39,794 nt of DNA from a virus. The notes below the pieces were generated by a model. It made no database searches and was not told the origin of the DNA. It was given only the letters and a program-made list of their open reading frames with translations. This document shows positions 1-39,794 of this stretch, one piece after another (positions within the stretch are counted from its first letter, which is position 1; each line of letters begins with the position of its first letter). Both the position numbers and the translations under genes were made by a program. The stretch spans positions 1 to 39,794 of the IMG/VR virus record IMGVR_UViG_3300046509_000004, one strand, 5' to 3'.

Positions 1-69
1 GATCTCGGCGCGCGCTGATCTTAGATCGACCATCAAATACATTTTATGCCATTCTTCTACGGTTGGCAT
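1..69 (-). CDS. Truncated 5' copy of the coiled-coil gene at 39449-39703
   Basis: Reading leftward from the ATG at 69, this encodes the first 23 residues of the 84-residue protein found complete at 39449-39703, with one substitution (D to Y at residue 11) caused by the mismatch at base 39. It runs off the window edge. On the circular molecule it is the same gene, not a second copy. Confidence 0.85.
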   Translation of the reverse strand, partial: MPTVEEWHKMYLMVDLRSARAEI

Positions 70-160
70 GTCAGCCTCCCAGTTGTGATGATATGGCGGG
101 TTACTTCACGTCCTCTGGTGATAATTTGAGCCGCACCATTAGCCGCAATAATTTGGCAAC
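1..160. repeat. Left copy of terminal direct repeat
   Basis: Bases 1-160 match 39635-39794 except at one position (A at 39, C at 39673). This is either assembly overlap of a circular molecule or a true terminal repeat. A clean k-mer overlap would carry no mismatch, so a variant position or a read error must be involved. The repeat holds the start of the small coiled-coil gene and part of the HTH gene. Confidence 0.95.
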
Positions 161-292
161 CGGCTCTGGCACCGGATATTCGCCTATCGCCCATCCCTGA
201 GACGTGCGCCTGCCTACCCCAAGCCAATCCCCGGCTCTCTCTTGCGAGAGGCCGAGGGTTTCAATGGCAGATTTGTATTGGGATGGGGTCAT
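101..292 (-). CDS. XRE-like helix-turn-helix DNA-binding protein, 63 aa
   Basis: A small protein made almost entirely of a helix-turn-helix: residues 8-35 carry the Ser-Gln-Glu-Arg-Ala-Gly then Gly-Val-Gly-Arg-Arg-Thr pattern of lambda-repressor-like folds, followed by a Pro-rich turn and a closing helix. Short proteins of this kind in phages are Cro-like or YdaS-like regulators, and a role in transcription control is inferred. Its ATG overlaps the stop of the upstream 60-aa gene (ATGA), so the two are probably translationally coupled. The first 60 bases of the feature belong to the terminal repeat. Confidence 0.8.
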   Translation of the reverse strand: MTPSQYKSAIETLGLSQERAGDWLGVGRRTSQGWAIGEYPVPEPVAKLLRLMVRLKLSPEDVK

Positions 293-471
293 CCGTAGTG
301 GACCTCGGCGGCGTCAACGGTCTTTTTGTTAATGCCTTCCGCGATCATTTCGGCCAATGTGCAAGCCTCGTTTTCGTCCGTGGCGTGCAATAATGTGTCG
401 CCCAAGCGAACATTAAAGACCTCGGAGCCGTCCGTCAGTTTTTCGCGCTCAACGTATATCGTATGTTCCAT
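289..471 (-). CDS. Small acidic hypothetical protein, 60 aa
   Basis: Not recognised. The protein is acidic, with a predicted beta-rich N-half (residues 3-30) and an Ala/Glu-rich helix at 35-52. The ATG at 471 is preferred over the in-frame ATG at 483 because a GGAGA Shine-Dalgarno lies about 5 bases before it. It is coupled by ATGA overlap to the HTH gene downstream, so the pair may form one regulatory unit. Confidence 0.7.
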   Translation of the reverse strand: MEHTIYVEREKLTDGSEVFNVRLGDTLLHATDENEACTLAEMIAEGINKKTVDAAEVHYG

Positions 472-483
472 GTTTCTCTCCAT

Positions 484-589
484 CGGTTACGATGGCCTCA
501 TAATACGCAGTTTCCGCATATACGCAATAACCGCGTAATCACGAATTGTTACAGTCAACCAAGCTGCCCTATCCGCTGCATTGCGCTGT
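484..589. other. Short gap with a small inverted repeat
   Basis: About 106 bases without a credible gene. It holds an imperfect TACGC / GCGTA inverted repeat around 519-535 next to another ATACGCA copy. The repeat lies just upstream of the leftward 60-aa/HTH gene pair and could be an operator, but it is too short to claim more. Confidence 0.3.
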
Positions 590-1054
590 TCACTTCTGTT
601 GCTTGCTTGCGGCTAAGGCGCGGGCGAAAGCGTCGAGGAGTTTAGCTGTTCTCGCTTGATCCGCTGCTGCCGCGCCACAATCACATGGCCCATTTGGCAT
701 TGCAGGTTCATTGTGAACCGCGCAATCTGATGCGTGTCTTACGGGGTCCGCTGGCACGGCTTGCGGACTAGATGGCGTAGACGGCGAGGCTGCCACCGTA
801 TTTGCGTCACCCCGTAAGCCCATAATTGCATCCCACTCATCACTGGAAACGTGAATGCCGCCCTGCGGCGTTCTGGGATAGAGGTCAATCTTTTCCAAAA
901 GTTGTGTGCTGGGCTGGGAGAGGCGGTCGATCTCTGCGGCAATAGCGTTTCTCATTCCACCATAGGACACGCCACCAGTGCGCTCCGTCTCGGCAGCGAA
1001 TGGCGTCAATATTTCCTTTGCGCGGTTACGTGCGTAGTCGCTTAAGTCTGCCAT
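590..1054 (-). CDS. Hypothetical protein with C-terminal CDC cluster, 154 aa
   Basis: Not recognised by function. Residues 1-50 are helical and charged. A low-complexity Ala/Ser/Pro linker follows at about 85-105, then a His/Cys cluster (HASDCAVHNEP, later CDCG) that could bind a metal, then an Ala-rich C-terminal helix. The ATG at 1054 is chosen because GAGG precedes it at good spacing. The ATG at 1069 would add five residues and has a poorer ribosome site. Confidence 0.7.
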   Translation of the reverse strand: MADLSDYARNRAKEILTPFAAETERTGGVSYGGMRNAIAAEIDRLSQPSTQLLEKIDLYPRTPQGGIHVSSDEWDAIMGLRGDANTVAASPSTPSSPQAVPADPVRHASDCAVHNEPAMPNGPCDCGAAAADQARTAKLLDAFARALAASKQQK

Positions 1055-1102
1055 TGTGTCCTCGGTCATGTGCGGTGGCTTCCGAATAGCGATGTTCGTT
1101 TC

Positions 1103-1267
1103 CTATATATCTCTCAGCATTTCGGACGTCATTAACCTGACCCGCTGTTTTTGCAAATCTTGAAGCTGCTGTCGCTCATCATCGCTGATTGAACCATCCG
1201 CCATTTTACGGATTAGTTTCTCAATCCGTTGCCGAAGATACCATTCCTCTGATGTTAGGCGGGTCAT
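1103..1267 (-). CDS. Small coiled-coil protein, 54 aa
   Basis: A highly charged, all-helical small protein (Arg/Gln/Glu heptads at residues 10-45), probably a DNA- or protein-binding coiled coil. The ATG at 1267 follows a strong AGGAGCGACC ribosome site. A longer reading frame upstream lacks such a site and would overlap the previous gene. The ribosome site sits in a 15-base block (1270-1284) repeated exactly before the methyltransferase gene. Confidence 0.7.
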   Translation of the reverse strand: MTRLTSEEWYLRQRIEKLIRKMADGSISDDERQQLQDLQKQRVRLMTSEMLRDI

Positions 1268-1275
1268 GGTCGCTC

Positions 1276-1722
1276 CTATATATTCAACGTCTTTACGTAT
1301 CGATGCTTCGGGCATTGCGGTTGATCTTGTCGGCGGTTTGGTTTTGATGCTCTCGTCCAATCGCCGCCGCCACTCTCACCATCGAATGCCCAACCAGCGG
1401 CTCGAAGAGAAATTCCAGGCTCAGTCTCAAGAACAAAAGTTTGAATACGTTCGTATCCGAGTTCTTTCCCGACGCGAGCGGCAGCGGCGTATAAGATCGA
1501 GCAGGCGTTCTTCGTCCCGTCCGTTACCAGACGAGTTACTTCTAAGACCTTGCGCTGATCGGTCATACGAGCCGTAGGGCGACCGACTGAAACGCCGCCG
1601 ACGATCTTACCTTCATGCTCGCAGCCAATCGAGAACCTATGCCCCTGCACTGGCTTATGATGCCGATGTAGAGACGCGACCAGCACGTTCAGGTCTTTCA
1701 GTTCAAGTGGCACGATCCGCAT
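1276..1722 (-). CDS. XF1762-family GNAT-like protein, 148 aa
   Basis: The N-terminal sequence (HRHHKPVQGHRF, then VGRPTARMTDQR, LEVTRLVTDGTKNACS) matches the XF1762 family as I remember it: small proteins with an acetyltransferase-like fold, frequent in phages and prophages. No substrate is known for this family and none is claimed. Residues 1-115 are the conserved part; the C-terminal 30 residues are basic and probably flexible. It starts at the TAATG overlap with the preceding gene (1722), which argues against the longer frame beginning at 1758. Confidence 0.8.
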   Translation of the reverse strand: MRIVPLELKDLNVLVASLHRHHKPVQGHRFSIGCEHEGKIVGGVSVGRPTARMTDQRKVLEVTRLVTDGTKNACSILYAAAARVGKELGYERIQTFVLETEPGISLRAAGWAFDGESGGGDWTRASKPNRRQDQPQCPKHRYVKTLNI

Positions 1723-1940
1723 TAGGCTATGACTGCGCCTTCCCATCGCAGGACGCATCCCATGTGACCGGGAGCCGGAACGCAGTGAACAACACCGGCA
1801 GTGTCGGTTACGCGATGCGTCGTACTGTCGGACCGAAATTCAATCGAAACTGGATTGTCAATCCGATAGATACGACCACCAAAATCGTACTCGCGCCACT
1901 TCTCCACACCCTTCACATCAATCTTCTTTAGGTCAGCCAT
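1722..1940 (-). CDS. Hypothetical protein, 72 aa
   Basis: Not recognised. A small beta-rich protein with a Lys-rich start and a Trp-Arg-Glu-Tyr-Asp-Phe-Gly-Gly-Arg stretch. GGAGG lies 7 bases upstream of the ATG. Its stop codon overlaps the start of the XF1762-like gene (TAATG), so the two are co-translated. Confidence 0.75.
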   Translation of the reverse strand: MADLKKIDVKGVEKWREYDFGGRIYRIDNPVSIEFRSDSTTHRVTDTAGVVHCVPAPGHMGCVLRWEGAVIA

Positions 1941-1955
1941 GCAAAATCCTCCTAA

Positions 1956-2198
1956 TTATTGTGACTGTTTACGCACACGAAGCTCACGACCGGAGAAGCA
2001 CTGCATGGGCCGGAAGTACCGCGCCCGACTCTCCGCTTCGTCTTGCGAGCCGCAATGGCAAACGATTGACCACTGCATGACGCTATCAACTTCGATAACC
2101 CAATTCATCGGCTCGCGCATTTCCCATTCCGCAACTCTCGCCGCAGCCTTCGCAACATCGCGCGCAAGCCAGCCTAATTTCAATTTTACTTCACGCAT
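1956..2198 (-). CDS. Hypothetical helical protein, 80 aa
   Basis: Not recognised. The N-terminal 40 residues are an Ala/Arg-rich amphipathic helix. A short CHCG motif in the middle could bind metal with the later Cys, but the pattern is incomplete. A GGGAGC ribosome site precedes the ATG. It lies in the run of closely packed leftward genes. Confidence 0.7.
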   Translation of the reverse strand: MREVKLKLGWLARDVAKAAARVAEWEMREPMNWVIEVDSVMQWSIVCHCGSQDEAESRARYFRPMQCFSGRELRVRKQSQ

Positions 2199-2208
2199 GA
2201 TCGGCTCC

Positions 2209-2388
2209 CTATTGCTTGCCCGGTTTGGCGGTCGGATTAACCAGCCATTTAATCATTGCAACGATTAAACCGATGGCAATGATGGAAGTGACAACGGCCA
2301 CGACTATCGTGCCGCCGACGAACGCCAGAGATGCCCATCTGGCGATGATGTAGTTGCCTAGCCATACCGGCTCCGTGAACCATTCCAT
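2209..2388 (-). CDS. Small single-pass membrane protein, 59 aa
   Basis: Found by reading the gap upstream of the 80-aa gene. A Trp-rich N-terminus of about 17 residues leads into one long hydrophobic segment (about residues 18-47, rich in Val/Ile/Ala/Gly), then a basic tail (KWLVNPTAKPGKQ). One transmembrane helix with its C-terminus probably in the cytoplasm. AGGAACC precedes the ATG. Function unknown. Confidence 0.65.
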   Translation of the reverse strand: MEWFTEPVWLGNYIIARWASLAFVGGTIVVAVVTSIIAIGLIVAMIKWLVNPTAKPGKQ

Positions 2389-2397
2389 GTTCGGTTC

Positions 2398-2526
2398 CTA
2401 GTGTTTCGGAATAATGCCGCCGCTAAGGCCGAAGATTGAAAACCATACCAGCCAGTTTTCGTGCTTCCACCCGACTTCGCACCGACGAAGATTTGATTTG
2501 TCAAACCATATACAGATGCGTCGCAT
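2398..2526 (-). CDS. Small Trp-rich hypothetical protein, 42 aa
   Basis: A short gene in the gap between the membrane peptide and the methyltransferase. The first half is basic with two Cys (RRIC, RRCE); the second half is hydrophobic (NWLVWFSIFGLSGG), possibly a membrane-associated helix. GAGG is placed close to the ATG. Nothing is recognised. Confidence 0.55.
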   Translation of the reverse strand: MRRICIWFDKSNLRRCEVGWKHENWLVWFSIFGLSGGIIPKH

Positions 2527-2536
2527 TCCTCGGCTC

Positions 2537-3247
2537 CTATTTCGCTAACAGGTCTATTTGAACAGCAGCCTTCGGCTTCTCGATGAACATGTCCGGCTGC
2601 CGCACCGCTTCCTCGATCCGGCGGCAGGCAATGTCGAAATACTTTTCCTCGATCTCGATGCCGATGAACTGGCGACCGATCTTCACAGCGGCAACGCCAG
2701 TAGTGCCGCTGCCCATAAACGGGTCCAAAACTATACTGTTGGGTGTGGTAAATCTGACCACAATTTTATGCATAATGTTTTCCGGCTTCGGACATGGGTG
2801 ATCTTTCTTTTCTCCATCTCTTTGAAAGCCGACGCCCCCACCGCCCTTGATACTTATTTTGTCGCTTTTGAGAACTCCGTTGATGGAACCAATGCCGCCA
2901 AGGTCCTTCCCGTAAAGAAGCAACGGCATCCATTGGGTATAGCCAAAATAGCCGTATGAGCCTGTAGTGTTCCAGTCTATTGACGCAATCCAAGATGTTT
3001 CAGGATACAAATGAACCTGACCAATTCCGGAAAGAACGCAGATGCGATCTGCTTTTAGTAGAGGCATTACATCAGCAATCAATTGCCGCAGATTTTCTCG
3101 CGTATCTTCGTAACTAAGATACTCAAAGCCAATCCCATACGGAGGGTCTGTGACCACGGCATCGACCTTGCCGAGCGTAGGCAATATCTCCCGGCAGTCG
3201 CCCAGGTAGAGGGTGACGCCATTGCCTATGGTTTCAACTCGGCTCAA
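2537..3247 (-). CDS. DNA methyltransferase, beta-class amino-methyltransferase, about 236 aa
   Basis: Transfers a methyl group from S-adenosylmethionine to an exocyclic amino group of adenine or cytosine in DNA. The catalytic DPPY lies at residues 34-37 and the cofactor-binding FMGSGTTG at 177-184, an order typical of the beta class (which includes CcrM). HPCPKP at about 150-155 is the usual HP..KP element. It is much shorter than CcrM (about 358 aa), has no extra C-terminal domain, and its target site cannot be read from sequence. The start is probably TTG at 3247, 5 bases after GGAG; an ATG at 3292 has no ribosome site and overlaps the next gene. It may protect phage DNA or alter methylation-dependent gene control. 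Confidence 0.9.
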   Translation of the reverse strand: MSRVETIGNGVTLYLGDCREILPTLGKVDAVVTDPPYGIGFEYLSYEDTRENLRQLIADVMPLLKADRICVLSGIGQVHLYPETSWIASIDWNTTGSYGYFGYTQWMPLLLYGKDLGGIGSINGVLKSDKISIKGGGGVGFQRDGEKKDHPCPKPENIMHKIVVRFTTPNSIVLDPFMGSGTTGVAAVKIGRQFIGIEIEEKYFDIACRRIEEAVRQPDMFIEKPKAAVQIDLLAK

Positions 3248-3267
3248 AATCGCTCCTATATATTGTC

Positions 3268-3456
3268 TCAGTTGCCGCACACAAAGTCGCAACAGGATTC
3301 ATCATCCTTGCAGCAAGCGCGTTCTGGATATTGTTCGGTTGGGCCACCACGGATACAACCTTTTTCCGGCGCAGCGCCGCAAGCAACACACCAGCCGCTC
3401 GGATAGCGCGGATGATCGCTCGCGCGGGCAACGGGTCTTTCACACGGAGGCTGCAT
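3268..3456 (-). CDS. Cys-rich zinc-ribbon-like protein, 62 aa
   Basis: Eight Cys in 62 residues: an early Cys, CVAC, an isolated Cys, an adjacent CC pair, a second CC pair and a C-terminal Cys. At least one metal site is likely. Pro/Arg-rich between the Cys. The ATG at 3456 follows AAGGA; the longer frame to 3501 lacks a ribosome site. Function unknown. Confidence 0.65.
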   Translation of the reverse strand: MQPPCERPVARASDHPRYPSGWCVACGAAPEKGCIRGGPTEQYPERACCKDDESCCDFVCGN

Positions 3457-3479
3457 AACCGTTCCTTTACCTTGTGGTC

Positions 3480-3578
3480 CTAGTTGCAGTAACGAAGGCA
3501 TCTACGAACCCATAGGGCGACCAGTCCGAGGATAATCGGGCACCACAGTATAATGGCTACGGCCTGCTCGCAGTTCAT
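3480..3578 (-). CDS. Small membrane peptide, 32 aa
   Basis: A hydrophobic segment (residues 6-22, Ala-Ile-Ile-Leu-Trp-Cys-Pro-Ile-Ile-Leu-Gly-Leu) is followed by an Arg/Cys-rich tail. GGAGG sits 6 bases before the ATG at 3578. The frame can be extended to 3686, but that version ignores this strong ribosome site and the overlapping 23-aa gene. Its ATG overlaps the stop of that gene (TAATG). Confidence 0.6.
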   Translation of the reverse strand: MNCEQAVAIILWCPIILGLVALWVRRCLRYCN

Positions 3579-3649
3579 TACCAGCCTCCGAGAATGAACG
3601 GGGCAAAGAAAACAAGCAGCACCGCTATGCAGAACATCAGTGCTGGCAT
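3578..3649 (-). CDS. Tiny membrane peptide, 23 aa
   Basis: Almost entirely hydrophobic (Met-Phe-Cys-Ile-Ala-Val-Leu-Leu-Val-Phe-Phe-Ala then a Gly-Gly-Trp end). AAAGGAGCGA lies before the ATG, and the stop overlaps the next start as TAATG. The pair resembles other two-peptide membrane modules in this genome. Function unknown. Confidence 0.5.
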   Translation of the reverse strand: MPALMFCIAVLLVFFAPFILGGW

Positions 3650-3697
3650 TGGGTCGCTCCTTTATATCCAGCCGCGCTATCGACACGTTATGGCGGC

Positions 3698-4063
3698 CTA
3701 TTCCTTCAAACCGTGGCGTGCAACTTTCAGCACATCGTAGTAGCCGTAATTTGGCTTCAAAAGTGTCGAGCCAAAATTGGCTTCCTCAAACATGCTCTCG
3801 ATCTTTTTAAGCGCATCTCGCATTTTGTCCGAGCGGTCTATCGCGTCGATTAGCGACTGAGCGCAGGCGCATGGCGGAAACTTGCAGACCTCTTGACCGA
3901 AGCACGACGACGCCAGCATCAGGGCCAGAACCGGATTCTGCCGGTCCCATCTGACCTTCCGCTCTGCATCTGTTTCGGTCTCGATCTCCTGCTCAACGGC
4001 CAGATCGTTGAACATCTGCTTCATTCCAGGCCCTTCGTCTTGCAGCGGAAAACCTCTCGGCAT
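3698..4063 (-). CDS. Hypothetical protein with Cys cluster, 121 aa
   Basis: Not recognised. Acidic N-half with a charged helix (residues 20-40), then CKFPPCACA at about 60-68, a possible metal or disulfide site, then a helical C-half. GAGG precedes the ATG at 4063 with 5-base spacing. It follows the 54-aa CGCPCC protein gene directly. Confidence 0.65.
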   Translation of the reverse strand: MPRGFPLQDEGPGMKQMFNDLAVEQEIETETDAERKVRWDRQNPVLALMLASSCFGQEVCKFPPCACAQSLIDAIDRSDKMRDALKKIESMFEEANFGSTLLKPNYGYYDVLKVARHGLKE

Positions 4064-4071
4064 GGCGGCCT

Positions 4072-4236
4072 CTATTGACTGATGTGCTGGCGTGCCAACG
4101 TAAGCATGTCGGCTTCTAATTCACGGTTGCGCGTTCGCAGCCGCTCGATCTCGTCGTTACGTTCCTTCACCCAATCCTCTGCCACCGCGCAACATGGGCA
4201 GCCACACCCAGGAAATTCGTCGGTAAGTTTTGCCAA
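4072..4236 (-). CDS. Small CGCPCC coiled-coil protein, TTG start, 54 aa
   Basis: Found in the gap between neighbouring genes. The start is TTG at 4236, preceded by a perfect GGAGG and the same GGAGGCTGAC cassette used by other genes here. An N-terminal Cys cluster (CGCPCC, residues 11-16) is followed by a charged coiled coil containing DEIERLR. Its DNA shares 18 bases (CGCAGCCGCTCGATCTCG on the plus strand) with the coiled-coil gene at 39449-39703, so the two are probably related. Confidence 0.65.
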   Translation of the reverse strand: MAKLTDEFPGCGCPCCAVAEDWVKERNDEIERLRTRNRELEADMLTLARQHISQ

Positions 4237-4267
4237 GTCAGCCTCCATATTTCCGTAATAGTGATCG

Positions 4268-4522
4268 TCAGTATCCCGCGATTGGCTTTAGCAACTTGAT
4301 GGCTCTCGCCAGATCAGCGATGGCACTATCAATTGCGTTCTCGTCGTCCTCAGAACCTGTGAAATCGTTTGTTATATCGTTATGCCGAAAGTTCTTTCGG
4401 ACCCCCAATGCGCCACTCGCGTCCTCGATCAAGCTGAGGATTTCTTCCAATTTTAGGCGCGTATCGAATTTCTCATTTTCGAGTTCATTGCGGTATTGGT
4501 GAAGAGCCTCAATTGTCGGCAT
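4268..4522 (-). CDS. Coiled-coil hypothetical protein, 84 aa
   Basis: Begins MPTIE, nearly the same as the MPTVE start of the 84-aa coiled-coil protein across the junction, with the same GGAGGCTGA ribosome cassette. Long charged helix at residues 8-40, then an Asp-rich loop and an Ala/Leu helix. The ATG at 4522 is chosen for its ribosome site; the longer frame to 4591 has none. Confidence 0.7.
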   Translation of the reverse strand: MPTIEALHQYRNELENEKFDTRLKLEEILSLIEDASGALGVRKNFRHNDITNDFTGSEDDENAIDSAIADLARAIKLLKPIAGY

Positions 4523-4553
4523 ATCAGCCTCCCTATTCCGTAGATATCGCGGT

Positions 4554-4745
4554 TCACTTATGCTTCGCGCAAAGCGTTTCGTATTCTTCACTTGTGAATT
4601 GACTATCAGGAGTGAGAAAATGTCTCACAGCATGGCCTTCGTATAGGTCATTCCAGGGGATGAAACGCCCACAAGCATCGCATTTTAGCGGATGGTGGTC
4701 ATGTTCGTAGTCCGCCAGGACTGCCTCGAATTGTTTAGTTGCCAT
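4554..4745 (-). CDS. Small zinc-binding protein, 63 aa
   Basis: Contains CDACGRFIP and later a Cys and terminal His (CAKHK), a plausible four-ligand zinc site, in an acidic, His-rich protein (YEHDHHP). A GGAGCCTGAC cassette lies before the ATG. It could be a small zinc-finger protein of the kind that binds host RNA polymerase or nucleases, but the partner is unknown. Confidence 0.7.
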   Translation of the reverse strand: MATKQFEAVLADYEHDHHPLKCDACGRFIPWNDLYEGHAVRHFLTPDSQFTSEEYETLCAKHK

Positions 4746-4766
4746 GTCAGGCTCCCAGTCTCGTTG

Positions 4767-5102
4767 TCACCGCGCCCTGCTTGCGCGAACTATCTCACCG
4801 TTGAACTTGCGCCATCCTGTGATTTTTCTGACCTTCCTAATTCCATGCGAATTATTGAAATTTCGCTTGGCTTTAGCGATACGCTGAACGTCTGTTTTGG
4901 TCTTTGATGAATGACATGAGCGACACAGCAGGCGGCAATTATCCAAAGTGGGCTGACCAGTAAGACCGTCAGGAATATCATGGTCATAGTGAAAATCCCC
5001 GGTTATCAGTCGTCGCGTGCAGTTCTCGCAATGGCCGTTCGCTCGCATCGCTGCTGCGGCTTTGACCTTCTGGCTAAACTCCGTTCGCACCTGCATCCTC
5101 AT
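4767..5102 (-). CDS. HNH endonuclease, 111 aa
   Basis: A metal-dependent DNA-nicking or cutting enzyme of the HNH family. Residues 24-70 hold CENC, then YDHDIPDG (the catalytic His pair region), an Asn in LDNC, and CRSCHSSKT, i.e. both CxxC zinc ligands and the ββα core. The C-terminus is strongly basic and may contact DNA. Small HNH proteins assist terminases in many phages, but this one lies in the leftward early unit, far from the terminase. It overlaps the preceding gene by 29 bases. An in-frame ATG at 5096 is an alternative start. Confidence 0.85.
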   Translation of the reverse strand: MRMQVRTEFSQKVKAAAAMRANGHCENCTRRLITGDFHYDHDIPDGLTGQPTLDNCRLLCRSCHSSKTKTDVQRIAKAKRNFNNSHGIRKVRKITGWRKFNGEIVRASRAR

Positions 5103-5271
5103 TCAGTATGGCTATGGCGCATTTCTTAGGTTCAACGGCATTCGGCCAACCTAGGATCATGCAAGCCTTTTCAGCTTGTTCTATCGGTATCTCAAATACC
5201 AATTGCACTACTTTGCGCCCTTGGATATTTTTGAGATTGCAGAAGTCGGCTATCAAGGCTGCATGATCCAT
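5074..5271 (-). CDS. Small conserved-looking phage protein, 65 aa
   Basis: Not functionally recognised. It has a beta-alpha pattern: a helix at 1-12, a strand with KVVQLVFEIP, the helix EQAEKACMILGWP, and a last strand CAIAIL. The ATG at 5271 follows GAGGAA at 6 bases, so the long frame upstream to 5478 is a shadow of the ssDNA-binding-like gene. It directly follows that gene and overlaps the HNH gene. Confidence 0.75.
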   Translation of the reverse strand: MDHAALIADFCNLKNIQGRKVVQLVFEIPIEQAEKACMILGWPNAVEPKKCAIAILNEDAGANGV

Positions 5272-5281
5272 TTGGATTTCC

Positions 5282-5674
5282 TCAGAAGGGGGCTTCGTCC
5301 ATATCATTCGGCGGGTAGGAGGGTGCCAAAGCTTGCGGCGGCGGTGCTTGCCTGACTGGCCGATCCTTCGGCTGGGGTGCCCTAACCCGCAAGGCAGGAA
5401 CGGTCTTGCCCTGAAAGTCCACCATAGCCTCGAAAAGAACGATAGGTTGTCCAACCCAATCTTCGGTTTCAGGTCCATAGATAGCCGCGATATTGTTGCC
5501 GTTGGTTTTATTTAGAACCATTCCTTTTTGTTTTCCCTGAAAATGCAAAATTGGTTTTTCCTCGCCCTTGCCGATGTCCTCATAGACGACATTTGAAATA
5601 GTGACGTTGGCCGGGCGGCCTTGGAGATCGGAGGCTTTCAGGTATTTGGAAGGGAAGGCATCGTTGATGTTCAT
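5282..5674 (-). CDS. Putative ssDNA-binding / OB-fold protein with acidic tip, 130 aa
   Basis: Residues 1-95 are beta-rich and fit a conserved phage family I recall with NAFPSKYLKA-like starts, GKPI-type loops and NKTNGNNIAALYG. The tail is Pro/Gln-rich and ends DMDEAPF, like the acidic tip by which single-stranded DNA-binding proteins recruit partners. A role in phage DNA replication or recombination is inferred from this and from the HNH neighbour. Confidence 0.65.
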   Translation of the reverse strand: MNINDAFPSKYLKASDLQGRPANVTISNVVYEDIGKGEEKPILHFQGKQKGMVLNKTNGNNIAAIYGPETEDWVGQPIVLFEAMVDFQGKTVPALRVRAPQPKDRPVRQAPPPQALAPSYPPNDMDEAPF

Positions 5675-5690
5675 GGTGAGTCCTGTTGAG

Positions 5691-5876
5691 TTAGAGTTGT
5701 TCGTCTTTCTTTCGTTGCCTAGCTTGATCCACTAGGTCTGCAAAGTTATCGCGGTATCTGTCATAGGCTTTGTCAGCCAATAGCTCATAGGCTTGGTCCC
5801 ATGTGGCTTCTGGATGCTTTTCAAGATATTCCTCAATAAGCTGTTCGTGGGCTTCGATGTACATTTCCTTCGTCAT
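5691..5876 (-). CDS. Small acidic helical protein, 61 aa
   Basis: Not recognised. Nearly all helix, rich in Glu, Tyr, Asp and Arg. The start overlaps the stop of the 84-aa gene (ATGA) with GAGG upstream, so it is translationally coupled. No motif beyond the aromatic, charged helices. Confidence 0.75.
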   Translation of the reverse strand: MTKEMYIEAHEQLIEEYLEKHPEATWDQAYELLADKAYDRYRDNFADLVDQARQRKKDEQL

Positions 5877-6127
5877 GTCGGCCTCTTCTTGCTCAACTCA
5901 GACCTTGCCAGCTTGACGGCCAATAGGGCCTCAGTCAGTGCCAGTTCGGCCTTCTCGGCCACGTCTTCTGCATTGGTTTCCCATTCCGGCAGTTCAGATA
6001 GCATACGGACGTAGCGCCCTAGATCGGTTGCGTCCTCTTTGACCCAGCGGGCTTTTTGCTCAATTGCCGTCAGGGCAATCTTGCGGGTGCTTTCATTGCG
6101 CCATGTGATGATGTCGGATGTGTTCAT
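5873..6127 (-). CDS. Helical hypothetical protein, 84 aa
   Basis: Not recognised. Ala/Glu/Leu-rich helices at residues 10-80. The start is the ATG at 6127, overlapping the stop of the 22-aa gene (ATGA); the ATG at 6142 would overlap that gene more deeply. It is part of a chain of five genes all joined by ATGA. Confidence 0.75.
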   Translation of the reverse strand: MNTSDIITWRNESTRKIALTAIEQKARWVKEDATDLGRYVRMLSELPEWETNAEDVAEKAELALTEALLAVKLARSELSKKRPT

Positions 6128-6192
6128 GCGGTTAATCTCCATGCGAGGAAGGCCATATTGAGAAGCATCCAGATTTTGAGGGCGGTAATCAT
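6124..6192 (-). CDS. Tiny membrane peptide, 22 aa
   Basis: A 22-residue hydrophobic peptide (ALKIWMLLNMAFLAW core). Its ATG overlaps the stop of the 38-aa gene and its TGA overlaps the next ATG, both as ATGA. The precise coupling on both sides is the main evidence that it is translated. Confidence 0.5.
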   Translation of the reverse strand: MITALKIWMLLNMAFLAWRLTA

Positions 6193-6305
6193 GGCATCGT
6201 TCCCGTCAGCAGCAGATAGGCAACCAGGATTCCAGTCAGTGAGCAGACTACCAGCGCGAGGGCGCATACCTCGCCAAACAACTGCGCGGCTGATCTAATG
6301 GTCAT
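6189..6305 (-). CDS. Small single-pass membrane protein, 38 aa
   Basis: A short polar start (MTIRSAAQ), then a hydrophobic helix of about 24 residues (CALALVVCSLTG then ILVAYLLL) and a four-residue tail. ATGA overlaps on both sides link it to the 88-aa and 22-aa genes. A holin-like or membrane-modulating role is possible but not shown. Confidence 0.6.
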   Translation of the reverse strand: MTIRSAAQLFGEVCALALVVCSLTGILVAYLLLTGTMP

Positions 6306-6568
6306 CCCCAAAATCCATTTTCTGCTAGGTCTTTGCGATCTTCTTCACGAAGGCGATCTACTTCATTTTCGTTTTCTTCGCGTTCCCAATGTGCCCAAAG
6401 CTTCTTAACCGTCGCATCGTATGTCTGCTGCTGTTCTGGCGAGAGCATTTCATATTCGGATTGATCGAGCAGGCGTCGCTGCGTAAGGAAGAACTCAAGG
6501 TAAGAGTTTTCCCGGTTGCGCTCGATCTGGCGGTCGGCTGCTAAGGCGAAGGATTTGAATATGGACAT
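6302..6568 (-). CDS. First leftward gene: acidic coiled-coil protein, 88 aa
   Basis: Not recognised. An aromatic N-terminal helix is followed by a long Glu/Arg/Asn-rich charged helix (about residues 50-80). It is the first gene of the leftward unit. The ATG at 6568 is preferred to the ATG at 6601, because the latter would start on or upstream of the likely leftward -10 element. It ends in an ATGA overlap with the 38-aa membrane gene. Confidence 0.7.
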   Translation of the reverse strand: MSIFKSFALAADRQIERNRENSYLEFFLTQRRLLDQSEYEMLSPEQQQTYDATVKKLWAHWEREENENEVDRLREEDRKDLAENGFWG

Positions 6569-6578
6569 GAGATTTTCC

Positions 6579-6629
6579 GGTTGACAAATCGTGATTGCCA
6601 ATTTATATGAATAATTATGAAAGTCAACC
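6579..6629. promoter_or_regulatory. Divergent control region; rightward promoter and inverted repeat
   Basis: A rightward sigma-70 promoter is clear: TTGACA (6581-6586), 17 bases, TATATG (6604-6609). Transcription would begin at about 6616-6617, on the ATG of the ribbon-helix-helix gene. GGTTGAC (6579-6585) is mirrored by GTCAACC (6623-6629), giving a 7-base inverted repeat with 44 bases between repeat centres. On the other strand, TTGACT with TATAAA or TAAATT could form a leftward promoter, but its spacing (14-16) is not ideal. The inverted repeat is a candidate operator for the phage's own regulator. Confidence 0.7.
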
Positions 6630-6799
6630 CGAAACCCAAGAAATCCGACAATAAGTTTTTATCGGTGGTTTTGCCAGCCGATCTTTTCCTCAGGCTATCA
6701 GAAGCGGCGGACGCTTCGGATCGAAGTAAAAGCAAATACGTTGAGTTGCTTATCCGTCGCCACCTTGAGGTCATCCAGGAAGCTAACGCGGTGCAATAA
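6617..6799 (+). CDS. Arc/CopG-type ribbon-helix-helix regulator, 60 aa, probably leaderless
   Basis: Residues 12-50 fit the ribbon-helix-helix fold: a beta strand (FLSVVLPAD), helix A (LFLRLSEAADAS), the turn DRSKS and helix B (KYVELLIRRHLEVI). Such dimers bind operators through the strand. As the first rightward gene beside a divergent promoter, it probably controls the switch between units. No ribosome site precedes the ATG, and the predicted transcript starts at it, as for lambda cI made from pRM. Confidence 0.8.
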   Translation: MKVNPKPKKSDNKFLSVVLPADLFLRLSEAADASDRSKSKYVELLIRRHLEVIQEANAVQ

Positions 6800-6826
6800 G
6801 TGCATCTTTTAGTTGTAATTTCGTCC

Positions 6827-6852
6827 GTTAACCACGTTTGTTAACCATGTTT
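6827..6852. repeat. Tandem 13-bp repeat, candidate operator
   Basis: GTTAACCACGTTT (6827-6839) is followed immediately by GTTAACCATGTTT (6840-6852), differing at one base. Each begins with the palindrome GTTAAC. The pair lies just before the winged-helix gene, where a dimeric regulator such as the RHH protein could bind. Confidence 0.6.
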
Positions 6853-6864
6853 ATGGGAACCGCT

Positions 6865-7164
6865 ATGAGCAGAATTTCGGAGCAACTAGACCCTTCATTT
6901 GGCGGTTCTACCTACCAGCCGGAATTTGATTATAGCCGCCTGACCGGTCAGCTATTGCGGGTTTATCATCGCATGAAAGACGGCAGATGGTACTCGCTGG
7001 CGGATATAGCTGAATATGCCGGTGGATCGGAAGCGGCTTGTAGCGCCCGCCTGCGCGATCTTCGAAAGCCAAAATATGGTTCCCACGAGATAGATCGCCG
7101 CCGCATTGGAAAATCGGGCTTATTTCAATACCGATGTATTATTTGGAGGCCTTATGCCCCCTAA
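6865..7164 (+). CDS. Winged helix-turn-helix protein, 99 aa
   Basis: Residues 27-85 read as a winged helix: LTGQLLRVYHRMKDGRWYSL, then ADIAEYAGGSEAACSARLRDLRK as the helix-turn-helix, then a hairpin wing (EIDRRRIGKSGLFQYRCIIW). Similar small phage proteins are found in replication and regulation modules. The ATG at 6865 is preceded by GGGAA; in-frame ATGs at 6847 and 6853 lack a ribosome site. It overlaps the GcrA gene start by 11 bases. Confidence 0.75.
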   Translation: MSRISEQLDPSFGGSTYQPEFDYSRLTGQLLRVYHRMKDGRWYSLADIAEYAGGSEAACSARLRDLRKPKYGSHEIDRRRIGKSGLFQYRCIIWRPYAP

Positions 7165-7666
7165 ATCGGTTTGGGACGATCCCAACAATGTGGCTGTTCT
7201 GAAAGCCTGCATTGACAAGAAAATGTCGTCCTCTCAGACGGCTTGCCACATTTCTGGCATTACCGGACTACCACTAACCCGCAATGCCTGCCTTGGGGCT
7301 GCAAATCGCCGTGGGTGGCAATTTGATTCTGTTATGGTGGGAAAGCATCCTAGAACCTCAGAAACGCGCAAGCGGGCCTCCCAGGTCTATTGGTTAGCCA
7401 AACCAAAGCCTGTCTCCGAACCTCCCCAAATCGAGCCAGACTTCCTTGGCCTGACCTTTTGGGAACTTCCCGAAACGGGATTTTGCAAATACCCCCATGG
7501 GGAATCCAATTTTACGTTCTGCGGCCAGCCAGCCGTCGAAGATACTAGCTGGTGCCCCTACCATACAAAAATCTGCACAATGAGGTCTAGCCATGTCGTT
7601 TATGGAACATCAACCCGACCATTGCAAAACAGCGGAGCAGGTACGGGAAGCGGCATTAAAGGTTAG
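7154..7666 (+). CDS. gcrA: GcrA-family cell-cycle transcription regulator, 170 aa
   Basis: GcrA is an alphaproteobacterial sigma-70 cofactor that activates promoters carrying CcrM-methylated GANTC. Here residues 7-55 match the N-terminal DNA-binding part (W7, then LKACIDKKMSSSQTACHI, LTRNACLGAANRRGW). Residues 104-141 match the C-terminal signature ELPETGFCKYPHGE, then FTFCGQP, WCPYHTKIC, with the Cys/His set intact. GGAGG precedes the ATG. The last 25 residues overlap the DnaA-like gene and lie beyond the usual end of the family. A role in redirecting host cell-cycle transcription, perhaps with the phage methyltransferase, is inferred. Confidence 0.85.
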   Translation: MPPKSVWDDPNNVAVLKACIDKKMSSSQTACHISGITGLPLTRNACLGAANRRGWQFDSVMVGKHPRTSETRKRASQVYWLAKPKPVSEPPQIEPDFLGLTFWELPETGFCKYPHGESNFTFCGQPAVEDTSWCPYHTKICTMRSSHVVYGTSTRPLQNSGAGTGSGIKG

Positions 7667-8114
7667 GGCCTTCAGGCAGTTATCCAGACCCACTATTATT
7701 GAATTTCCTCGCCCTATTGAACCTATTCCTGAACCTGAGCCGGTAATTCGGGATTGGCTATTCGTGGATTCTAATACCTCCCGCGCCAACAAATGGCCGT
7801 CCACATTCATAAGACACATTAAGTCATTGGTTTGTAAGGAGTTTTTGGTTTCATTAAACGATATTGATTCAGCCAGACGATCCCGCTACATAGTTATCCC
7901 CAGGCACGTTGCGATATTTCTTTCCAAGACATTGACGTTGAAAAGCTACCCCGACTTGGCCAGACTCTTTGGAGGCCGGGACCATACCACTTTGATGTTT
8001 GCCTGCAAACAAACTGAAAAGCGCATGAAAGCCGATCCAGACCTATGCCAGCAGGTATTATGGCTAAAGGACCGGTTAGAGCAAGATTTGGCGGAATGGC
8101 GCAAATCGTGCTAG
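7593..8114 (+). CDS. DnaA domain IV protein, 173 aa
   Basis: Residues 70-150 match the DnaA C-terminal DNA-binding domain: SLNDIDSARRSRYIVIPRHVAIFLSKTL, then SYPDLARLFGGRDHTTLMFA (the GGRDHTT signature at 127-133). The AAA+ ATPase domain is absent. The N-terminal 60 residues are Pro-rich with no known fold. It would bind DnaA boxes without ATP, either to mark the phage origin or to compete with host DnaA. GAGG precedes the ATG. The first 74 bases overlap the GcrA gene in another frame. Confidence 0.85.
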   Translation: MSFMEHQPDHCKTAEQVREAALKVRAFRQLSRPTIIEFPRPIEPIPEPEPVIRDWLFVDSNTSRANKWPSTFIRHIKSLVCKEFLVSLNDIDSARRSRYIVIPRHVAIFLSKTLTLKSYPDLARLFGGRDHTTLMFACKQTEKRMKADPDLCQQVLWLKDRLEQDLAEWRKSC

Positions 8115-8133
8115 ACTAAACTATTAGCCGGGT

Positions 8134-8152
8134 CGGGGTAGCTCCCCGTTTG
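8134..8152 (+). terminator. Small GC hairpin before the DUF1376 gene
   Basis: CGGGG (8134-8138), a 5-base loop, then CCCCG (8144-8148) followed by TTTG. It sits in the 82-base gap between the DnaA-like and DUF1376 genes. The U-tract is short, so at most a weak or attenuating terminator. Confidence 0.35.
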
Positions 8153-8196
8153 TCTGCCTTTACAGGACCGGCACCTATTCCCTTAAAGGAGGGACA

Positions 8197-8613
8197 ATGA
8201 AGCATCCCTGGATGCCGTTTTATATAGGCGATTACCTAGCAAATACGGCTCATCTATCCCGATCAAATCATGGTTCCTACCTGATGATGCTTTTTCATTA
8301 TTGGGTGCATGATGGCCTCCCGACCGATCCACAGCAGCTTATGGCAATTGCCAAAATGACACCAGAAGAATGGTCTGGCAATTGCCACATTATGGCAGAG
8401 TTTTTTGACAATAAATGGCGTCATAAGCGCATGGATAAAGAGCTAACAAAAGCTAAAAACATTAGTGAAAAGAGGGCGTTAGCTGGCCTAAAGGGAGCGT
8501 GGTCTAAACATAGAAAGTATGAAGGCTCAAATGTCTGGCAAATGCCACCACAGTCACAGTCACATATAGACAGTCTAAAGAGGCTATCCGAGAGAGCAAG
8601 GAAGAAGGATTAG
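8197..8613 (+). CDS. DUF1376 replication-associated protein, 138 aa
   Basis: The N-terminus (WMPFYIGDYLANTAHLS, then HGSYLMMLFHYWVHDGLP) is the DUF1376 (YdaU-like) signature seen in replication modules of phages and prophages, usually next to helicase loaders. No loader is encoded here, so the phage may rely on host DnaB/DnaC functions. Residues 1-85 are the domain; the rest is basic and disordered. A strong AAAGGAGGGA precedes the ATG. Confidence 0.85.
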   Translation: MKHPWMPFYIGDYLANTAHLSRSNHGSYLMMLFHYWVHDGLPTDPQQLMAIAKMTPEEWSGNCHIMAEFFDNKWRHKRMDKELTKAKNISEKRALAGLKGAWSKHRKYEGSNVWQMPPQSQSHIDSLKRLSERARKKD

Positions 8614-8616
8614 AAA

Positions 8617-9024
8617 ATGGCTTGGTACGTCGCAATTGTCGGAATAAATCAGGAATCCTTAGCCCTTCGAGGTTTATCTGCCAAAGGCTATAAATGCTAT
8701 TGCCCTGCCGGTCGAAAGACAGTCCGCCACGCCAGAAAACAGGAAATCCGCACATTCTTCATATTCAGCCGCTATTTATTCATCAATTTTGAAATATCCG
8801 ACGATAACCTAGCTGCCATAAGGGATACTGATGGCGTCATAGATTTTATTACTAACCTATGGATACCGGTTGAAATCCCCGCATTTATTATCGAGGATAT
8901 AAAACAGCGTGAATTAGCTGGCGAATTTGATCTTAAGGAACCAAAATTTACAAAACAGAAATGGGCCAAATCATTCGAGGAATTGAAACGTCTGCTAAAT
9001 CCTGGGGCCTTAATTACGGTTTGA
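8617..9024 (+). CDS. NusG N-terminal-domain protein lacking a KOW domain, 135 aa
   Basis: Residues 2-100 match the NGN domain of NusG/RfaH: WYVAIVGINQESLALRGL, CYCPAGR, IFSRYLFINF, DGVIDFI. This domain bridges the RNA polymerase clamp and promotes elongation or antitermination. The KOW domain that normally follows ends after about six residues (PGALITV, then stop). It probably acts as a phage elongation factor for the long rightward operon. It lies just before a promoter-like sequence at 9026. Confidence 0.8.
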   Translation: MAWYVAIVGINQESLALRGLSAKGYKCYCPAGRKTVRHARKQEIRTFFIFSRYLFINFEISDDNLAAIRDTDGVIDFITNLWIPVEIPAFIIEDIKQRELAGEFDLKEPKFTKQKWAKSFEELKRLLNPGALITV

Positions 9025-9025
9025 G

Positions 9026-9056
9026 TTGACAAATATGGTAAAACAGGGATTAGGAT
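9026..9056 (+). promoter_or_regulatory. Candidate rightward promoter
   Basis: Perfect TTGACA (9026-9031), a 19-base spacer, then TAGGAT (9051-9056), just after the NGN gene and before the small 51-aa gene. The spacer is longer than optimal. It may start the late transcript that carries the structural genes. Confidence 0.5.
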
Positions 9057-9120
9057 ATACCATCCATTGTGCCGGTGCTTGCACCCGCATGGCAAACTCA
9101 CCCAAAATTCAGGAGCTACC

Positions 9121-9276
9121 ATGAAACGGGAAACTGAAAAACAGGCCGAGCGCGAATCCGGCACTCGCAAGGACGCTGAAATGGGCAAGCACGCCAAGGA
9201 AACCCTGCATGAACCAAAGCATGAAATGGGAAACTACAGCAACGGCACCGAATACCACGATTGCCACCGCAAGTAG
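9121..9276 (+). CDS. Small charged disordered protein, 51 aa
   Basis: Very rich in Lys, Glu, His and Arg, with no hydrophobic core. The C-terminal GNYSNGTEYH closely resembles GKYGNGTEFH in the protein at 10572-10763. CAGGAGC precedes the ATG. Function unknown; it could be a nucleic-acid-binding or anti-host peptide. Confidence 0.7.
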   Translation: MKRETEKQAERESGTRKDAEMGKHAKETLHEPKHEMGNYSNGTEYHDCHRK

Positions 9277-9335
9277 GAACTAATCGTCCTTAGCCGTGTT
9301 TCCGTTACAGCTTAATCCAAAATAGAGGACAGCCC

Positions 9336-9761
9336 ATGCGCGTCTTTAACAAGCTAAGAGCGGAACAGATTTCAACAATTTCATATCCATTGGTGCCTGA
9401 AGATGTAGCGCCTTCAGGCGAAAACCAAGAAGCCCGGGATAAGCGCCTTGCGGATAACGAAGCTAGGCGGAAAGAAAATCCAAATGCGCCCGACCCGGAT
9501 TATGTGCGCGCCAAGGATGAACCGGTTGCAGTGGATAAAACAGAAAAAGTGGTAATCACCACGGTGCACCGCGAGAGTTACGAAATCCCGAAGGCCGATC
9601 TTCTGCTTTCTCCGCTGGTTGCAAACCGCAAAAACCCCGAAGGCCCCATTGTAGGCGACTGGCTGGTATCGGATTACGATATTCAGACCGATACGGTCAT
9701 CCGTAAAATATACGACAACTGGACCTTCACCAGACACTTTAAAGCCAGCCTGACCGGCTAA
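9336..9761 (+). CDS. Hypothetical protein, 141 aa
   Basis: Not recognised. The N-terminal third is Glu/Arg-rich and helical; residues 65-135 are beta-rich (KVVITTVHRESYEI, DWLVSDYDIQTDTVIRKIY). AGAGGACAG precedes the ATG. Probably a minor structural or assembly protein by position, but this is only context. Confidence 0.75.
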   Translation: MRVFNKLRAEQISTISYPLVPEDVAPSGENQEARDKRLADNEARRKENPNAPDPDYVRAKDEPVAVDKTEKVVITTVHRESYEIPKADLLLSPLVANRKNPEGPIVGDWLVSDYDIQTDTVIRKIYDNWTFTRHFKASLTG

Positions 9762-9774
9762 AGGGAGAAACACA

Positions 9775-10104
9775 ATGGCTTACACGACAAACCATCTAAG
9801 TGACTATCTCGCCGCAATACAGGCCGACAACTCCTTGACGCAGGACAGCAAGACCTTGATTGCACAGCATCTTTCGGCTTATTTCGCATATAGCGATGCT
9901 AGGGATAATCCTGAAAACCATCAAGTGCCAGCTTCAAACTTACTGAAGCTGCCAAACTACGTCCCAGGCAATCAGCCAACCTCGACGCCATCCTATGCTC
10001 CGACCGGTACTGCATCCAATCAGCCGGGAGTAAACAACCCCGCCCGTGGCAATGTTAACAATCCAGCCGGGCAGACGTATTCATCTGGACGTCCAAGGCC
10101 GTAA
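9775..10104 (+). CDS. Hypothetical protein with Pro/Asn-rich tail, 109 aa
   Basis: Residues 1-45 are helical (HLSDYLAAIQADNSLTQDS, then a second helix). The C-half is low-complexity Pro/Asn/Gly/Thr and likely disordered. AAGGGAGAAA precedes the ATG. It is the gene immediately upstream of the terminase small-subunit-like gene. Not recognised. Confidence 0.75.
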   Translation: MAYTTNHLSDYLAAIQADNSLTQDSKTLIAQHLSAYFAYSDARDNPENHQVPASNLLKLPNYVPGNQPTSTPSYAPTGTASNQPGVNNPARGNVNNPAGQTYSSGRPRP

Positions 10105-10111
10105 ATAGAAA

Positions 10112-10360
10112 ATGGCGGCCCGTAAACAGCAGTGGAACCCCGATTGGGTAAGAGCTAAAATACAAGCAACCCTGCTCGTTAAGAGGTTGGAAGATCATGC
10201 GTTATCCGATAATGAACTTATGACTTCCAGCCAAATACAGGCCGCCAACATTCTACTTAAGAAATCAATATCTGATTTAACCTCGACTGAGATAACAGGC
10301 AACGCCGACAAGCCAATAGCGCATAAGCTAACGATTGAATTTAAAAGACCTGGGGAATGA
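10112..10360 (+). CDS. Putative terminase small subunit, 82 aa
   Basis: Matches a short phage family placed with terminases: a basic helical N-half, then SSQIQAANILLKKSISDLTS with the Leu-Leu-Lys-Lys and Asp-Leu-(Ser/Thr) pattern, and a short strand end. Small subunits recognise the packaging site on phage DNA and deliver it to the large subunit. It is shorter than most small terminases and lies 5.4 kb from the large-subunit gene, so the assignment is probable rather than certain. Confidence 0.6.
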   Translation: MAARKQQWNPDWVRAKIQATLLVKRLEDHALSDNELMTSSQIQAANILLKKSISDLTSTEITGNADKPIAHKLTIEFKRPGE

Positions 10361-10470
10361 GCAGCCTTATTATTGGCCTATCCTGTGCCGCTATCCTCAT
10401 TGGGCTATTGCTGTTATCGGTTAGGATAGTCATGCACCGGGTTGCGCCACCGAACAGCGATGTGGATTAG
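10357..10470 (+). CDS. Small membrane peptide, 37 aa
   Basis: Found by reading the gap. One hydrophobic helix (residues 3-22, Leu-Ile-Ile-Gly-Leu-Ser-Cys-Ala-Ala-Ile-Leu-Ile-Gly core), then a short basic/Pro tail. Its ATG overlaps the stop of the terminase small-subunit-like gene (ATGA) and its TAG overlaps the next GTG (TAGTG). It is the first of two peptides leading towards the Wzy-like gene. Confidence 0.6.
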   Translation: MSSLIIGLSCAAILIGLLLLSVRIVMHRVAPPNSDVD

Positions 10471-10562
10471 TGGTTATCCTTATCATAATGATTTGTGTGA
10501 CGGCGGTGATTGCCATTATGATGATAATTGCTGGTATGCTGTTGGACCGGGGTACTGATTAG
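10470..10562 (+). CDS. Tiny hydrophobic peptide, GTG start, 30 aa
   Basis: The start is GTG at 10470, overlapping the previous stop as TAGTG. About 24 of 30 residues are hydrophobic (Val/Ile/Met/Leu/Ala), ending in DRGTD. Its size and character recall the 31-residue polymerase inhibitor of phage D3, also encoded beside a phage wzy gene. That link is analogy only. The ATG at 10488 is an alternative start. Confidence 0.5.
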   Translation: MVILIIMICVTAVIAIMMIIAGMLLDRGTD

Positions 10563-10571
10563 GAGATTAAA

Positions 10572-10763
10572 ATGGCTAAAGACAAAGAGGGCCACGGTAG
10601 CGAGGCGCATAGGGAAGGGCATAAGCCGAAGGTCGAGCAGGGGAAATATGGGAATGGTACTGAGTTTCATAATGGATTAGTTCAAACAAGTAAAAATAGG
10701 TATAGTTTTGGTGGTAAAAAATTTACTGAAAATTATAAGCATAAGCCTACTGCTTTTGATTAG
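10572..10763 (+). CDS. Small charged disordered protein, 63 aa
   Basis: Lys/Gly/His-rich with no hydrophobic core. GKYGNGTEFHNG at residues 27-38 is shared with the protein at 9121-9276, so the two are diverged paralogues. The 3' half of the gene is strikingly AT-rich. AGGAG precedes the ATG. Function unknown. Confidence 0.7.
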   Translation: MAKDKEGHGSEAHREGHKPKVEQGKYGNGTEFHNGLVQTSKNRYSFGGKKFTENYKHKPTAFD

Positions 10764-10769
10764 TTCTAA

Positions 10770-11843
10770 ATGATCCTCGGCTTTCTCCTAGCCATTTGCT
10801 TCAACCCATATTCCTATTCCGCCGCTACTAATCCACGTTGGGCCTTGTTAGCTTTAGCTCTACCAATAGCAATCTGGTTTCGATCACCTAAGCATTGCAC
10901 CCCCTTACACCTTGCAGGCATAGTATTTCTGGCATGGGCCGTACTATCTCTCACCTGGACGCCAAACCTTTTAGACGGGTACAACTCGACAATTCAGTTG
11001 TTGATCGTAGCGGTAACATTCGTTCTTGGCGCGCGGCTCCCGACACTACGCCCAACGTTTCTTGGTTTGGCATTGGGGCTTACCCTAAGCAGTCTGATCC
11101 TGATAAGCCCGCTGAAGGAACTACATCCGATAATCGAGATAAGCCATGAAGGGCTACTTGGTAATCGTAATATGCTCGCGGAAGCAGCGGCACTAACGGC
11201 GATAGGCTGCATTAGCTACAGGCTATGGTGGACGATACCAGGACTACTACCGGCAATAATAATCCCAAACGCACGCGGAGCCTTGGTAGGATTAGGGGCC
11301 GGTTTGCTCGCCTGGATGTGGTCACGCTCAAGAACGTGGACTTTATTGCTTGCGTTATTGAGCATCTGTGCAGTTCTCATATCGACCATGCTAAGGCCGC
11401 TCACAGTCGATATGCGACTGGATATGTGGACCGACACGATTAAAGGGCTAACGCTATTCGGGCATGGCATTGGTTCTTTCAGGTATCTATTCCCCTTCCT
11501 CACCCATTCATTCGACGGCGCGTCCAACGTTGTCGATCACCCCCACAATGAACTACTGGAAATCTGGTTTGAACTCGGTGCAGTCGGACTATGCCTATAC
11601 GCGGCTATGGTCGCCATTGCCTTTAGAACTGCGGATATTGCTTCGCGTTCTGTCATGGCTGGGTTTATTGCTATCGGGTGCTTTGCGTTTCCCTCACATG
11701 AACCTGTTACGGCGTTTATTGGGGCGCTTGTGCTTGGTCATGCTGCTAGGAATGGGCTGCCTATACGCAGTTTGTTTGAACCTGTCCGACTGGCATTACG
11801 CACAAGGCTTCAATCTCACATTGCCTCCGAAGGACAGGGTTGA
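10770..11843 (+). CDS. Wzy / O-antigen ligase-like integral membrane protein, 357 aa
   Basis: About ten transmembrane helices with the Wzy_C signature in the large periplasmic loop: GHGIGSF, then VVDHPHNELLEIWFELGAVGL (about residues 231-275). Arg residues before it (NARGALVG, MRLDMWTD) are also typical. Members polymerise or transfer O-antigen units in the inner membrane. Phages carry such genes to alter host lipopolysaccharide, as D3 wzyβ does, blocking superinfection. The start has no clear ribosome site. The 3' end overlaps the next gene by about 146 bases. Confidence 0.85.
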   Translation: MILGFLLAICFNPYSYSAATNPRWALLALALPIAIWFRSPKHCTPLHLAGIVFLAWAVLSLTWTPNLLDGYNSTIQLLIVAVTFVLGARLPTLRPTFLGLALGLTLSSLILISPLKELHPIIEISHEGLLGNRNMLAEAAALTAIGCISYRLWWTIPGLLPAIIIPNARGALVGLGAGLLAWMWSRSRTWTLLLALLSICAVLISTMLRPLTVDMRLDMWTDTIKGLTLFGHGIGSFRYLFPFLTHSFDGASNVVDHPHNELLEIWFELGAVGLCLYAAMVAIAFRTADIASRSVMAGFIAIGCFAFPSHEPVTAFIGALVLGHAARNGLPIRSLFEPVRLALRTRLQSHIASEGQG

Positions 11844-12180
11844 GCAGTTCAGGCTAGCCAATCAGTTCTATCCATTGGACTGGCGCAACCGTTTAGCTTC
11901 AGCCGGTTTAATCTCAAATCTAGCTCTAGCCTCGAATGACCAAGGCTGGCTTAACGCAGCACAAATTGAAAACCGTAAAGCTTTAGTCACCGATGCTACG
12001 GATGCCACGTTAATACAGAAAGCTATCCTGATTGATCTGGCTTTTCATGACGATAAAGAGGCTGAAGTTTACTATCAGCAGCTAAAGCGGATAGATAGAA
12101 AATCCCCCATTCATGAATTGGTGGCGAACAGTCATCAACAGCAGGCCGAGCCGTCGCCTGCGATCCCTGACGGCAATTAG
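11698..12180 (+). CDS. Membrane-anchored TPR-like companion of the Wzy protein, about 160 aa
   Basis: One N-terminal transmembrane helix (CLVMLLGMGCLYAVCLNL), then a soluble helical region with repeated A..L.P / R..LA patterns (RLANQFYPLDWRNRLASAG, AAQIENRKAL) like the periplasmic TPR tails of Wzy/PglL-type enzymes. In many hosts this part is fused to the polymerase; here it is a separate overlapping frame. The frame is open from 11464, so the start is uncertain. No good ribosome site was found at 11698 or later ATGs. Confidence 0.6.
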   Translation: MNLLRRLLGRLCLVMLLGMGCLYAVCLNLSDWHYAQGFNLTLPPKDRVEQFRLANQFYPLDWRNRLASAGLISNLALASNDQGWLNAAQIENRKALVTDATDATLIQKAILIDLAFHDDKEAEVYYQQLKRIDRKSPIHELVANSHQQQAEPSPAIPDGN

Positions 12181-12190
12181 GAGCAACACG

Positions 12191-12799
12191 ATGAACAAAC
12201 GTATCGTAGTTGGCCTTGCCATTGCAGGGTCAATTGGATTGTCAACTCTAGCCTTCGCTGCCGGTCTATTTCCGGATTATCCCATTGTTGGTGGCGCTAC
12301 CTACTGTGCTGGTTCGTCCCAGTCAGCTACCGGTACGCTTATCGGTGCCATTACCGGTTGTCCCAACCAAGTCCCGGCTGGCCCGACTATTCTAACGGGC
12401 ACTGAGAAAATCCCGGCTGATACCGGTCTGGCCAGCGGTGCCAATCCGCAGACCGTCTTGATCCCGATGGCTGCCTTGAACGCGCTACCGATTCAGTTTG
12501 TATCGGTTAGCTCTGCCAACCCGGCAAATATCAGTGCGACCAATACCAGCGGTGGCGTATGTTACAACTCGACAGTCACAATCACTGCGGCAAATGTCAC
12601 GTTGCCAGCCAGCCCGATTGACGGCGAGCAATATGTAATTTGCTCCAACTACACGATTACCGCGCTGGCCGTGTCGGCTCCTGCCGGTACGACGCTATCG
12701 GTTACGACGCCCACAGTTCTGACGGCATCCACGACCGTGCCCCAGGGCTATACGTTTATCTACAATGCAGCCTCAACCAAGTGGTTCAAGCTCCGCTAG
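12191..12799 (+). CDS. Exported protein with Sec signal peptide, 202 aa
   Basis: MNKR, a hydrophobic core (residues 5-20), then an A-F-A cleavage site near 24: a textbook Sec signal peptide. The mature part is beta-rich, Thr/Ala/Ser-rich with four Cys, and resembles phage fibre or decoration domains (DGEQYVICSNYT, YNAASTKWFKLR at the end). GGAGC precedes the ATG. It belongs to a cluster of three exported proteins. A periplasmic or surface role is inferred; it may be a virion part despite the signal. Confidence 0.75.
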   Translation: MNKRIVVGLAIAGSIGLSTLAFAAGLFPDYPIVGGATYCAGSSQSATGTLIGAITGCPNQVPAGPTILTGTEKIPADTGLASGANPQTVLIPMAALNALPIQFVSVSSANPANISATNTSGGVCYNSTVTITAANVTLPASPIDGEQYVICSNYTITALAVSAPAGTTLSVTTPTVLTASTTVPQGYTFIYNAASTKWFKLR

Positions 12800-12807
12800 T
12801 CTAACTA

Positions 12808-12844
12808 GGGCCGTCACTTGCCCCCCGGTGACGGCCCATATTTT
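12808..12844 (+). terminator. Strong hairpin terminator
   Basis: GGGCCGTCAC (12808-12817) pairs perfectly with GTGACGGCCC (12828-12837), with a 10-base loop, followed by ATATTTTC. It lies 9 bases after the stop of the exported 202-aa gene. The U-tract is short and interrupted, so partial termination is likely. Confidence 0.75.
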
Positions 12845-12856
12845 CGAGGTTAGAAT

Positions 12857-13291
12857 GTGGCCGATCAATACAATTATATTTTCAAGTTTCCTAACCAAAC
12901 AGCCGCGTTTATTGATCCGGTTATAGGTCCATATTTAAATACACCAACCAGACTGTTAACCCCATTATGGGTTTATGATTTACGTCAAGGTGGGGTGAAT
13001 ACGCTCCTAGGTTATTGGGCAATAATTATCTCGGATGGACCGGACGCAACATTAGCAAATAACTCCCATCTGCAATTTGCCATTGATAGAGACGCATCAA
13101 CCGCATCGGCAAATGGCATTACCGGCTGCACGATTAACAACATACCGGATGAATTACTTGAAAATCTGCAAATTGTTATGGTGTATGGCGGCTATATAGA
13201 AAACGGTCTTATACCGCCGCTGCCTCCGAATGTAATTACTTATCTTGGTAATCCTGTTACGAATAATGCCGGAAAATACATAACCATCTGA
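12857..13291 (+). CDS. Hypothetical beta-rich protein, GTG start, 144 aa
   Basis: Not recognised. A soluble protein without a signal peptide, with aromatic and Pro-rich stretches (YNYIFKFPNQ, LLTPLWVYDLRQGG). Probably a structural or fibre-associated protein by position between exported proteins. GAGG lies 8 bases before GTG 12857; the ATG two bases earlier is out of frame. Confidence 0.7.
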   Translation: MADQYNYIFKFPNQTAAFIDPVIGPYLNTPTRLLTPLWVYDLRQGGVNTLLGYWAIIISDGPDATLANNSHLQFAIDRDASTASANGITGCTINNIPDELLENLQIVMVYGGYIENGLIPPLPPNVITYLGNPVTNNAGKYITI

Positions 13292-13298
13292 GGCATCC

Positions 13299-13676
13299 AT
13301 GAAATATCTGATAGTACTTTTTTTGTTTGCCTTCATGGCATCGGCGCAGGCACAACAGCCTGTCATTACCCAGCCTTATGCCGTGGTTAGCGTAAATGCG
13401 TCGGGTACGATTGCCTCAACTGGGGTTTTTCAATCAATCTGGACGGCTTTAACAACCAATCCAAACTCTCCGAAGCGGGCAAGCTGTACGGTGCAGAATA
13501 ATGGCACGCATACGATGTATGTGTTTTTTGGCCCAATAGCTTCGGCCACTACAGGAACCTCCGTTGCGTTGGCAGCCGGTCAAGCAGTTAATTGTTCTGT
13601 CGGGGGTACTGTGTTGCAAGACCAGGTTTCGATTACTGGCACCTCAACGGACGCATTCTTTGCGGCGCAGCAATGA
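13299..13676 (+). CDS. Exported protein with Sec signal peptide, 125 aa
   Basis: MKYL start, hydrophobic core, and a cleavage site A-Q-A at residue 19. The mature part is a small Ser/Thr/Ala-rich beta sandwich-like domain with two Cys (ASCTVQNN, VNCSVGG) suited to one disulfide. It resembles phage decoration or fibre-tip proteins in composition only. GAGGCATCC precedes the ATG. It ends in an ATGA overlap with the next fibre gene. Confidence 0.75.
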   Translation: MKYLIVLFLFAFMASAQAQQPVITQPYAVVSVNASGTIASTGVFQSIWTALTTNPNSPKRASCTVQNNGTHTMYVFFGPIASATTGTSVALAAGQAVNCSVGGTVLQDQVSITGTSTDAFFAAQQ

Positions 13677-14440
13677 AACACCCCATGCTTAAAAAACCTG
13701 AGTTGTTAAAACGCAATTTGCTGCTAGGCTTGGGGGCTGCTGCATTAGTAGCTCCAGCAACGATGGCGTTGGCGCAGACAATTCAGCCTACATCAGGGGG
13801 GGGCTCTAGCACGCTAACGGCCAATTCAACAGCAACAAGTGGGTTCACCGCAAATCAATATCTCTATTCCGATGGATCGAAGCTACAGGCTGGAACGTCT
13901 AACGGCACGGGATCATTGGTTGGTACTACTTCGCCAACACTCGTTACGCCGAATATCGGTGTTGCGACTGGTACGTCACTTGCTCTCTCTGGCGTAATCT
14001 CCACTGGCGTTGGAGGGTATAGCGCGCCAGCCGTGACTATTGGGGAGGCGGGGACTGGTATATTTTTAGCAGCCACTACTCGTCTTCAGTTTGTTCTGGG
14101 GTACAATATCGTAGGTGATTGGAACTTTAATTCTGGTGCACCTGTTTTTAAGCTTACTGGCAACGGGGTTGATGGCGGTGCTAATTCGTCGTTCATACTT
14201 GGTGACAATTTACACGGCACGTTTGAACTGCTGTTCTGGACCGATGCGACCAACAATATCGCAAAGCTTCAAACCTTCAATGGCGGCAGCGATTATGACC
14301 ATGTACTTAGTTTTCAGTCCTTGGGGGGGACCGTAAAACTTCCAGTGAAGGTGGATTTGTCTTCTTTGCCGACAGCAGACCCTCACGTTGTCGGTCACGC
14401 ATGGAGTAATCTAGGCATTGTTACAGTGAGTGCCGGATGA
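13673..14440 (+). CDS. Tail-fibre-like protein with signal peptide, 255 aa
   Basis: A basic start (KKPELLKR), hydrophobic core and A-L-A cleavage near residue 35 form a signal peptide. LKRNLLLG is a weak Tat-like motif with KR instead of RR. The mature part has phage-fibre features: Gly/Ser/Thr repeats, SPTLVTPNIG and VIGEAGTGIFL-like strands, and HVVGHAWSNLG near the end. Coupled by ATGA to both the exported 125-aa gene and the tailspike-like gene that follows. Confidence 0.75.
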   Translation: MKHPMLKKPELLKRNLLLGLGAAALVAPATMALAQTIQPTSGGGSSTLTANSTATSGFTANQYLYSDGSKLQAGTSNGTGSLVGTTSPTLVTPNIGVATGTSLALSGVISTGVGGYSAPAVTIGEAGTGIFLAATTRLQFVLGYNIVGDWNFNSGAPVFKLTGNGVDGGANSSFILGDNLHGTFELLFWTDATNNIAKLQTFNGGSDYDHVLSFQSLGGTVKLPVKVDLSSLPTADPHVVGHAWSNLGIVTVSAG

Positions 14441-15582
14441 CCTCTCCCGCTGGCATTTTTACAAACTCGGACGCTATTCATCCGACTGTTGCACTTTTGA
14501 AAAAAGATGCGACATTTCAGCTTAAGCGCGATTTTGGCGCTAAGGGTGACGGCTCTACAGATGACACAGCGGCGCTAAACGCTTTCATAGCCGCCGTTAA
14601 AGCTGTCCACGGAACCGGAATTTTAGACTTAGGCAGTTATGTCTTTAACGCGCCTCTTGATTTCAGCACCGCGTATGGGTGCAGTTTTATCGGCTGCGGC
14701 ATCGGCGGCAGTTTAGGTTTGAACAGTTACCCGAACACCCGACTTCTGTGGAAGGGAAATAATACGGACGCTTGGCTGAATTTAAGCCCTTGCAGAGATA
14801 CGCAGATTGCCAACTTGAACATAACGGCATTTTCGTCGTCATATCCGGGTGTAGCAGCAGTTGATATTGATGATCCTATTTCTAACAATGTTCAATTATC
14901 GAACCTTGGTATTGCTCCTGCTTCTGGCGGAACGCTAACTTCGGGAATTAGAATATCTAAAACGGCCATAACCGGATGCGATCTGCACAGCGTCGAGCAT
15001 TGCTATGTTGCAAATTGCACGAATGCGTTTGATCTAGCCGACACCTTCGGAGAATCCAAAGGCCATAGTCTTTATCGAAACACGTTTTCCTATTGCACCA
15101 ATGGGATTAATCAGGTGAACGGTTCCTTTACCGCAAGGGGAACAAATTTTTCTCACAACGCTATTGACGTTAATTTGCAGGGGATAGACGATTATATTCT
15201 TTTAACAGAAACTCAGAGTGAGGCAGCAGGCAGATTTCTTTCATTTACGACCGCAAGCACTTTTGCATGGGCCGTGACCATTAGTGGTGCGCGCCTCGCA
15301 GCAAATGGCTTAAACGCGGACGGAAAATATATTATTTTCAACGCATCCGGTCCTCTTAATCTTATCGGATGCGACTTTGCCAACGGTGGGTATTATGCGC
15401 CCTGGAGAATTTACGCTGATGATGGCTATGCCGGGTATGGTTCGGTAGGCGCGTATGGTTCTGTATTTCCCAACAACACAATTTTCTCCGGGTCAGCCAC
15501 GCAAAGCAGGACAACGATGCTCAACAATAATTACATCAATTCTTCGGGCCAGTGCGTTCAACTGCCAAACAGTGTGCCGTAA
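14437..15582 (+). CDS. Pectate-lyase-type beta-helix tailspike, 381 aa
   Basis: The motif FGAKGDGSTDDTAALNAFI at about residues 34-52 marks the pectate-lyase-3 beta-helix fold of phage tailspikes, which bind or cut surface polysaccharide. The remainder is a repetitive right-handed helix (Asn/Gly/Ser turns). Unlike the later tailspike it has no signal peptide and no recognisable head-binding domain; the fibre-like partner encoded just upstream may supply attachment. ATGA overlap with that gene. Confidence 0.8.
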   Translation: MTSPAGIFTNSDAIHPTVALLKKDATFQLKRDFGAKGDGSTDDTAALNAFIAAVKAVHGTGILDLGSYVFNAPLDFSTAYGCSFIGCGIGGSLGLNSYPNTRLLWKGNNTDAWLNLSPCRDTQIANLNITAFSSSYPGVAAVDIDDPISNNVQLSNLGIAPASGGTLTSGIRISKTAITGCDLHSVEHCYVANCTNAFDLADTFGESKGHSLYRNTFSYCTNGINQVNGSFTARGTNFSHNAIDVNLQGIDDYILLTETQSEAAGRFLSFTTASTFAWAVTISGARLAANGLNADGKYIIFNASGPLNLIGCDFANGGYYAPWRIYADDGYAGYGSVGAYGSVFPNNTIFSGSATQSRTTMLNNNYINSSGQCVQLPNSVP

Positions 15583-15594
15583 CGGAAGGTAATA

Positions 15595-15747
15595 ATGACC
15601 CAAACCCTCGAACAGCGTCTTAAAATGCTCATTGGCGAACTACAGTTCGTCAATGCAGAACTGAGCAGGCAGCTTGAAGAAGCCCAAGAGAAGATCAAGG
15701 AATTGACGTTGGTTGAGACACCAAAGTTTGCGGTAGTTGACAATTAG
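15595..15747 (+). CDS. Small coiled-coil protein, 50 aa
   Basis: Found in the gap before the terminase gene. Heptad-rich sequence (LEQRLKMLIGELQF, LSRQLEEAQEKIKEL) then a short hydrophobic tail. GGAAGG precedes the ATG. A trimerising or chaperone-like role for the adjacent spike is possible; not recognised. Confidence 0.65.
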   Translation: MTQTLEQRLKMLIGELQFVNAELSRQLEEAQEKIKELTLVETPKFAVVDN

Positions 15748-15754
15748 CAATTGA

Positions 15755-17056
15755 ATGGTTTGGTTTCCTGAGAAAGCAATCCCGTTATTCCAGCCTGCGC
15801 CTTACAAGGTCATGTACGGCGGGCGCGGCGGTTCTAAATCATGGGATATGGCTAGGGCTATCTTATGCCTGGGTGCCCATAAAAAGCTGTTTGTGGTCTG
15901 TGGCCGTGAAATCCAACGCTCAATCAAGGATTCGGTTCATAAGCTTCTAAGCGAGCAAGTTTCTGATTTAGGGCTTGACGATCATTACGAAGTCCAGGAA
16001 CAGAAAATAATAGGCAAGTTGAACGGCACTGAAATAGTCTTTGTAGGTGTCAGAAATAACATCACCTCGATCAAATCAATGGAAGGCATTGATATATTCT
16101 GGCTAACGGAAGCGGTGCATGTTTCAAACCATACATGGGATACGTTGCTTCCTACTGTACGACGCGACCCCCCGTTTGGGCCGTTTGGGCAAGGGTCTGA
16201 GGTGTGGATTGACTTTAATCCTGATCTTGCCAGCGATGATAGTTATAAGCGTTGGGTGCTTGACCCTCCGACTGGAACGATGGTTTCTGAGGTCAATTGG
16301 AGAGATAACCCCTGGTTTCCTGAAATCCTCCGCAAGCAATTGGAGGACATGAAATCCAAGGACTATGATAACTATCTGACGGTTTGGGAAGGCAAGACCA
16401 GACGCAGTTTGGATGGAGCGATATATGCCAAGGAATTATATGCCGCCATTACTGAAGGCCGCATTAGCCCATCCATCCGATACGACAAATCTAAAGGCGT
16501 TACCGTCAGCTTTGATCTTGGACGATCTGATATGTGCGCGCTATGGTTCATGCAGCAAATTGGCATGGAACATCACGCAATTGATTTCTACGGAAATACT
16601 GGATTTGGAATAGACCACTACATCGAAGAAATACAGAAACGAAAACACCTCATAAAGCAAATCATCCTGCCCCATGACGCGCAAAACCACCACCAAGCAG
16701 CGTCAAAGACCATCGAAAGACAAGTGCGGGATATCTACCCAGGCCAAATCGTCAAGATCGCACCCAAAGTCTCAATCGTTAATGGCATCAATGCAGTTCG
16801 TCAGTTATTCCCTAGGCTTTACTTCTCGGAAGGTAATACCGCCGATGGAGTTCTTGGGCTTCAGCATTACCAATACGGGGTCAATCCAGAAACTCACGTT
16901 AGAACTAAAGAACCCTTGCACAATTGGGCCTCGAATCCAGCCGACTCGCTTAGGTACTACGCCGTAGAAATCAAGGAAGGCAATAAGCCTCCGAAGCAGG
17001 AAGAGTATCAAGATGAATATTCGACCGGCAACGAGGCAACGGCGTGGATGCAATAA
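15755..17056 (+). CDS. terL: Terminase large subunit, 433 aa
   Basis: The packaging motor and headful nuclease. The ATP-binding P-loop GGRGGSKS is at residues 22-29. The Walker B/catalytic segment IDIFWLTEA is at 112-120 with Glu119. The RNase-H-like nuclease has acidic residues at D254 (FDLGRSD), D308 (PHDA) and D397 (NPADSLRY). Length is normal for the family. The ATG follows the coiled-coil gene by 7 bases. The portal gene follows directly. Confidence 0.95.
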   Translation: MVWFPEKAIPLFQPAPYKVMYGGRGGSKSWDMARAILCLGAHKKLFVVCGREIQRSIKDSVHKLLSEQVSDLGLDDHYEVQEQKIIGKLNGTEIVFVGVRNNITSIKSMEGIDIFWLTEAVHVSNHTWDTLLPTVRRDPPFGPFGQGSEVWIDFNPDLASDDSYKRWVLDPPTGTMVSEVNWRDNPWFPEILRKQLEDMKSKDYDNYLTVWEGKTRRSLDGAIYAKELYAAITEGRISPSIRYDKSKGVTVSFDLGRSDMCALWFMQQIGMEHHAIDFYGNTGFGIDHYIEEIQKRKHLIKQIILPHDAQNHHQAASKTIERQVRDIYPGQIVKIAPKVSIVNGINAVRQLFPRLYFSEGNTADGVLGLQHYQYGVNPETHVRTKEPLHNWASNPADSLRYYAVEIKEGNKPPKQEEYQDEYSTGNEATAWMQ

Positions 17057-19318
17057 ATGAGGTCCGACGATAATATTCTGGAGGGTATGACAGAGGACGA
17101 GAAGATAGTTCAAGAGGCTAAGGACCGTTTCAAACGCTGCCAGGATTGGGAAGGTGATTTTCGTAGGAATTACATTCTGGATGTGAAGTTTGCCAACGGA
17201 GACTCAGTAAACGGCTGGCAATGGCCGGACGATATGAGGAAGGATCGAGAGAAGAACAAACGTCCTGCACTCACGATCAATAAGACCGGCCAATACGTCA
17301 AGCTGATTACCAACAACGCCCGGCAGAACAAGCCTTCCATCAACATTAAACCCATGGGGCAGGAGGCCAGTTACGAAGCCGCGCAAATTTATGAAGGCTT
17401 GATACGGCATATCGAATACATCAGCAGCGCGCAAAACGTTTATGACGAGTCTACCGAAAGCCAAGTTGAAGGTGGTATTGGTTATTGGCGGGTTATCCAG
17501 AAATACACCGATGACGATTCATTCGACCAGGAGCTAATGATTGCCCCGGTGCGGGATGCACTCAGTGTGTTTTTGGATTGCGATATAAAGCAGAAGGACG
17601 GTTCCGACGCTCGCTATGGATTTGTCTTTGACGACATTCCTGAAAAAGAGTTTGAACGGCAGTATCCAGACGTTGATATTCACGATGTGTACGGTACTGG
17701 AACCGGGCTGAATGAAACCGACTATTGGGTTAGGGACGGGAATGTTAGGGTAGCCGAGTATTACCGTATTCTCGAAAAGGACGACAAGCTAATCCATCTT
17801 GAAGATGAAAAGGGAGAAGTAGCGGAGTTCAGGGTTTCCGCCATTCCCGAAAAGTACCGCAAGAAATTTGAGGAAGCTGGCGAGAATTTCAAATCTCGTG
17901 ACATAACAAATAAGCAACTTGAATGGTACAAGATTGCCGGTTCAAAGATTATCGACACACGAAAGCTAAAGGGAAAATATATCCCGCTTATTCGGGTTGT
18001 CGGTGTCGAACGGGTAATTGAAGGGAAACTTGAGAGAAAAGGCCATGTGCGTCAGCTTATGGATGCACAGCGGATGTATAATTATAATACCAGCGCGCAA
18101 GTTGAAAGCGCGGCTATGGCTACCAAAACCAAGTGGATTGTTCCTACCGATGCCATAGAAGGGAACGAAGTAGCCTGGAATAACATGAACCGCGATAATG
18201 CGGCATACTTGACTTACAAGCATGTGGACGGTGACGGGCAGCCAATGCCCCCTCCACAGCGTATTGATCCGGCAAGCTCTACTCCTGCTTACTTAGACGG
18301 AATGAAAATTGCTGCTGCTGAAATGGAAATGGTTTCCGGTCAGCAGGCAGGACAACAGCAAAACCCGGCTATTGAGCGTACCCCTGCCGCTATTGATGCT
18401 AGGGAAAGGCATGGAGAAACAGGCACTTATCACTTCATTGATAATCTGGCCATTGCAATCAGGCAGACGGGACGGGTTATTCTCGATCTGATACCGCATA
18501 TTTACGATACCGAGCGGGTCATTCAGATTTTAGGTAAGGACGGCTCTCAGACCAGGGTTCAAGTACAGCCAGACGCCAAGGAAGCCTATTCGGAACAGGA
18601 AGAACGCGACGACATAACCAAAGTTATGTTCAATCCGAAAGTAGGCAAGTACGAAGTTGAATCCGATGTAGGCCCTGCCTATGCAAGTCAGCGACAAGAA
18701 GCATGGAACGCCTTTGTGCAGATTACCACAGGTGCGCCAGAACTGATTAACGAGATTGGCGATCTGATGTTCCAGTCGGCGGATTTCCCGCTGGCGGACA
18801 AGATAGCCGAGCGTATCAAACGTAAAATTAGAGCCGTCACGCCTTGGCTATTGGACGATCAGCCCGGTCCTGTCATTGCCCAATTGAACAAGCAGATACA
18901 ATCCAGCCAGTCTCAGATTTCGGAATTGCTACAAAAGCTTGCCGAGAAAACTATCTCACTTAAGGGCAAGGACGAAAAACGGGATATTGACGCATCCAGG
19001 GCCGAAACAGAACGTCTAAATACCGTTGGCAAGGTTATCAAGGATTTCCATGAAGTGGGATTGGCGCATCGTGAATTGGATCAGGAGGCCGATCAGACGT
19101 TGCACAGTATGCACATGGACAATATCGACCAGATACAAGAGGACAATCAATCGGCCATTGATGCTCAATCCGGCGATAACGAGAATAGTCAGCCTCAATC
19201 AAATGACAATTCCTTCCACCCTGAAAAGATCGGTGCAGAGCAAGCCCCTGACGGTCATTGGTATGTCGCACATCATGGCAATCCAGGTAAATATCTAAGG
19301 GTGCATCATCATGGCTGA
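17057..19318 (+). CDS. P22-like portal protein, 753 aa
   Basis: The dodecameric ring through which DNA enters and leaves the head. The N-terminal part (DWEGDFRRNYILDVKFANGD, then RPALTINKTGQY, NNARQNKPSINIKP) and QVEGGIGYWRV are typical of P22-type portals. Residues 560-680 are helical and Gln-rich (barrel region). It ends in a short APDGHWYVAHHGNPGKYLRV-like segment rich in His. The ATG follows the terminase stop directly. It overlaps the next gene by 8 bases. Confidence 0.95.
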   Translation: MRSDDNILEGMTEDEKIVQEAKDRFKRCQDWEGDFRRNYILDVKFANGDSVNGWQWPDDMRKDREKNKRPALTINKTGQYVKLITNNARQNKPSINIKPMGQEASYEAAQIYEGLIRHIEYISSAQNVYDESTESQVEGGIGYWRVIQKYTDDDSFDQELMIAPVRDALSVFLDCDIKQKDGSDARYGFVFDDIPEKEFERQYPDVDIHDVYGTGTGLNETDYWVRDGNVRVAEYYRILEKDDKLIHLEDEKGEVAEFRVSAIPEKYRKKFEEAGENFKSRDITNKQLEWYKIAGSKIIDTRKLKGKYIPLIRVVGVERVIEGKLERKGHVRQLMDAQRMYNYNTSAQVESAAMATKTKWIVPTDAIEGNEVAWNNMNRDNAAYLTYKHVDGDGQPMPPPQRIDPASSTPAYLDGMKIAAAEMEMVSGQQAGQQQNPAIERTPAAIDARERHGETGTYHFIDNLAIAIRQTGRVILDLIPHIYDTERVIQILGKDGSQTRVQVQPDAKEAYSEQEERDDITKVMFNPKVGKYEVESDVGPAYASQRQEAWNAFVQITTGAPELINEIGDLMFQSADFPLADKIAERIKRKIRAVTPWLLDDQPGPVIAQLNKQIQSSQSQISELLQKLAEKTISLKGKDEKRDIDASRAETERLNTVGKVIKDFHEVGLAHRELDQEADQTLHSMHMDNIDQIQEDNQSAIDAQSGDNENSQPQSNDNSFHPEKIGAEQAPDGHWYVAHHGNPGKYLRVHHHG

Positions 19319-19655
19319 TACCAGCATGTTAATACAAGGAGGTGTAGCTCCTATATCTCCGACAACTAGCGCGTTACAGGGCGGTGCTACTCCGATACAA
19401 AATGTTCAACCAAGTCAAACTTTTGCAGGGGGTGCCTTGCAACCTTCGCAACCTGCCATGCCATCAACTAATTTTGTTTCACAGCAGGGTGTACAGAATG
19501 GCGGGGCTTTTCTTCCGGGCCCAACTCAGGTTTCAAATGATGGCGGACAACCCTGGAATTTGAATTTCGAACCGGTCAATGGAAACCCATTCGCTACCAA
19601 TCAAACTAGTCCAACTAATTCGACTACCTTGCGAGCCGGGATGTATCAGCAATGA
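19311..19655 (+). CDS. Hypothetical low-complexity protein, 114 aa
   Basis: Not recognised. Gln/Pro/Thr/Asn/Gly-rich, with repeated QGGxxP stretches, and probably disordered. By position between portal and scaffold it may be a head-assembly accessory or minor head protein. It overlaps the portal end by 8 bases and the next gene start (ATGA). Confidence 0.75.
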   Translation: MADTSMLIQGGVAPISPTTSALQGGATPIQNVQPSQTFAGGALQPSQPAMPSTNFVSQQGVQNGGAFLPGPTQVSNDGGQPWNLNFEPVNGNPFATNQTSPTNSTTLRAGMYQQ

Positions 19656-19987
19656 CTGAAAGAACCATTCGCCTGATGGCTAAAGAACTAGCCGGGACGT
19701 TCTACGAGGATAACCGTTCGGAGCAATTCCGCAGGACATTCCCAACCTTGAAAGCCTATATGCGCGGCCAGTGGCATCAAGACGGTCAAATCGTAATCAA
19801 TAAACCGGGCTGGATGTACCACATTGATCTAGCTCGCAAGGTTCTAGGTTTGATGCTTTCGCAATCGGATGAGAGAGTTTCACCGATAATGAAGGAACGG
19901 ATTTACGAGGCTTTGCTTGATGAACATGAAAGAGCTACCAGTCCGCAGGCCAAGAAAGTAACGCAGCGTAACTATAACCTTCATTAA
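19652..19987 (+). CDS. Hypothetical helical head-region protein, 111 aa
   Basis: Not recognised by function. Mainly helical with conserved-looking Trp and Arg-rich parts (FRRTFPTLKAYMRGQWHQDG). Coupled to the upstream gene by ATGA. Genes in this position between portal and scaffold in P22-like phages are often conserved but uncharacterised. Confidence 0.8.
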   Translation: MTERTIRLMAKELAGTFYEDNRSEQFRRTFPTLKAYMRGQWHQDGQIVINKPGWMYHIDLARKVLGLMLSQSDERVSPIMKERIYEALLDEHERATSPQAKKVTQRNYNLH

Positions 19988-20023
19988 CAGTCCCGGCTGA
20001 AAGCCCGGTGCAAGGAGAATAGA

Positions 20024-20809
20024 ATGGCCGATGAAGAAGTAAAAAATGAGGAAGTCGCGCAAGCTACTCCTGAGACAGTTGAGGAAGTTCCAGCAGAGGC
20101 TAAACAAGAAGAACTACCGCTTGTTGCTGCCGAGGAAACCAAAGAAGAGCCAGTAGCGGAAGAGCCGAAGGTTGAGGAACCTAAAACCGACTGGAAAGAC
20201 AAGGAATTAAAGGCCAAGCATCGCCAGCTTCAGGAAGCCAAGCGGCGCGAAGCCGATCTACAGCGCAGGGCCGAAGCGGCGGAAGCACTGGCGGCCAAGT
20301 TCAATCAAATGCCTGATAAACAGGAATTTGTTCCTTCCGTTGTTCCTGCCGATCAGGTTGAAAAACGCGCCCAGGAACTAAACGCCCAGCAACGCTATGT
20401 TGAGGAATGCAATAAAACCGCCAAGGACGGCGAAGAAAAATACAAAACAGACTGGAAGGATGCTGTGTCTAATCTGGAAATGCTAGGCGGTTTTGACCAG
20501 GACACCATGAATGGCATTCTGGCGAGTGATGATCCATCCAGGGCGCTTTATGAGCTAGGTAAAAACCCGGATCAGTATCACCGCATCATGGAATTGCCAG
20601 TTCCTCGCCGTATTATTGAAATTGGAAAGATTGCTATGCAGACCACCACCAAGAAGGTTTCCGATGCTCCACCTCCAGTTAAGCCTCTAGGCGGCAGGGC
20701 TGCGGCGGCTCCAGCTACGTTGGAAGATAAGCTTGACGACGATAAGTGGTTTGAGATTAGAAGGGCGCAACGTCGCGCCAAATGGGAGGCCCAACAGCCT
20801 CGTCGATAG
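20024..20809 (+). CDS. Scaffold protein, 261 aa
   Basis: Classic scaffold composition: extremely Glu/Lys/Val-rich N-terminal 60 residues, a long coiled coil (EAKRREADLQRRAEAAEALAAK), and a basic C-terminus (RRAQRRAKWEAQQPRR) suited to bind the coat. It lies directly before the coat gene, as in P22. AAGGAGAA precedes the ATG. Confidence 0.85.
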   Translation: MADEEVKNEEVAQATPETVEEVPAEAKQEELPLVAAEETKEEPVAEEPKVEEPKTDWKDKELKAKHRQLQEAKRREADLQRRAEAAEALAAKFNQMPDKQEFVPSVVPADQVEKRAQELNAQQRYVEECNKTAKDGEEKYKTDWKDAVSNLEMLGGFDQDTMNGILASDDPSRALYELGKNPDQYHRIMELPVPRRIIEIGKIAMQTTTKKVSDAPPPVKPLGGRAAAAPATLEDKLDDDKWFEIRRAQRRAKWEAQQPRR

Positions 20810-20847
20810 TTGGTCCCGGCCTATCCGGTGTCCCGTCCTGGCGGCTA

Positions 20848-20939
20848 ATCCAGTGCTGATGTGTCCAATACGCAGGTTGACACTCTGCCCCTGAACCCGT
20901 GAGCGGGAAAGGCTCACATTAACCCTTTCAGCACTGGAT
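20848..20939 (+). ncRNA. Predicted three-way-junction RNA in the coat-gene leader
   Basis: Outer stem: ATCCAGTGCTGA (20848-20859) pairs perfectly with TCAGCACTGGAT (20928-20939), 12 bp. Inside are GTGTC/GACAC (20861-20865 / 20879-20883) and GTGAGC/GCTCAC (20899-20904 / 20912-20917). The 3' arm of the outer stem contains the only SD-like GGA before the coat ATG at 20947 and overlaps a 12-base palindrome TGGATATATCCA (20934-20945). It could control coat translation. Confidence 0.6.
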
Positions 20940-20946
20940 ATATCCA

Positions 20947-22167
20947 ATGGCTAACAGCCTTTTAACTATCAGCATGATTACGCGAGAAGCCATTGAGCTT
21001 TTCGTAAATTCTAACAGCTTTATCCGTAATTTAGATCGTCAGTACGACGACGATTTCGGACGCAAAGGCGCGAAGATCGGTTCTCAGCTTCGCATTCGCT
21101 TGCCCAATGACTTCACATGGCGAACCGGTCCTGCCGTCAGCATTCAGGATACCGCTGAACAGCAGACCGTCCTAACCCTCGCCACGCAGGACGGTGTTGA
21201 CGTTTCTTTCTCGACGGCTGATTTGCTGTTGAGCTTGGACGACTTCTCCGAGCGTATCATGCTTCCCATGATGAACAACCTCGCTGGTGGCGTGGCTGGT
21301 ACGATCATGGCCAACTCCGCCAATACGATCTGCAATATGGCGGCAAACTTCAACGGCGCTGGCACCATTATTACCCCGAATGCCGGTACTTATCTGGACG
21401 CACAGGCCACGTTGGCGATCAATTCCACGCCTATCTCGATGCAGAAGATCATCAACGATCCTCGCACCGAGGCCCGTGTGGTTACGTCATTGTCCGGTTT
21501 GCTCAATCCACAAAGTGCCATTTCGGATCAATATTATGATGGCATGATGTATAAGGCTTTGGGTGCGACTTGGTTTAGTGACCAGACCGTGCTGAAGTTC
21601 ACCACTGGTACATTTACTACCGGCACGATGAACGGTGCCAACCAGACTGGGACTGCTCTCACCGTGACGGGTATTACCGGTACGCTTAATGTTGGCGATA
21701 TTGTCACCATTGCCGGTGTGAACGCAGTCAACCGCATTACAAAGCTGGATAGTGGTGAACTTCGCCAGTTTGTCGTTACCGTTGCTATGGCGGCCAATGC
21801 CACGGTTATGAACGTCTATCCGTCTCTCGTACCATCATCGACTGGTGTTTCGGGTGGCCCTATTGTGCAGTATCAGACGGTTACCGCTTCCCCAACCGTC
21901 AATGCCACGATCACGCTTTATACCGCTTCTGGCGCGACCTATCGCAAGAACTTGCGGTATGCGCCAATGGCAATCACGATGGCAACCGGCGATCTTCCTC
22001 TCCCTGCCAATAAGGTCACGGCCCGTCACAAGTACGATAATATCTCCATGCGAGCGGTTACGGATTACCTGATTGGCACCGACCAAGAAGTTACCCGTCT
22101 TGACGTGCTGTTCGGCAGTCTCGTGGTTCGTCCGGAAATGTGCTGCATCGTTCCTGATGCGGTTTAA
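20947..22167 (+). CDS. Major capsid protein, P22 coat-like, 406 aa
   Basis: The shell protein of the head. The start (TISMITREAIELFVNSNSFIRNLDRQYDD), RIGSQLRIRLPNDFTWRTGPA and DVSFSTADLLLSLDDFSERIM fit the P22 gp5-type HK97 fold. Residues 210-285 (Thr/Gly/Val strands) correspond to the inserted domain. It is preceded by a structured leader and followed by a perfect hairpin. Length matches the family (about 400-430). Confidence 0.93.
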   Translation: MANSLLTISMITREAIELFVNSNSFIRNLDRQYDDDFGRKGAKIGSQLRIRLPNDFTWRTGPAVSIQDTAEQQTVLTLATQDGVDVSFSTADLLLSLDDFSERIMLPMMNNLAGGVAGTIMANSANTICNMAANFNGAGTIITPNAGTYLDAQATLAINSTPISMQKIINDPRTEARVVTSLSGLLNPQSAISDQYYDGMMYKALGATWFSDQTVLKFTTGTFTTGTMNGANQTGTALTVTGITGTLNVGDIVTIAGVNAVNRITKLDSGELRQFVVTVAMAANATVMNVYPSLVPSSTGVSGGPIVQYQTVTASPTVNATITLYTASGATYRKNLRYAPMAITMATGDLPLPANKVTARHKYDNISMRAVTDYLIGTDQEVTRLDVLFGSLVVRPEMCCIVPDAV

Positions 22168-22175
22168 TCAACTTA

Positions 22176-22199
22176 GACGGTGGCGCAAATGCCACCGTC
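22176..22199 (+). terminator. Perfect hairpin after the coat gene
   Basis: GACGGTGGC (22176-22184) and GCCACCGTC (22191-22199) form a 9-bp stem with a 6-base loop, 8 bases after the coat stop. There is no U-tract (GCTACC follows), so it may protect or process the coat mRNA 3' end rather than stop transcription. Confidence 0.6.
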
Positions 22200-22217
22200 G
22201 CTACCTAGGAGAATGTA

Positions 22218-22586
22218 ATGGCTGAAGCTGATTTTCTTGAAATCCAACGTGCACTTGTCAATCACGAAAAAGCTAAGTTCCTTGCCAAGCAAGCCCGGTT
22301 GCAGAAGGACATTAGAAGCCAGATTGCGAAGTCCGGTTTCTATCAACCTGACAACGATCCGGTGTATGAGTTTCAGCCATTTCCTGAGACTGTGAAGGTA
22401 GGTGATCGAGAGGTTATCGTTTTCAGCCAAGAGGAAAAGGACAAGGTTCTCGGTGTCAAAGCCGAGCCTCCTAAAAAGGTTGATGTTGATATTACCCAGC
22501 TTGTGCAGGAACAGACTGCCGTTCCTGTCAAGCGCAAATACACCAAACGTGCCGCCCCTATGGCATTGCCAGCCGATCTTAAATGA
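22218..22586 (+). CDS. Hypothetical protein, 122 aa
   Basis: Not recognised. The N-terminal 40 residues are a charged helix; then comes a Tyr/Pro-rich segment (YQPDNDPVYEFQPFPE) and a basic tail. It lies between coat and gp4-like genes; a head-closure or decoration role is only positional. TAGGAGAA precedes the ATG. It ends in ATGA overlap with the next gene. Confidence 0.75.
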   Translation: MAEADFLEIQRALVNHEKAKFLAKQARLQKDIRSQIAKSGFYQPDNDPVYEFQPFPETVKVGDREVIVFSQEEKDKVLGVKAEPPKKVDVDITQLVQEQTAVPVKRKYTKRAAPMALPADLK

Positions 22587-23317
22587 CAACCGTTAACGAG
22601 GTCATCACCGAGGCCCAAAAGAAAGCAGGATTGCTCGCGGATGGGCAATCCATGACAGGTGGTGACCTTGTTAGTGCGGTTTCAGACTTCAACGATTTAT
22701 GTGCCCAGTGGGCAACTCAAAGATGGATGACTTGGGGCATCCTTGATCTTGCATTTACTGCTACGGGTGCAAATAGTTATACCGTAGGCCCTGGAGGCAA
22801 TTTTAGCGTTGCAGAAACTCCACAAAGACTTGAATATGCCTTTCAGCGGCAACTTGTGGTTTCTGGATTAAATGTAGATACACCACTTGATATAATTCCA
22901 TCAAAAGAAGAATACAGCAGATTATCTCTCAAGGGATTAATGTCATTTGGTTTATACGTCTTTCTCGATACTTCAACATTTCCGCTTGCTACTCTCTTTC
23001 TATACCCTAATCCAAATGCCGCAATTTATCAGGTTCATATCGGCGTAAAGAACGCCATTCCACTTTTTACAGTGACTACTATAAGCACCGTTCTTACTAT
23101 TCCTCCGCATTATATTGCGGCCATGAAATTCAATCTAGCAAAGAGATACCGGCAGGCATACGGCAAGGGACTTAGGCCCGATCCAGAATTGAACGCTCTA
23201 GCCAAGTCGTCGCTGGATATTGTGAAGCAGTCCAATCTACAGGTTCCAGAGTTGGTGATGCCCAAAGTTCTGATAAGACAAACATCAGGATACAATATCC
23301 TCAGCGATCAGTTTTAA
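22583..23317 (+). CDS. P22 gp4-like tail accessory / head-completion protein, 244 aa
   Basis: Joins the portal and tail hub and closes the filled head. Features: DLVSAVSDFNDLCAQWATQRWMTWG near residues 25-55, then alternating strands, and the C-terminal PPHYIAAMKFNLAKRYRQAYGKGLRPD that fits gp4-type adaptors. Position after the coat and before gp10 supports this. Confidence 0.85.
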   Translation: MTTVNEVITEAQKKAGLLADGQSMTGGDLVSAVSDFNDLCAQWATQRWMTWGILDLAFTATGANSYTVGPGGNFSVAETPQRLEYAFQRQLVVSGLNVDTPLDIIPSKEEYSRLSLKGLMSFGLYVFLDTSTFPLATLFLYPNPNAAIYQVHIGVKNAIPLFTVTTISTVLTIPPHYIAAMKFNLAKRYRQAYGKGLRPDPELNALAKSSLDIVKQSNLQVPELVMPKVLIRQTSGYNILSDQF

Positions 23318-23329
23318 CAGGAGAATAAA

Positions 23330-23752
23330 ATGGCATATAAATCTACGCTTCCTAGTTCAATTCAGACTTTGCTTCCCGGTCCAAGACTGGCCGATGTTTC
23401 TTCATTGTCTGGTTCTGTTGCCAATGGCATGGGAAACAACGTTAATGGCGCATTGACCGCTTCCACTACTCAGACGCAAGCCGGTGGGACGTTGCTTACT
23501 TACGGCATTAATTCCGTTTTGAATGCCAATGGTTCAGATGCGGTTACTATGCCAAAGGCGGCTTCCGGCACTATACTTATTCTGGTCAATCATACTGGAC
23601 AAACCATCCAGTTGTTTCCTGCTGTAGGAGACACCATCAATGCTGCCGCTATCAATGCCGCTGTGACGGTGGCAACGGCTACCACTTCCATTTATATTTG
23701 TTCGGCGGGTTCCGCTCAGTGGTGGGGTGGCGCAATCACCAATGAAGCCTAA
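23330..23752 (+). CDS. Beta-rich virion-associated protein, 140 aa
   Basis: Not firmly recognised. Ala/Thr/Asn-rich beta protein with GTILILVNHTGQTIQLFPAVGDTINAA and a Trp-rich C-terminus, similar in style to the exported 202-aa protein (YVICSNYTI then YNAASTKWFKL) but without a signal peptide. Probably a head decoration or fibre-type protein. ATG overlap with the gp10-like gene. Confidence 0.7.
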   Translation: MAYKSTLPSSIQTLLPGPRLADVSSLSGSVANGMGNNVNGALTASTTQTQAGGTLLTYGINSVLNANGSDAVTMPKAASGTILILVNHTGQTIQLFPAVGDTINAAAINAAVTVATATTSIYICSAGSAQWWGGAITNEA

Positions 23753-25275
23753 TGCCGAGAATACCGCTAACGAGCGGCGCATACTCCGCTCAATCTATCA
23801 TTGCCAATGCACAACGGTGTGTAAATCTTTATCCTGAAAGCAATCCGCAGGAAACCAATCCGCCTGTTCCGGTTACTCATTATCCTAGACCCGGATTAAC
23901 TCCGCTAAGTTCACCACCTGTAGCGGGATTTGGGAGAGGGCTTTACACCGCTACAAATGGCAAGCTGTTTGCGGTCGTAAACCAGAATATCTATCACATC
24001 CACCAGGAGGACGGTTGGGAGTTTCATCTAGTTGGCACGATGACCAGCCCAATAACCACTCCGGTTTGTGCTGCCGATAATGGAGTTGATGCACTATTCC
24101 TTGATGGCACCTTGGATGGTTACACAGTTGTTATTGATACGGCTATGGGTCATGCCTTTAATCAGATTGGCGATCCAAACTTTCTGGGAGGTACCAGACC
24201 GGACTTCATAGATAGCTTTATCATTACCAATCAACCCAATACAAAAAACTGGTATTCTACATTAGCGGGGCAACTGCTTTTTAATGGGCTTTATGTCGGT
24301 GTAAAGACGGCTTGGCCGGATAATATCCAGGTTGTTATTGCGGTTGAAAGAGCGGTTTGGGTCTTAGGAAATTACAAAAGCGAGCTATGGTATAACGCTG
24401 GGGCTGTTCCGTTTCCGTTCAACATTCAGCCTGGATTGATTATTGAGCATGGTTGCGCGGCTCCTTACTCGGCTGCCAAACAGGACGTTAATTGCTACTG
24501 GTTGAGTCAATCTCCTGAAGGTGCCCGCATGGTTATGAAGGGCACGCAGAACCTAGCAGTAAGAATTTCAACCCATGCCATTGAAGCCGAATTTGTAAAA
24601 TACGCCAGAGTGGATGATGCGATAGGTTCGGTGTTTCAGATTAATGGCCATGCGTTCTATTGCATAGACTTTCCAACTGCGGACAAGACCTGGGTTTATG
24701 ACGAAGCCACGAAACAATGGCACCAGTGGACGCATATCGACGTAAACGGAATTGAGCATCGCTGCCTAACTCCCTTCAAGGCTTATGCCTATGGAACGAA
24801 TGTAGGATTAGATTGGCAGACCGGTAATTTATACAAACTGGATGAAGGCAACTTCACCGATAACGGATTACCGATAAGTTACGTTCGTTCATTTCCGCAC
24901 GTTATGTCCAGCGAGAGCCAACGCCTTACAGTCTGGAAATTTGTGGCAGATGTTGAGGTAGGAACGGCATCAGGCACGGTTACTTATCCTCTAGATGGTA
25001 GTCCTTGGTCTTTGGGGTTTTCTCCCGGTTTTGGACCTTTGGTAATTACCGAACCGCCATTGATTTCACTTCGGATAAGCCGGGATCGTGGAGCTAGTTG
25101 GGGTAATGCAGTCATGCAGCCAATGGGCGCGCAAGGCTTGTATTTGACAAAACCGACTTGGTACAGATTGGGTTATATGTGGGATGCTGTGTTTGAATTA
25201 TCGTGGTCCACTCCGATGAAAACCGCATTGAACGATGCTTTTATCGAGGTTGAAAAACACGATGGCGACCTATGA
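23752..25275 (+). CDS. P22 gp10-like tail hub / head-stabilisation protein, 507 aa
   Basis: The N-terminus (PLTSGAYSAQSIIANAQRCVNLYPE) is the marker of the Phage_stabilise family, the hub to which tailspikes attach after packaging. The rest is a beta-propeller-like repeat (Trp/Tyr-rich, GRDGDTK-like turns). Length is near P22 gp10 (472). It overlaps the previous and following genes by 1-4 bases. Confidence 0.9.
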   Translation: MPRIPLTSGAYSAQSIIANAQRCVNLYPESNPQETNPPVPVTHYPRPGLTPLSSPPVAGFGRGLYTATNGKLFAVVNQNIYHIHQEDGWEFHLVGTMTSPITTPVCAADNGVDALFLDGTLDGYTVVIDTAMGHAFNQIGDPNFLGGTRPDFIDSFIITNQPNTKNWYSTLAGQLLFNGLYVGVKTAWPDNIQVVIAVERAVWVLGNYKSELWYNAGAVPFPFNIQPGLIIEHGCAAPYSAAKQDVNCYWLSQSPEGARMVMKGTQNLAVRISTHAIEAEFVKYARVDDAIGSVFQINGHAFYCIDFPTADKTWVYDEATKQWHQWTHIDVNGIEHRCLTPFKAYAYGTNVGLDWQTGNLYKLDEGNFTDNGLPISYVRSFPHVMSSESQRLTVWKFVADVEVGTASGTVTYPLDGSPWSLGFSPGFGPLVITEPPLISLRISRDRGASWGNAVMQPMGAQGLYLTKPTWYRLGYMWDAVFELSWSTPMKTALNDAFIEVEKHDGDL

Positions 25276-25664
25276 TTTCAGTTGTTGCGACAAACTTTCC
25301 ACCGCAGGCCACTCCAATAGTCGATCAAAGTGGCAAGATGACAACGCCGGGAATGGCGTTCTTTCGGGCACTTTATGATCGTACAGGTGGAGGAAACGGT
25401 TTAGTCAATCAAGTTTTTACCGGTCCTGGTGGCGATCTAGCGGCGGATTGGAATTATCTAACTAGCTCTGGAAATTCCACGTTGCCTGCTCTTACTGGTG
25501 GGCAGATGGTCATGGTGCAGAATAGCAGTGGATCGTTTGCAAATATAAATGCCCCTGCTGGAGCCTCTATAGATGGCGTTCCGCTTTATACTTTAGCTGA
25601 TACCAAAATGCAGATATTCTGGTTCATATCCTCATCCATTATCGTATCGACGCAGCTAGGATGA
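25272..25664 (+). CDS. Tail-region hypothetical protein, 130 aa
   Basis: Residues 10-45 (PPQATPIVDQSGKMTTPGMAFFRAL) match a frequent phage protein encoded right after the gp10-like gene; such proteins are minor tail proteins. The C-half is beta-rich (LPALTGGQMVMVQNSSGS). Function unknown. ATGA overlaps link it to gp10 and to the SET-domain gene. Confidence 0.75.
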   Translation: MISVVATNFPPQATPIVDQSGKMTTPGMAFFRALYDRTGGGNGLVNQVFTGPGGDLAADWNYLTSSGNSTLPALTGGQMVMVQNSSGSFANINAPAGASIDGVPLYTLADTKMQIFWFISSSIIVSTQLG

Positions 25665-26437
25665 ACGATTTTAATCAAGCTATTGCGGAGTATGGTTTTA
25701 CTCCTGATATTGTAAAGTCTATCAGTGAAAATACTTCTGATCTTGTTGTAATGCCAAGTGGACTTTACAAATTTATTGTAGGAAATTCTAAAATTGAAGG
25801 TCATGGAATTTTATGCGTTGCGGATATTAGGGAAGGGGAGATTATTGGACCGGCTAGAATAAATGGAAAACGAACTGATTTAGGGAGATTTACAAACCAT
25901 GATAAATTTCCGAATGCAAAAATGGATATGGTAAATTCAGATTTGATAAATTTGGTATCTATTGGGAATATTTCTGAGGGAGAAGAAATAACAATAGATT
26001 ACCGGCAGGCACTCTCTTTACAGCGGCAGCCAGTAAAAAGGGAACATATATTTGAGATAGAAAAGGAAATGTTTAAGTTTCCTCAAATAGAGATACCTGT
26101 CAGACATTATTTTACACCGGGTATTTATGCGAGAGAAATTACTGTCCCGGCTGATGCGTTGATTACCGGAGTTATTCACAAATACCCTCAGATAAACATT
26201 CTTTCCAAGGGAACGATCAGGGTTTCCATTGACGAAGAAATCCGCGAAATCTCCGCACCTTATACAGTTATATCAGCGGCAGGCATCAAGCGAATTGCTT
26301 ATGCGGTTACGGAATGTGTTTGGACTACCATCGTTCACACATTCAAGACCGATGTTGCCAAGATTGAAAAAGAGTTCTTTGCCTATACCGAACAAGAATA
26401 TCAAGATTTCGTAAGAGAGAAACAATGTCAGGCATAG
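25661..26437 (+). CDS. SET-domain / cupin-like fusion protein, 258 aa
   Basis: Residues 36-115 carry the SET lysine-methyltransferase fingerprints: SKIEGHGILCVADIREGEII, RFTNHDKFPNA (the RxxNHxxxPN motif) and EGEEITIDY with the catalytic-type Tyr114. Residues 143-232 match a phage cupin-like domain (IPVRHYFTPGIYAREITVPA, INILSKGTIRVSI, CVWTTIVHT). SET enzymes methylate Lys using S-adenosylmethionine. The 5' half of the gene is clearly more AT-rich than its neighbours, suggesting separate acquisition of the SET part. The target could be a virion or host protein. ATGA overlap upstream. Confidence 0.8.
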   Translation: MNDFNQAIAEYGFTPDIVKSISENTSDLVVMPSGLYKFIVGNSKIEGHGILCVADIREGEIIGPARINGKRTDLGRFTNHDKFPNAKMDMVNSDLINLVSIGNISEGEEITIDYRQALSLQRQPVKREHIFEIEKEMFKFPQIEIPVRHYFTPGIYAREITVPADALITGVIHKYPQINILSKGTIRVSIDEEIREISAPYTVISAAGIKRIAYAVTECVWTTIVHTFKTDVAKIEKEFFAYTEQEYQDFVREKQCQA

Positions 26438-27093
26438 CGGCGGCAATCATAGGTTCAGGCGTTATAGGCGCTGGAGCATCCATATTTGGTGCTATGGCGC
26501 AAACCAATGCATCCAAAAATGCCATTGCAGCCCAACAGGGCATGTTCAATCAAGCGGTTGGTTATGCCTCACCGTTTATTAGTGCAGGACAAAGCGCGCT
26601 ACCTACTTTGGAAGGATTGATTACGCCGGGTGCAAATCAAACAGCCTTGTTAAAACAAACTCCGGGCTACCAGTTTGCTAATGATGTGTCGCAACAGTCG
26701 GTTTCCAATCAGGGCACGGTGACTGGTCTAGGTGGGAATACGCTTTTAGCGGGCTCGAATGCCGCTACTCAACTTGCATTAGGAATGGCATGGCAACCTA
26801 CCGTTAATGCCTTGCAAGGACTGGTTAGCACCGGATCGAATAATGCCGCTGCCTTGGGCGGTCAAGCAGTGCAGACCGGCGCTAACATTGGAAATAGCCT
26901 AACAGGAATTGGCAATGCCCAGGCAGGTGCGGCTACTTCAGTTGGAGCTAACCTGGGTAATTCTCTCACAAGTGCGGCGCTGTTTAATAAGCTACTTGGC
27001 AATAATATGTATGAAACGGCTGCGGATGCTGGTAAGGGTGGCCCTAGTGCTATCGGTACAGGCAATTATAATTTCCTTGATGCACAGGCGTAA
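26425..27093 (+). CDS. P22 gp7-like DNA ejection protein, 222 aa
   Basis: A hydrophobic, Gly/Ala-rich N-terminus (IGSGVIGAGASIFGAMAQT) then LTPGANQ-like and Asn/Gly/Gln-rich helices (NNAAALGGQAVQTGANIGNS repeats). Typical of small ejection proteins that leave the particle with the DNA and form a channel. It is the first of three such genes (with 27981 and 29116). It overlaps the SET gene by 13 bases. Confidence 0.75.
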   Translation: MSGIAAAIIGSGVIGAGASIFGAMAQTNASKNAIAAQQGMFNQAVGYASPFISAGQSALPTLEGLITPGANQTALLKQTPGYQFANDVSQQSVSNQGTVTGLGGNTLLAGSNAATQLALGMAWQPTVNALQGLVSTGSNNAAALGGQAVQTGANIGNSLTGIGNAQAGAATSVGANLGNSLTSAALFNKLLGNNMYETAADAGKGGPSAIGTGNYNFLDAQA

Positions 27094-27108
27094 CAAAGGA
27101 GATAGCAA

Positions 27109-27318
27109 TTGCATAAAATTATAAATCTATGTTTTACAGTTATTGGAATAATAAGTCTTGTAGTTTCAATTTTACTATTTGGATTTGCAGAACTTTCCCG
27201 TCATGGCTCGCATGTAGCCATAGAAATTATACAGCTTGGTTTATTGTTCCTAATTATTTCAATTTTGTTATTATATCCCTTAATAAAGTTTTTTGTTATT
27301 TCAGATAATAAGGATTGA
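27109..27318 (+). CDS. AT-rich two-helix membrane protein, TTG start, 69 aa
   Basis: Two hydrophobic helices (about residues 5-27 and 37-62) joined by a short SRHGSHV loop. TTG start at 27109 with AAAGGAG 8 bases before. AT-rich compared with neighbours, which fits a late-acquired gene in the ejection-protein operon. Function unknown; membrane immunity or holin-like action is possible. Confidence 0.65.
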   Translation: MHKIINLCFTVIGIISLVVSILLFGFAELSRHGSHVAIEIIQLGLLFLIISILLLYPLIKFFVISDNKD

Positions 27319-27320
27319 TT

Positions 27321-27437
27321 ATGGTTCCTAGCAATGAACGACTCGCCGAAGTTTACAATCCAAATTATCGACAATTGATAATAGTTTGGCCGCTTGTGTG
27401 GGGTCATTTAGAGAATGGCGGCTGGGTTTTGCATTAG
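27321..27437 (+). CDS. Small hypothetical protein, 38 aa
   Basis: Found in the gap. Starts 3 bases after the previous stop with AAGGA upstream. It has an aromatic C-half (VWPLVWGHLENGGWVL). Not recognised; it may be a soluble or peripheral membrane peptide. Confidence 0.5.
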   Translation: MVPSNERLAEVYNPNYRQLIIVWPLVWGHLENGGWVLH

Positions 27438-27483
27438 CAGATGCTTGATGCCGAGCAAGCGTGGACTATAAGAGAAAATTCAG

Positions 27484-27978
27484 ATGGATGAATCCCAAGC
27501 TCCAGTTCAACCGAATATGCAGCCGCAGCAAAATCAGCTTGGCGGCATTATGCAAGGACAGCCACAACAGCAGCGGCAACCTGGGCAACAGCAACCAACG
27601 CAGTTAACGAAGCAACAGGTTATCGCTGGCTTGCATCACTTTACTGCCTTTGACAAAGCTTTCTCACCCTTGCTTAAAAATCCAGACTTAGGAAAATCCA
27701 ACATACGTCCAAAGATATTCGATGCTTCAGCATCCTTGATTGGACAGGGAATATTCAGCGTTCCAGAGGTTATGAACGGCATCAAGGATTTGCCGGACGA
27801 TCCTCTTGGACAGAAGAAATGGCTGGAGCAAAAACTAGCCAGTACTGCAATGGCGGAAAAGAAAATCGTTTCCGATTATATCGCGCAAGGCCCAGGACAA
27901 GAACCACAAGAGCCTGCCTGGTCGCCGGATAATCACAGCGACCACATGGCCGGTATGATGGCAAACTATAAGAGATAG
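27484..27978 (+). CDS. Gln-rich tail/ejection-associated protein, 164 aa
   Basis: The first 45 residues are low-complexity Gln/Pro (QPQQQRQPGQQQP), then a helical region (LTKQQVIAGLHHFTAFDKAFSPL, IRPKIFDASASLIGQG). Proteins of this kind sit between ejection genes in P22-like and related phages. Not assigned a specific role. The ribosome site is weak (AGAGA). Confidence 0.7.
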   Translation: MDESQAPVQPNMQPQQNQLGGIMQGQPQQQRQPGQQQPTQLTKQQVIAGLHHFTAFDKAFSPLLKNPDLGKSNIRPKIFDASASLIGQGIFSVPEVMNGIKDLPDDPLGQKKWLEQKLASTAMAEKKIVSDYIAQGPGQEPQEPAWSPDNHSDHMAGMMANYKR

Positions 27979-27980
27979 CA

Positions 27981-29114
27981 ATGCCCGTCGATACCTCAGT
28001 TTACCAAAACCAGCCAAATCCATTAGGACAGCTAACCAACGTATTTGGGATAATGAATGCTGCCCAACAGAACAAGATTTTGCAGCAAGAGACTGGTTTG
28101 CTTCAGCAGAGACAGACAATCAATCAATCTCAGTTTCAGCAGCAGCAATCGGACGATCTAAGAACCGTCATTGGAAATCTTTATAATACCGGAGCAAAAC
28201 CAGCCGATGTAACGGCGGCGGTTCTGTCTCGTGCAAGGCAAGGTTCTTATAATGATACTGTAACTAGTAACGTAATTTCTGACATAAATAATGCTGTTAG
28301 TACCGGAACTTGGGATAAATTTGGAAAACAGCAAAGAGCGCAGGCAACGTCTGCGGCTGGTCTTATCTCGCAAACACCAACATATCCCCAAGGTGGCGGA
28401 ACGCAGCAATATCAGCCAACTACATCTATTCCACGGACAGGTGTAGCAGCGGCCAATCCTCCTGGGTATGAAGCTGTGGCTACCGGTCCTGCCGGTGCTG
28501 AAGGAATTTCTAATATGGCATCGGTTGCTAATGATGCACCGAACCAAAAAGCCATGCTGGATAATCTCAATGCGCTAGGCAACGAAGCTGTTTCCGGCCC
28601 ATCGTCTGATTTTGAAAAGCGAGCGAATGCCTTAGCTCTTAGATTGTTTGGCAAGGGTGTTACGCTCACTCCGCGACAATTGGCTAGTTCAGAAGAATAT
28701 GGAAAGATTTCTGAGCAATTGGCAGGACAGCAAGCAACCTCGGCCCACGCTACAAATGCGTTTCTCACTAATGCCTACAATACCAATCCTAGCCTTTACC
28801 TTTCAAAGATAGGCAGGCAGGGCATTACTCATATGCTTCAGGGCAATGTCGATAGCATAGTGGCTAAAAACAATGCTTGGAACTCTTACGCCAATGGTGA
28901 GGTTGATGGAAATAAACATTCACCAGCAGAATTTGCGACTTGGAATAGACAGTTCAATGCTGGATTTAATCCAAGAGTATTTCAGTATGCGCGCATGACA
29001 CCGGAAGAACGGTCAAACTTTCGTTCCACAATGACGCAGCCTCAACAGCAGCAATTATATAAAAATCTAAATCAGTATCAGGCTAATGGATGGCTTGATA
29101 TGTCGGGGCAATAA
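27981..29114 (+). CDS. Ejection / internal virion protein, gp20-like by position, 377 aa
   Basis: Gln/Asn/Ala-rich and mostly helical, with long heptad regions (QQNKILQQETGLLQQRQTINQ) and a flexible Gln/Pro/Thr middle. Lies between the gp7-like and lysozyme-domain ejection genes, as gp20 does in P22. Sequence itself was not recognised. Confidence 0.65.
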   Translation: MPVDTSVYQNQPNPLGQLTNVFGIMNAAQQNKILQQETGLLQQRQTINQSQFQQQQSDDLRTVIGNLYNTGAKPADVTAAVLSRARQGSYNDTVTSNVISDINNAVSTGTWDKFGKQQRAQATSAAGLISQTPTYPQGGGTQQYQPTTSIPRTGVAAANPPGYEAVATGPAGAEGISNMASVANDAPNQKAMLDNLNALGNEAVSGPSSDFEKRANALALRLFGKGVTLTPRQLASSEEYGKISEQLAGQQATSAHATNAFLTNAYNTNPSLYLSKIGRQGITHMLQGNVDSIVAKNNAWNSYANGEVDGNKHSPAEFATWNRQFNAGFNPRVFQYARMTPEERSNFRSTMTQPQQQQLYKNLNQYQANGWLDMSGQ

Positions 29115-29115
29115 C

Positions 29116-31407
29116 GTGGACCCTGATACGATTTGGAATGCCATATTTGGGCAGGAATCCAATTCAGGACAAAACAATAGAACTAGCGTAACGGGAGCTA
29201 TCGGGCCTGGACAAATCCAGCCGGGTACATGGCGGCAGTATGCGCGACCCGGTGAAAGTATTTACAACAACAACGACAATATTGCAGTTAGTAAGCGAAT
29301 AGTTAACGATCTAGTAGGTCGATATGGTCCTGATCCCGCAAGAGTTGCCACGGCTTATTTTTCTGGTCCTGGCAATGTATCGGCATCAAATAGTCCAACT
29401 CCTTTCGTTCAAAATAAAACTGATCCAACCGGTAAAAGCACGGCATCCTATGTTTCCGATATTTCGAGACGCATAAGCAATATGCCAGTCGATAAGAACT
29501 TCGATCCAAATACTGCTTTTGGACAGTGGGAAACGCCTACTCAAGCTGCACCGGTTCAAACTTTTGATCCTGCTGCATTCAGCAAGTGGGAAACGCCTAC
29601 TCAAGCCACTCCTGCGGCTCAACCGGTATCATCCTCTCAGAGTGGCAGCACTATTCCAGTTCCGCGTGAGGCCATGACGCCAGCGCAAAAGTCAGAACAG
29701 GATCAAGGTTATGCGAATGCACAAAACATGCCGGGATGGTGGCAACAAAATTATCATCCACTGCAATCCATAACCGATGCTTTCCAATCCGGCAGATCGC
29801 AAGCAGGAGGAGGGTTACAGGATATAGCCAAAGGAAACGTAGCGACCGGAACCGGCAATCTGGTCATGGGTGGTCTTAATACTGCTTTAGCGCCAGTCCT
29901 AGGGCCTTATAACGAAACCGCACGGGCCGCTGGCATGGCTATCGGCAACCCACAGGCCGCAGATGTAGCCTCATTGGTTCTGCCCACTAGGGGGGTCGGT
30001 GGTGCGGTTACTGCTGCCCTTCCTGAAACCAGGGCCGCGCAAGGCATTATAAATCTTGTCGGGAAAGACAATATTCCGGCGGTTGTGCAACGATTGCAGG
30101 CCAATCCAAACCTTTCATTGATGGACGTTTCGGAACCGGTAAGAACCGTTGCGGCAGGCATAGCCAATAGCCCTGAAACGCCAGCAGCACAAAATGTCAT
30201 GCGTTCGGCTTATGATGCTCGCACGGGCGCAAGACAAAGTATGGTGCAAGACGCGGTTGATAAGACGCTCGGCGCACCTATGAACGTGAAAGACGTAACC
30301 GACCAGCTTTCACAGAATTTAAAGGACGTAGGAACTAAGCTGATCCAACCTGCCCTTGCCGGGGCGCAGCCCGTAGGCGTTAAACCAATTCTTGAAAGGC
30401 TTGACGCGGTTATCAATTCACCAACTATTACTGCCGCTACAAAGACAGAATTGCAACGATATAGGCAACAAATAGCGGGTAATGGTGATTTTGGTTTTGT
30501 TGATCCGAACCAACTTCATAATATTCAATGGCCACTAAGAGCGTTCGCTGAAAATTTAGCAAAGAGTACCAGCGGCGTTGAAAAGAATATGTCTGGACCG
30601 CTGATGAATGTTAGAAACGACTTAGTTGATGCTATTGATAATGCATCCGGTGGAAAATACAAACCGGCTCTTTCTCAATACCGGGACGCATCTGCTGTTC
30701 CTGATGCCTTTGATAAAGGTTATAAGGGCGTATTCAAAACAGGCGGTCTAGAGGATTTCCCGGAGTATTTTGATTCGTGGATAAAGGGCGACCCTGCAAA
30801 CAACATTGCCCCGGCAAGTCCACAGGAAATAGCTGCGGCTAGGGTAGGGGCTATTACCAGAGTTAGACAAACCATAAGCGGAATGCAGGGAGGTTCTACT
30901 CGCGGCGAGAGAATATTGCTTCCAGAGTTTGCACAGCAAAAACTATCCTCGCTGTTTAATCCTACGCAAGTTTCTCAATTGTCTGGATTGCTGGAAGATG
31001 CGCGGGGAATGTCAGATACTAACTCGCTGTTATATAAAAATTCAAAGACTGCACAGGTAACGGCGGGCCAGAACTATTTTCAGCCAAGACAGGTAGGAAC
31101 TCCATCAGGCGCAGCTACAGGTGTTGGAGCCGGTCTATTCGGTGCAATGGCTATGGCCGGTGGCGCAATTGAGCCTGGATTGGTCGGACTAGGGGCTTCT
31201 GCTTTGAAGGCAGGACACATGGGAATGCAATATGTTGGAAAGCTTGCAGATAAATCGACGGCCACAAACTTTGCAAAACTTGCTTCAGCCTCCGATGGGC
31301 CATCCCGTAATCAGCTTCTGAATATTTTGAGAGCGGCCAGTTCTGCGGGCCAAGGCAATAAATTGGGAAATCTTAATTCTTCTATGCTCCGCTTGGCGGC
31401 TCCTTAG
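29116..31407 (+). CDS. gp16-like ejection protein with N-terminal lytic transglycosylase domain, about 763 aa
   Basis: Residues 2-110 form an SLT-type cell-wall hydrolase: TIWNAIFGQESNSG with catalytic Glu14, then GAIGPGQIQPGTWRQYA and RVATAYFSGPGNV. It would open a local hole in peptidoglycan for DNA entry. A disordered linker with two WETPTQA repeats follows (22-bp DNA repeats at 29525 and 29585), then long helices, ending in an Ala/Gly-rich hydrophobic stretch (about 660-700). Start is probably GTG 29116, just after the previous stop; ATG 29086 is possible. Confidence 0.85.
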   Translation: MDPDTIWNAIFGQESNSGQNNRTSVTGAIGPGQIQPGTWRQYARPGESIYNNNDNIAVSKRIVNDLVGRYGPDPARVATAYFSGPGNVSASNSPTPFVQNKTDPTGKSTASYVSDISRRISNMPVDKNFDPNTAFGQWETPTQAAPVQTFDPAAFSKWETPTQATPAAQPVSSSQSGSTIPVPREAMTPAQKSEQDQGYANAQNMPGWWQQNYHPLQSITDAFQSGRSQAGGGLQDIAKGNVATGTGNLVMGGLNTALAPVLGPYNETARAAGMAIGNPQAADVASLVLPTRGVGGAVTAALPETRAAQGIINLVGKDNIPAVVQRLQANPNLSLMDVSEPVRTVAAGIANSPETPAAQNVMRSAYDARTGARQSMVQDAVDKTLGAPMNVKDVTDQLSQNLKDVGTKLIQPALAGAQPVGVKPILERLDAVINSPTITAATKTELQRYRQQIAGNGDFGFVDPNQLHNIQWPLRAFAENLAKSTSGVEKNMSGPLMNVRNDLVDAIDNASGGKYKPALSQYRDASAVPDAFDKGYKGVFKTGGLEDFPEYFDSWIKGDPANNIAPASPQEIAAARVGAITRVRQTISGMQGGSTRGERILLPEFAQQKLSSLFNPTQVSQLSGLLEDARGMSDTNSLLYKNSKTAQVTAGQNYFQPRQVGTPSGAATGVGAGLFGAMAMAGGAIEPGLVGLGASALKAGHMGMQYVGKLADKSTATNFAKLASASDGPSRNQLLNILRAASSAGQGNKLGNLNSSMLRLAAP
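29525..29606 (+). repeat. 22-bp direct repeats inside the ejection gene
   Basis: The same 22 bases occur at 29525-29546 and 29585-29606, in frame and 60 bases apart, encoding the repeated KWETPTQA / QWETPTQA peptide in the linker after the transglycosylase domain. Likely an internal duplication. Confidence 0.8.
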
Positions 31408-31425
31408 AAGAAACCCAAACCACTG

Positions 31426-31443
31426 GAATGCAAATCTGCATTC
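31426..31443 (+). other. Small hairpin before the fibre gene
   Basis: GAATGC (31426-31431), loop AAATCT, GCATTC (31438-31443) lies in the 78-base gap between the ejection gene and the exported fibre gene. No U-tract follows. The function is not evident; the fibre gene itself lacks a good ribosome site. Confidence 0.35.
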
Positions 31444-31485
31444 TTCAAAAAAGCTTTTCGCAATCAAATACCAGATCGGTCGCCA

Positions 31486-32937
31486 ATGAAGCATAGATTG
31501 TGCTGCCTTATAATCTTTCTATTCGCTACGTTTCCGGTTCATGCAGCAACCACGCTGCTGCCGCCTGGAATGCAATGCTTTACCGACGCGACCGGAGCCG
31601 TTATTTCCGGTTCTGTTAATATGTTTTATCCGGCAACTACTTCTCCTAAGCCAACATGGCTGGATGCAAATCAACTCGCGCTAAACAGCCAACCAATCCA
31701 ATTAGACGGAAATGGTTGTGCCACTATATACGGTATAGGGTCCTATCGCCAGCAGCTATATGATGGTCCGGTAGTCGGTGGAAACACCAGCGGCAATTTG
31801 CTTTTTGATAAGATAACCACAGATACCAGCGCCTATAATGCGGTGTTTTGGGCTGGTCTTTCCGGTGGTACGGCAAATGTCATTACGGTTGTCGATCCAG
31901 GCTTTAATGCGACCGATGGTACCGTTATAAACTTCACGGCTCTAGCGACTAACACATCCTCAACCACTATTAACCCTTCGGGTTATGGCGTTATTTCTGT
32001 CCTAAAGGATACTACTTCCGGCCCTGTATCTTTGACAGGTGGCGAGATTATCCAGAGTAATATTATTTCGGTTGTCTATCGTTCTTCGGATAATGCATTT
32101 CACCTGCTCAATCCGCCTATTCAATCTGCCAGCGGCGCGGTTTCCCCCCTTTGCGGCGCTTCTGGATTACAGATTACCAATGGATCAACGCCTAGTTCAA
32201 TTATCTCTGTGACGGCCAATGATGCGGTAATGACAAGTGCTGGAGGTTTGGTTCAAAACCGTGCAAATATTTCTCTAACGAACATAAATATTACTACCGG
32301 AACATCTGCTTCGACAGTCAACGGTATGGATGGTGAAGCACCAGGAACGAGTTCTTGGCTTTATATTTTTCTCATAGACAACGGTTCGGCATCAGCCGGT
32401 CTTGTTTCTCTAGCTTCAGGAAATGGTCTAAATCCGTCTCTGCCGAGTGGTTATATTTATAAATGTCTTATGGGTGCTATGCTGGTTGACGGCAGTGGCA
32501 ATCTTATGAGGACACTGCAATCTGGCATTCATGCCCAATATGTCATTACGACTTCAACTAATACCGCTGTTGTTCCAAATATCGTGAACGGGACGCAAGC
32601 TACATATTCTACAACTTCCCCGACTCTTGCGTCAGTAAGCGTGAGTGGGTTTGTTCCTCCGATAGCCACGGAAATAAATTTGCTCGTTACAAATGCGTGG
32701 AAAGGCAACACCGCAACTGGCGTTCTTGTCGCTCCTAATGTCAGTTATGGCGGCACCAATAACGGCCCGCTTGGGAGTGCAGGACAATCGTGGCCTTATT
32801 CGGCGTTTGCAACGGTTGGAATTGTTGCGTCTTTCAACATGGTATTAGAGGGAACAACAATTGCCTGGGCCAGTACCGCCGCTGGCGGGGCCATTTCTTG
32901 CTTAGGATGGACCGTTGGAGGCGTCAATGCGAATTAA
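31486..32937 (+). CDS. Tail fibre with head-binding-like domain and Sec signal peptide, 483 aa
   Basis: Residues 1-20 are a signal peptide (MKHR, hydrophobic core, cleavage V-H-A). Next comes a normal phage fibre N-domain: LPPGMQCFTDATGAVISGSV, MFYPATTSPKPTWLDANQ, like the head-binding domains of P22-family spikes. The remainder is Ser/Thr/Gly-rich beta structure with several Cys. The N-domain should bind the tail hub in the cytoplasm, so the signal peptide is unexpected. The next gene's ribosome site (GGAGG) lies inside its end; overlap 11 bases. Confidence 0.8.
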   Translation: MKHRLCCLIIFLFATFPVHAATTLLPPGMQCFTDATGAVISGSVNMFYPATTSPKPTWLDANQLALNSQPIQLDGNGCATIYGIGSYRQQLYDGPVVGGNTSGNLLFDKITTDTSAYNAVFWAGLSGGTANVITVVDPGFNATDGTVINFTALATNTSSTTINPSGYGVISVLKDTTSGPVSLTGGEIIQSNIISVVYRSSDNAFHLLNPPIQSASGAVSPLCGASGLQITNGSTPSSIISVTANDAVMTSAGGLVQNRANISLTNINITTGTSASTVNGMDGEAPGTSSWLYIFLIDNGSASAGLVSLASGNGLNPSLPSGYIYKCLMGAMLVDGSGNLMRTLQSGIHAQYVITTSTNTAVVPNIVNGTQATYSTTSPTLASVSVSGFVPPIATEINLLVTNAWKGNTATGVLVAPNVSYGGTNNGPLGSAGQSWPYSAFATVGIVASFNMVLEGTTIAWASTAAGGAISCLGWTVGGVNAN

Positions 32938-34924
32938 ATATATTGCAATCATTCTCTTATTGATGACGGCTCCTGCCTTTGCTCAGACAGGCACCTCCCA
33001 AACTCCTGCCCAATTAAATAATGAAATAAATTCAAAATTTACCGATCAACTGATTGGAGCTATTACACCATATACCTTACGCCAATTAACTTTGGATATG
33101 GTGGCTTCTACAGGACAAATATTTAATATCACAGGGTTTGGTGCGGTTTGCGATGGGACGACTGACGATTATACGGCAATTCAAAATGCTATAAACAAGG
33201 CTCAATCTACATCGGTAACTTCCGGGGGATTACCTTTTGGTACTCCGGTAATTCAGTTTCCAGGGGCTATTTGCCGGATCGCATCGGCTTTGAACATTAC
33301 CGGCCCTCTTGTGTTTGATGGTGGTGGCAGCGGCAATGCAGTGTTGCTTGTCGATAATGCAACTGGCGGATTAGTATTTAGTCCTAGTAGTCAATACAAT
33401 CAGAGTGTTGTTAAAAACCTAACTATTAAAGCTGGACGTACTCATGCAGGTACAGCATTCAAATACAATGGCGTTGTAACTAGCAGTGCTAATAATCCTC
33501 AATTGCTTTTAGAAAATGTCCTGATTCGAGGGGATGGTACAAACTATTTTGATCGGGGTATTTACTTCGATAACGCTTGGGATGCAGTGTTTAATCATGT
33601 GACGCTTCTTGCCGATGGTGCTAGTTCGGCAACCTATTGGTCGAATGCTATCGAGATTGGAACGAATGTAATTGATGCGAAATTCAGCCAGGTATCTATC
33701 AACGGTGCGGTTCATGCTTGGAATATCACCGGAGCCCACGTCGAGGGCATCCGCATTGAACACTCGACTGCTATTGCTGTTAATTTCGGAGTGGTAGGAA
33801 CAACTTCGGTCGGCTCTCCTCATTTTACTGTTTTGGACTCCCATATCTCTGCCGCTACTACCAATGTTTCCCTGTCGGGTAGTTTTGCCCAAGTAATCAT
33901 CGGGCGTAACGACTTTTTTCTCCAATCCCAGGCCGGGTTTACAACACCAAATGGTGCCAAGGCCATAGATTGTCTTGCCTGCGGCGCAGTTACCATATCC
34001 GGTAATATTCTTGCTATGAATGATGTTGCGGCTACAGGAACAGTTGGCATTAAATATGACACGGGAACGTCTGACGTAAATGATGGCGGAAATACTCTGG
34101 CCGGATTTGCCACTGGTGTTTCTGTCGTCAGCGGAGTTACGGGAACGTATGCCGCAAGCACCTTCGATACCGTCACAACGCCAATTTCAAATTCTGCTCC
34201 AAGTACGTTCTTTTCATCAAATCAAACTATTTCTTGGGGTGGTGCTGGTGGAACTTCGTTTTTGAAGTGGATAGATACCGTCGCCAATAAAACTACAAAT
34301 TGGAATTACAATGCAGGAGTAGTATCATGGATTCGTAATGATGGAACAACGACAGGAGCCTCTCTGGATGTAGAGCATAGTGTCCTAAGTCTTGGTGGTT
34401 CTGGTGTCCTTGGAAGTCTATCATTAGGCAATGCAACCTCTGGAACAATCACTTTACAGCCGGTCGGAGGTGCTCTTGGAAATGTTACCCCTTCCTTGCC
34501 AGCCAATACCGGTATTATAGCCGAGACGAATTATGCACAATCATGGACAGGGTTACAATCGTTTGCTTCTATTGGTCTTGTTACGCTTGGCTGGTCATCC
34601 ACAGCGCCAACCATTGCATCAGGATTTTGTAGTACTGGCTCTCCTGTAACTGCACTTAGCGCGTCTAATGGAACGGCGGCTTTTGATATTCTTATCGGGG
34701 CGGCTACTTGCGGTTCTACTGGAACGCTTACAATGCCAACGGCAACTACAGGGTGGGTTTGTTCCGCTACGGACGTAACGACGCCAGCCAGCCATAACGT
34801 AGTGCAGACCGGAACGAATGGATCAACTACGGCTGTGGTTTTAACTGACTATTCCCGCACCGCTGGAACGGCACAGAACTTCCTTCCTGCCGATCATGTC
34901 CATGTAATGTGTACGGCTTACTAA
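32927..34924 (+). CDS. Pectate-lyase-type tailspike with Sec signal peptide, 665 aa
   Basis: Residues 1-20 are a signal peptide (MRIKY, hydrophobic core, A-F-A cleavage). Residues 27-65 form a known phage tail N-motif (LNNEINSKFTDQLIGAITPYTLRQL). A beta-helix follows, marked by FGAVCDGTTDDYTAIQNAI at about 73-91, which would bind or cleave surface polysaccharide. The C-terminal 120 residues resemble fibre tip domains and end HVHVMCTAY. ATG 32927 has GGAGG 5 bases before. TAATG overlap with the lysozyme gene. Confidence 0.85.
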   Translation: MRIKYIAIILLLMTAPAFAQTGTSQTPAQLNNEINSKFTDQLIGAITPYTLRQLTLDMVASTGQIFNITGFGAVCDGTTDDYTAIQNAINKAQSTSVTSGGLPFGTPVIQFPGAICRIASALNITGPLVFDGGGSGNAVLLVDNATGGLVFSPSSQYNQSVVKNLTIKAGRTHAGTAFKYNGVVTSSANNPQLLLENVLIRGDGTNYFDRGIYFDNAWDAVFNHVTLLADGASSATYWSNAIEIGTNVIDAKFSQVSINGAVHAWNITGAHVEGIRIEHSTAIAVNFGVVGTTSVGSPHFTVLDSHISAATTNVSLSGSFAQVIIGRNDFFLQSQAGFTTPNGAKAIDCLACGAVTISGNILAMNDVAATGTVGIKYDTGTSDVNDGGNTLAGFATGVSVVSGVTGTYAASTFDTVTTPISNSAPSTFFSSNQTISWGGAGGTSFLKWIDTVANKTTNWNYNAGVVSWIRNDGTTTGASLDVEHSVLSLGGSGVLGSLSLGNATSGTITLQPVGGALGNVTPSLPANTGIIAETNYAQSWTGLQSFASIGLVTLGWSSTAPTIASGFCSTGSPVTALSASNGTAAFDILIGAATCGSTGTLTMPTATTGWVCSATDVTTPASHNVVQTGTNGSTTAVVLTDYSRTAGTAQNFLPADHVHVMCTAY

Positions 34925-35391
34925 TGCAAACATCACCACAAGGACGCCAGCTAATTGAGGATTTCGAGGGTCTTTATCTAAGTGCCTATCATGATTCAGT
35001 AGGTGTTTTAACTATTGGATATGGCCATACAAACATTGGAAACATACCGCCTTTCATTACTCCTGGAATGCAGATAAGCGAAGTCGATGCAGATCAAGCT
35101 TTATCCGATGACCTTGCTAGGTTTGAGGATCGGGTAACAAAAATAATAGGTGATTTGTCTCAATGTCAGTTTGACGCCCTTGTGTCTTTTGACTTTAATA
35201 CTGGTGATTTACTTTCGTCGTCTATTCCAGATAAGATTAAAAACGGTAATATCGACGCTGCTATGAATACATTACTTCAATACAACCATGCTGGGGGTAA
35301 AGTCTTGGCAGGTCTTACCCGACGCAGGCAGGCCGAGAAATTGTTGTTTTTAGGTAATGTTGACGAAGCTCTAGCATTGGCAAAAGGGTGA
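34924..35391 (+). CDS. Phage lysozyme / endolysin, GH24 muramidase, 155 aa
   Basis: Cuts the glycan chains of peptidoglycan for host lysis. The T4-lysozyme-type catalytic set is intact: Glu15, Asp24 and Thr30 in EGLYLSAYHDSVGVLTIGYGH. LTRRRQAEKLLF at the end is typical of the family. No signal peptide, so it depends on a holin. The start is the TAATG overlap at 34924. Confidence 0.93.
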   Translation: MQTSPQGRQLIEDFEGLYLSAYHDSVGVLTIGYGHTNIGNIPPFITPGMQISEVDADQALSDDLARFEDRVTKIIGDLSQCQFDALVSFDFNTGDLLSSSIPDKIKNGNIDAAMNTLLQYNHAGGKVLAGLTRRRQAEKLLFLGNVDEALALAKG

Positions 35392-35394
35392 ACC

Positions 35395-35715
35395 ATGAAC
35401 CAAGACCAATTTCTAAGTTTAGTGCGGACCCTATTGCAAGTCGTAGGGACAGCCGTTGTTACGCATGGCACGCTAGGAATTAATGGAGCAATTTGGGAAC
35501 AGATTTCCGGCGCGATCATTATTATCGCCCCTACTATCTGGTCTATGTATGAGCATACCGATAAGGCGAATCTTGCCAAGGTTACGGCGATGCCGGACGT
35601 TACTCAGGTAACGGTTAAGTCAACTGCTACCGATGGCATTGCCGATGCGGCAAACGATCCAACTCAGACCAAGGTGGTGATGCAATCTCCCCTTGGGGCT
35701 TCTAAGATAATTTAA
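35395..35715 (+). CDS. Holin-like protein, 106 aa
   Basis: One or two membrane helices (LLQVVGTAVVTHGTL and WEQISGAIIIIAPTIWSM) followed by a polar tail with KANLAKVTAMPDV, a pattern seen in Pam3-gp28-type putative holins of alphaproteobacterial phages. It would release the lysozyme. It lies immediately after the lysozyme gene. Confidence 0.75.
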   Translation: MNQDQFLSLVRTLLQVVGTAVVTHGTLGINGAIWEQISGAIIIIAPTIWSMYEHTDKANLAKVTAMPDVTQVTVKSTATDGIADAANDPTQTKVVMQSPLGASKII

Positions 35716-35736
35716 CCCTAACAGGACGAATAGAAC

Positions 35737-36258
35737 ATGACTAATGGTATCGTAACCCCTACGCCAGCCTCCCCTAGTTTTATTCAAAACTTAGAAACCG
35801 AATTATCTGCAGATTGGCAGGGTGCGGCAAGCTTCCTAACCGAAGCAGAACAGTTCTTCGGTTCTTTTCTGACCAAGGTTTCGGCTGGTGCCGAAGTACT
35901 CATTACGGATATTGAATCCATTGGGCAATACGTTGCTGGCCATCTAACACAAATCACCGCCGTAATTGGTGTATTTTCCACGGCAGCCAGCGCCATTGCT
36001 CCCGGCAATGCCATTGCACAGAAGGTCATTGATGATCTTAATTCAGGTGCCCAGGACGTGGCGCTGTTGTCAAATTCGCTTACGTCAGGTTCTACTTCTG
36101 GTGACCCAACTATTGTGACGCAAGCCGTGACGGCTGTTGGCGCTGTGAAGCAGCTTGCACAACTCGCCAATGCCGCTGGAAATATGCTCACTACGCTGGC
36201 GGCCAACTCTCCGATCGCCACTACGGCAGTTTCCACACCAACTCCTCCGACAGCCTGA
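35737..36258 (+). CDS. Hypothetical protein, 173 aa
   Basis: Not recognised. Helical, Ala/Thr-rich, with weakly hydrophobic stretches (ITAVIGVFSTAASAIAPGNAIA and AVTAVGAVKQLAQLANAAGNML) and a Thr/Pro tail. It could be membrane-associated. ACAGGACGAA precedes the ATG. Confidence 0.7.
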   Translation: MTNGIVTPTPASPSFIQNLETELSADWQGAASFLTEAEQFFGSFLTKVSAGAEVLITDIESIGQYVAGHLTQITAVIGVFSTAASAIAPGNAIAQKVIDDLNSGAQDVALLSNSLTSGSTSGDPTIVTQAVTAVGAVKQLAQLANAAGNMLTTLAANSPIATTAVSTPTPPTA

Positions 36259-36260
36259 TA

Positions 36261-36617
36261 ATGCTGGCCAGAATAGTCGATTGGCTTTTCCGATTATTCT
36301 GGCCACTTGTCAGAAAGAAAATTATGTCCGAGACAATCACAGTTAACGGCAAGATATTTACCTTCGGTGATATTATTTTAGCCGTTAATACGGTGCCTGT
36401 GATTAGGCAAAAGGCGGCGGCTGGTAAGGGTATTACTGAGATTATTTCAGAATTAGAGCCAGCCGCTATTCCAATAATTGAGGCGCTTTCCGATCTGTTC
36501 TTTCCAGGTTTAGGCAAGATAGAGGCTGTTGTCTTGGCAATAGTAAAGCAATCGCGGCCAATGACGCAGGAAGAAACTAACGCCTGGATGGATCGCTTTG
36601 GAGCGAGCAATGCCTAG
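36261..36617 (+). CDS. Hypothetical lysis-region protein, 118 aa
   Basis: Not recognised. It contains ITVNGKIFTFGDIILAVNTV and a hydrophobic C-half (PAAIPIIEALSDLFFPGLGKIEAVVLAIV). The first 21 residues (an amphipathic Trp/Phe/Arg-rich segment) lie within a 15-bp hairpin (36265-36305), so translation may instead start at ATG 36324. It overlaps the next gene by 8 bases. Confidence 0.65.
   Translation: MLARIVDWLFRLFWPLVRKKIMSETITVNGKIFTFGDIILAVNTVPVIRQKAAAGKGITEIISELEPAAIPIIEALSDLFFPGLGKIEAVVLAIVKQSRPMTQEETNAWMDRFGASNA
36265..36305 (+). other. Long stem-loop, 15 bp with one G-U pair
   Basis: TGGCCAGAATAGTCG (36265-36279) pairs with CGATTATTCTGGCCA (36291-36305) over 15 positions with one G-U pair and an 11-base loop. 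It is either inside the N-terminal codons of the 118-aa gene or a leader structure before ATG 36324. Confidence 0.6.
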
Positions 36618-36999
36618 ACGAAGAAGGCCAGCCCCACCACCTTCGTTATTTCAGAGGGGGTGGGGTTACATCAAACGAAATCCTGTCAGGTCAATAACGG
36701 CTGCCGTTGTGATTTTTGGCGGCCTGCCAAGTGCCGTGGCTGGCGCAAACTATCTCGATCCAATCGTGCCTGCGTTTCATTATTATGTATTAGAAAAACT
36801 AGCACCAATCCTATTGGTGCAGAACACCCAAGCAAGATCAATTGATAGGTTTCTCTTGTACTCGCAACAAAAGGACTTGGCAGCCGTACAAAGCGATCCT
36901 GCATCTAAAACCTCTCCTGTTGTAAAAGACAGAATAAAAGAATTACAGGAGCAAATTCAAGAAACAGAGGCCAGAATAAAAACTGGTAGCAAGCCATGA
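36610..36999 (+). CDS. Membrane-anchored coiled-coil protein, 129 aa
   Basis: A very basic start (PRRRRPAPPP), then a transmembrane helix (about residues 28-47), a middle segment with aromatic and Pro residues, and a C-terminal coiled coil (VVKDRIKELQEQIQETEARI). The topology resembles inner-membrane spanins (Rz) but the family is not recognised. The GGAG before ATG 36610 supports that start over the longer frame. Confidence 0.65.
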   Translation: MPRRRRPAPPPSLFQRGWGYIKRNPVRSITAAVVIFGGLPSAVAGANYLDPIVPAFHYYVLEKLAPILLVQNTQARSIDRFLLYSQQKDLAAVQSDPASKTSPVVKDRIKELQEQIQETEARIKTGSKP

Positions 37000-37014
37000 A
37001 AAGATTTTTGGACA

Positions 37015-37287
37015 ATGGAAACTAGCGGGACTGTTCTAGTCTCTGCGTTAGCTTTATTTCTGACATGGAGCATAGCGTTAGCCAGCTCGGTTGTATGGCT
37101 ATCCAGTAAGTTTCTCGCACTGGAGCGGGCCATCGGTGCCCATATAACATTCGAAGATTATGAAAAGGCCCATGCTATTCTTGTAATCAGAATAACCCAA
37201 CTGGAGCGTTGGGCACTTCGTCTAAACGGTAGTGTTAGAGTTCCATTTTCAAACGTGTCTGATCGAGACTACCGGGTAGATGAATGA
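37015..37287 (+). CDS. Single-pass membrane protein, 90 aa
   Basis: N-terminal membrane helix (VSALALFLTWSIALASSVVWL), then a helical soluble part with LERWALRLNGS. The ribosome site TTTGGACA is weak. ATGA overlap with the next gene. Function unknown; part of the lysis/membrane cluster. Confidence 0.65.
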   Translation: METSGTVLVSALALFLTWSIALASSVVWLSSKFLALERAIGAHITFEDYEKAHAILVIRITQLERWALRLNGSVRVPFSNVSDRDYRVDE

Positions 37288-37739
37288 TGGGAGACACTGA
37301 TATTATATCGCAGCTAACCGCAGTTAAGGCTCGTCACAAAGCTTTAGTCAAACTGCTAGAGGAACGCGACCGCAGGTACAATCAACGATCCGTTGCCCAG
37401 GACGACGCTGTTAAGGCTGCGCTGGCCACATCAAAGGAAGCTGTTGTTAAGGCGGAGAGCGCAACGGAAAAGCGATTCGATAGCGTTAACGAATTTAGAC
37501 AAACATTATCGGACCAGGCTACAAATTTTCTTAGTCGCAATGAATATTTTGCAAGCCATAAAGCGCTGGAAGATAAGGTTTCTGCCCTAGCAGACAGGCT
37601 TTCAACTGATGAATCCGTCGCAAAAGGAAGAGTGGCTGGGGTTGGCTCCGTTGGCACGTTAGTTCTTGGAGCATTCGTTATCATATCAGCATTTGGCTCA
37701 ATTGCGTCTGCACTCTTTGCCTTTATGGCAAAACACTAG
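37284..37739 (+). CDS. Coiled-coil protein with C-terminal membrane helix, 151 aa
   Basis: Residues 5-115 are a long coiled coil (TAVKARHKALVKLLEERDRRY, then DKVSALADRLSTDE). The C-terminus is a Gly/Ala-rich transmembrane helix (VGTLVLGAFVIISAFGSIASALFAF). The tail-anchored design is frequent in phage lysis or tail cassettes. The second ATG (37287) is an alternative start. Confidence 0.7.
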   Translation: MMGDTDIISQLTAVKARHKALVKLLEERDRRYNQRSVAQDDAVKAALATSKEAVVKAESATEKRFDSVNEFRQTLSDQATNFLSRNEYFASHKALEDKVSALADRLSTDESVAKGRVAGVGSVGTLVLGAFVIISAFGSIASALFAFMAKH

Positions 37740-37748
37740 GAGAGAAAA

Positions 37749-37892
37749 ATGGGACTCATAATTCTAATCATCGTCCTGCTGCTACTATTCGGAGGCGGTG
37801 GTCATTACTACGGCGGCCCGTATTATGCTGGCGGCGGCATTGGCTTGGTATTGTTAATAGTCATCGTCCTATTTGCCTTTGGGAGATTTTAA
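37749..37892 (+). CDS. DUF3309-like small membrane protein, 47 aa
   Basis: Too short for an ordinary ORF list. Two hydrophobic stretches (GLIILIIVLLLLFGGGG and GIGLVLLIVIVLFAFGRF) flank a Tyr/Gly loop (HYYGGPYYAGGG), the pattern of DUF3309 proteins common in alphaproteobacteria. AGGAGAGAAA precedes the ATG. TAATG overlap with the next gene. Confidence 0.7.
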   Translation: MGLIILIIVLLLLFGGGGHYYGGPYYAGGGIGLVLLIVIVLFAFGRF

Positions 37893-38044
37893 TGCAAAAC
37901 CTAGGTCTGGTCCTTCTCGCCTTCGCTTTCGTATTCGTGACTATTGAAGCATGGCAAACGCGGCGCTTTGCCTGGATTGGCGTAGCATGTTGGATAGCTG
38001 CCGAGCTATTCGGCGGTGTCATGCGCGCCGGTTTCTTCCACTGA
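37892..38044 (+). CDS. Small membrane protein, 50 aa
   Basis: Two short hydrophobic helices (NLGLVLLAFAFVFVTIE and FAWIGVACWIAAELFGGVM) separated by AWQTRR. Linked by TAATG to the DUF3309-like gene and by TGATG to the next peptide. Function unknown. Confidence 0.6.
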   Translation: MQNLGLVLLAFAFVFVTIEAWQTRRFAWIGVACWIAAELFGGVMRAGFFH

Positions 38045-38139
38045 TGTTTGTCAATCAAAGTGCCATGACTTTGATAGGGCTTATCGTACTGATGTGCGCC
38101 ATTGGACTATATTTTTCCGGCATCTGGAATTGTTGCTAA
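38044..38139 (+). CDS. Tiny membrane peptide, 31 aa
   Basis: One hydrophobic helix (MTLIGLIVLMCAIGLYFSGIW) ending in NCC. Its start overlaps the previous stop (TGATG). It is the last gene before the terminator at 38159. Function unknown. Confidence 0.5.
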   Translation: MFVNQSAMTLIGLIVLMCAIGLYFSGIWNCC

Positions 38140-38158
38140 ATAGTCCCCCGTCAACTTG

Positions 38159-38187
38159 GCCGCTCGTAGCAATACGGGCGGCTTTTT
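38159..38187 (+). terminator. Rho-independent terminator
   Basis: GCCGCTCGT (38159-38167) pairs with ACGGGCGGC (38174-38182) over 9 positions (one G-U), with a 6-base loop and then TTTTT. A textbook terminator after the membrane-peptide genes and just before the exported 178-aa gene, which may therefore depend on readthrough. Confidence 0.85.
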
Positions 38188-38204
38188 CATTGAAAGGACA
38201 CCCC

Positions 38205-38741
38205 ATGAAATATGTTCTTGCCCTGATAGCGGTATTTATTCTCATTTCTCCCGTACAGGCCAGAACGGCCCAGGGATGCGTTTCCGACAATAATGGGCGC
38301 ATGGTATGCCGTGGCTTGGTAGAACGCACAAAAACACGCCCTATTAGGCAGGCCAAGCATGAAAAACAGCATATTAGGCGGGTTGAAAGGCATATAGCCC
38401 GGAGCGAGCATGTGGTGGGTGGGCGTCCTAGCGGCTGCCCTTATCGATGGTGTGGATGCGGGGTCAGCCTGAAGGTCTTTGGCAAGATCATCCCGGAACT
38501 TAATTTGGCTTCCAACTGGCGGCGCTTCCCAGCAGCCATAGCATTGGCTGGCATGGCGGCATGGCGTCCAGGGCATGTATTCTACATTATGGCCGTCAAT
38601 GGCGATGGCACGGTCTTAGCCTACGATCCAAATAGTGGCCATAGCGAAGCTCATATCCACAATAGAAGCCTGCGTGGCTTTCGTGTGGTTGATCCCCACG
38701 GCGGAAGGTATGCCAGCCGCTTGTTTGGGCTTTTACAATGA
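38205..38741 (+). CDS. Exported CHAP-like cysteine protein, 178 aa
   Basis: A Sec signal peptide (MKYV, hydrophobic core, V-Q-A cleavage near residue 19), a basic His/Arg-rich linker, then a domain with SGCPYRWCGCGVSLKVFG, ELNLASNWRRFP, GMAAWRPGHVFYI and VLAYDPNSGHSEAHIHNRSLRGFRVVDP. This matches, from memory, small exported proteins of Rhizobiales related to the CHAP/NlpC-P60 cysteine-hydrolase fold: Cys in the first motif and His in RPGHVFYI would be the catalytic pair. A cell-wall role in lysis or exclusion is inferred. GAAAGGA precedes ATG 38205. Confidence 0.75.
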   Translation: MKYVLALIAVFILISPVQARTAQGCVSDNNGRMVCRGLVERTKTRPIRQAKHEKQHIRRVERHIARSEHVVGGRPSGCPYRWCGCGVSLKVFGKIIPELNLASNWRRFPAAIALAGMAAWRPGHVFYIMAVNGDGTVLAYDPNSGHSEAHIHNRSLRGFRVVDPHGGRYASRLFGLLQ

Positions 38742-38872
38742 GGGCAGATTGCATCTTCCACGCTGTCACACCCGTCTGGTATCAGTAATTCAAGGAATGC
38801 TACTGATGCGCCACATTTAGCGCAGGCCCATCGTGCGCCCTTTTTGTTTTCCGATTTGGACCGGCCTATTTT
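38651..38872 (-). pseudogene. Zinc-ribbon frame without a start codon; possible -1 frameshift extension
   Basis: The minus-strand frame encodes RWACAKCGASVAFLE then a CPHC motif, a convincing CxxC...CxxC zinc ribbon. No ATG, GTG, TTG or CTG lies in this frame between the preceding stop and the ribbon. It is in the -1 frame relative to the 96-aa gene, whose last codons are TCA AAA TAG; slipping on AAAA (38872-38869) would join the two. Either programmed frameshifting, a decayed gene or a base error. The last 90 bases overlap the exported 178-aa gene in antisense. Confidence 0.55.
38820..38850 (+). terminator. Candidate terminator of the rightward late unit
   Basis: GCGCA (38820-38824), 9-base loop, TGCGC (38834-38838), then CC and TTTTTGTTTT. 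Positioned 79 bases after the last rightward gene. It overlaps the minus-strand zinc-ribbon frame. The stem is short but the U-tract is good. Confidence 0.5.
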
Positions 38873-39156
38873 GACTGGTTGAGGGCGAAGTCGAGCGGCA
38901 CAAGAGCGCTCTCGATTGCGTGCAGCGGGTTGCTATCATCCATTAGTATCTTGCGGACTTCGATGAGCGCAGCCCGCAGCATCTTAATCTCATCCCGCTG
39001 GCGGTGATAGTCATGTACTGATGTCTTATCCATTGGTCGAGCCTCAATTTTTCTGGATGGATCAACAATCAATATAAAACCAGCAACCTCTTTTTTAAGG
39101 CGCTCAATCTCCGCGTCTTTTGCGGCCATCTTATTGAGCATGTCGCTGACTGACAT
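38866..39156 (-). CDS. Coiled-coil protein, 96 aa
   Basis: Starts MSVSDMLNKMAAKDAEIERLKKEV and continues as charged helices (DEIKMLRAALIEVRKIL). EIERLK is shared with the coiled-coil proteins at 4072 and 39449. The longer frame to 39303 is rejected because a zinc-finger gene (39164-39331) occupies that DNA. The ribosome site is weak. It ends TCA AAA TAG, a possible slippery site (see the zinc-ribbon entry). Confidence 0.65.
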   Translation of the reverse strand: MSVSDMLNKMAAKDAEIERLKKEVAGFILIVDPSRKIEARPMDKTSVHDYHRQRDEIKMLRAALIEVRKILMDDSNPLHAIESALVPLDFALNQSK

Positions 39157-39163
39157 CGCGGGC

Positions 39164-39331
39164 CTAATTTGTGTGACGGGTTGCGTAAAGATCGGCGGTC
39201 TGTTCATCGGTGAGAACAAGGCCGCATTTTTTGCAGACGGCGCGGTTCGTAATGTTGTCTCGATACCAATTGTGTATCCCATGCTCTCCCTTGGGGCACT
39301 CATAATTGGCTGGATTATTTGGGCGCGTCAT
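39164..39331 (-). CDS. Small zinc-finger protein, 55 aa
   Basis: Missed by length filters. Contains ECPKGEHGIHNWYR and AVCKKCGLVLTDE: Cys and His ligands at residues 12, 17/20, 33 and 36, a compact zinc finger. GAGG lies before ATG 39331. The plus-strand frame over the same DNA is its shadow. Function unknown; binding to nucleic acid or RNA polymerase is possible. Confidence 0.7.
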   Translation of the reverse strand: MTRPNNPANYECPKGEHGIHNWYRDNITNRAVCKKCGLVLTDEQTADLYATRHTN

Positions 39332-39341
39332 GATCGGGCCT

Positions 39342-39449
39342 CTAAATCCAGGTTGTTAGACGCAGTAGTAGAGTTGCGGATTGCGGCCACATCTTCGTGA
39401 TGTTCATGCCGATAAATACTCCGACGGTGGCTTGAAAAAAGCAGCCAAT
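39342..39449 (-). CDS. Candidate membrane peptide with ATT start, 35 aa
   Basis: The frame GCFFQATVGVFIGMNITKMW is membrane-like. The only upstream start is ATT at 39449, overlapping the previous stop as TAATT, the same geometry as the TAATG couplings elsewhere, with AGGA upstream. An internal ATG would give a 21-aa peptide without the hydrophobic part. ATT starts are rare, so this is tentative. Confidence 0.35.
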   Translation of the reverse strand: MGCFFQATVGVFIGMNITKMWPQSATLLLRLTTWI

Positions 39450-39703
39450 TAAAAATCCTGAATATGGAGGCCCAGGACATGAGCAGGTTTTGGACAGGTA
39501 GGAACCTGCTCATTAACGGACTTCAGTTCTTTCAGCGTAGGACTCATAATTTTATCGGGATGAACTTTGGTGGTGCTTACCAGGATATTTTCTAGTTCTC
39601 TTTCGGCGCGATGAATAATGGCCCGCAGCCGCTCGATCTCGGCGCGCGCTGATCTTAGATCGACCATCAAATCCATTTTATGCCATTCTTCTACGGTTGG
39701 CAT
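39449..39703 (-). CDS. Coiled-coil protein spanning the circle junction, 84 aa
   Basis: Starts MPTVEEWHKM; residues 15-45 are a coiled coil (DLRSARAEIERLRAIIHRAE), then a basic/Pro-rich tail. The GGAGGCTGACATG cassette precedes it. On the circular molecule it follows the HTH gene at 101-292. Related in design to the genes at 4072, 4268 and 38866. Function unknown. Confidence 0.75.
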   Translation of the reverse strand: MPTVEEWHKMDLMVDLRSARAEIERLRAIIHRAERELENILVSTTKVHPDKIMSPTLKELKSVNEQVPTCPKPAHVLGLHIQDF

Positions 39704-39794
39704 GTCAGCCTCCCAGTTGTGATGATATGGCGGGTTACTTCACGTCCTCTGGTGATAATTTGAGCCGCACCATTAGCCGCAATAATTTGGCAAC
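39635..39794. repeat. Right copy of terminal direct repeat
   Basis: Same as 1-160 with one mismatch (C39673 versus A39). See the entry at 1-160. Confidence 0.95.

Follow-up and report, generated by a model that had tools for sequence, protein, structure and literature searches.

A conserved +1 gene nested in the 3' end of phage wzy

Computational analysis of a single IMG/VR virus record (IMGVR_UViG_3300046509_000004; 39,794 bases, referred to here as the window) revealed a second reading frame nested in the 3' end of a phage wzy gene, and an equivalent frame was present in each of the 30 related phage loci that could be evaluated. Phage Wzy_C polymerases are already known, whereas the nested frame appears to be new; in the literature consulted, chiefly open-access, a TPR gene nested in a phage wzy was not described. 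In the window, wzy (10770..11843, plus strand) encodes a 357-aa polytopic membrane enzyme with a Wzy_C domain, and the nested gene, tpr (11683..12180, plus strand), encodes a membrane-anchored TPR protein in the +1 frame, as judged by frame openness, conservation, profile matching, and predicted fold. Within wzy the +1 frame stays open over 392 nt, and it continues for 337 nt beyond the wzy stop. A preliminary description of this DNA had listed an anchored TPR-like protein after wzy. The fold, the anchor, and the pairing with wzy in every usable locus agreed with that account, but the protein appears to start inside wzy.

Related phages were gathered by portal and terminase searches. Relatives of wzy were found 5' of the same terminase in G001 (58% identity), L006 (47%), G003, and L007, and wider scans added L102, L114, L117, and L119, followed by about two dozen more records. 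The usable set consisted of the 30 phage loci whose wzy relative extends to the 3' end. Excluded from it were L213 and L214, in which the contig ends within wzy; L228 and L229, whose matches were weak and spanned just 67 and 130 query residues; and L231, with wzy cut at 99 residues. Among the 30 records, a single wzy pair, L220/L223, was more than 80% identical. No match was obtained when INPHARED was searched by tblastn with wzy of the window, L099, L102, L207, L210, and L204, or when IMG/VR was scanned with a single wzy sequence alone or with the exported protein described below.

In 30/30 loci the end of wzy was overlapped by a +1 ORF that encodes a membrane helix and runs up to 385 nt past the wzy stop. 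With 30 distinct records sharing the identical +1 layout, an assembly or sequencing frameshift was ruled out. The openness of the frame was evaluated by permuting synonymous codons within each wzy so that the Wzy protein was kept. For the window, the shuffle p was 0.0001, and for the other eight loci of the initial set it was 0.0023, 0.0022, 0.028, 0.031, 0.009, 0.128, 0.188, and 0.015. The Fisher-combined p for these nine loci was 3.7e-10 for the +1 frame, a value that is inexact because the loci are related, versus 0.997 for the +2 control. Of 25 later loci submitted, 23 were analysable, giving combined values of 8.9e-6 (+1) and 1 (+2), with 4/23 individually below 0.05. In that run L220 and L223 were scored as lacking a +1 ORF because theirs stops 8 nt before the wzy stop. 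Bacterial Wzy_C genes treated in the same way gave a combined p of 0.69 (12 rows, 11 distinct genes).

Conservation was also specific to the frame. Across wzy codons 260 to 300 and 315 to 357, the +1-frame similarity of aligned pairs exceeded that of synonymous shuffles, with z values of 4.2, 5.5, 5.6, 6.9, and 4.0, and z in the +2 control was at most 4.0; the excess was missing in codons 300 to 315. A TPR profile was then built from nine +1 products and run on 3631 open frames of 23 new loci. In each of the twelve top matches the frame was the wzy +1 ORF (E of 7e-14 to 3e-6), matches 13 and 14 were the wholly nested +1 ORFs of L220 and L223, and three further +1 ORFs had E<0.01, making 17 of the 21 usable new loci; no other frame among the 3631 reached that level. 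Together with the nine training sequences, the +1 ORF was therefore recognized as the same protein in 26/30 loci. The remaining four (L211, L217, L219, and L224) gave a weak or no profile match, and their +1 ORFs contained a hydrophobic helix and a motif that looked alike by eye. Nothing convincing was found in 112 wzy-minus phage loci (best E of 0.44), and the profile matched 0/36 bacterial Wzy_C loci (51 given, 36 counted; two pairs were the same gene).

It is highly improbable that the +1 ORF is a mere by-product of hydrophobic codons or high GC. Several loci did have individually unremarkable shuffle p values, as such a by-product would predict, but the profile singled out the ORF among 3631 frames, the ORF extends past the wzy stop, its conservation is frame specific, and it is absent from bacterial Wzy_C genes. 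Codon shuffling, frame-specific conservation, and the recurrent Shine-Dalgarno/TTG start described below argue for a real nested gene. Since the pairing was seen in many distantly related phages, an unrecognised two-protein machine is suggested rather than a one-off. If both proteins are made, one stretch of DNA would encode two functional membrane proteins, in an arrangement that is strongly conserved.

Predicted initiation, fold, and topology of the TPR protein

Three starts are candidates for tpr in the window: TTG 11683 (165 aa), ATG 11548 (210 aa), and ATG 11698 (160 aa), and the overlap with wzy is 146 to 296 nt depending on the choice. TTG 11683 lies at the site homologous to the Shine-Dalgarno (SD)-TTG starts of relatives. 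To compare loci, the site was set two residues ahead of the F-P conserved in wzy; the motif finder landed at wrong places in L007, L099, and L205. A +1 start codon was present at the homologous site in 13/30 loci and absent in 17/30. A strong SD (<= -8 kcal/mol) preceded 7 of the 13 start-bearing sites versus 1.6% of 638 other +1 starts (Fisher 3e-9, a post hoc value because the site was picked after seeing the data). In those seven loci the SD is formed by codons around a conserved Glu (GGAGG); L114 and L208 are examples of a strong SD-TTG, and in the window the SD before TTG 11683 is weak, at -2.2 kcal/mol. On these nucleotide features, tpr is probably started internally within wzy, by an SD-TTG in part of the family.

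A +1 ribosomal frameshift could instead fuse Wzy to the TPR domain, giving one fusion and not two proteins. In every case the TPR frame lies +1 relative to wzy, and some bacterial Wzy_C proteins have long one-frame C-termini (L104, 632 aa), both as a fusion would have it. We nevertheless consider a frameshift improbable: the aligned genes share no slippery codon (at position 307, 5/8 have TTT and 3/8 have TTC), SD-TTG starts occur in part of the family, the bacterial Wzy_C C-termini were unmatched by the TPR profile, and shifting before the last Wzy helix would be expected to put the positively charged flank in the periplasm. The long L104 protein also brought up a split bacterial Wzy-TPR fusion as a source of the pair; with the profile matching none of the bacterial loci, this is not claimed.

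The predicted fold of the TPR protein consists of one long membrane-type helix and three helix pairs (pLDDT 73). The pairs, at residues 94 to 129, 132 to 165, and 169 to 199 of the 210-aa model, are in keeping with the definition of TPRs as tandem antiparallel helix pairs of ~34 residues each, and the best PDB matches of the model were TPR proteins (top Foldseek E of 1.1e-3, probability 1.00). Positive residues precede the helix in 8/9 tabulated products; the listed G003 product begins at the helix. According to the positive-inside rule, the positively charged flank of a membrane helix marks the cytoplasmic side, and the TPR domain would therefore be periplasmic.

The Wzy_C enzyme

The ORFs claimed in the preliminary description (10357-10470, 10470-10562, 10770-11843, and a +1-frame ORF ending at 12180) were all present, and its assignment of a Wzy_C-type enzyme was confirmed. 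With family membership defined as a whole-protein score above the Pfam gathering cut-off, the 357-aa protein scored 42.7 bits against a cut-off of 31.7 for PF04932 (E of 6.4e-11). L102 (39.9) and L099 (37.6) also scored above the cut-off, with L098 (30.8) and L006 (27.3) slightly below. One scan gave a Wzy_C match in 5/5 family members. In another, covering 40 records, the 7 that matched were the 7 preselected for wzy, six above the cut-off and the seventh below it, and Wzy_C was absent from the other 33, some of which may be fragments.

Arg169 and His259 were invariant in 8/8 complete Wzy relatives aligned, and Arg216 was found in 7/8. Arg169 and His259 are catalytic-type residues that presumably correspond to the essential periplasmic Arg and His of WaaL. 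The best match of the low-confidence Wzy model (pLDDT 53) was WaaL 7tpg (Z of 10.4 over 267 residues), followed by FtsW/RodA (Z about 6), in a VIA-align comparison confined to Foldseek's own matches. Foldseek with the same model gave a best E of 0.33, to an unrelated protein. A PDB profile search with wzy returned zero matches, and a single-wzy query returned chance matches. In PHROGs, the window wzy had no convincing counterpart among described phage families, with only phrog_38855 coming up (E of 0.0016), and six Wzy relatives matched no family at E up to 0.01. Because Wzy_C is common to polymerases, ligases, and protein oligosaccharyltransferases, a switch of the host surface polymer is a function that we infer beyond the domain itself.

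Genomic context

The window has a P22-type portal and a large terminase of the Terminase_3 family, and its larger genes, between ~6.8 and 38.7 kb, are encoded on the plus strand. A GcrA-like protein neighbours the module (E of 2e-8). We take the distribution of the GcrA family to be a pointer to alphaproteobacteria, and the protein therefore points to such a host; the virus is probably a phage of alphaproteobacteria, as had been proposed. The gene order is small terminase (TerS), 37-aa peptide, 30-aa peptide, 63-aa protein, wzy, tpr, exported protein, and a hairpin at 12808-12837, with short or overlapping intergenic spacings throughout. A gene for a NusG/RfaH-like antiterminator (8617..9024, plus strand; Pfam NusG E of 3e-13) lies upstream of the module. 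Such a gene was also found 5' of wzy in G001 and G003 and was not found in G010, G400, and G401. The module sits in a late structural operon and not in the setting of a lysogenic-conversion cassette. No phage integrase was found in the window record, G001, G003, or G010, each of which may be a fragment.

Micropeptides and comparison with serotype-converting phages

The probable small terminase subunit (82 aa; 10112..10360, plus strand) was recognized by a C-terminal motif common to ORFs of L098, L099, and L119; a Pfam search gave no match. Its stop codon and the start codon of the first micropeptide overlap in ATGA; this hydrophobic peptide has 37 aa, an ATG start, and one membrane helix (10357..10470, plus strand). 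The second, a 30-aa hydrophobic peptide (10470..10562, plus strand), has a GTG start sharing one base with the previous stop. The best 19-residue Kyte-Doolittle means of 2.76 and 3.34, respectively, bore out the description of both as hydrophobic. The two had been described as preceding wzy; they are upstream of it, with a 63-aa hydrophilic ORF (10572..10763, plus strand, from the ORF list) in between, which resembles small ORFs in L098 (tblastn E of 9e-5).

The expectation that the peptides would recur with wzy did not hold at the level of sequence. By tblastn against the other wzy phages, neither showed convincing similarity, and the slot before wzy in L099, L102, L114, and L117 held no such peptide. 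What recurred was the position behind TerS, which the 37-aa peptide has in common with ORFs of L098 and L119 that differ from it in sequence. The ORF joined to TerS by an ATGA overlap encodes 37 aa in the window, 67 aa in L098, 31 aa in L119, and an 83-aa signal-peptide protein in L099. A small hydrophobic ORF followed TerS in 3/4 wzy phages versus 0/25 others (29 distinct TerS-like genes from 161 loci). In many of the 25 other cases the large terminase gene follows TerS immediately, and the peptide may accordingly be the sign of a cargo insertion and not a partner of Wzy. The arrangement looks like translational coupling of the micropeptides to the gene for the small terminase, and not to wzy.

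These observations bear on D3-like serotype conversion, in which a micropeptide would block the host Wzy, the phage enzyme would replace it, and lysogens would change the receptor. The Wzy(beta) proteins of D3 and epsilon15 bear the same Wzy_C motif, and both are O-antigen polymerases (PMC4815439, as far as the available text goes); in these phages Wzy_C enzymes serve as beta-polymerases alongside a host-enzyme inhibitor (PMC4815439, PMC12004945). The D3 Wzy protein itself matched PF04932 at E 1.7e-4, below the cut-off. The D3 unit (iap, O-acetylase, wzy-beta) thus resembles the window in combining a phage Wzy_C membrane enzyme with a tiny peptide, the 31-aa inhibitor. The comparison made in the preliminary description stands for the motif and the inhibitor gene but not for adjacency: in D3, the acetylase separates iap from wzy, which is 2.3 kb away. 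Both D3 genes are on the minus strand near attP/integrase, unlike the late-operon module of the window, and no TPR partner is annotated in D3. Epsilon15 Wzy-beta/Iap, compared by description only, likewise shares the Wzy_C domain in a phage polymerase (PMC4815439, available text). In D3 and epsilon15 the polymer change acts in lysogens, in contrast to a late operon with no integrase found.

A further parallel is OpvAB of Salmonella, in which a 34-aa peptide acts with a Wzz-like protein (PMC4652898). There a small peptide and a membrane partner alter O-antigen length and block phages (PMC4652898), but the system, as presented in the part of the source available, is bacterial and phase variable, with a Wzz-like partner and without a Wzy. 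The hydrophobic peptide after TerS in most of the wzy phages compared, the D3 pair, and the OpvAB parallel are what serotype conversion would predict. Against it, the peptides are dissimilar between phages and are not beside wzy in four of the wzy phages, and an integrase was not found in the four records searched, though these may be fragments. We regard serotype conversion in this form as quite unlikely. By analogy, a D3-like switching of the host polymer by the module is possible; the module has its enzyme in common with D3 and epsilon15, and possibly the logic too.

Proposed function of the Wzy-TPR pair

The reading that we tentatively favor, at close to an even chance of being right, is that wzy and tpr encode a two-protein envelope-glycan polymerase/ligase pair in a phage late operon. 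The TPR protein would start inside wzy and be anchored in the inner membrane, its TPR domain facing the periplasm, and may bind the Wzy-type enzyme and control chain length or the acceptor. The pair would use host undecaprenol-linked sugar units, so that a different surface polymer would be made or attached late in infection. The changed polymer could stop released or competing phages from adsorbing via their tailspikes. The micropeptides may help at the membrane but would not be essential. Both the partnership and the biological effect are, like the substrate, what we infer from gene arrangement and family resemblance.

Among known proteins, the closest in predicted fold is the O-antigen ligase WaaL (7tpg), with which the enzyme also shares the Arg/His pattern under the presumed mapping; the window enzyme differs in having a nested TPR partner. 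If both proteins are made, the TPR protein would be a natural, separable partner for the poorly understood Wzy/WaaL enzymes. The Variovorax phage VarioGold also encodes a Wzy_C protein (VG_p25) beside membrane and signal-peptide genes (PMC9658991). It is temperate, with the gene in a moron-like cluster opposite the late genes, and the portion of that paper available reports no nested TPR gene (PMC9658991). From the present loci one would predict that many phages infecting environmental bacteria alter envelope glycans, or exported proteins of their own, in lytic growth and not just as prophages.

Exported neighbours of wzy and tpr

Directly downstream of tpr, the window encodes an exported, Ser/Thr-rich signal-peptide protein of about 202 aa (12191..12799, plus strand), conserved beside wzy-tpr and recognized by a rough signal-peptide predictor and by composition. 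With this rough predictor, a signal-peptide neighbour was found in 20/29 loci (upstream in 14/28 and downstream in 9/27), against 55/579 among background ORFs of at least 100 aa. Because more start codons were accepted for neighbours than for background ORFs, the enrichment is somewhat inflated. Ser+Thr makes up 24% of the window protein, and 21 later ORFs average 14%. Exported proteins of this kind are not unique to wzy phages, since they were also present in the wzy-minus G012, G013, and G407.

Exported neighbours suit at least as well the main rival to the envelope pair, in which the Wzy_C protein is a phage O-oligosaccharyltransferase that moves undecaprenol-linked host glycan onto the adjoining exported phage protein or proteins, with the TPR protein as acceptor-binding partner. 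We hold this to be possible, though on the doubtful side. The frequency and the Ser/Thr-rich composition of the neighbours would fit it, as would the weak match of L098 to NCBIfam TfpM (E of 0.022). PglL/TfpM-type O-oligosaccharyltransferases belong to the Wzy_C family; their genes often adjoin the target, and Wzy_C alone cannot separate the family (PMC3643930, available text). On the other side, PglL_A (PF15864) was unmatched in five members of the window family, at E up to 10 and among the families listed, a difference from PglL that is tempered by PilO, which likewise lacks PglL_A (PMC3643930, available text). Moreover, signal-peptide tail-like proteins occur in the three wzy-minus phages, and 9/29 loci lacked such a neighbour by the rough predictor. 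A broader form of this proposal seems fairly unlikely, namely a widespread phage glycosylation machine in which a Wzy_C oligosaccharyltransferase and an out-of-frame TPR acceptor-binding subunit decorate Sec-exported fibre-like proteins in the periplasm with host glycans. If true, phage adhesins or surface proteins would be sugar-coated before lysis.

The exported-protein gene is followed by an intrinsic-terminator-like hairpin (12808..12837, plus strand), identified by a hairpin search. At the corresponding position L006, L007, and L100 have another strong hairpin, built on CCGGGG/CCCCGG, and in L098 just a weaker hairpin was found, further downstream.

Transcription signals around the wzy module

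In three wzy phages, a gene for a NusG/RfaH/UpxY-like antiterminator was found upstream of the module formed by the Wzy_C-type enzyme gene and its overlapping TPR gene, at positions 8617 to 9024 of the window and, in the two related records, at G001:495-896 and G003:51785-52108. The encoded protein may act as a late-operon antiterminator. A strong terminator-like hairpin (12808 to 12837) lies 3′ of the module. At the two ends of G003 (55.8 kb), a near-identical stretch is encoded with a few mismatches (C1:1-200, L100, and 55700-55830, L099); the genome in this record is therefore probably circularly permuted, with terminal sequence errors. The phage D3 wzy-beta gene (L112:5422-6582) belongs to PHROG 19842, which bears the label "polymerase" in the category DNA, RNA and nucleotide metabolism; the polymer made by this enzyme is O antigen.

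Exported and tail proteins

With a rough predictor, Sec-type signal peptides were detected in six ORFs of the late region of the window: 12191-12799, 13299-13676, 13592-14440, 31486-32937, 38016-38741, and 32915-34924, the last encoding a pectate-lyase-like tailspike. Signal peptides on the tailspikes of a tailed phage were unexpected. Similar exported tail-like proteins were present in both wzy-plus and wzy-minus relatives. The product of 25661-26437 matched phrog_34170 in its N-terminal part (E 1.5e-57), which by eye may carry SET-like motifs, and the short tail fiber family phrog_12032 in its C-terminal part (E 1.2e-42).

Possible regulatory and DNA modification genes

A DnaA C-terminal domain was identified in the product of 7593-8114 (E 4e-21), adjoined by genes for a GcrA-like protein (7106-7666) and a DUF1376 protein (8197-8613); all three are possibly phage versions of host proteins that regulate the cell cycle or replication. 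The minus-strand product of 1276-1758 weakly matched the Mom DNA modification family (E 0.006), and an N4/N6 methyltransferase is encoded nearby (2537-3292).

Follow-up and report, generated by a model that had tools for sequence, protein, structure and literature searches.

A candidate cassette of Sec-exported fibre- and spike-type proteins beside the packaging genes of P22-like podoviruses

Virion proteins of tailed phages are assumed to fold and assemble in the cytoplasm, and we know of no tailed phage that makes its attachment parts outside the cell interior. Exported phage proteins are known from the host envelope, such as Lom and Bor of lambda and Llp of T5, and the coat proteins of filamentous phages are virion proteins made with signal peptides. 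Among tailspike modules, the XD domains of CBA120 TSP4 bind other tailspikes and assemble them (PMC8825819). We analysed a virus record of 39,794 nt (39.8 kb; hereafter the window), whose large terminase, P22-type portal, coat, head-closure protein Hc3 and ejection proteins support a genome of the P22-like podovirus type. Genes are named by their start positions.

Leaders in the window and in control families

10770-11843, + strand: membrane protein of the Wzy_C (O-antigen ligase) type (PF04932, E 6.4e-11), upstream of the cassette, with a partner gene that reaches to 12180
12191-12799, + strand: predicted exported protein of 202 aa with a signal peptide at residues 1-23 (12191-12259), a loop with paired cysteines, an IPADT module and, at the C-terminus (residues ~93-202), a beta domain like that of T4 gp10/TSP4
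12857-13291, + strand: leaderless small ORF with a GTG start, possibly a gene, lying between the exported genes
13299-13676, + strand: predicted exported protein of 125 aa with a jelly roll; residues 1-18 (13299-13352) are the signal peptide; Cys63/Cys99
13673-14440, + strand: predicted exported protein of 255 aa, fibre-like; residues 1-34 (13673-13774) are the signal peptide; fibre-shaft repeat TSPTLVTPNIGVATGTSLA, fibre-type C-terminus
14437-15582, + strand: tailspike of pectate-lyase fold (PF12708, E 1.1e-9), no leader, translationally coupled to 13673; internal contrast
15755-17056, + strand: large terminase (phrog_3717, E 2e-53), conserved in position; landmark downstream of the cassette
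17057-19318, + strand: P22-like portal (phrog_156, E 9e-103); landmark
23330-23752, + strand: decoration-like protein without a leader; internal contrast

A sequence-only reading had assigned signal peptides to 12191, 13299 and 13673. All three ORFs lie where that reading placed them and each opens with a Sec leader, in which a positive n-region, a hydrophobic h-region and an AxA-like site can be recognised and are kept across the families. The predicted leaders are MNKRIVVGLAIAGSIGLSTLAFA, cut before AG, in 12191; MKYLIVLFLFAFMASAQA, cut before QQ, in 13299; and MKHPMLKKPELLKRNLLLGLGAAALVAPATMALA, cut before QT, in 13673. Shine-Dalgarno-like sequences lie 6-8 nt upstream of 12191 (GGAG) and of 13299 (GAGG), and the start of 13673 overlaps the stop of 13299 (ATGA). 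Dual starts yielding cytoplasmic forms were considered and rejected, as no suitable downstream start was seen in 12191 or 13299. No convincing relatives of ORF 12857 were found.

Signal peptides were called over the 56 window genes with a heuristic detector rather than SignalP. It flagged the six proteins that had been proposed as exported, together with two small membrane proteins (11692 and 27109), and neither 14437 nor 23330, so that the two internal contrasts hold. When single proteins were shuffled, the detector still fired on 0-19% of the shuffled versions; a lone call is therefore weak, and weight was placed on families of homologues. Leaders were absent from the control families Hc3 (0/102), portal (0/50), TerL (0/36), needle (0/27) and decoration (0/16, the homologues of 23330), a total of 0/231. 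Further controls from the same loci gave 0/92 for tail accessory proteins, 3/68 for coat and 3/73 for ejection proteins, the three coat cases being Tat-like or similar leaders. The leaderless neighbours and the control families, at or near zero, exclude a composition artefact as the source of the leaders, as the sequence-only reading had argued.

Two observations were made alongside. Coat-like N-termini stand behind Tat-like twin-arginine leaders, for example MAVSRRSLFAVFAALVASPTIVKA, in cassette-bearing phages (L190, reverse strand; L198:4216-4791; L200; L222:14360-14662), and some of these seem truncated. In the window, the N-terminal half of ORF 25661-26437 is SET-domain-like by eye, and its C-terminal half is common to single-domain proteins behind Hc3 in related phages.

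Exported bacterial proteins favour even cysteine counts (PMC7678975). We compared cysteine parity in 1302 non-redundant genes; the p-values are approximate because the sequences are related. For proteins of at least 200 aa, even and odd counts stood at 21:1 among leader-bearing and 214:217 among leaderless proteins (Fisher p 9e-6), and over all lengths at 35:10 and 426:518 (p 2e-5). Short proteins alone gave no significant bias. Taken with the leaders and their conservation within families, this signature makes it very probable that the proteins are indeed exported.

Families, folds and position of the cassette

The family of 12191 was searched for in viral contigs with a degenerate DNA pattern for ExIPADTxLxxGxxPQT, which lies 39-97 residues from the start and is thus blind to the leader. 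A signal peptide was present in 28/28 genes matched, several of which recur almost unchanged in more than one sample; a search with the strict back-translation of 12191 gave no match. We define the 12191-type family by a leader, a Cys loop and the ExIPADTxLxxGxxPQT module, all of which 12191 contains. The IPADT residues are invariant in the family alignment and the C-termini are unrelated, and in one subfamily the Cys...Cys loop is conserved with a very variable length. The homologue in L187, a close relative of the window phage, is 71% identical to 12191. No family member matches Pfam; among PHROG families two have a match, each to a single member, and one of the two is annotated as 'tail fiber protein'. 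The only match in 385 alphaproteobacterial genomes covers just the variable C-terminus, and hence no prophage host was found there.

An AlphaFold model of 12191 (mean pLDDT 70.6) is confident only from about residue 100. Fold matches of this C-terminal domain at Z 7.4-9.5 were, StcE-type modules apart, all connector or spike domains of phages: CBA120 TSP4, T4 gp10, T4 gp9, a Klebsiella phage baseplate protein, the Pa223 capsid spike and a tailspike depolymerase, the best being of the T4 gp10/TSP4 XD type (Z 9.5, 2.5 A over 93 residues). StcE-type modules matched at Z 8.3 and 5.4, and the matches that follow have Z of 4.7 or less. A sequence relationship to XD-type domains was not detected, with no PDB sequence match up to E 1.

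Relatives of 13299 were located in L210, L215-L217 and L219-L223. A leader is evident by eye in every one, with 10 of 11 family loci above the detector cut-off, and the cysteine pair is conserved in most. The model of 13299 is a jelly roll (mean pLDDT 85.7) whose best viral fold matches are uncharacterised phage proteins and whose PDB matches are generic jelly rolls, including the PM2 spike and Ena appendages. We do not claim 13299 as an Ena pilin, as the similarity is near the jelly-roll background (Z 8.4 amid many jelly rolls) and there is no Pfam match.

For 13673 no full-length homologue was found, and it is free of cysteine. Its middle is a common fibre repeat, and most proteins bearing this repeat have no leader; those of L014, L064, L075 and L080 do carry one. 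The gene 3' of the 13299 homologue is likewise exported by prediction, usually with an overlap, in L210, L215, L216, L222 and L223, where 13299-like and 13673-like genes are neighbours. The genes that follow 13299 homologues often begin QTISP, QSIGP or QDIGP after the cleavage site, and 13673 begins QTIQP. None of 12191, 13299 and 13673 matches Pfam or PHROG, and with no Pfam domain the three were rejected as genuine enzymes. Family-wide leaders, cysteine parity and the folds and modules of the mature parts support the earlier description of an exported, fibre- or decoration-like cluster, and it is likely that these are structural proteins of the fibre or spike type.

The cluster had been placed in an accessory island. 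Its site is not a random accessory one: the position, upstream of terminase and portal, is conserved. TerL and/or a P22-like portal lies downstream in most loci whose contig reaches that far, across a gap of 0 to ~9 kb that is often below 2.5 kb. Clustering of exported homologues in related phages, which the earlier reading had suggested checking, was found both as runs and as shared order: the order of the trio is kept in L210, about four to six exported genes are consecutive in L217, L221, L222 and L223, and in the 41-kb record of L222 five exported genes run up to the terminase. In L187 the Wzy_C pair precedes the 12191 homologue, which is followed by another exported beta-protein and then by terminase and portal. 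Among isolates, Acetobacter phage phiAX1 (LC644973) comes closest in this habit, with an exported GH66 glucanotransferase (L004:27387-29312) that adjoins an exported fibre-like protein (26418-27383) in the structural block.

These data also bear on whether the proteins are decoys or cargo, that is, exported fibre mimics, acquired by recombination, that attach to the host's own surface or are released as traps for antagonists, with no role in assembly or exclusion. The highly mosaic C-termini and the changing content of the cassette fit such a view. A morphogenetic role is indicated instead by the conserved site next to the terminase, by the conserved gene order and by the association with main tailspikes that are themselves exported (below), and we consider decoys improbable.

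Two further observations concern neighbouring genes. At 10770-12180 the Wzy_C-type ligase gene overlaps a TM/TPR-like gene, and the same pair adjoins the 12191 homologue in L187; glycosylation of exported proteins by 10770 was rejected as a general rule, since among the loci examined the pair lies beside the cassette in the window and L187 only. An exported SPRY-domain protein (PF00622; L089:15851-16516) occurs in the tail module of a relative, and a similar exported protein in L223.

Predicted exported tailspikes and the possible use of the proteins

31486-32937, + strand: tailspike or adaptor; residues 1-20 form the signal peptide and are followed by a tailspike head-binding domain that has an additional pair of cysteines (C31, C78)
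32927-34924, + strand: predicted exported tailspike-like protein; leader residues 1-19, N-terminal anchor common to L089, pectate-lyase-like beta-helix
38205-38741, + strand: predicted exported, putative Cys/His hydrolase, not fibre-like; leader, five cysteines, no Pfam hit; similar exported protein in L086 (11146-11607)

The sequence-only reading had counted six exported proteins. Leaders were flagged on all six; 38205 resembles a Cys/His hydrolase by sequence and is probably a cell-wall hydrolase rather than a fibre, which leaves five fibre-like proteins. A viral scan for the anchor of 32927 returned the contig of L089 again and nothing else; L089 has an exported tailspike and no 12191 match.

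In a search with profile A4, the N-terminal domain of 31486 hit PDB entry 7eeq, a 'Tailspike head-binding domain', at E 8e-8. As to a beta-helix receptor-binding part, 31486 has no Pfam match and its PHROG match, phrog_17105, is unassigned in function; the neighbour 32927 is PF12708-like. Cytoplasmic homologues of 31486 (PAE2, MW202557 and others) begin directly with the head-binding domain, and in 31486, L086, L088, L089 and L096 the leader ends exactly where that domain starts. L086 is 61% identical to 31486 over the mature part, with an unrelated leader sequence. At least two cysteines occur in the head-binding domain of 8/9 exported copies (by eye) and of 1/~42 cytoplasmic ones, the exceptions being L111, cytoplasmic with the pair, and L096, exported without it. 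Five phages with a detectable head-binding tailspike were chosen solely for carrying the cassette, and in four of them that gene has a leader (two clear, two weaker). L226 and L229 were missed by the detector in the automatic table (low score; domain insertion) and their leaders were read by eye. The fifth tailspike, L225 in the phage of L221, is cytoplasmic and leaderless though the cassette is present.

The leader junction of 31486 with its cysteine pair and the even-cysteine bias are independent indications that export is real. They likewise bear on whether the leader might be an uncleaved hydrophobic peptide that docks the protein to virion or membrane, an idea that some long or weakly scoring leaders (L227, L226) would suit. 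The textbook n, h and c regions with AxA-type sites, the divergence of leader sequence with its character maintained, the start of cytoplasmic homologues at the expected cleavage point and the cysteine bias all argue against docking, which we regard as very improbable.

The exported proteins may act on the infected cell and not on the virion, as lectins or depolymerases derived from spikes that, from the periplasm or the cell surface, hide or cut back receptors, serving superinfection exclusion, the freeing of progeny from debris or the loosening of host polysaccharide. Lom and other exported phage proteins act on the host envelope (PMC12309495), a tailspike fold is found in WceF, a glycosidase of bacterial origin that modifies EPS (PMC7949094), modification of the envelope is suggested by the Wzy_C ligase gene pair upstream, and the structural block of phiAX1 encodes the exported GH66 enzyme. 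This is a serious rival to virion use. However, 31486, though exported, still has the domain for binding virion heads and sits where the tailspike gene usually does, 12191 bears a domain of the spike-assembly type, and many members have no recognisable enzyme domain; action on the envelope is possible, yet somewhat doubtful.

The head-binding domain retained by 31486 argues for virion use, and further support for a virion location comes from the gp10/TSP4-type domain and from the way in which cassette and main tailspike are coupled. That the proteins are virion components joined after export has, in our estimate, about an even chance. They would be synthesised in the cytoplasm and threaded through SecYEG; leaders, cysteine signature and family conservation lead us to infer that signal peptidase cuts the leader. 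The mature proteins would fold in the periplasm, often with disulphides, and would encounter completed heads, already filled with DNA, once lysis breaches the inner membrane, most likely for use as adhesive virion appendages or spike adaptors; 31486 and 32927 would follow the same export route as the trio. In vitro, the heads of P22 are known to join with its tail parts (Israel et al. 1967, as cited in PMC3741392), which makes late attachment to virions plausible.

The leaders, their family-wide conservation, the cysteine parity, the gp10/TSP4-type and head-binding domains and the conserved position were computed here; cleavage, virion attachment and timing at lysis are steps that we infer. 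The whole reading, in which P22-like podoviruses carry, ahead of terminase and portal, a conserved cassette of Sec-exported fibre or spike proteins that serve as virion appendages, we hold to be evenly poised. A little short of that, and put forward tentatively, is the view that a podovirus lineage builds adhesive appendages outside the cytoplasm, with Sec export, disulphide bonding in the periplasm and head attachment at the opening of the inner membrane in lysis, perhaps with modification by the window phage's own Wzy_C-type ligase. Counting against the whole reading are 13673, without full-length homologue or cysteine, the cytoplasmic tailspike of the L221 phage and L089 without a 12191 match. 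Export ahead of assembly is also unusual for tailed phages, and virions would stay unfinished until lysis.

If virion use is true, a widespread fibre and spike cassette with export signals adds a second compartment to phage morphogenesis, explains disulphide-bonded spikes and makes infectivity dependent on the host Sec and Dsb machinery. Should their target be the host envelope instead, they form a new class of factors, derived from fibres, that act in superinfection or modify the surface. In both cases a family that has neither Pfam models nor a matching isolate is opened to testing. The cassette would go unseen wherever automatic annotation cuts off or disregards the leaders of 'tail fibre' genes.

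Comparison with described systems

A literature search, with most subscription journals outside its reach, gave no account of exported tail-fibre cassettes. In a 50,697-record phage collection no isolate matched 12191, 13299 or three relatives tried, and single-protein searches of phage collections gave no match for 12191, 13299, 13673, 32927, two 12191 relatives or one L217 relative. The candidate cassette is carried by the window phage and by many relatives known just from environmental DNA.

Bacillus endospore appendage (Ena) subunits (DUF3992) share a jelly roll of similar topology with the 13299 model (Foldseek E 1e-3); the similarity is near the background noted above, and their function is not transferable. 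Like Lom and Bor of lambda and Llp of T5, the cassette consists of phage genes with export signals; it differs in encoding neither lipoproteins nor beta-barrels, in its packaging-gene neighbours and in its fibre and spike domains. A superinfection-exclusion lipoprotein or Lom type was rejected, as SPase I rather than SPase II is predicted and the modelled domains are beta-sandwich or jelly roll. Filamentous-phage coat proteins differ in belonging to another virus realm, in being membrane-anchored and in extruded assembly. The C-terminal domain of 12191 shares the fold of the CBA120 TSP4/T4 gp10 XD type, whereas 12191 is predicted to be exported, belongs to a podovirus, has the IPADT module in front and lacks a sequence match. 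Compared with P22-like/Pam1-type tailspikes (PDB 7eeq, 9vyg), 31486 is alike in its head-binding domain and main-tailspike gene position and differs by its Sec leader and cysteine pair, the homologues compared being mostly leaderless. The fibre and spike modules are known ones, and it is their delivery route that is unexpected.

Follow-up and report, generated by a model that had tools for sequence, protein, structure and literature searches.

Predicted Sec leaders on the tail fibre and tailspike of a P22-type phage: candidate receptor-binding proteins that may join the tail at lysis

Introduction

In the textbook scheme, tailed phages are assembled in the cytoplasm. The tailspike of P22 folds in this compartment, its native form contains no disulfides, and the spikes are added to the particle last and spontaneously; a surplus of free tailspike is well known from P22-like phages. 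The adsorption protein pIII of filamentous phages is instead made with a Sec leader and contains disulfides, and the assembly of these phages takes place in the membrane and needs no lysis.

The window analysed here is a stretch of viral DNA of 39,794 nucleotides (IMG/VR record IMGVR_UViG_3300046509_000004). An earlier note on this DNA had proposed that its tail fibre and its tailspike each carry a Sec signal peptide in front of a normal virion-attachment domain. Like the filamentous coat proteins, the two products would be adsorption proteins with a Sec leader and disulfides, but the window phage is tailed and has an endolysin. Its coat, portal and terminase are of the P22 type (PF11651, E = 1.4e-27; PF16510, 1e-146; PF04466, 2e-35), and a P22-type scaffold gene is also present. 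The presumed docking partner of the fibre is a tail hub of the P22 gp10 type (head closure Hc3; 23752–25275, + strand; phrog_578, E = 9e-71), homologues of which are common to loci with exported and loci with non-exported fibres.

The probably exported fibre and its docking domain

The fibre gene (31486–32937, + strand) encodes 483 residues, and its C-terminal part matches phrog_17105. The protein starts with MKHRLCCLIIFLFATFPVHA, followed by ATTLLPPG, and the signal peptide (31486–31545, + strand) is predicted to be cleaved after VHA. The mature start coincides exactly with that of a known tail-docking domain, the tailspike head-binding domain (31546–31830, + strand). The domain edge offers no usable start codon, as the next ATG (31570) is already within the domain. 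The fibre and spike genes overlap and are located between a transglycosylase/ejection-type protein (29086–31407, + strand; SLT domain PF01464, with homologues in the same place) and the endolysin, directly 3' of the spike (34924–35391, + strand; PF00959, E = 2e-34).

Both the fibre and the spike leader have a positive n-region, a hydrophobic core and an AxA site, which predicts processing by signal peptidase I, and the leaders described in the earlier note are thus borne out by the signal rule. Export as lipoproteins or through the Tat pathway was rejected: neither protein has a lipobox (the first mature residues are Ala and Gln) or a twin arginine. In the related locus L004, the position matching that of the window fibre leader is also taken by a hydrophobic leader, but a different one.

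The docking-domain profile matches the head-binding domain of the cyanophage Pam1 tailspike (PDB 7eeq, E = 4.7e-10) and the Pan3 tail spike (9vyg/9vyh, 5e-8 to 3e-7). In the modelled structure of the mature fibre, confidence is high over roughly residues 11–190 and poor beyond; Foldseek matched this model to 9b45, 9vyg, 2vnl and 7eeq, its neighbours being the Pa193 tail fibre, the Pan3 and Pam1 tail proteins and the head-binding domain of the P22 tailspike (2vnl, probability 0.99 with a weak TM). Profile and fold thus both identify an N-terminal head-binding domain, and this domain is the same as that of Pam1 and Pan3 tailspikes seen within solved short-tail complexes. The Pam1 spike gene, unlike that of the window fibre, starts at the domain and has no signal peptide. 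Likewise, the fibres or spikes of the Pseudomonas phage PAE2, the Rhodoferax phage P26218 and the Xanthomonas phage PBR31 have a homologous N-domain and no leader; the PBR31 gene adjoins a putative internal virion protein gene. P22 gp9 resembles the fibre in fold and belongs to a phage whose tail hub, portal and coat are of the same type, but the window fibre differs from it by its Sec leader and its predicted paired cysteines. A search of genome contigs with the fibre gave nothing.

The probably exported spike and the GxITP family

The spike gene (32927–34924, + strand) encodes a β-helix tailspike of 665 residues, which matches the phrog_8280 tail spikes (2e-5) and, below the cutoff, PF12708 (E = 8e-4). 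Its N-terminus is MRIKYIAIILLLMTAPAFA, followed by QTGTSQ; cleavage is predicted after AFA (signal peptide 32927–32983, + strand), and the homologous leader in L183 is MRIKYFALIVALLLGVVPACA. A GGAGG ribosome-binding site (32917–32921, + strand) lies within the end of the fibre gene, five bases upstream of the spike ATG at 32927.

The signal peptide is followed by a short N-terminal domain with a GxITPxxxRQ motif (32984–33109, + strand), and in related loci the HMM matches to this domain sit directly after the signal peptide. Neither N-domain HMM matches the window spike, so that no head-binding domain of the Pam1 type is found there and its N-terminus is of the GxITP type. The earlier description of normal attachment domains on both proteins therefore holds for the fibre and not for the spike. 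A second exported family, with a leader and GxITPxxxR as in the window spike, comes after the exported fibre in many loci, and 11 of its 12 unique complete members have an even number of cysteines (one of these has none). Several members (in L008, L112, L121 and L087) have a cysteine pair within the GxITP motif. The searches of phages and viral contigs with the spike protein gave nothing, nor did the GxITP alignment (A8), which was too diverse. In L163, a gene without a leader that starts with MTAYSKTQINNSLNQ (2858–3283) follows the exported fibre; it is a weakly similar neighbour and might indicate a mixed system.

Leaders across the homologues

The docking domain was followed in 127 curated proteins, from scans of viral contigs and genomes. 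In 34 of them a predicted signal peptide reaches up to the domain boundary, whereas the other 93 have a Met start at this boundary and no leader. The exported form of L163, from a further genome search, is outside these tallies. The combination of leader and N-domain sought by the earlier note thus recurs, in dozens of phages, but only in part of the family. The domain is also present in 13 GenBank phage records (isolates and assembled genomes), all of which start at or near it. The same note had regarded homologues with downstream starts and better ribosome sites as a possible refutation; homologues that start at the domain exist, but nearly all leader-bearing genes lack a start codon at the boundary, and the few codons found are GTGs (L012, L074, L160) or lie inside the leader. 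Most leader-bearing homologues have an AxA-type site at the domain start.

In all six homologous pairs of signal peptides, pN is lower than pS (pooled pN/pS 0.53, compared to 0.29 for the domain), and the leaders therefore look translated and constrained. On a tree of 86 columns, which is too weak for counting origins, the leader label requires 10 changes, against 30 for shuffled labels. One docking domain may have acquired or shed the leader several times, with cysteine pairs arising alongside; alternatively, the leader may have arisen only once.

In eight exported forms (L010, L087, L108, L112, L114, L116, L121 and L130), and only in exported ones, the docking domain is split by an insertion right behind its first strand. 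All eight forms have a similar glycine-rich sequence around ATxxxTVSGGxVTxVxxxNxGxxY. In L114, the exported fibre is followed downstream by a run of several more leader-bearing proteins (9482–16198).

Cysteine signature

The earlier note had mentioned many cysteines in both proteins, and indeed the mature fibre has five and the mature spike eight. Two of those of the fibre form a candidate pair in the docking domain: Cys31 (mature residue 11; codon 31576–31578) and Cys78 (mature residue 58; codon 31717–31719, both + strand) are in short β-strands of the confident model region. The corresponding motif, QCF ... NGCA, is present in the window fibre and its nearest kin. A docking-domain pair occurs in 14 of the 34 exported homologues and in none of the 93 others (Fisher 9e-10), and it is absent from about 59% of the exported forms; the three aligned leaderless proteins (PAE2, ctfPj964 and P26218) do not have it.

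An even number of cysteines is found in 27/29 exported fibres, compared to 35/85 non-exported ones; the window fibre, with its odd number, is one of the two exceptions. The difference persists after clustering at 90% (25/27 and 31/79, Fisher 9e-7) and at 50% (16/17 and 21/50, Fisher 1.5e-4), with the proviso, for pair and parity alike, that the sequences are related and that a tree-based pair test had too few supported contrasts to decide. Cysteine density does not differ between exported and non-exported forms (Mann–Whitney p = 0.13), so that the signal is carried by parity and position, not by number. Exported proteins are known to prefer even numbers of cysteines (PMC7678975). The pairing in the exported relatives appears typical of oxidised proteins and suggests that the fibres are made and bonded outside the cytoplasm; pair and parity support real export independently of signal prediction. 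Disulfide-dependent folding, one of the meanings considered in the earlier note, is well supported at this comparative level by the boundary signal peptide, the linked cysteine pair and the even parity.

Other probably exported proteins of the window

The signal rule (charge, hydrophobic core and AxA site) was applied to 50 ORFs of the window. At the listed starts it flags only the fibre, the spike and 13299–13676; it does not flag the portal, coat, scaffold, hub or ejection proteins. Other in-frame starts add 12113–12799 (from 12191), 13592–14440 and a weak match, 35395–35715. Three more probable exported proteins, which the earlier note did not include, are thus found at 12191–14440, all on the + strand: MNKRIVVGLAIAGSIGLSTLAFA before AGLFPDYP (12191–12799; an L196 homologue also has a leader), a small protein with MKYLIVLFLFAFMASAQA before QQPVIT (13299–13676), and a fibre-like protein with LLLGLGAAALVAPATMALA before QTIQPT (13673–14440). 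A search of phages with the 12191 protein gave nothing. They are followed by a β-helix spike without a signal peptide (14437–15582, + strand; PF12708, E = 1.1e-9, and PHROG tail spike matches), likewise missed in the earlier note and an internal contrast to the exported spike. The whole block (12191–15582) lies upstream of the terminase, and related blocks occur in the genomes G002 and G004, which have leaderless spike-like proteins upstream of the terminase.

Two further genes of the window may be mentioned. The product of 10770–11843 is a membrane protein similar to Wzy_C O-antigen ligases/polymerases (PF04932, E = 6e-11) and could be a phage gene for surface alteration. The product of 25661–26437 has a SET domain (PF00856, E = 5e-7), and its C-terminal half matches PHROGs named short tail fiber/tail fiber adhesin.

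A probable role in the virion and its alternatives

The exported fibre is the sole docking-domain protein in the window, in G007 and G008, and in the available parts of G002 and G004; other records also contain no second protein with this domain. Among the exported fibres compared, the first 95 residues are 47–78% identical, while most pairs are 18–32% identical after residue 190 (the exceptions are L004 and the window, 55%, and L014 and L007, 43%). This pattern resembles a fixed dock with exchanged tips. The order ejection protein, exported fibre, exported spike recurs in G007, G008, L183 and L112, and the fibre slot between ejection gene and endolysin recurs in related loci. We infer from these sequence data that fibre and spike are probably exported receptor-binding proteins of the virion, which would join the tails at or after lysis. 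Export is very likely and well supported at the level of the family; attachment at lysis is probable, with less assurance. Among the meanings that the earlier note had listed, attachment during or after lysis fits best, since no protein of the genome other than the exported fibre was found to have the head-binding domain.

Fibre and spike might instead act apart from the virion, as receptor-masking decoys or free depolymerases that leave the cell at lysis or stay in the envelope, with the leaderless spike (14437–15582) as the real receptor binder. The leaders would route the proteins out of the cytoplasm, away from the assembling heads, leaderless spikes are present in the window, G002 and G004, and the Wzy_C-like gene hints at surface alteration. 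Yet the only head-binding domain in the five genomes is on the exported fibre, as its most conserved part, the fibre gene occupies the usual slot, and in G007 every candidate spotted in the ORF lists has a leader. Nothing was found that favours either decoys or a free depolymerase specifically, and we regard such a role as unlikely. Because of the leaderless spikes, the idea of the exported fibre as sole receptor binder was dropped: the exported proteins may share this task with others, and a mixed strategy or a non-virion role is conceivable. A combined role, in which part of the exported protein enters virions and the excess works in the lysate as an unbound enzyme or a blocker, is compatible with all the data and recalls the excess tailspike of P22-like phages, but a free pool with its own function has no direct support and this reading seems quite improbable.

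It is very doubtful that the leaders stay uncleaved, as membrane-active or packing segments of a virion protein. Some leaders are long and cleavage is a prediction here, but the AxA-type sites at the domain start of most homologues and a cysteine parity that fits an oxidising compartment speak for processing. Wrong annotation, with true starts downstream and no leader made, is hardly credible and was rejected: it would accord with the weak ribosome site of the window fibre and with the GenBank homologues, but not with the scarcity of boundary start codons, the well-spaced GGAGG of the spike or the purifying selection on the leaders. Chance was also rejected as the source of the hydrophobic N-terminus, as many homologues have a leader too, and theirs likewise stops at the edge of the domain.

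For the preferred reading, attachment of exported proteins at lysis, the following sequence of events can be proposed. Sec would carry the fibre and spike chains to the periplasm, where signal peptidase would remove the leaders, the host disulfide machinery would oxidise the chains, and trimers would form. Meanwhile, the cytoplasm would accumulate finished heads with their tail hubs. Lysis by holin and endolysin would bring the two pools together, and the fibres would then snap onto the hub. Such late joining needs no new principle, since P22 tailspikes are added last and spontaneously. The likely benefit would be fibres that disulfides harden for the extracellular phase. For both proteins, cleavage, disulfide formation and presence in the virion are predictions from sequence.

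Significance for tailed-phage assembly

In the literature available as open-licence texts, we found no earlier report of exported tail fibres. The parts are known singly; what appears to be new, relative to that literature, is that a tailspike head-binding domain is preceded by a Sec leader and that a cysteine signature accompanies the two. The chances are slightly better than even that a group of tailed phages completes its particles outside the cytoplasm, with receptor-binding proteins that pass through the Sec and disulfide systems and meet the head–tail particle at lysis.

If the exported fibres are virion parts, a tailed phage has the Sec and disulfide systems of its host among its assembly factors. 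The addition of fibres then becomes a lysis-time step, the particle being finished only when the cell opens, and the leader or the cysteine pair becomes a readable genome marker of this step. If this is true, such receptor-binding proteins could misfold when they are expressed in a reducing cytoplasm.
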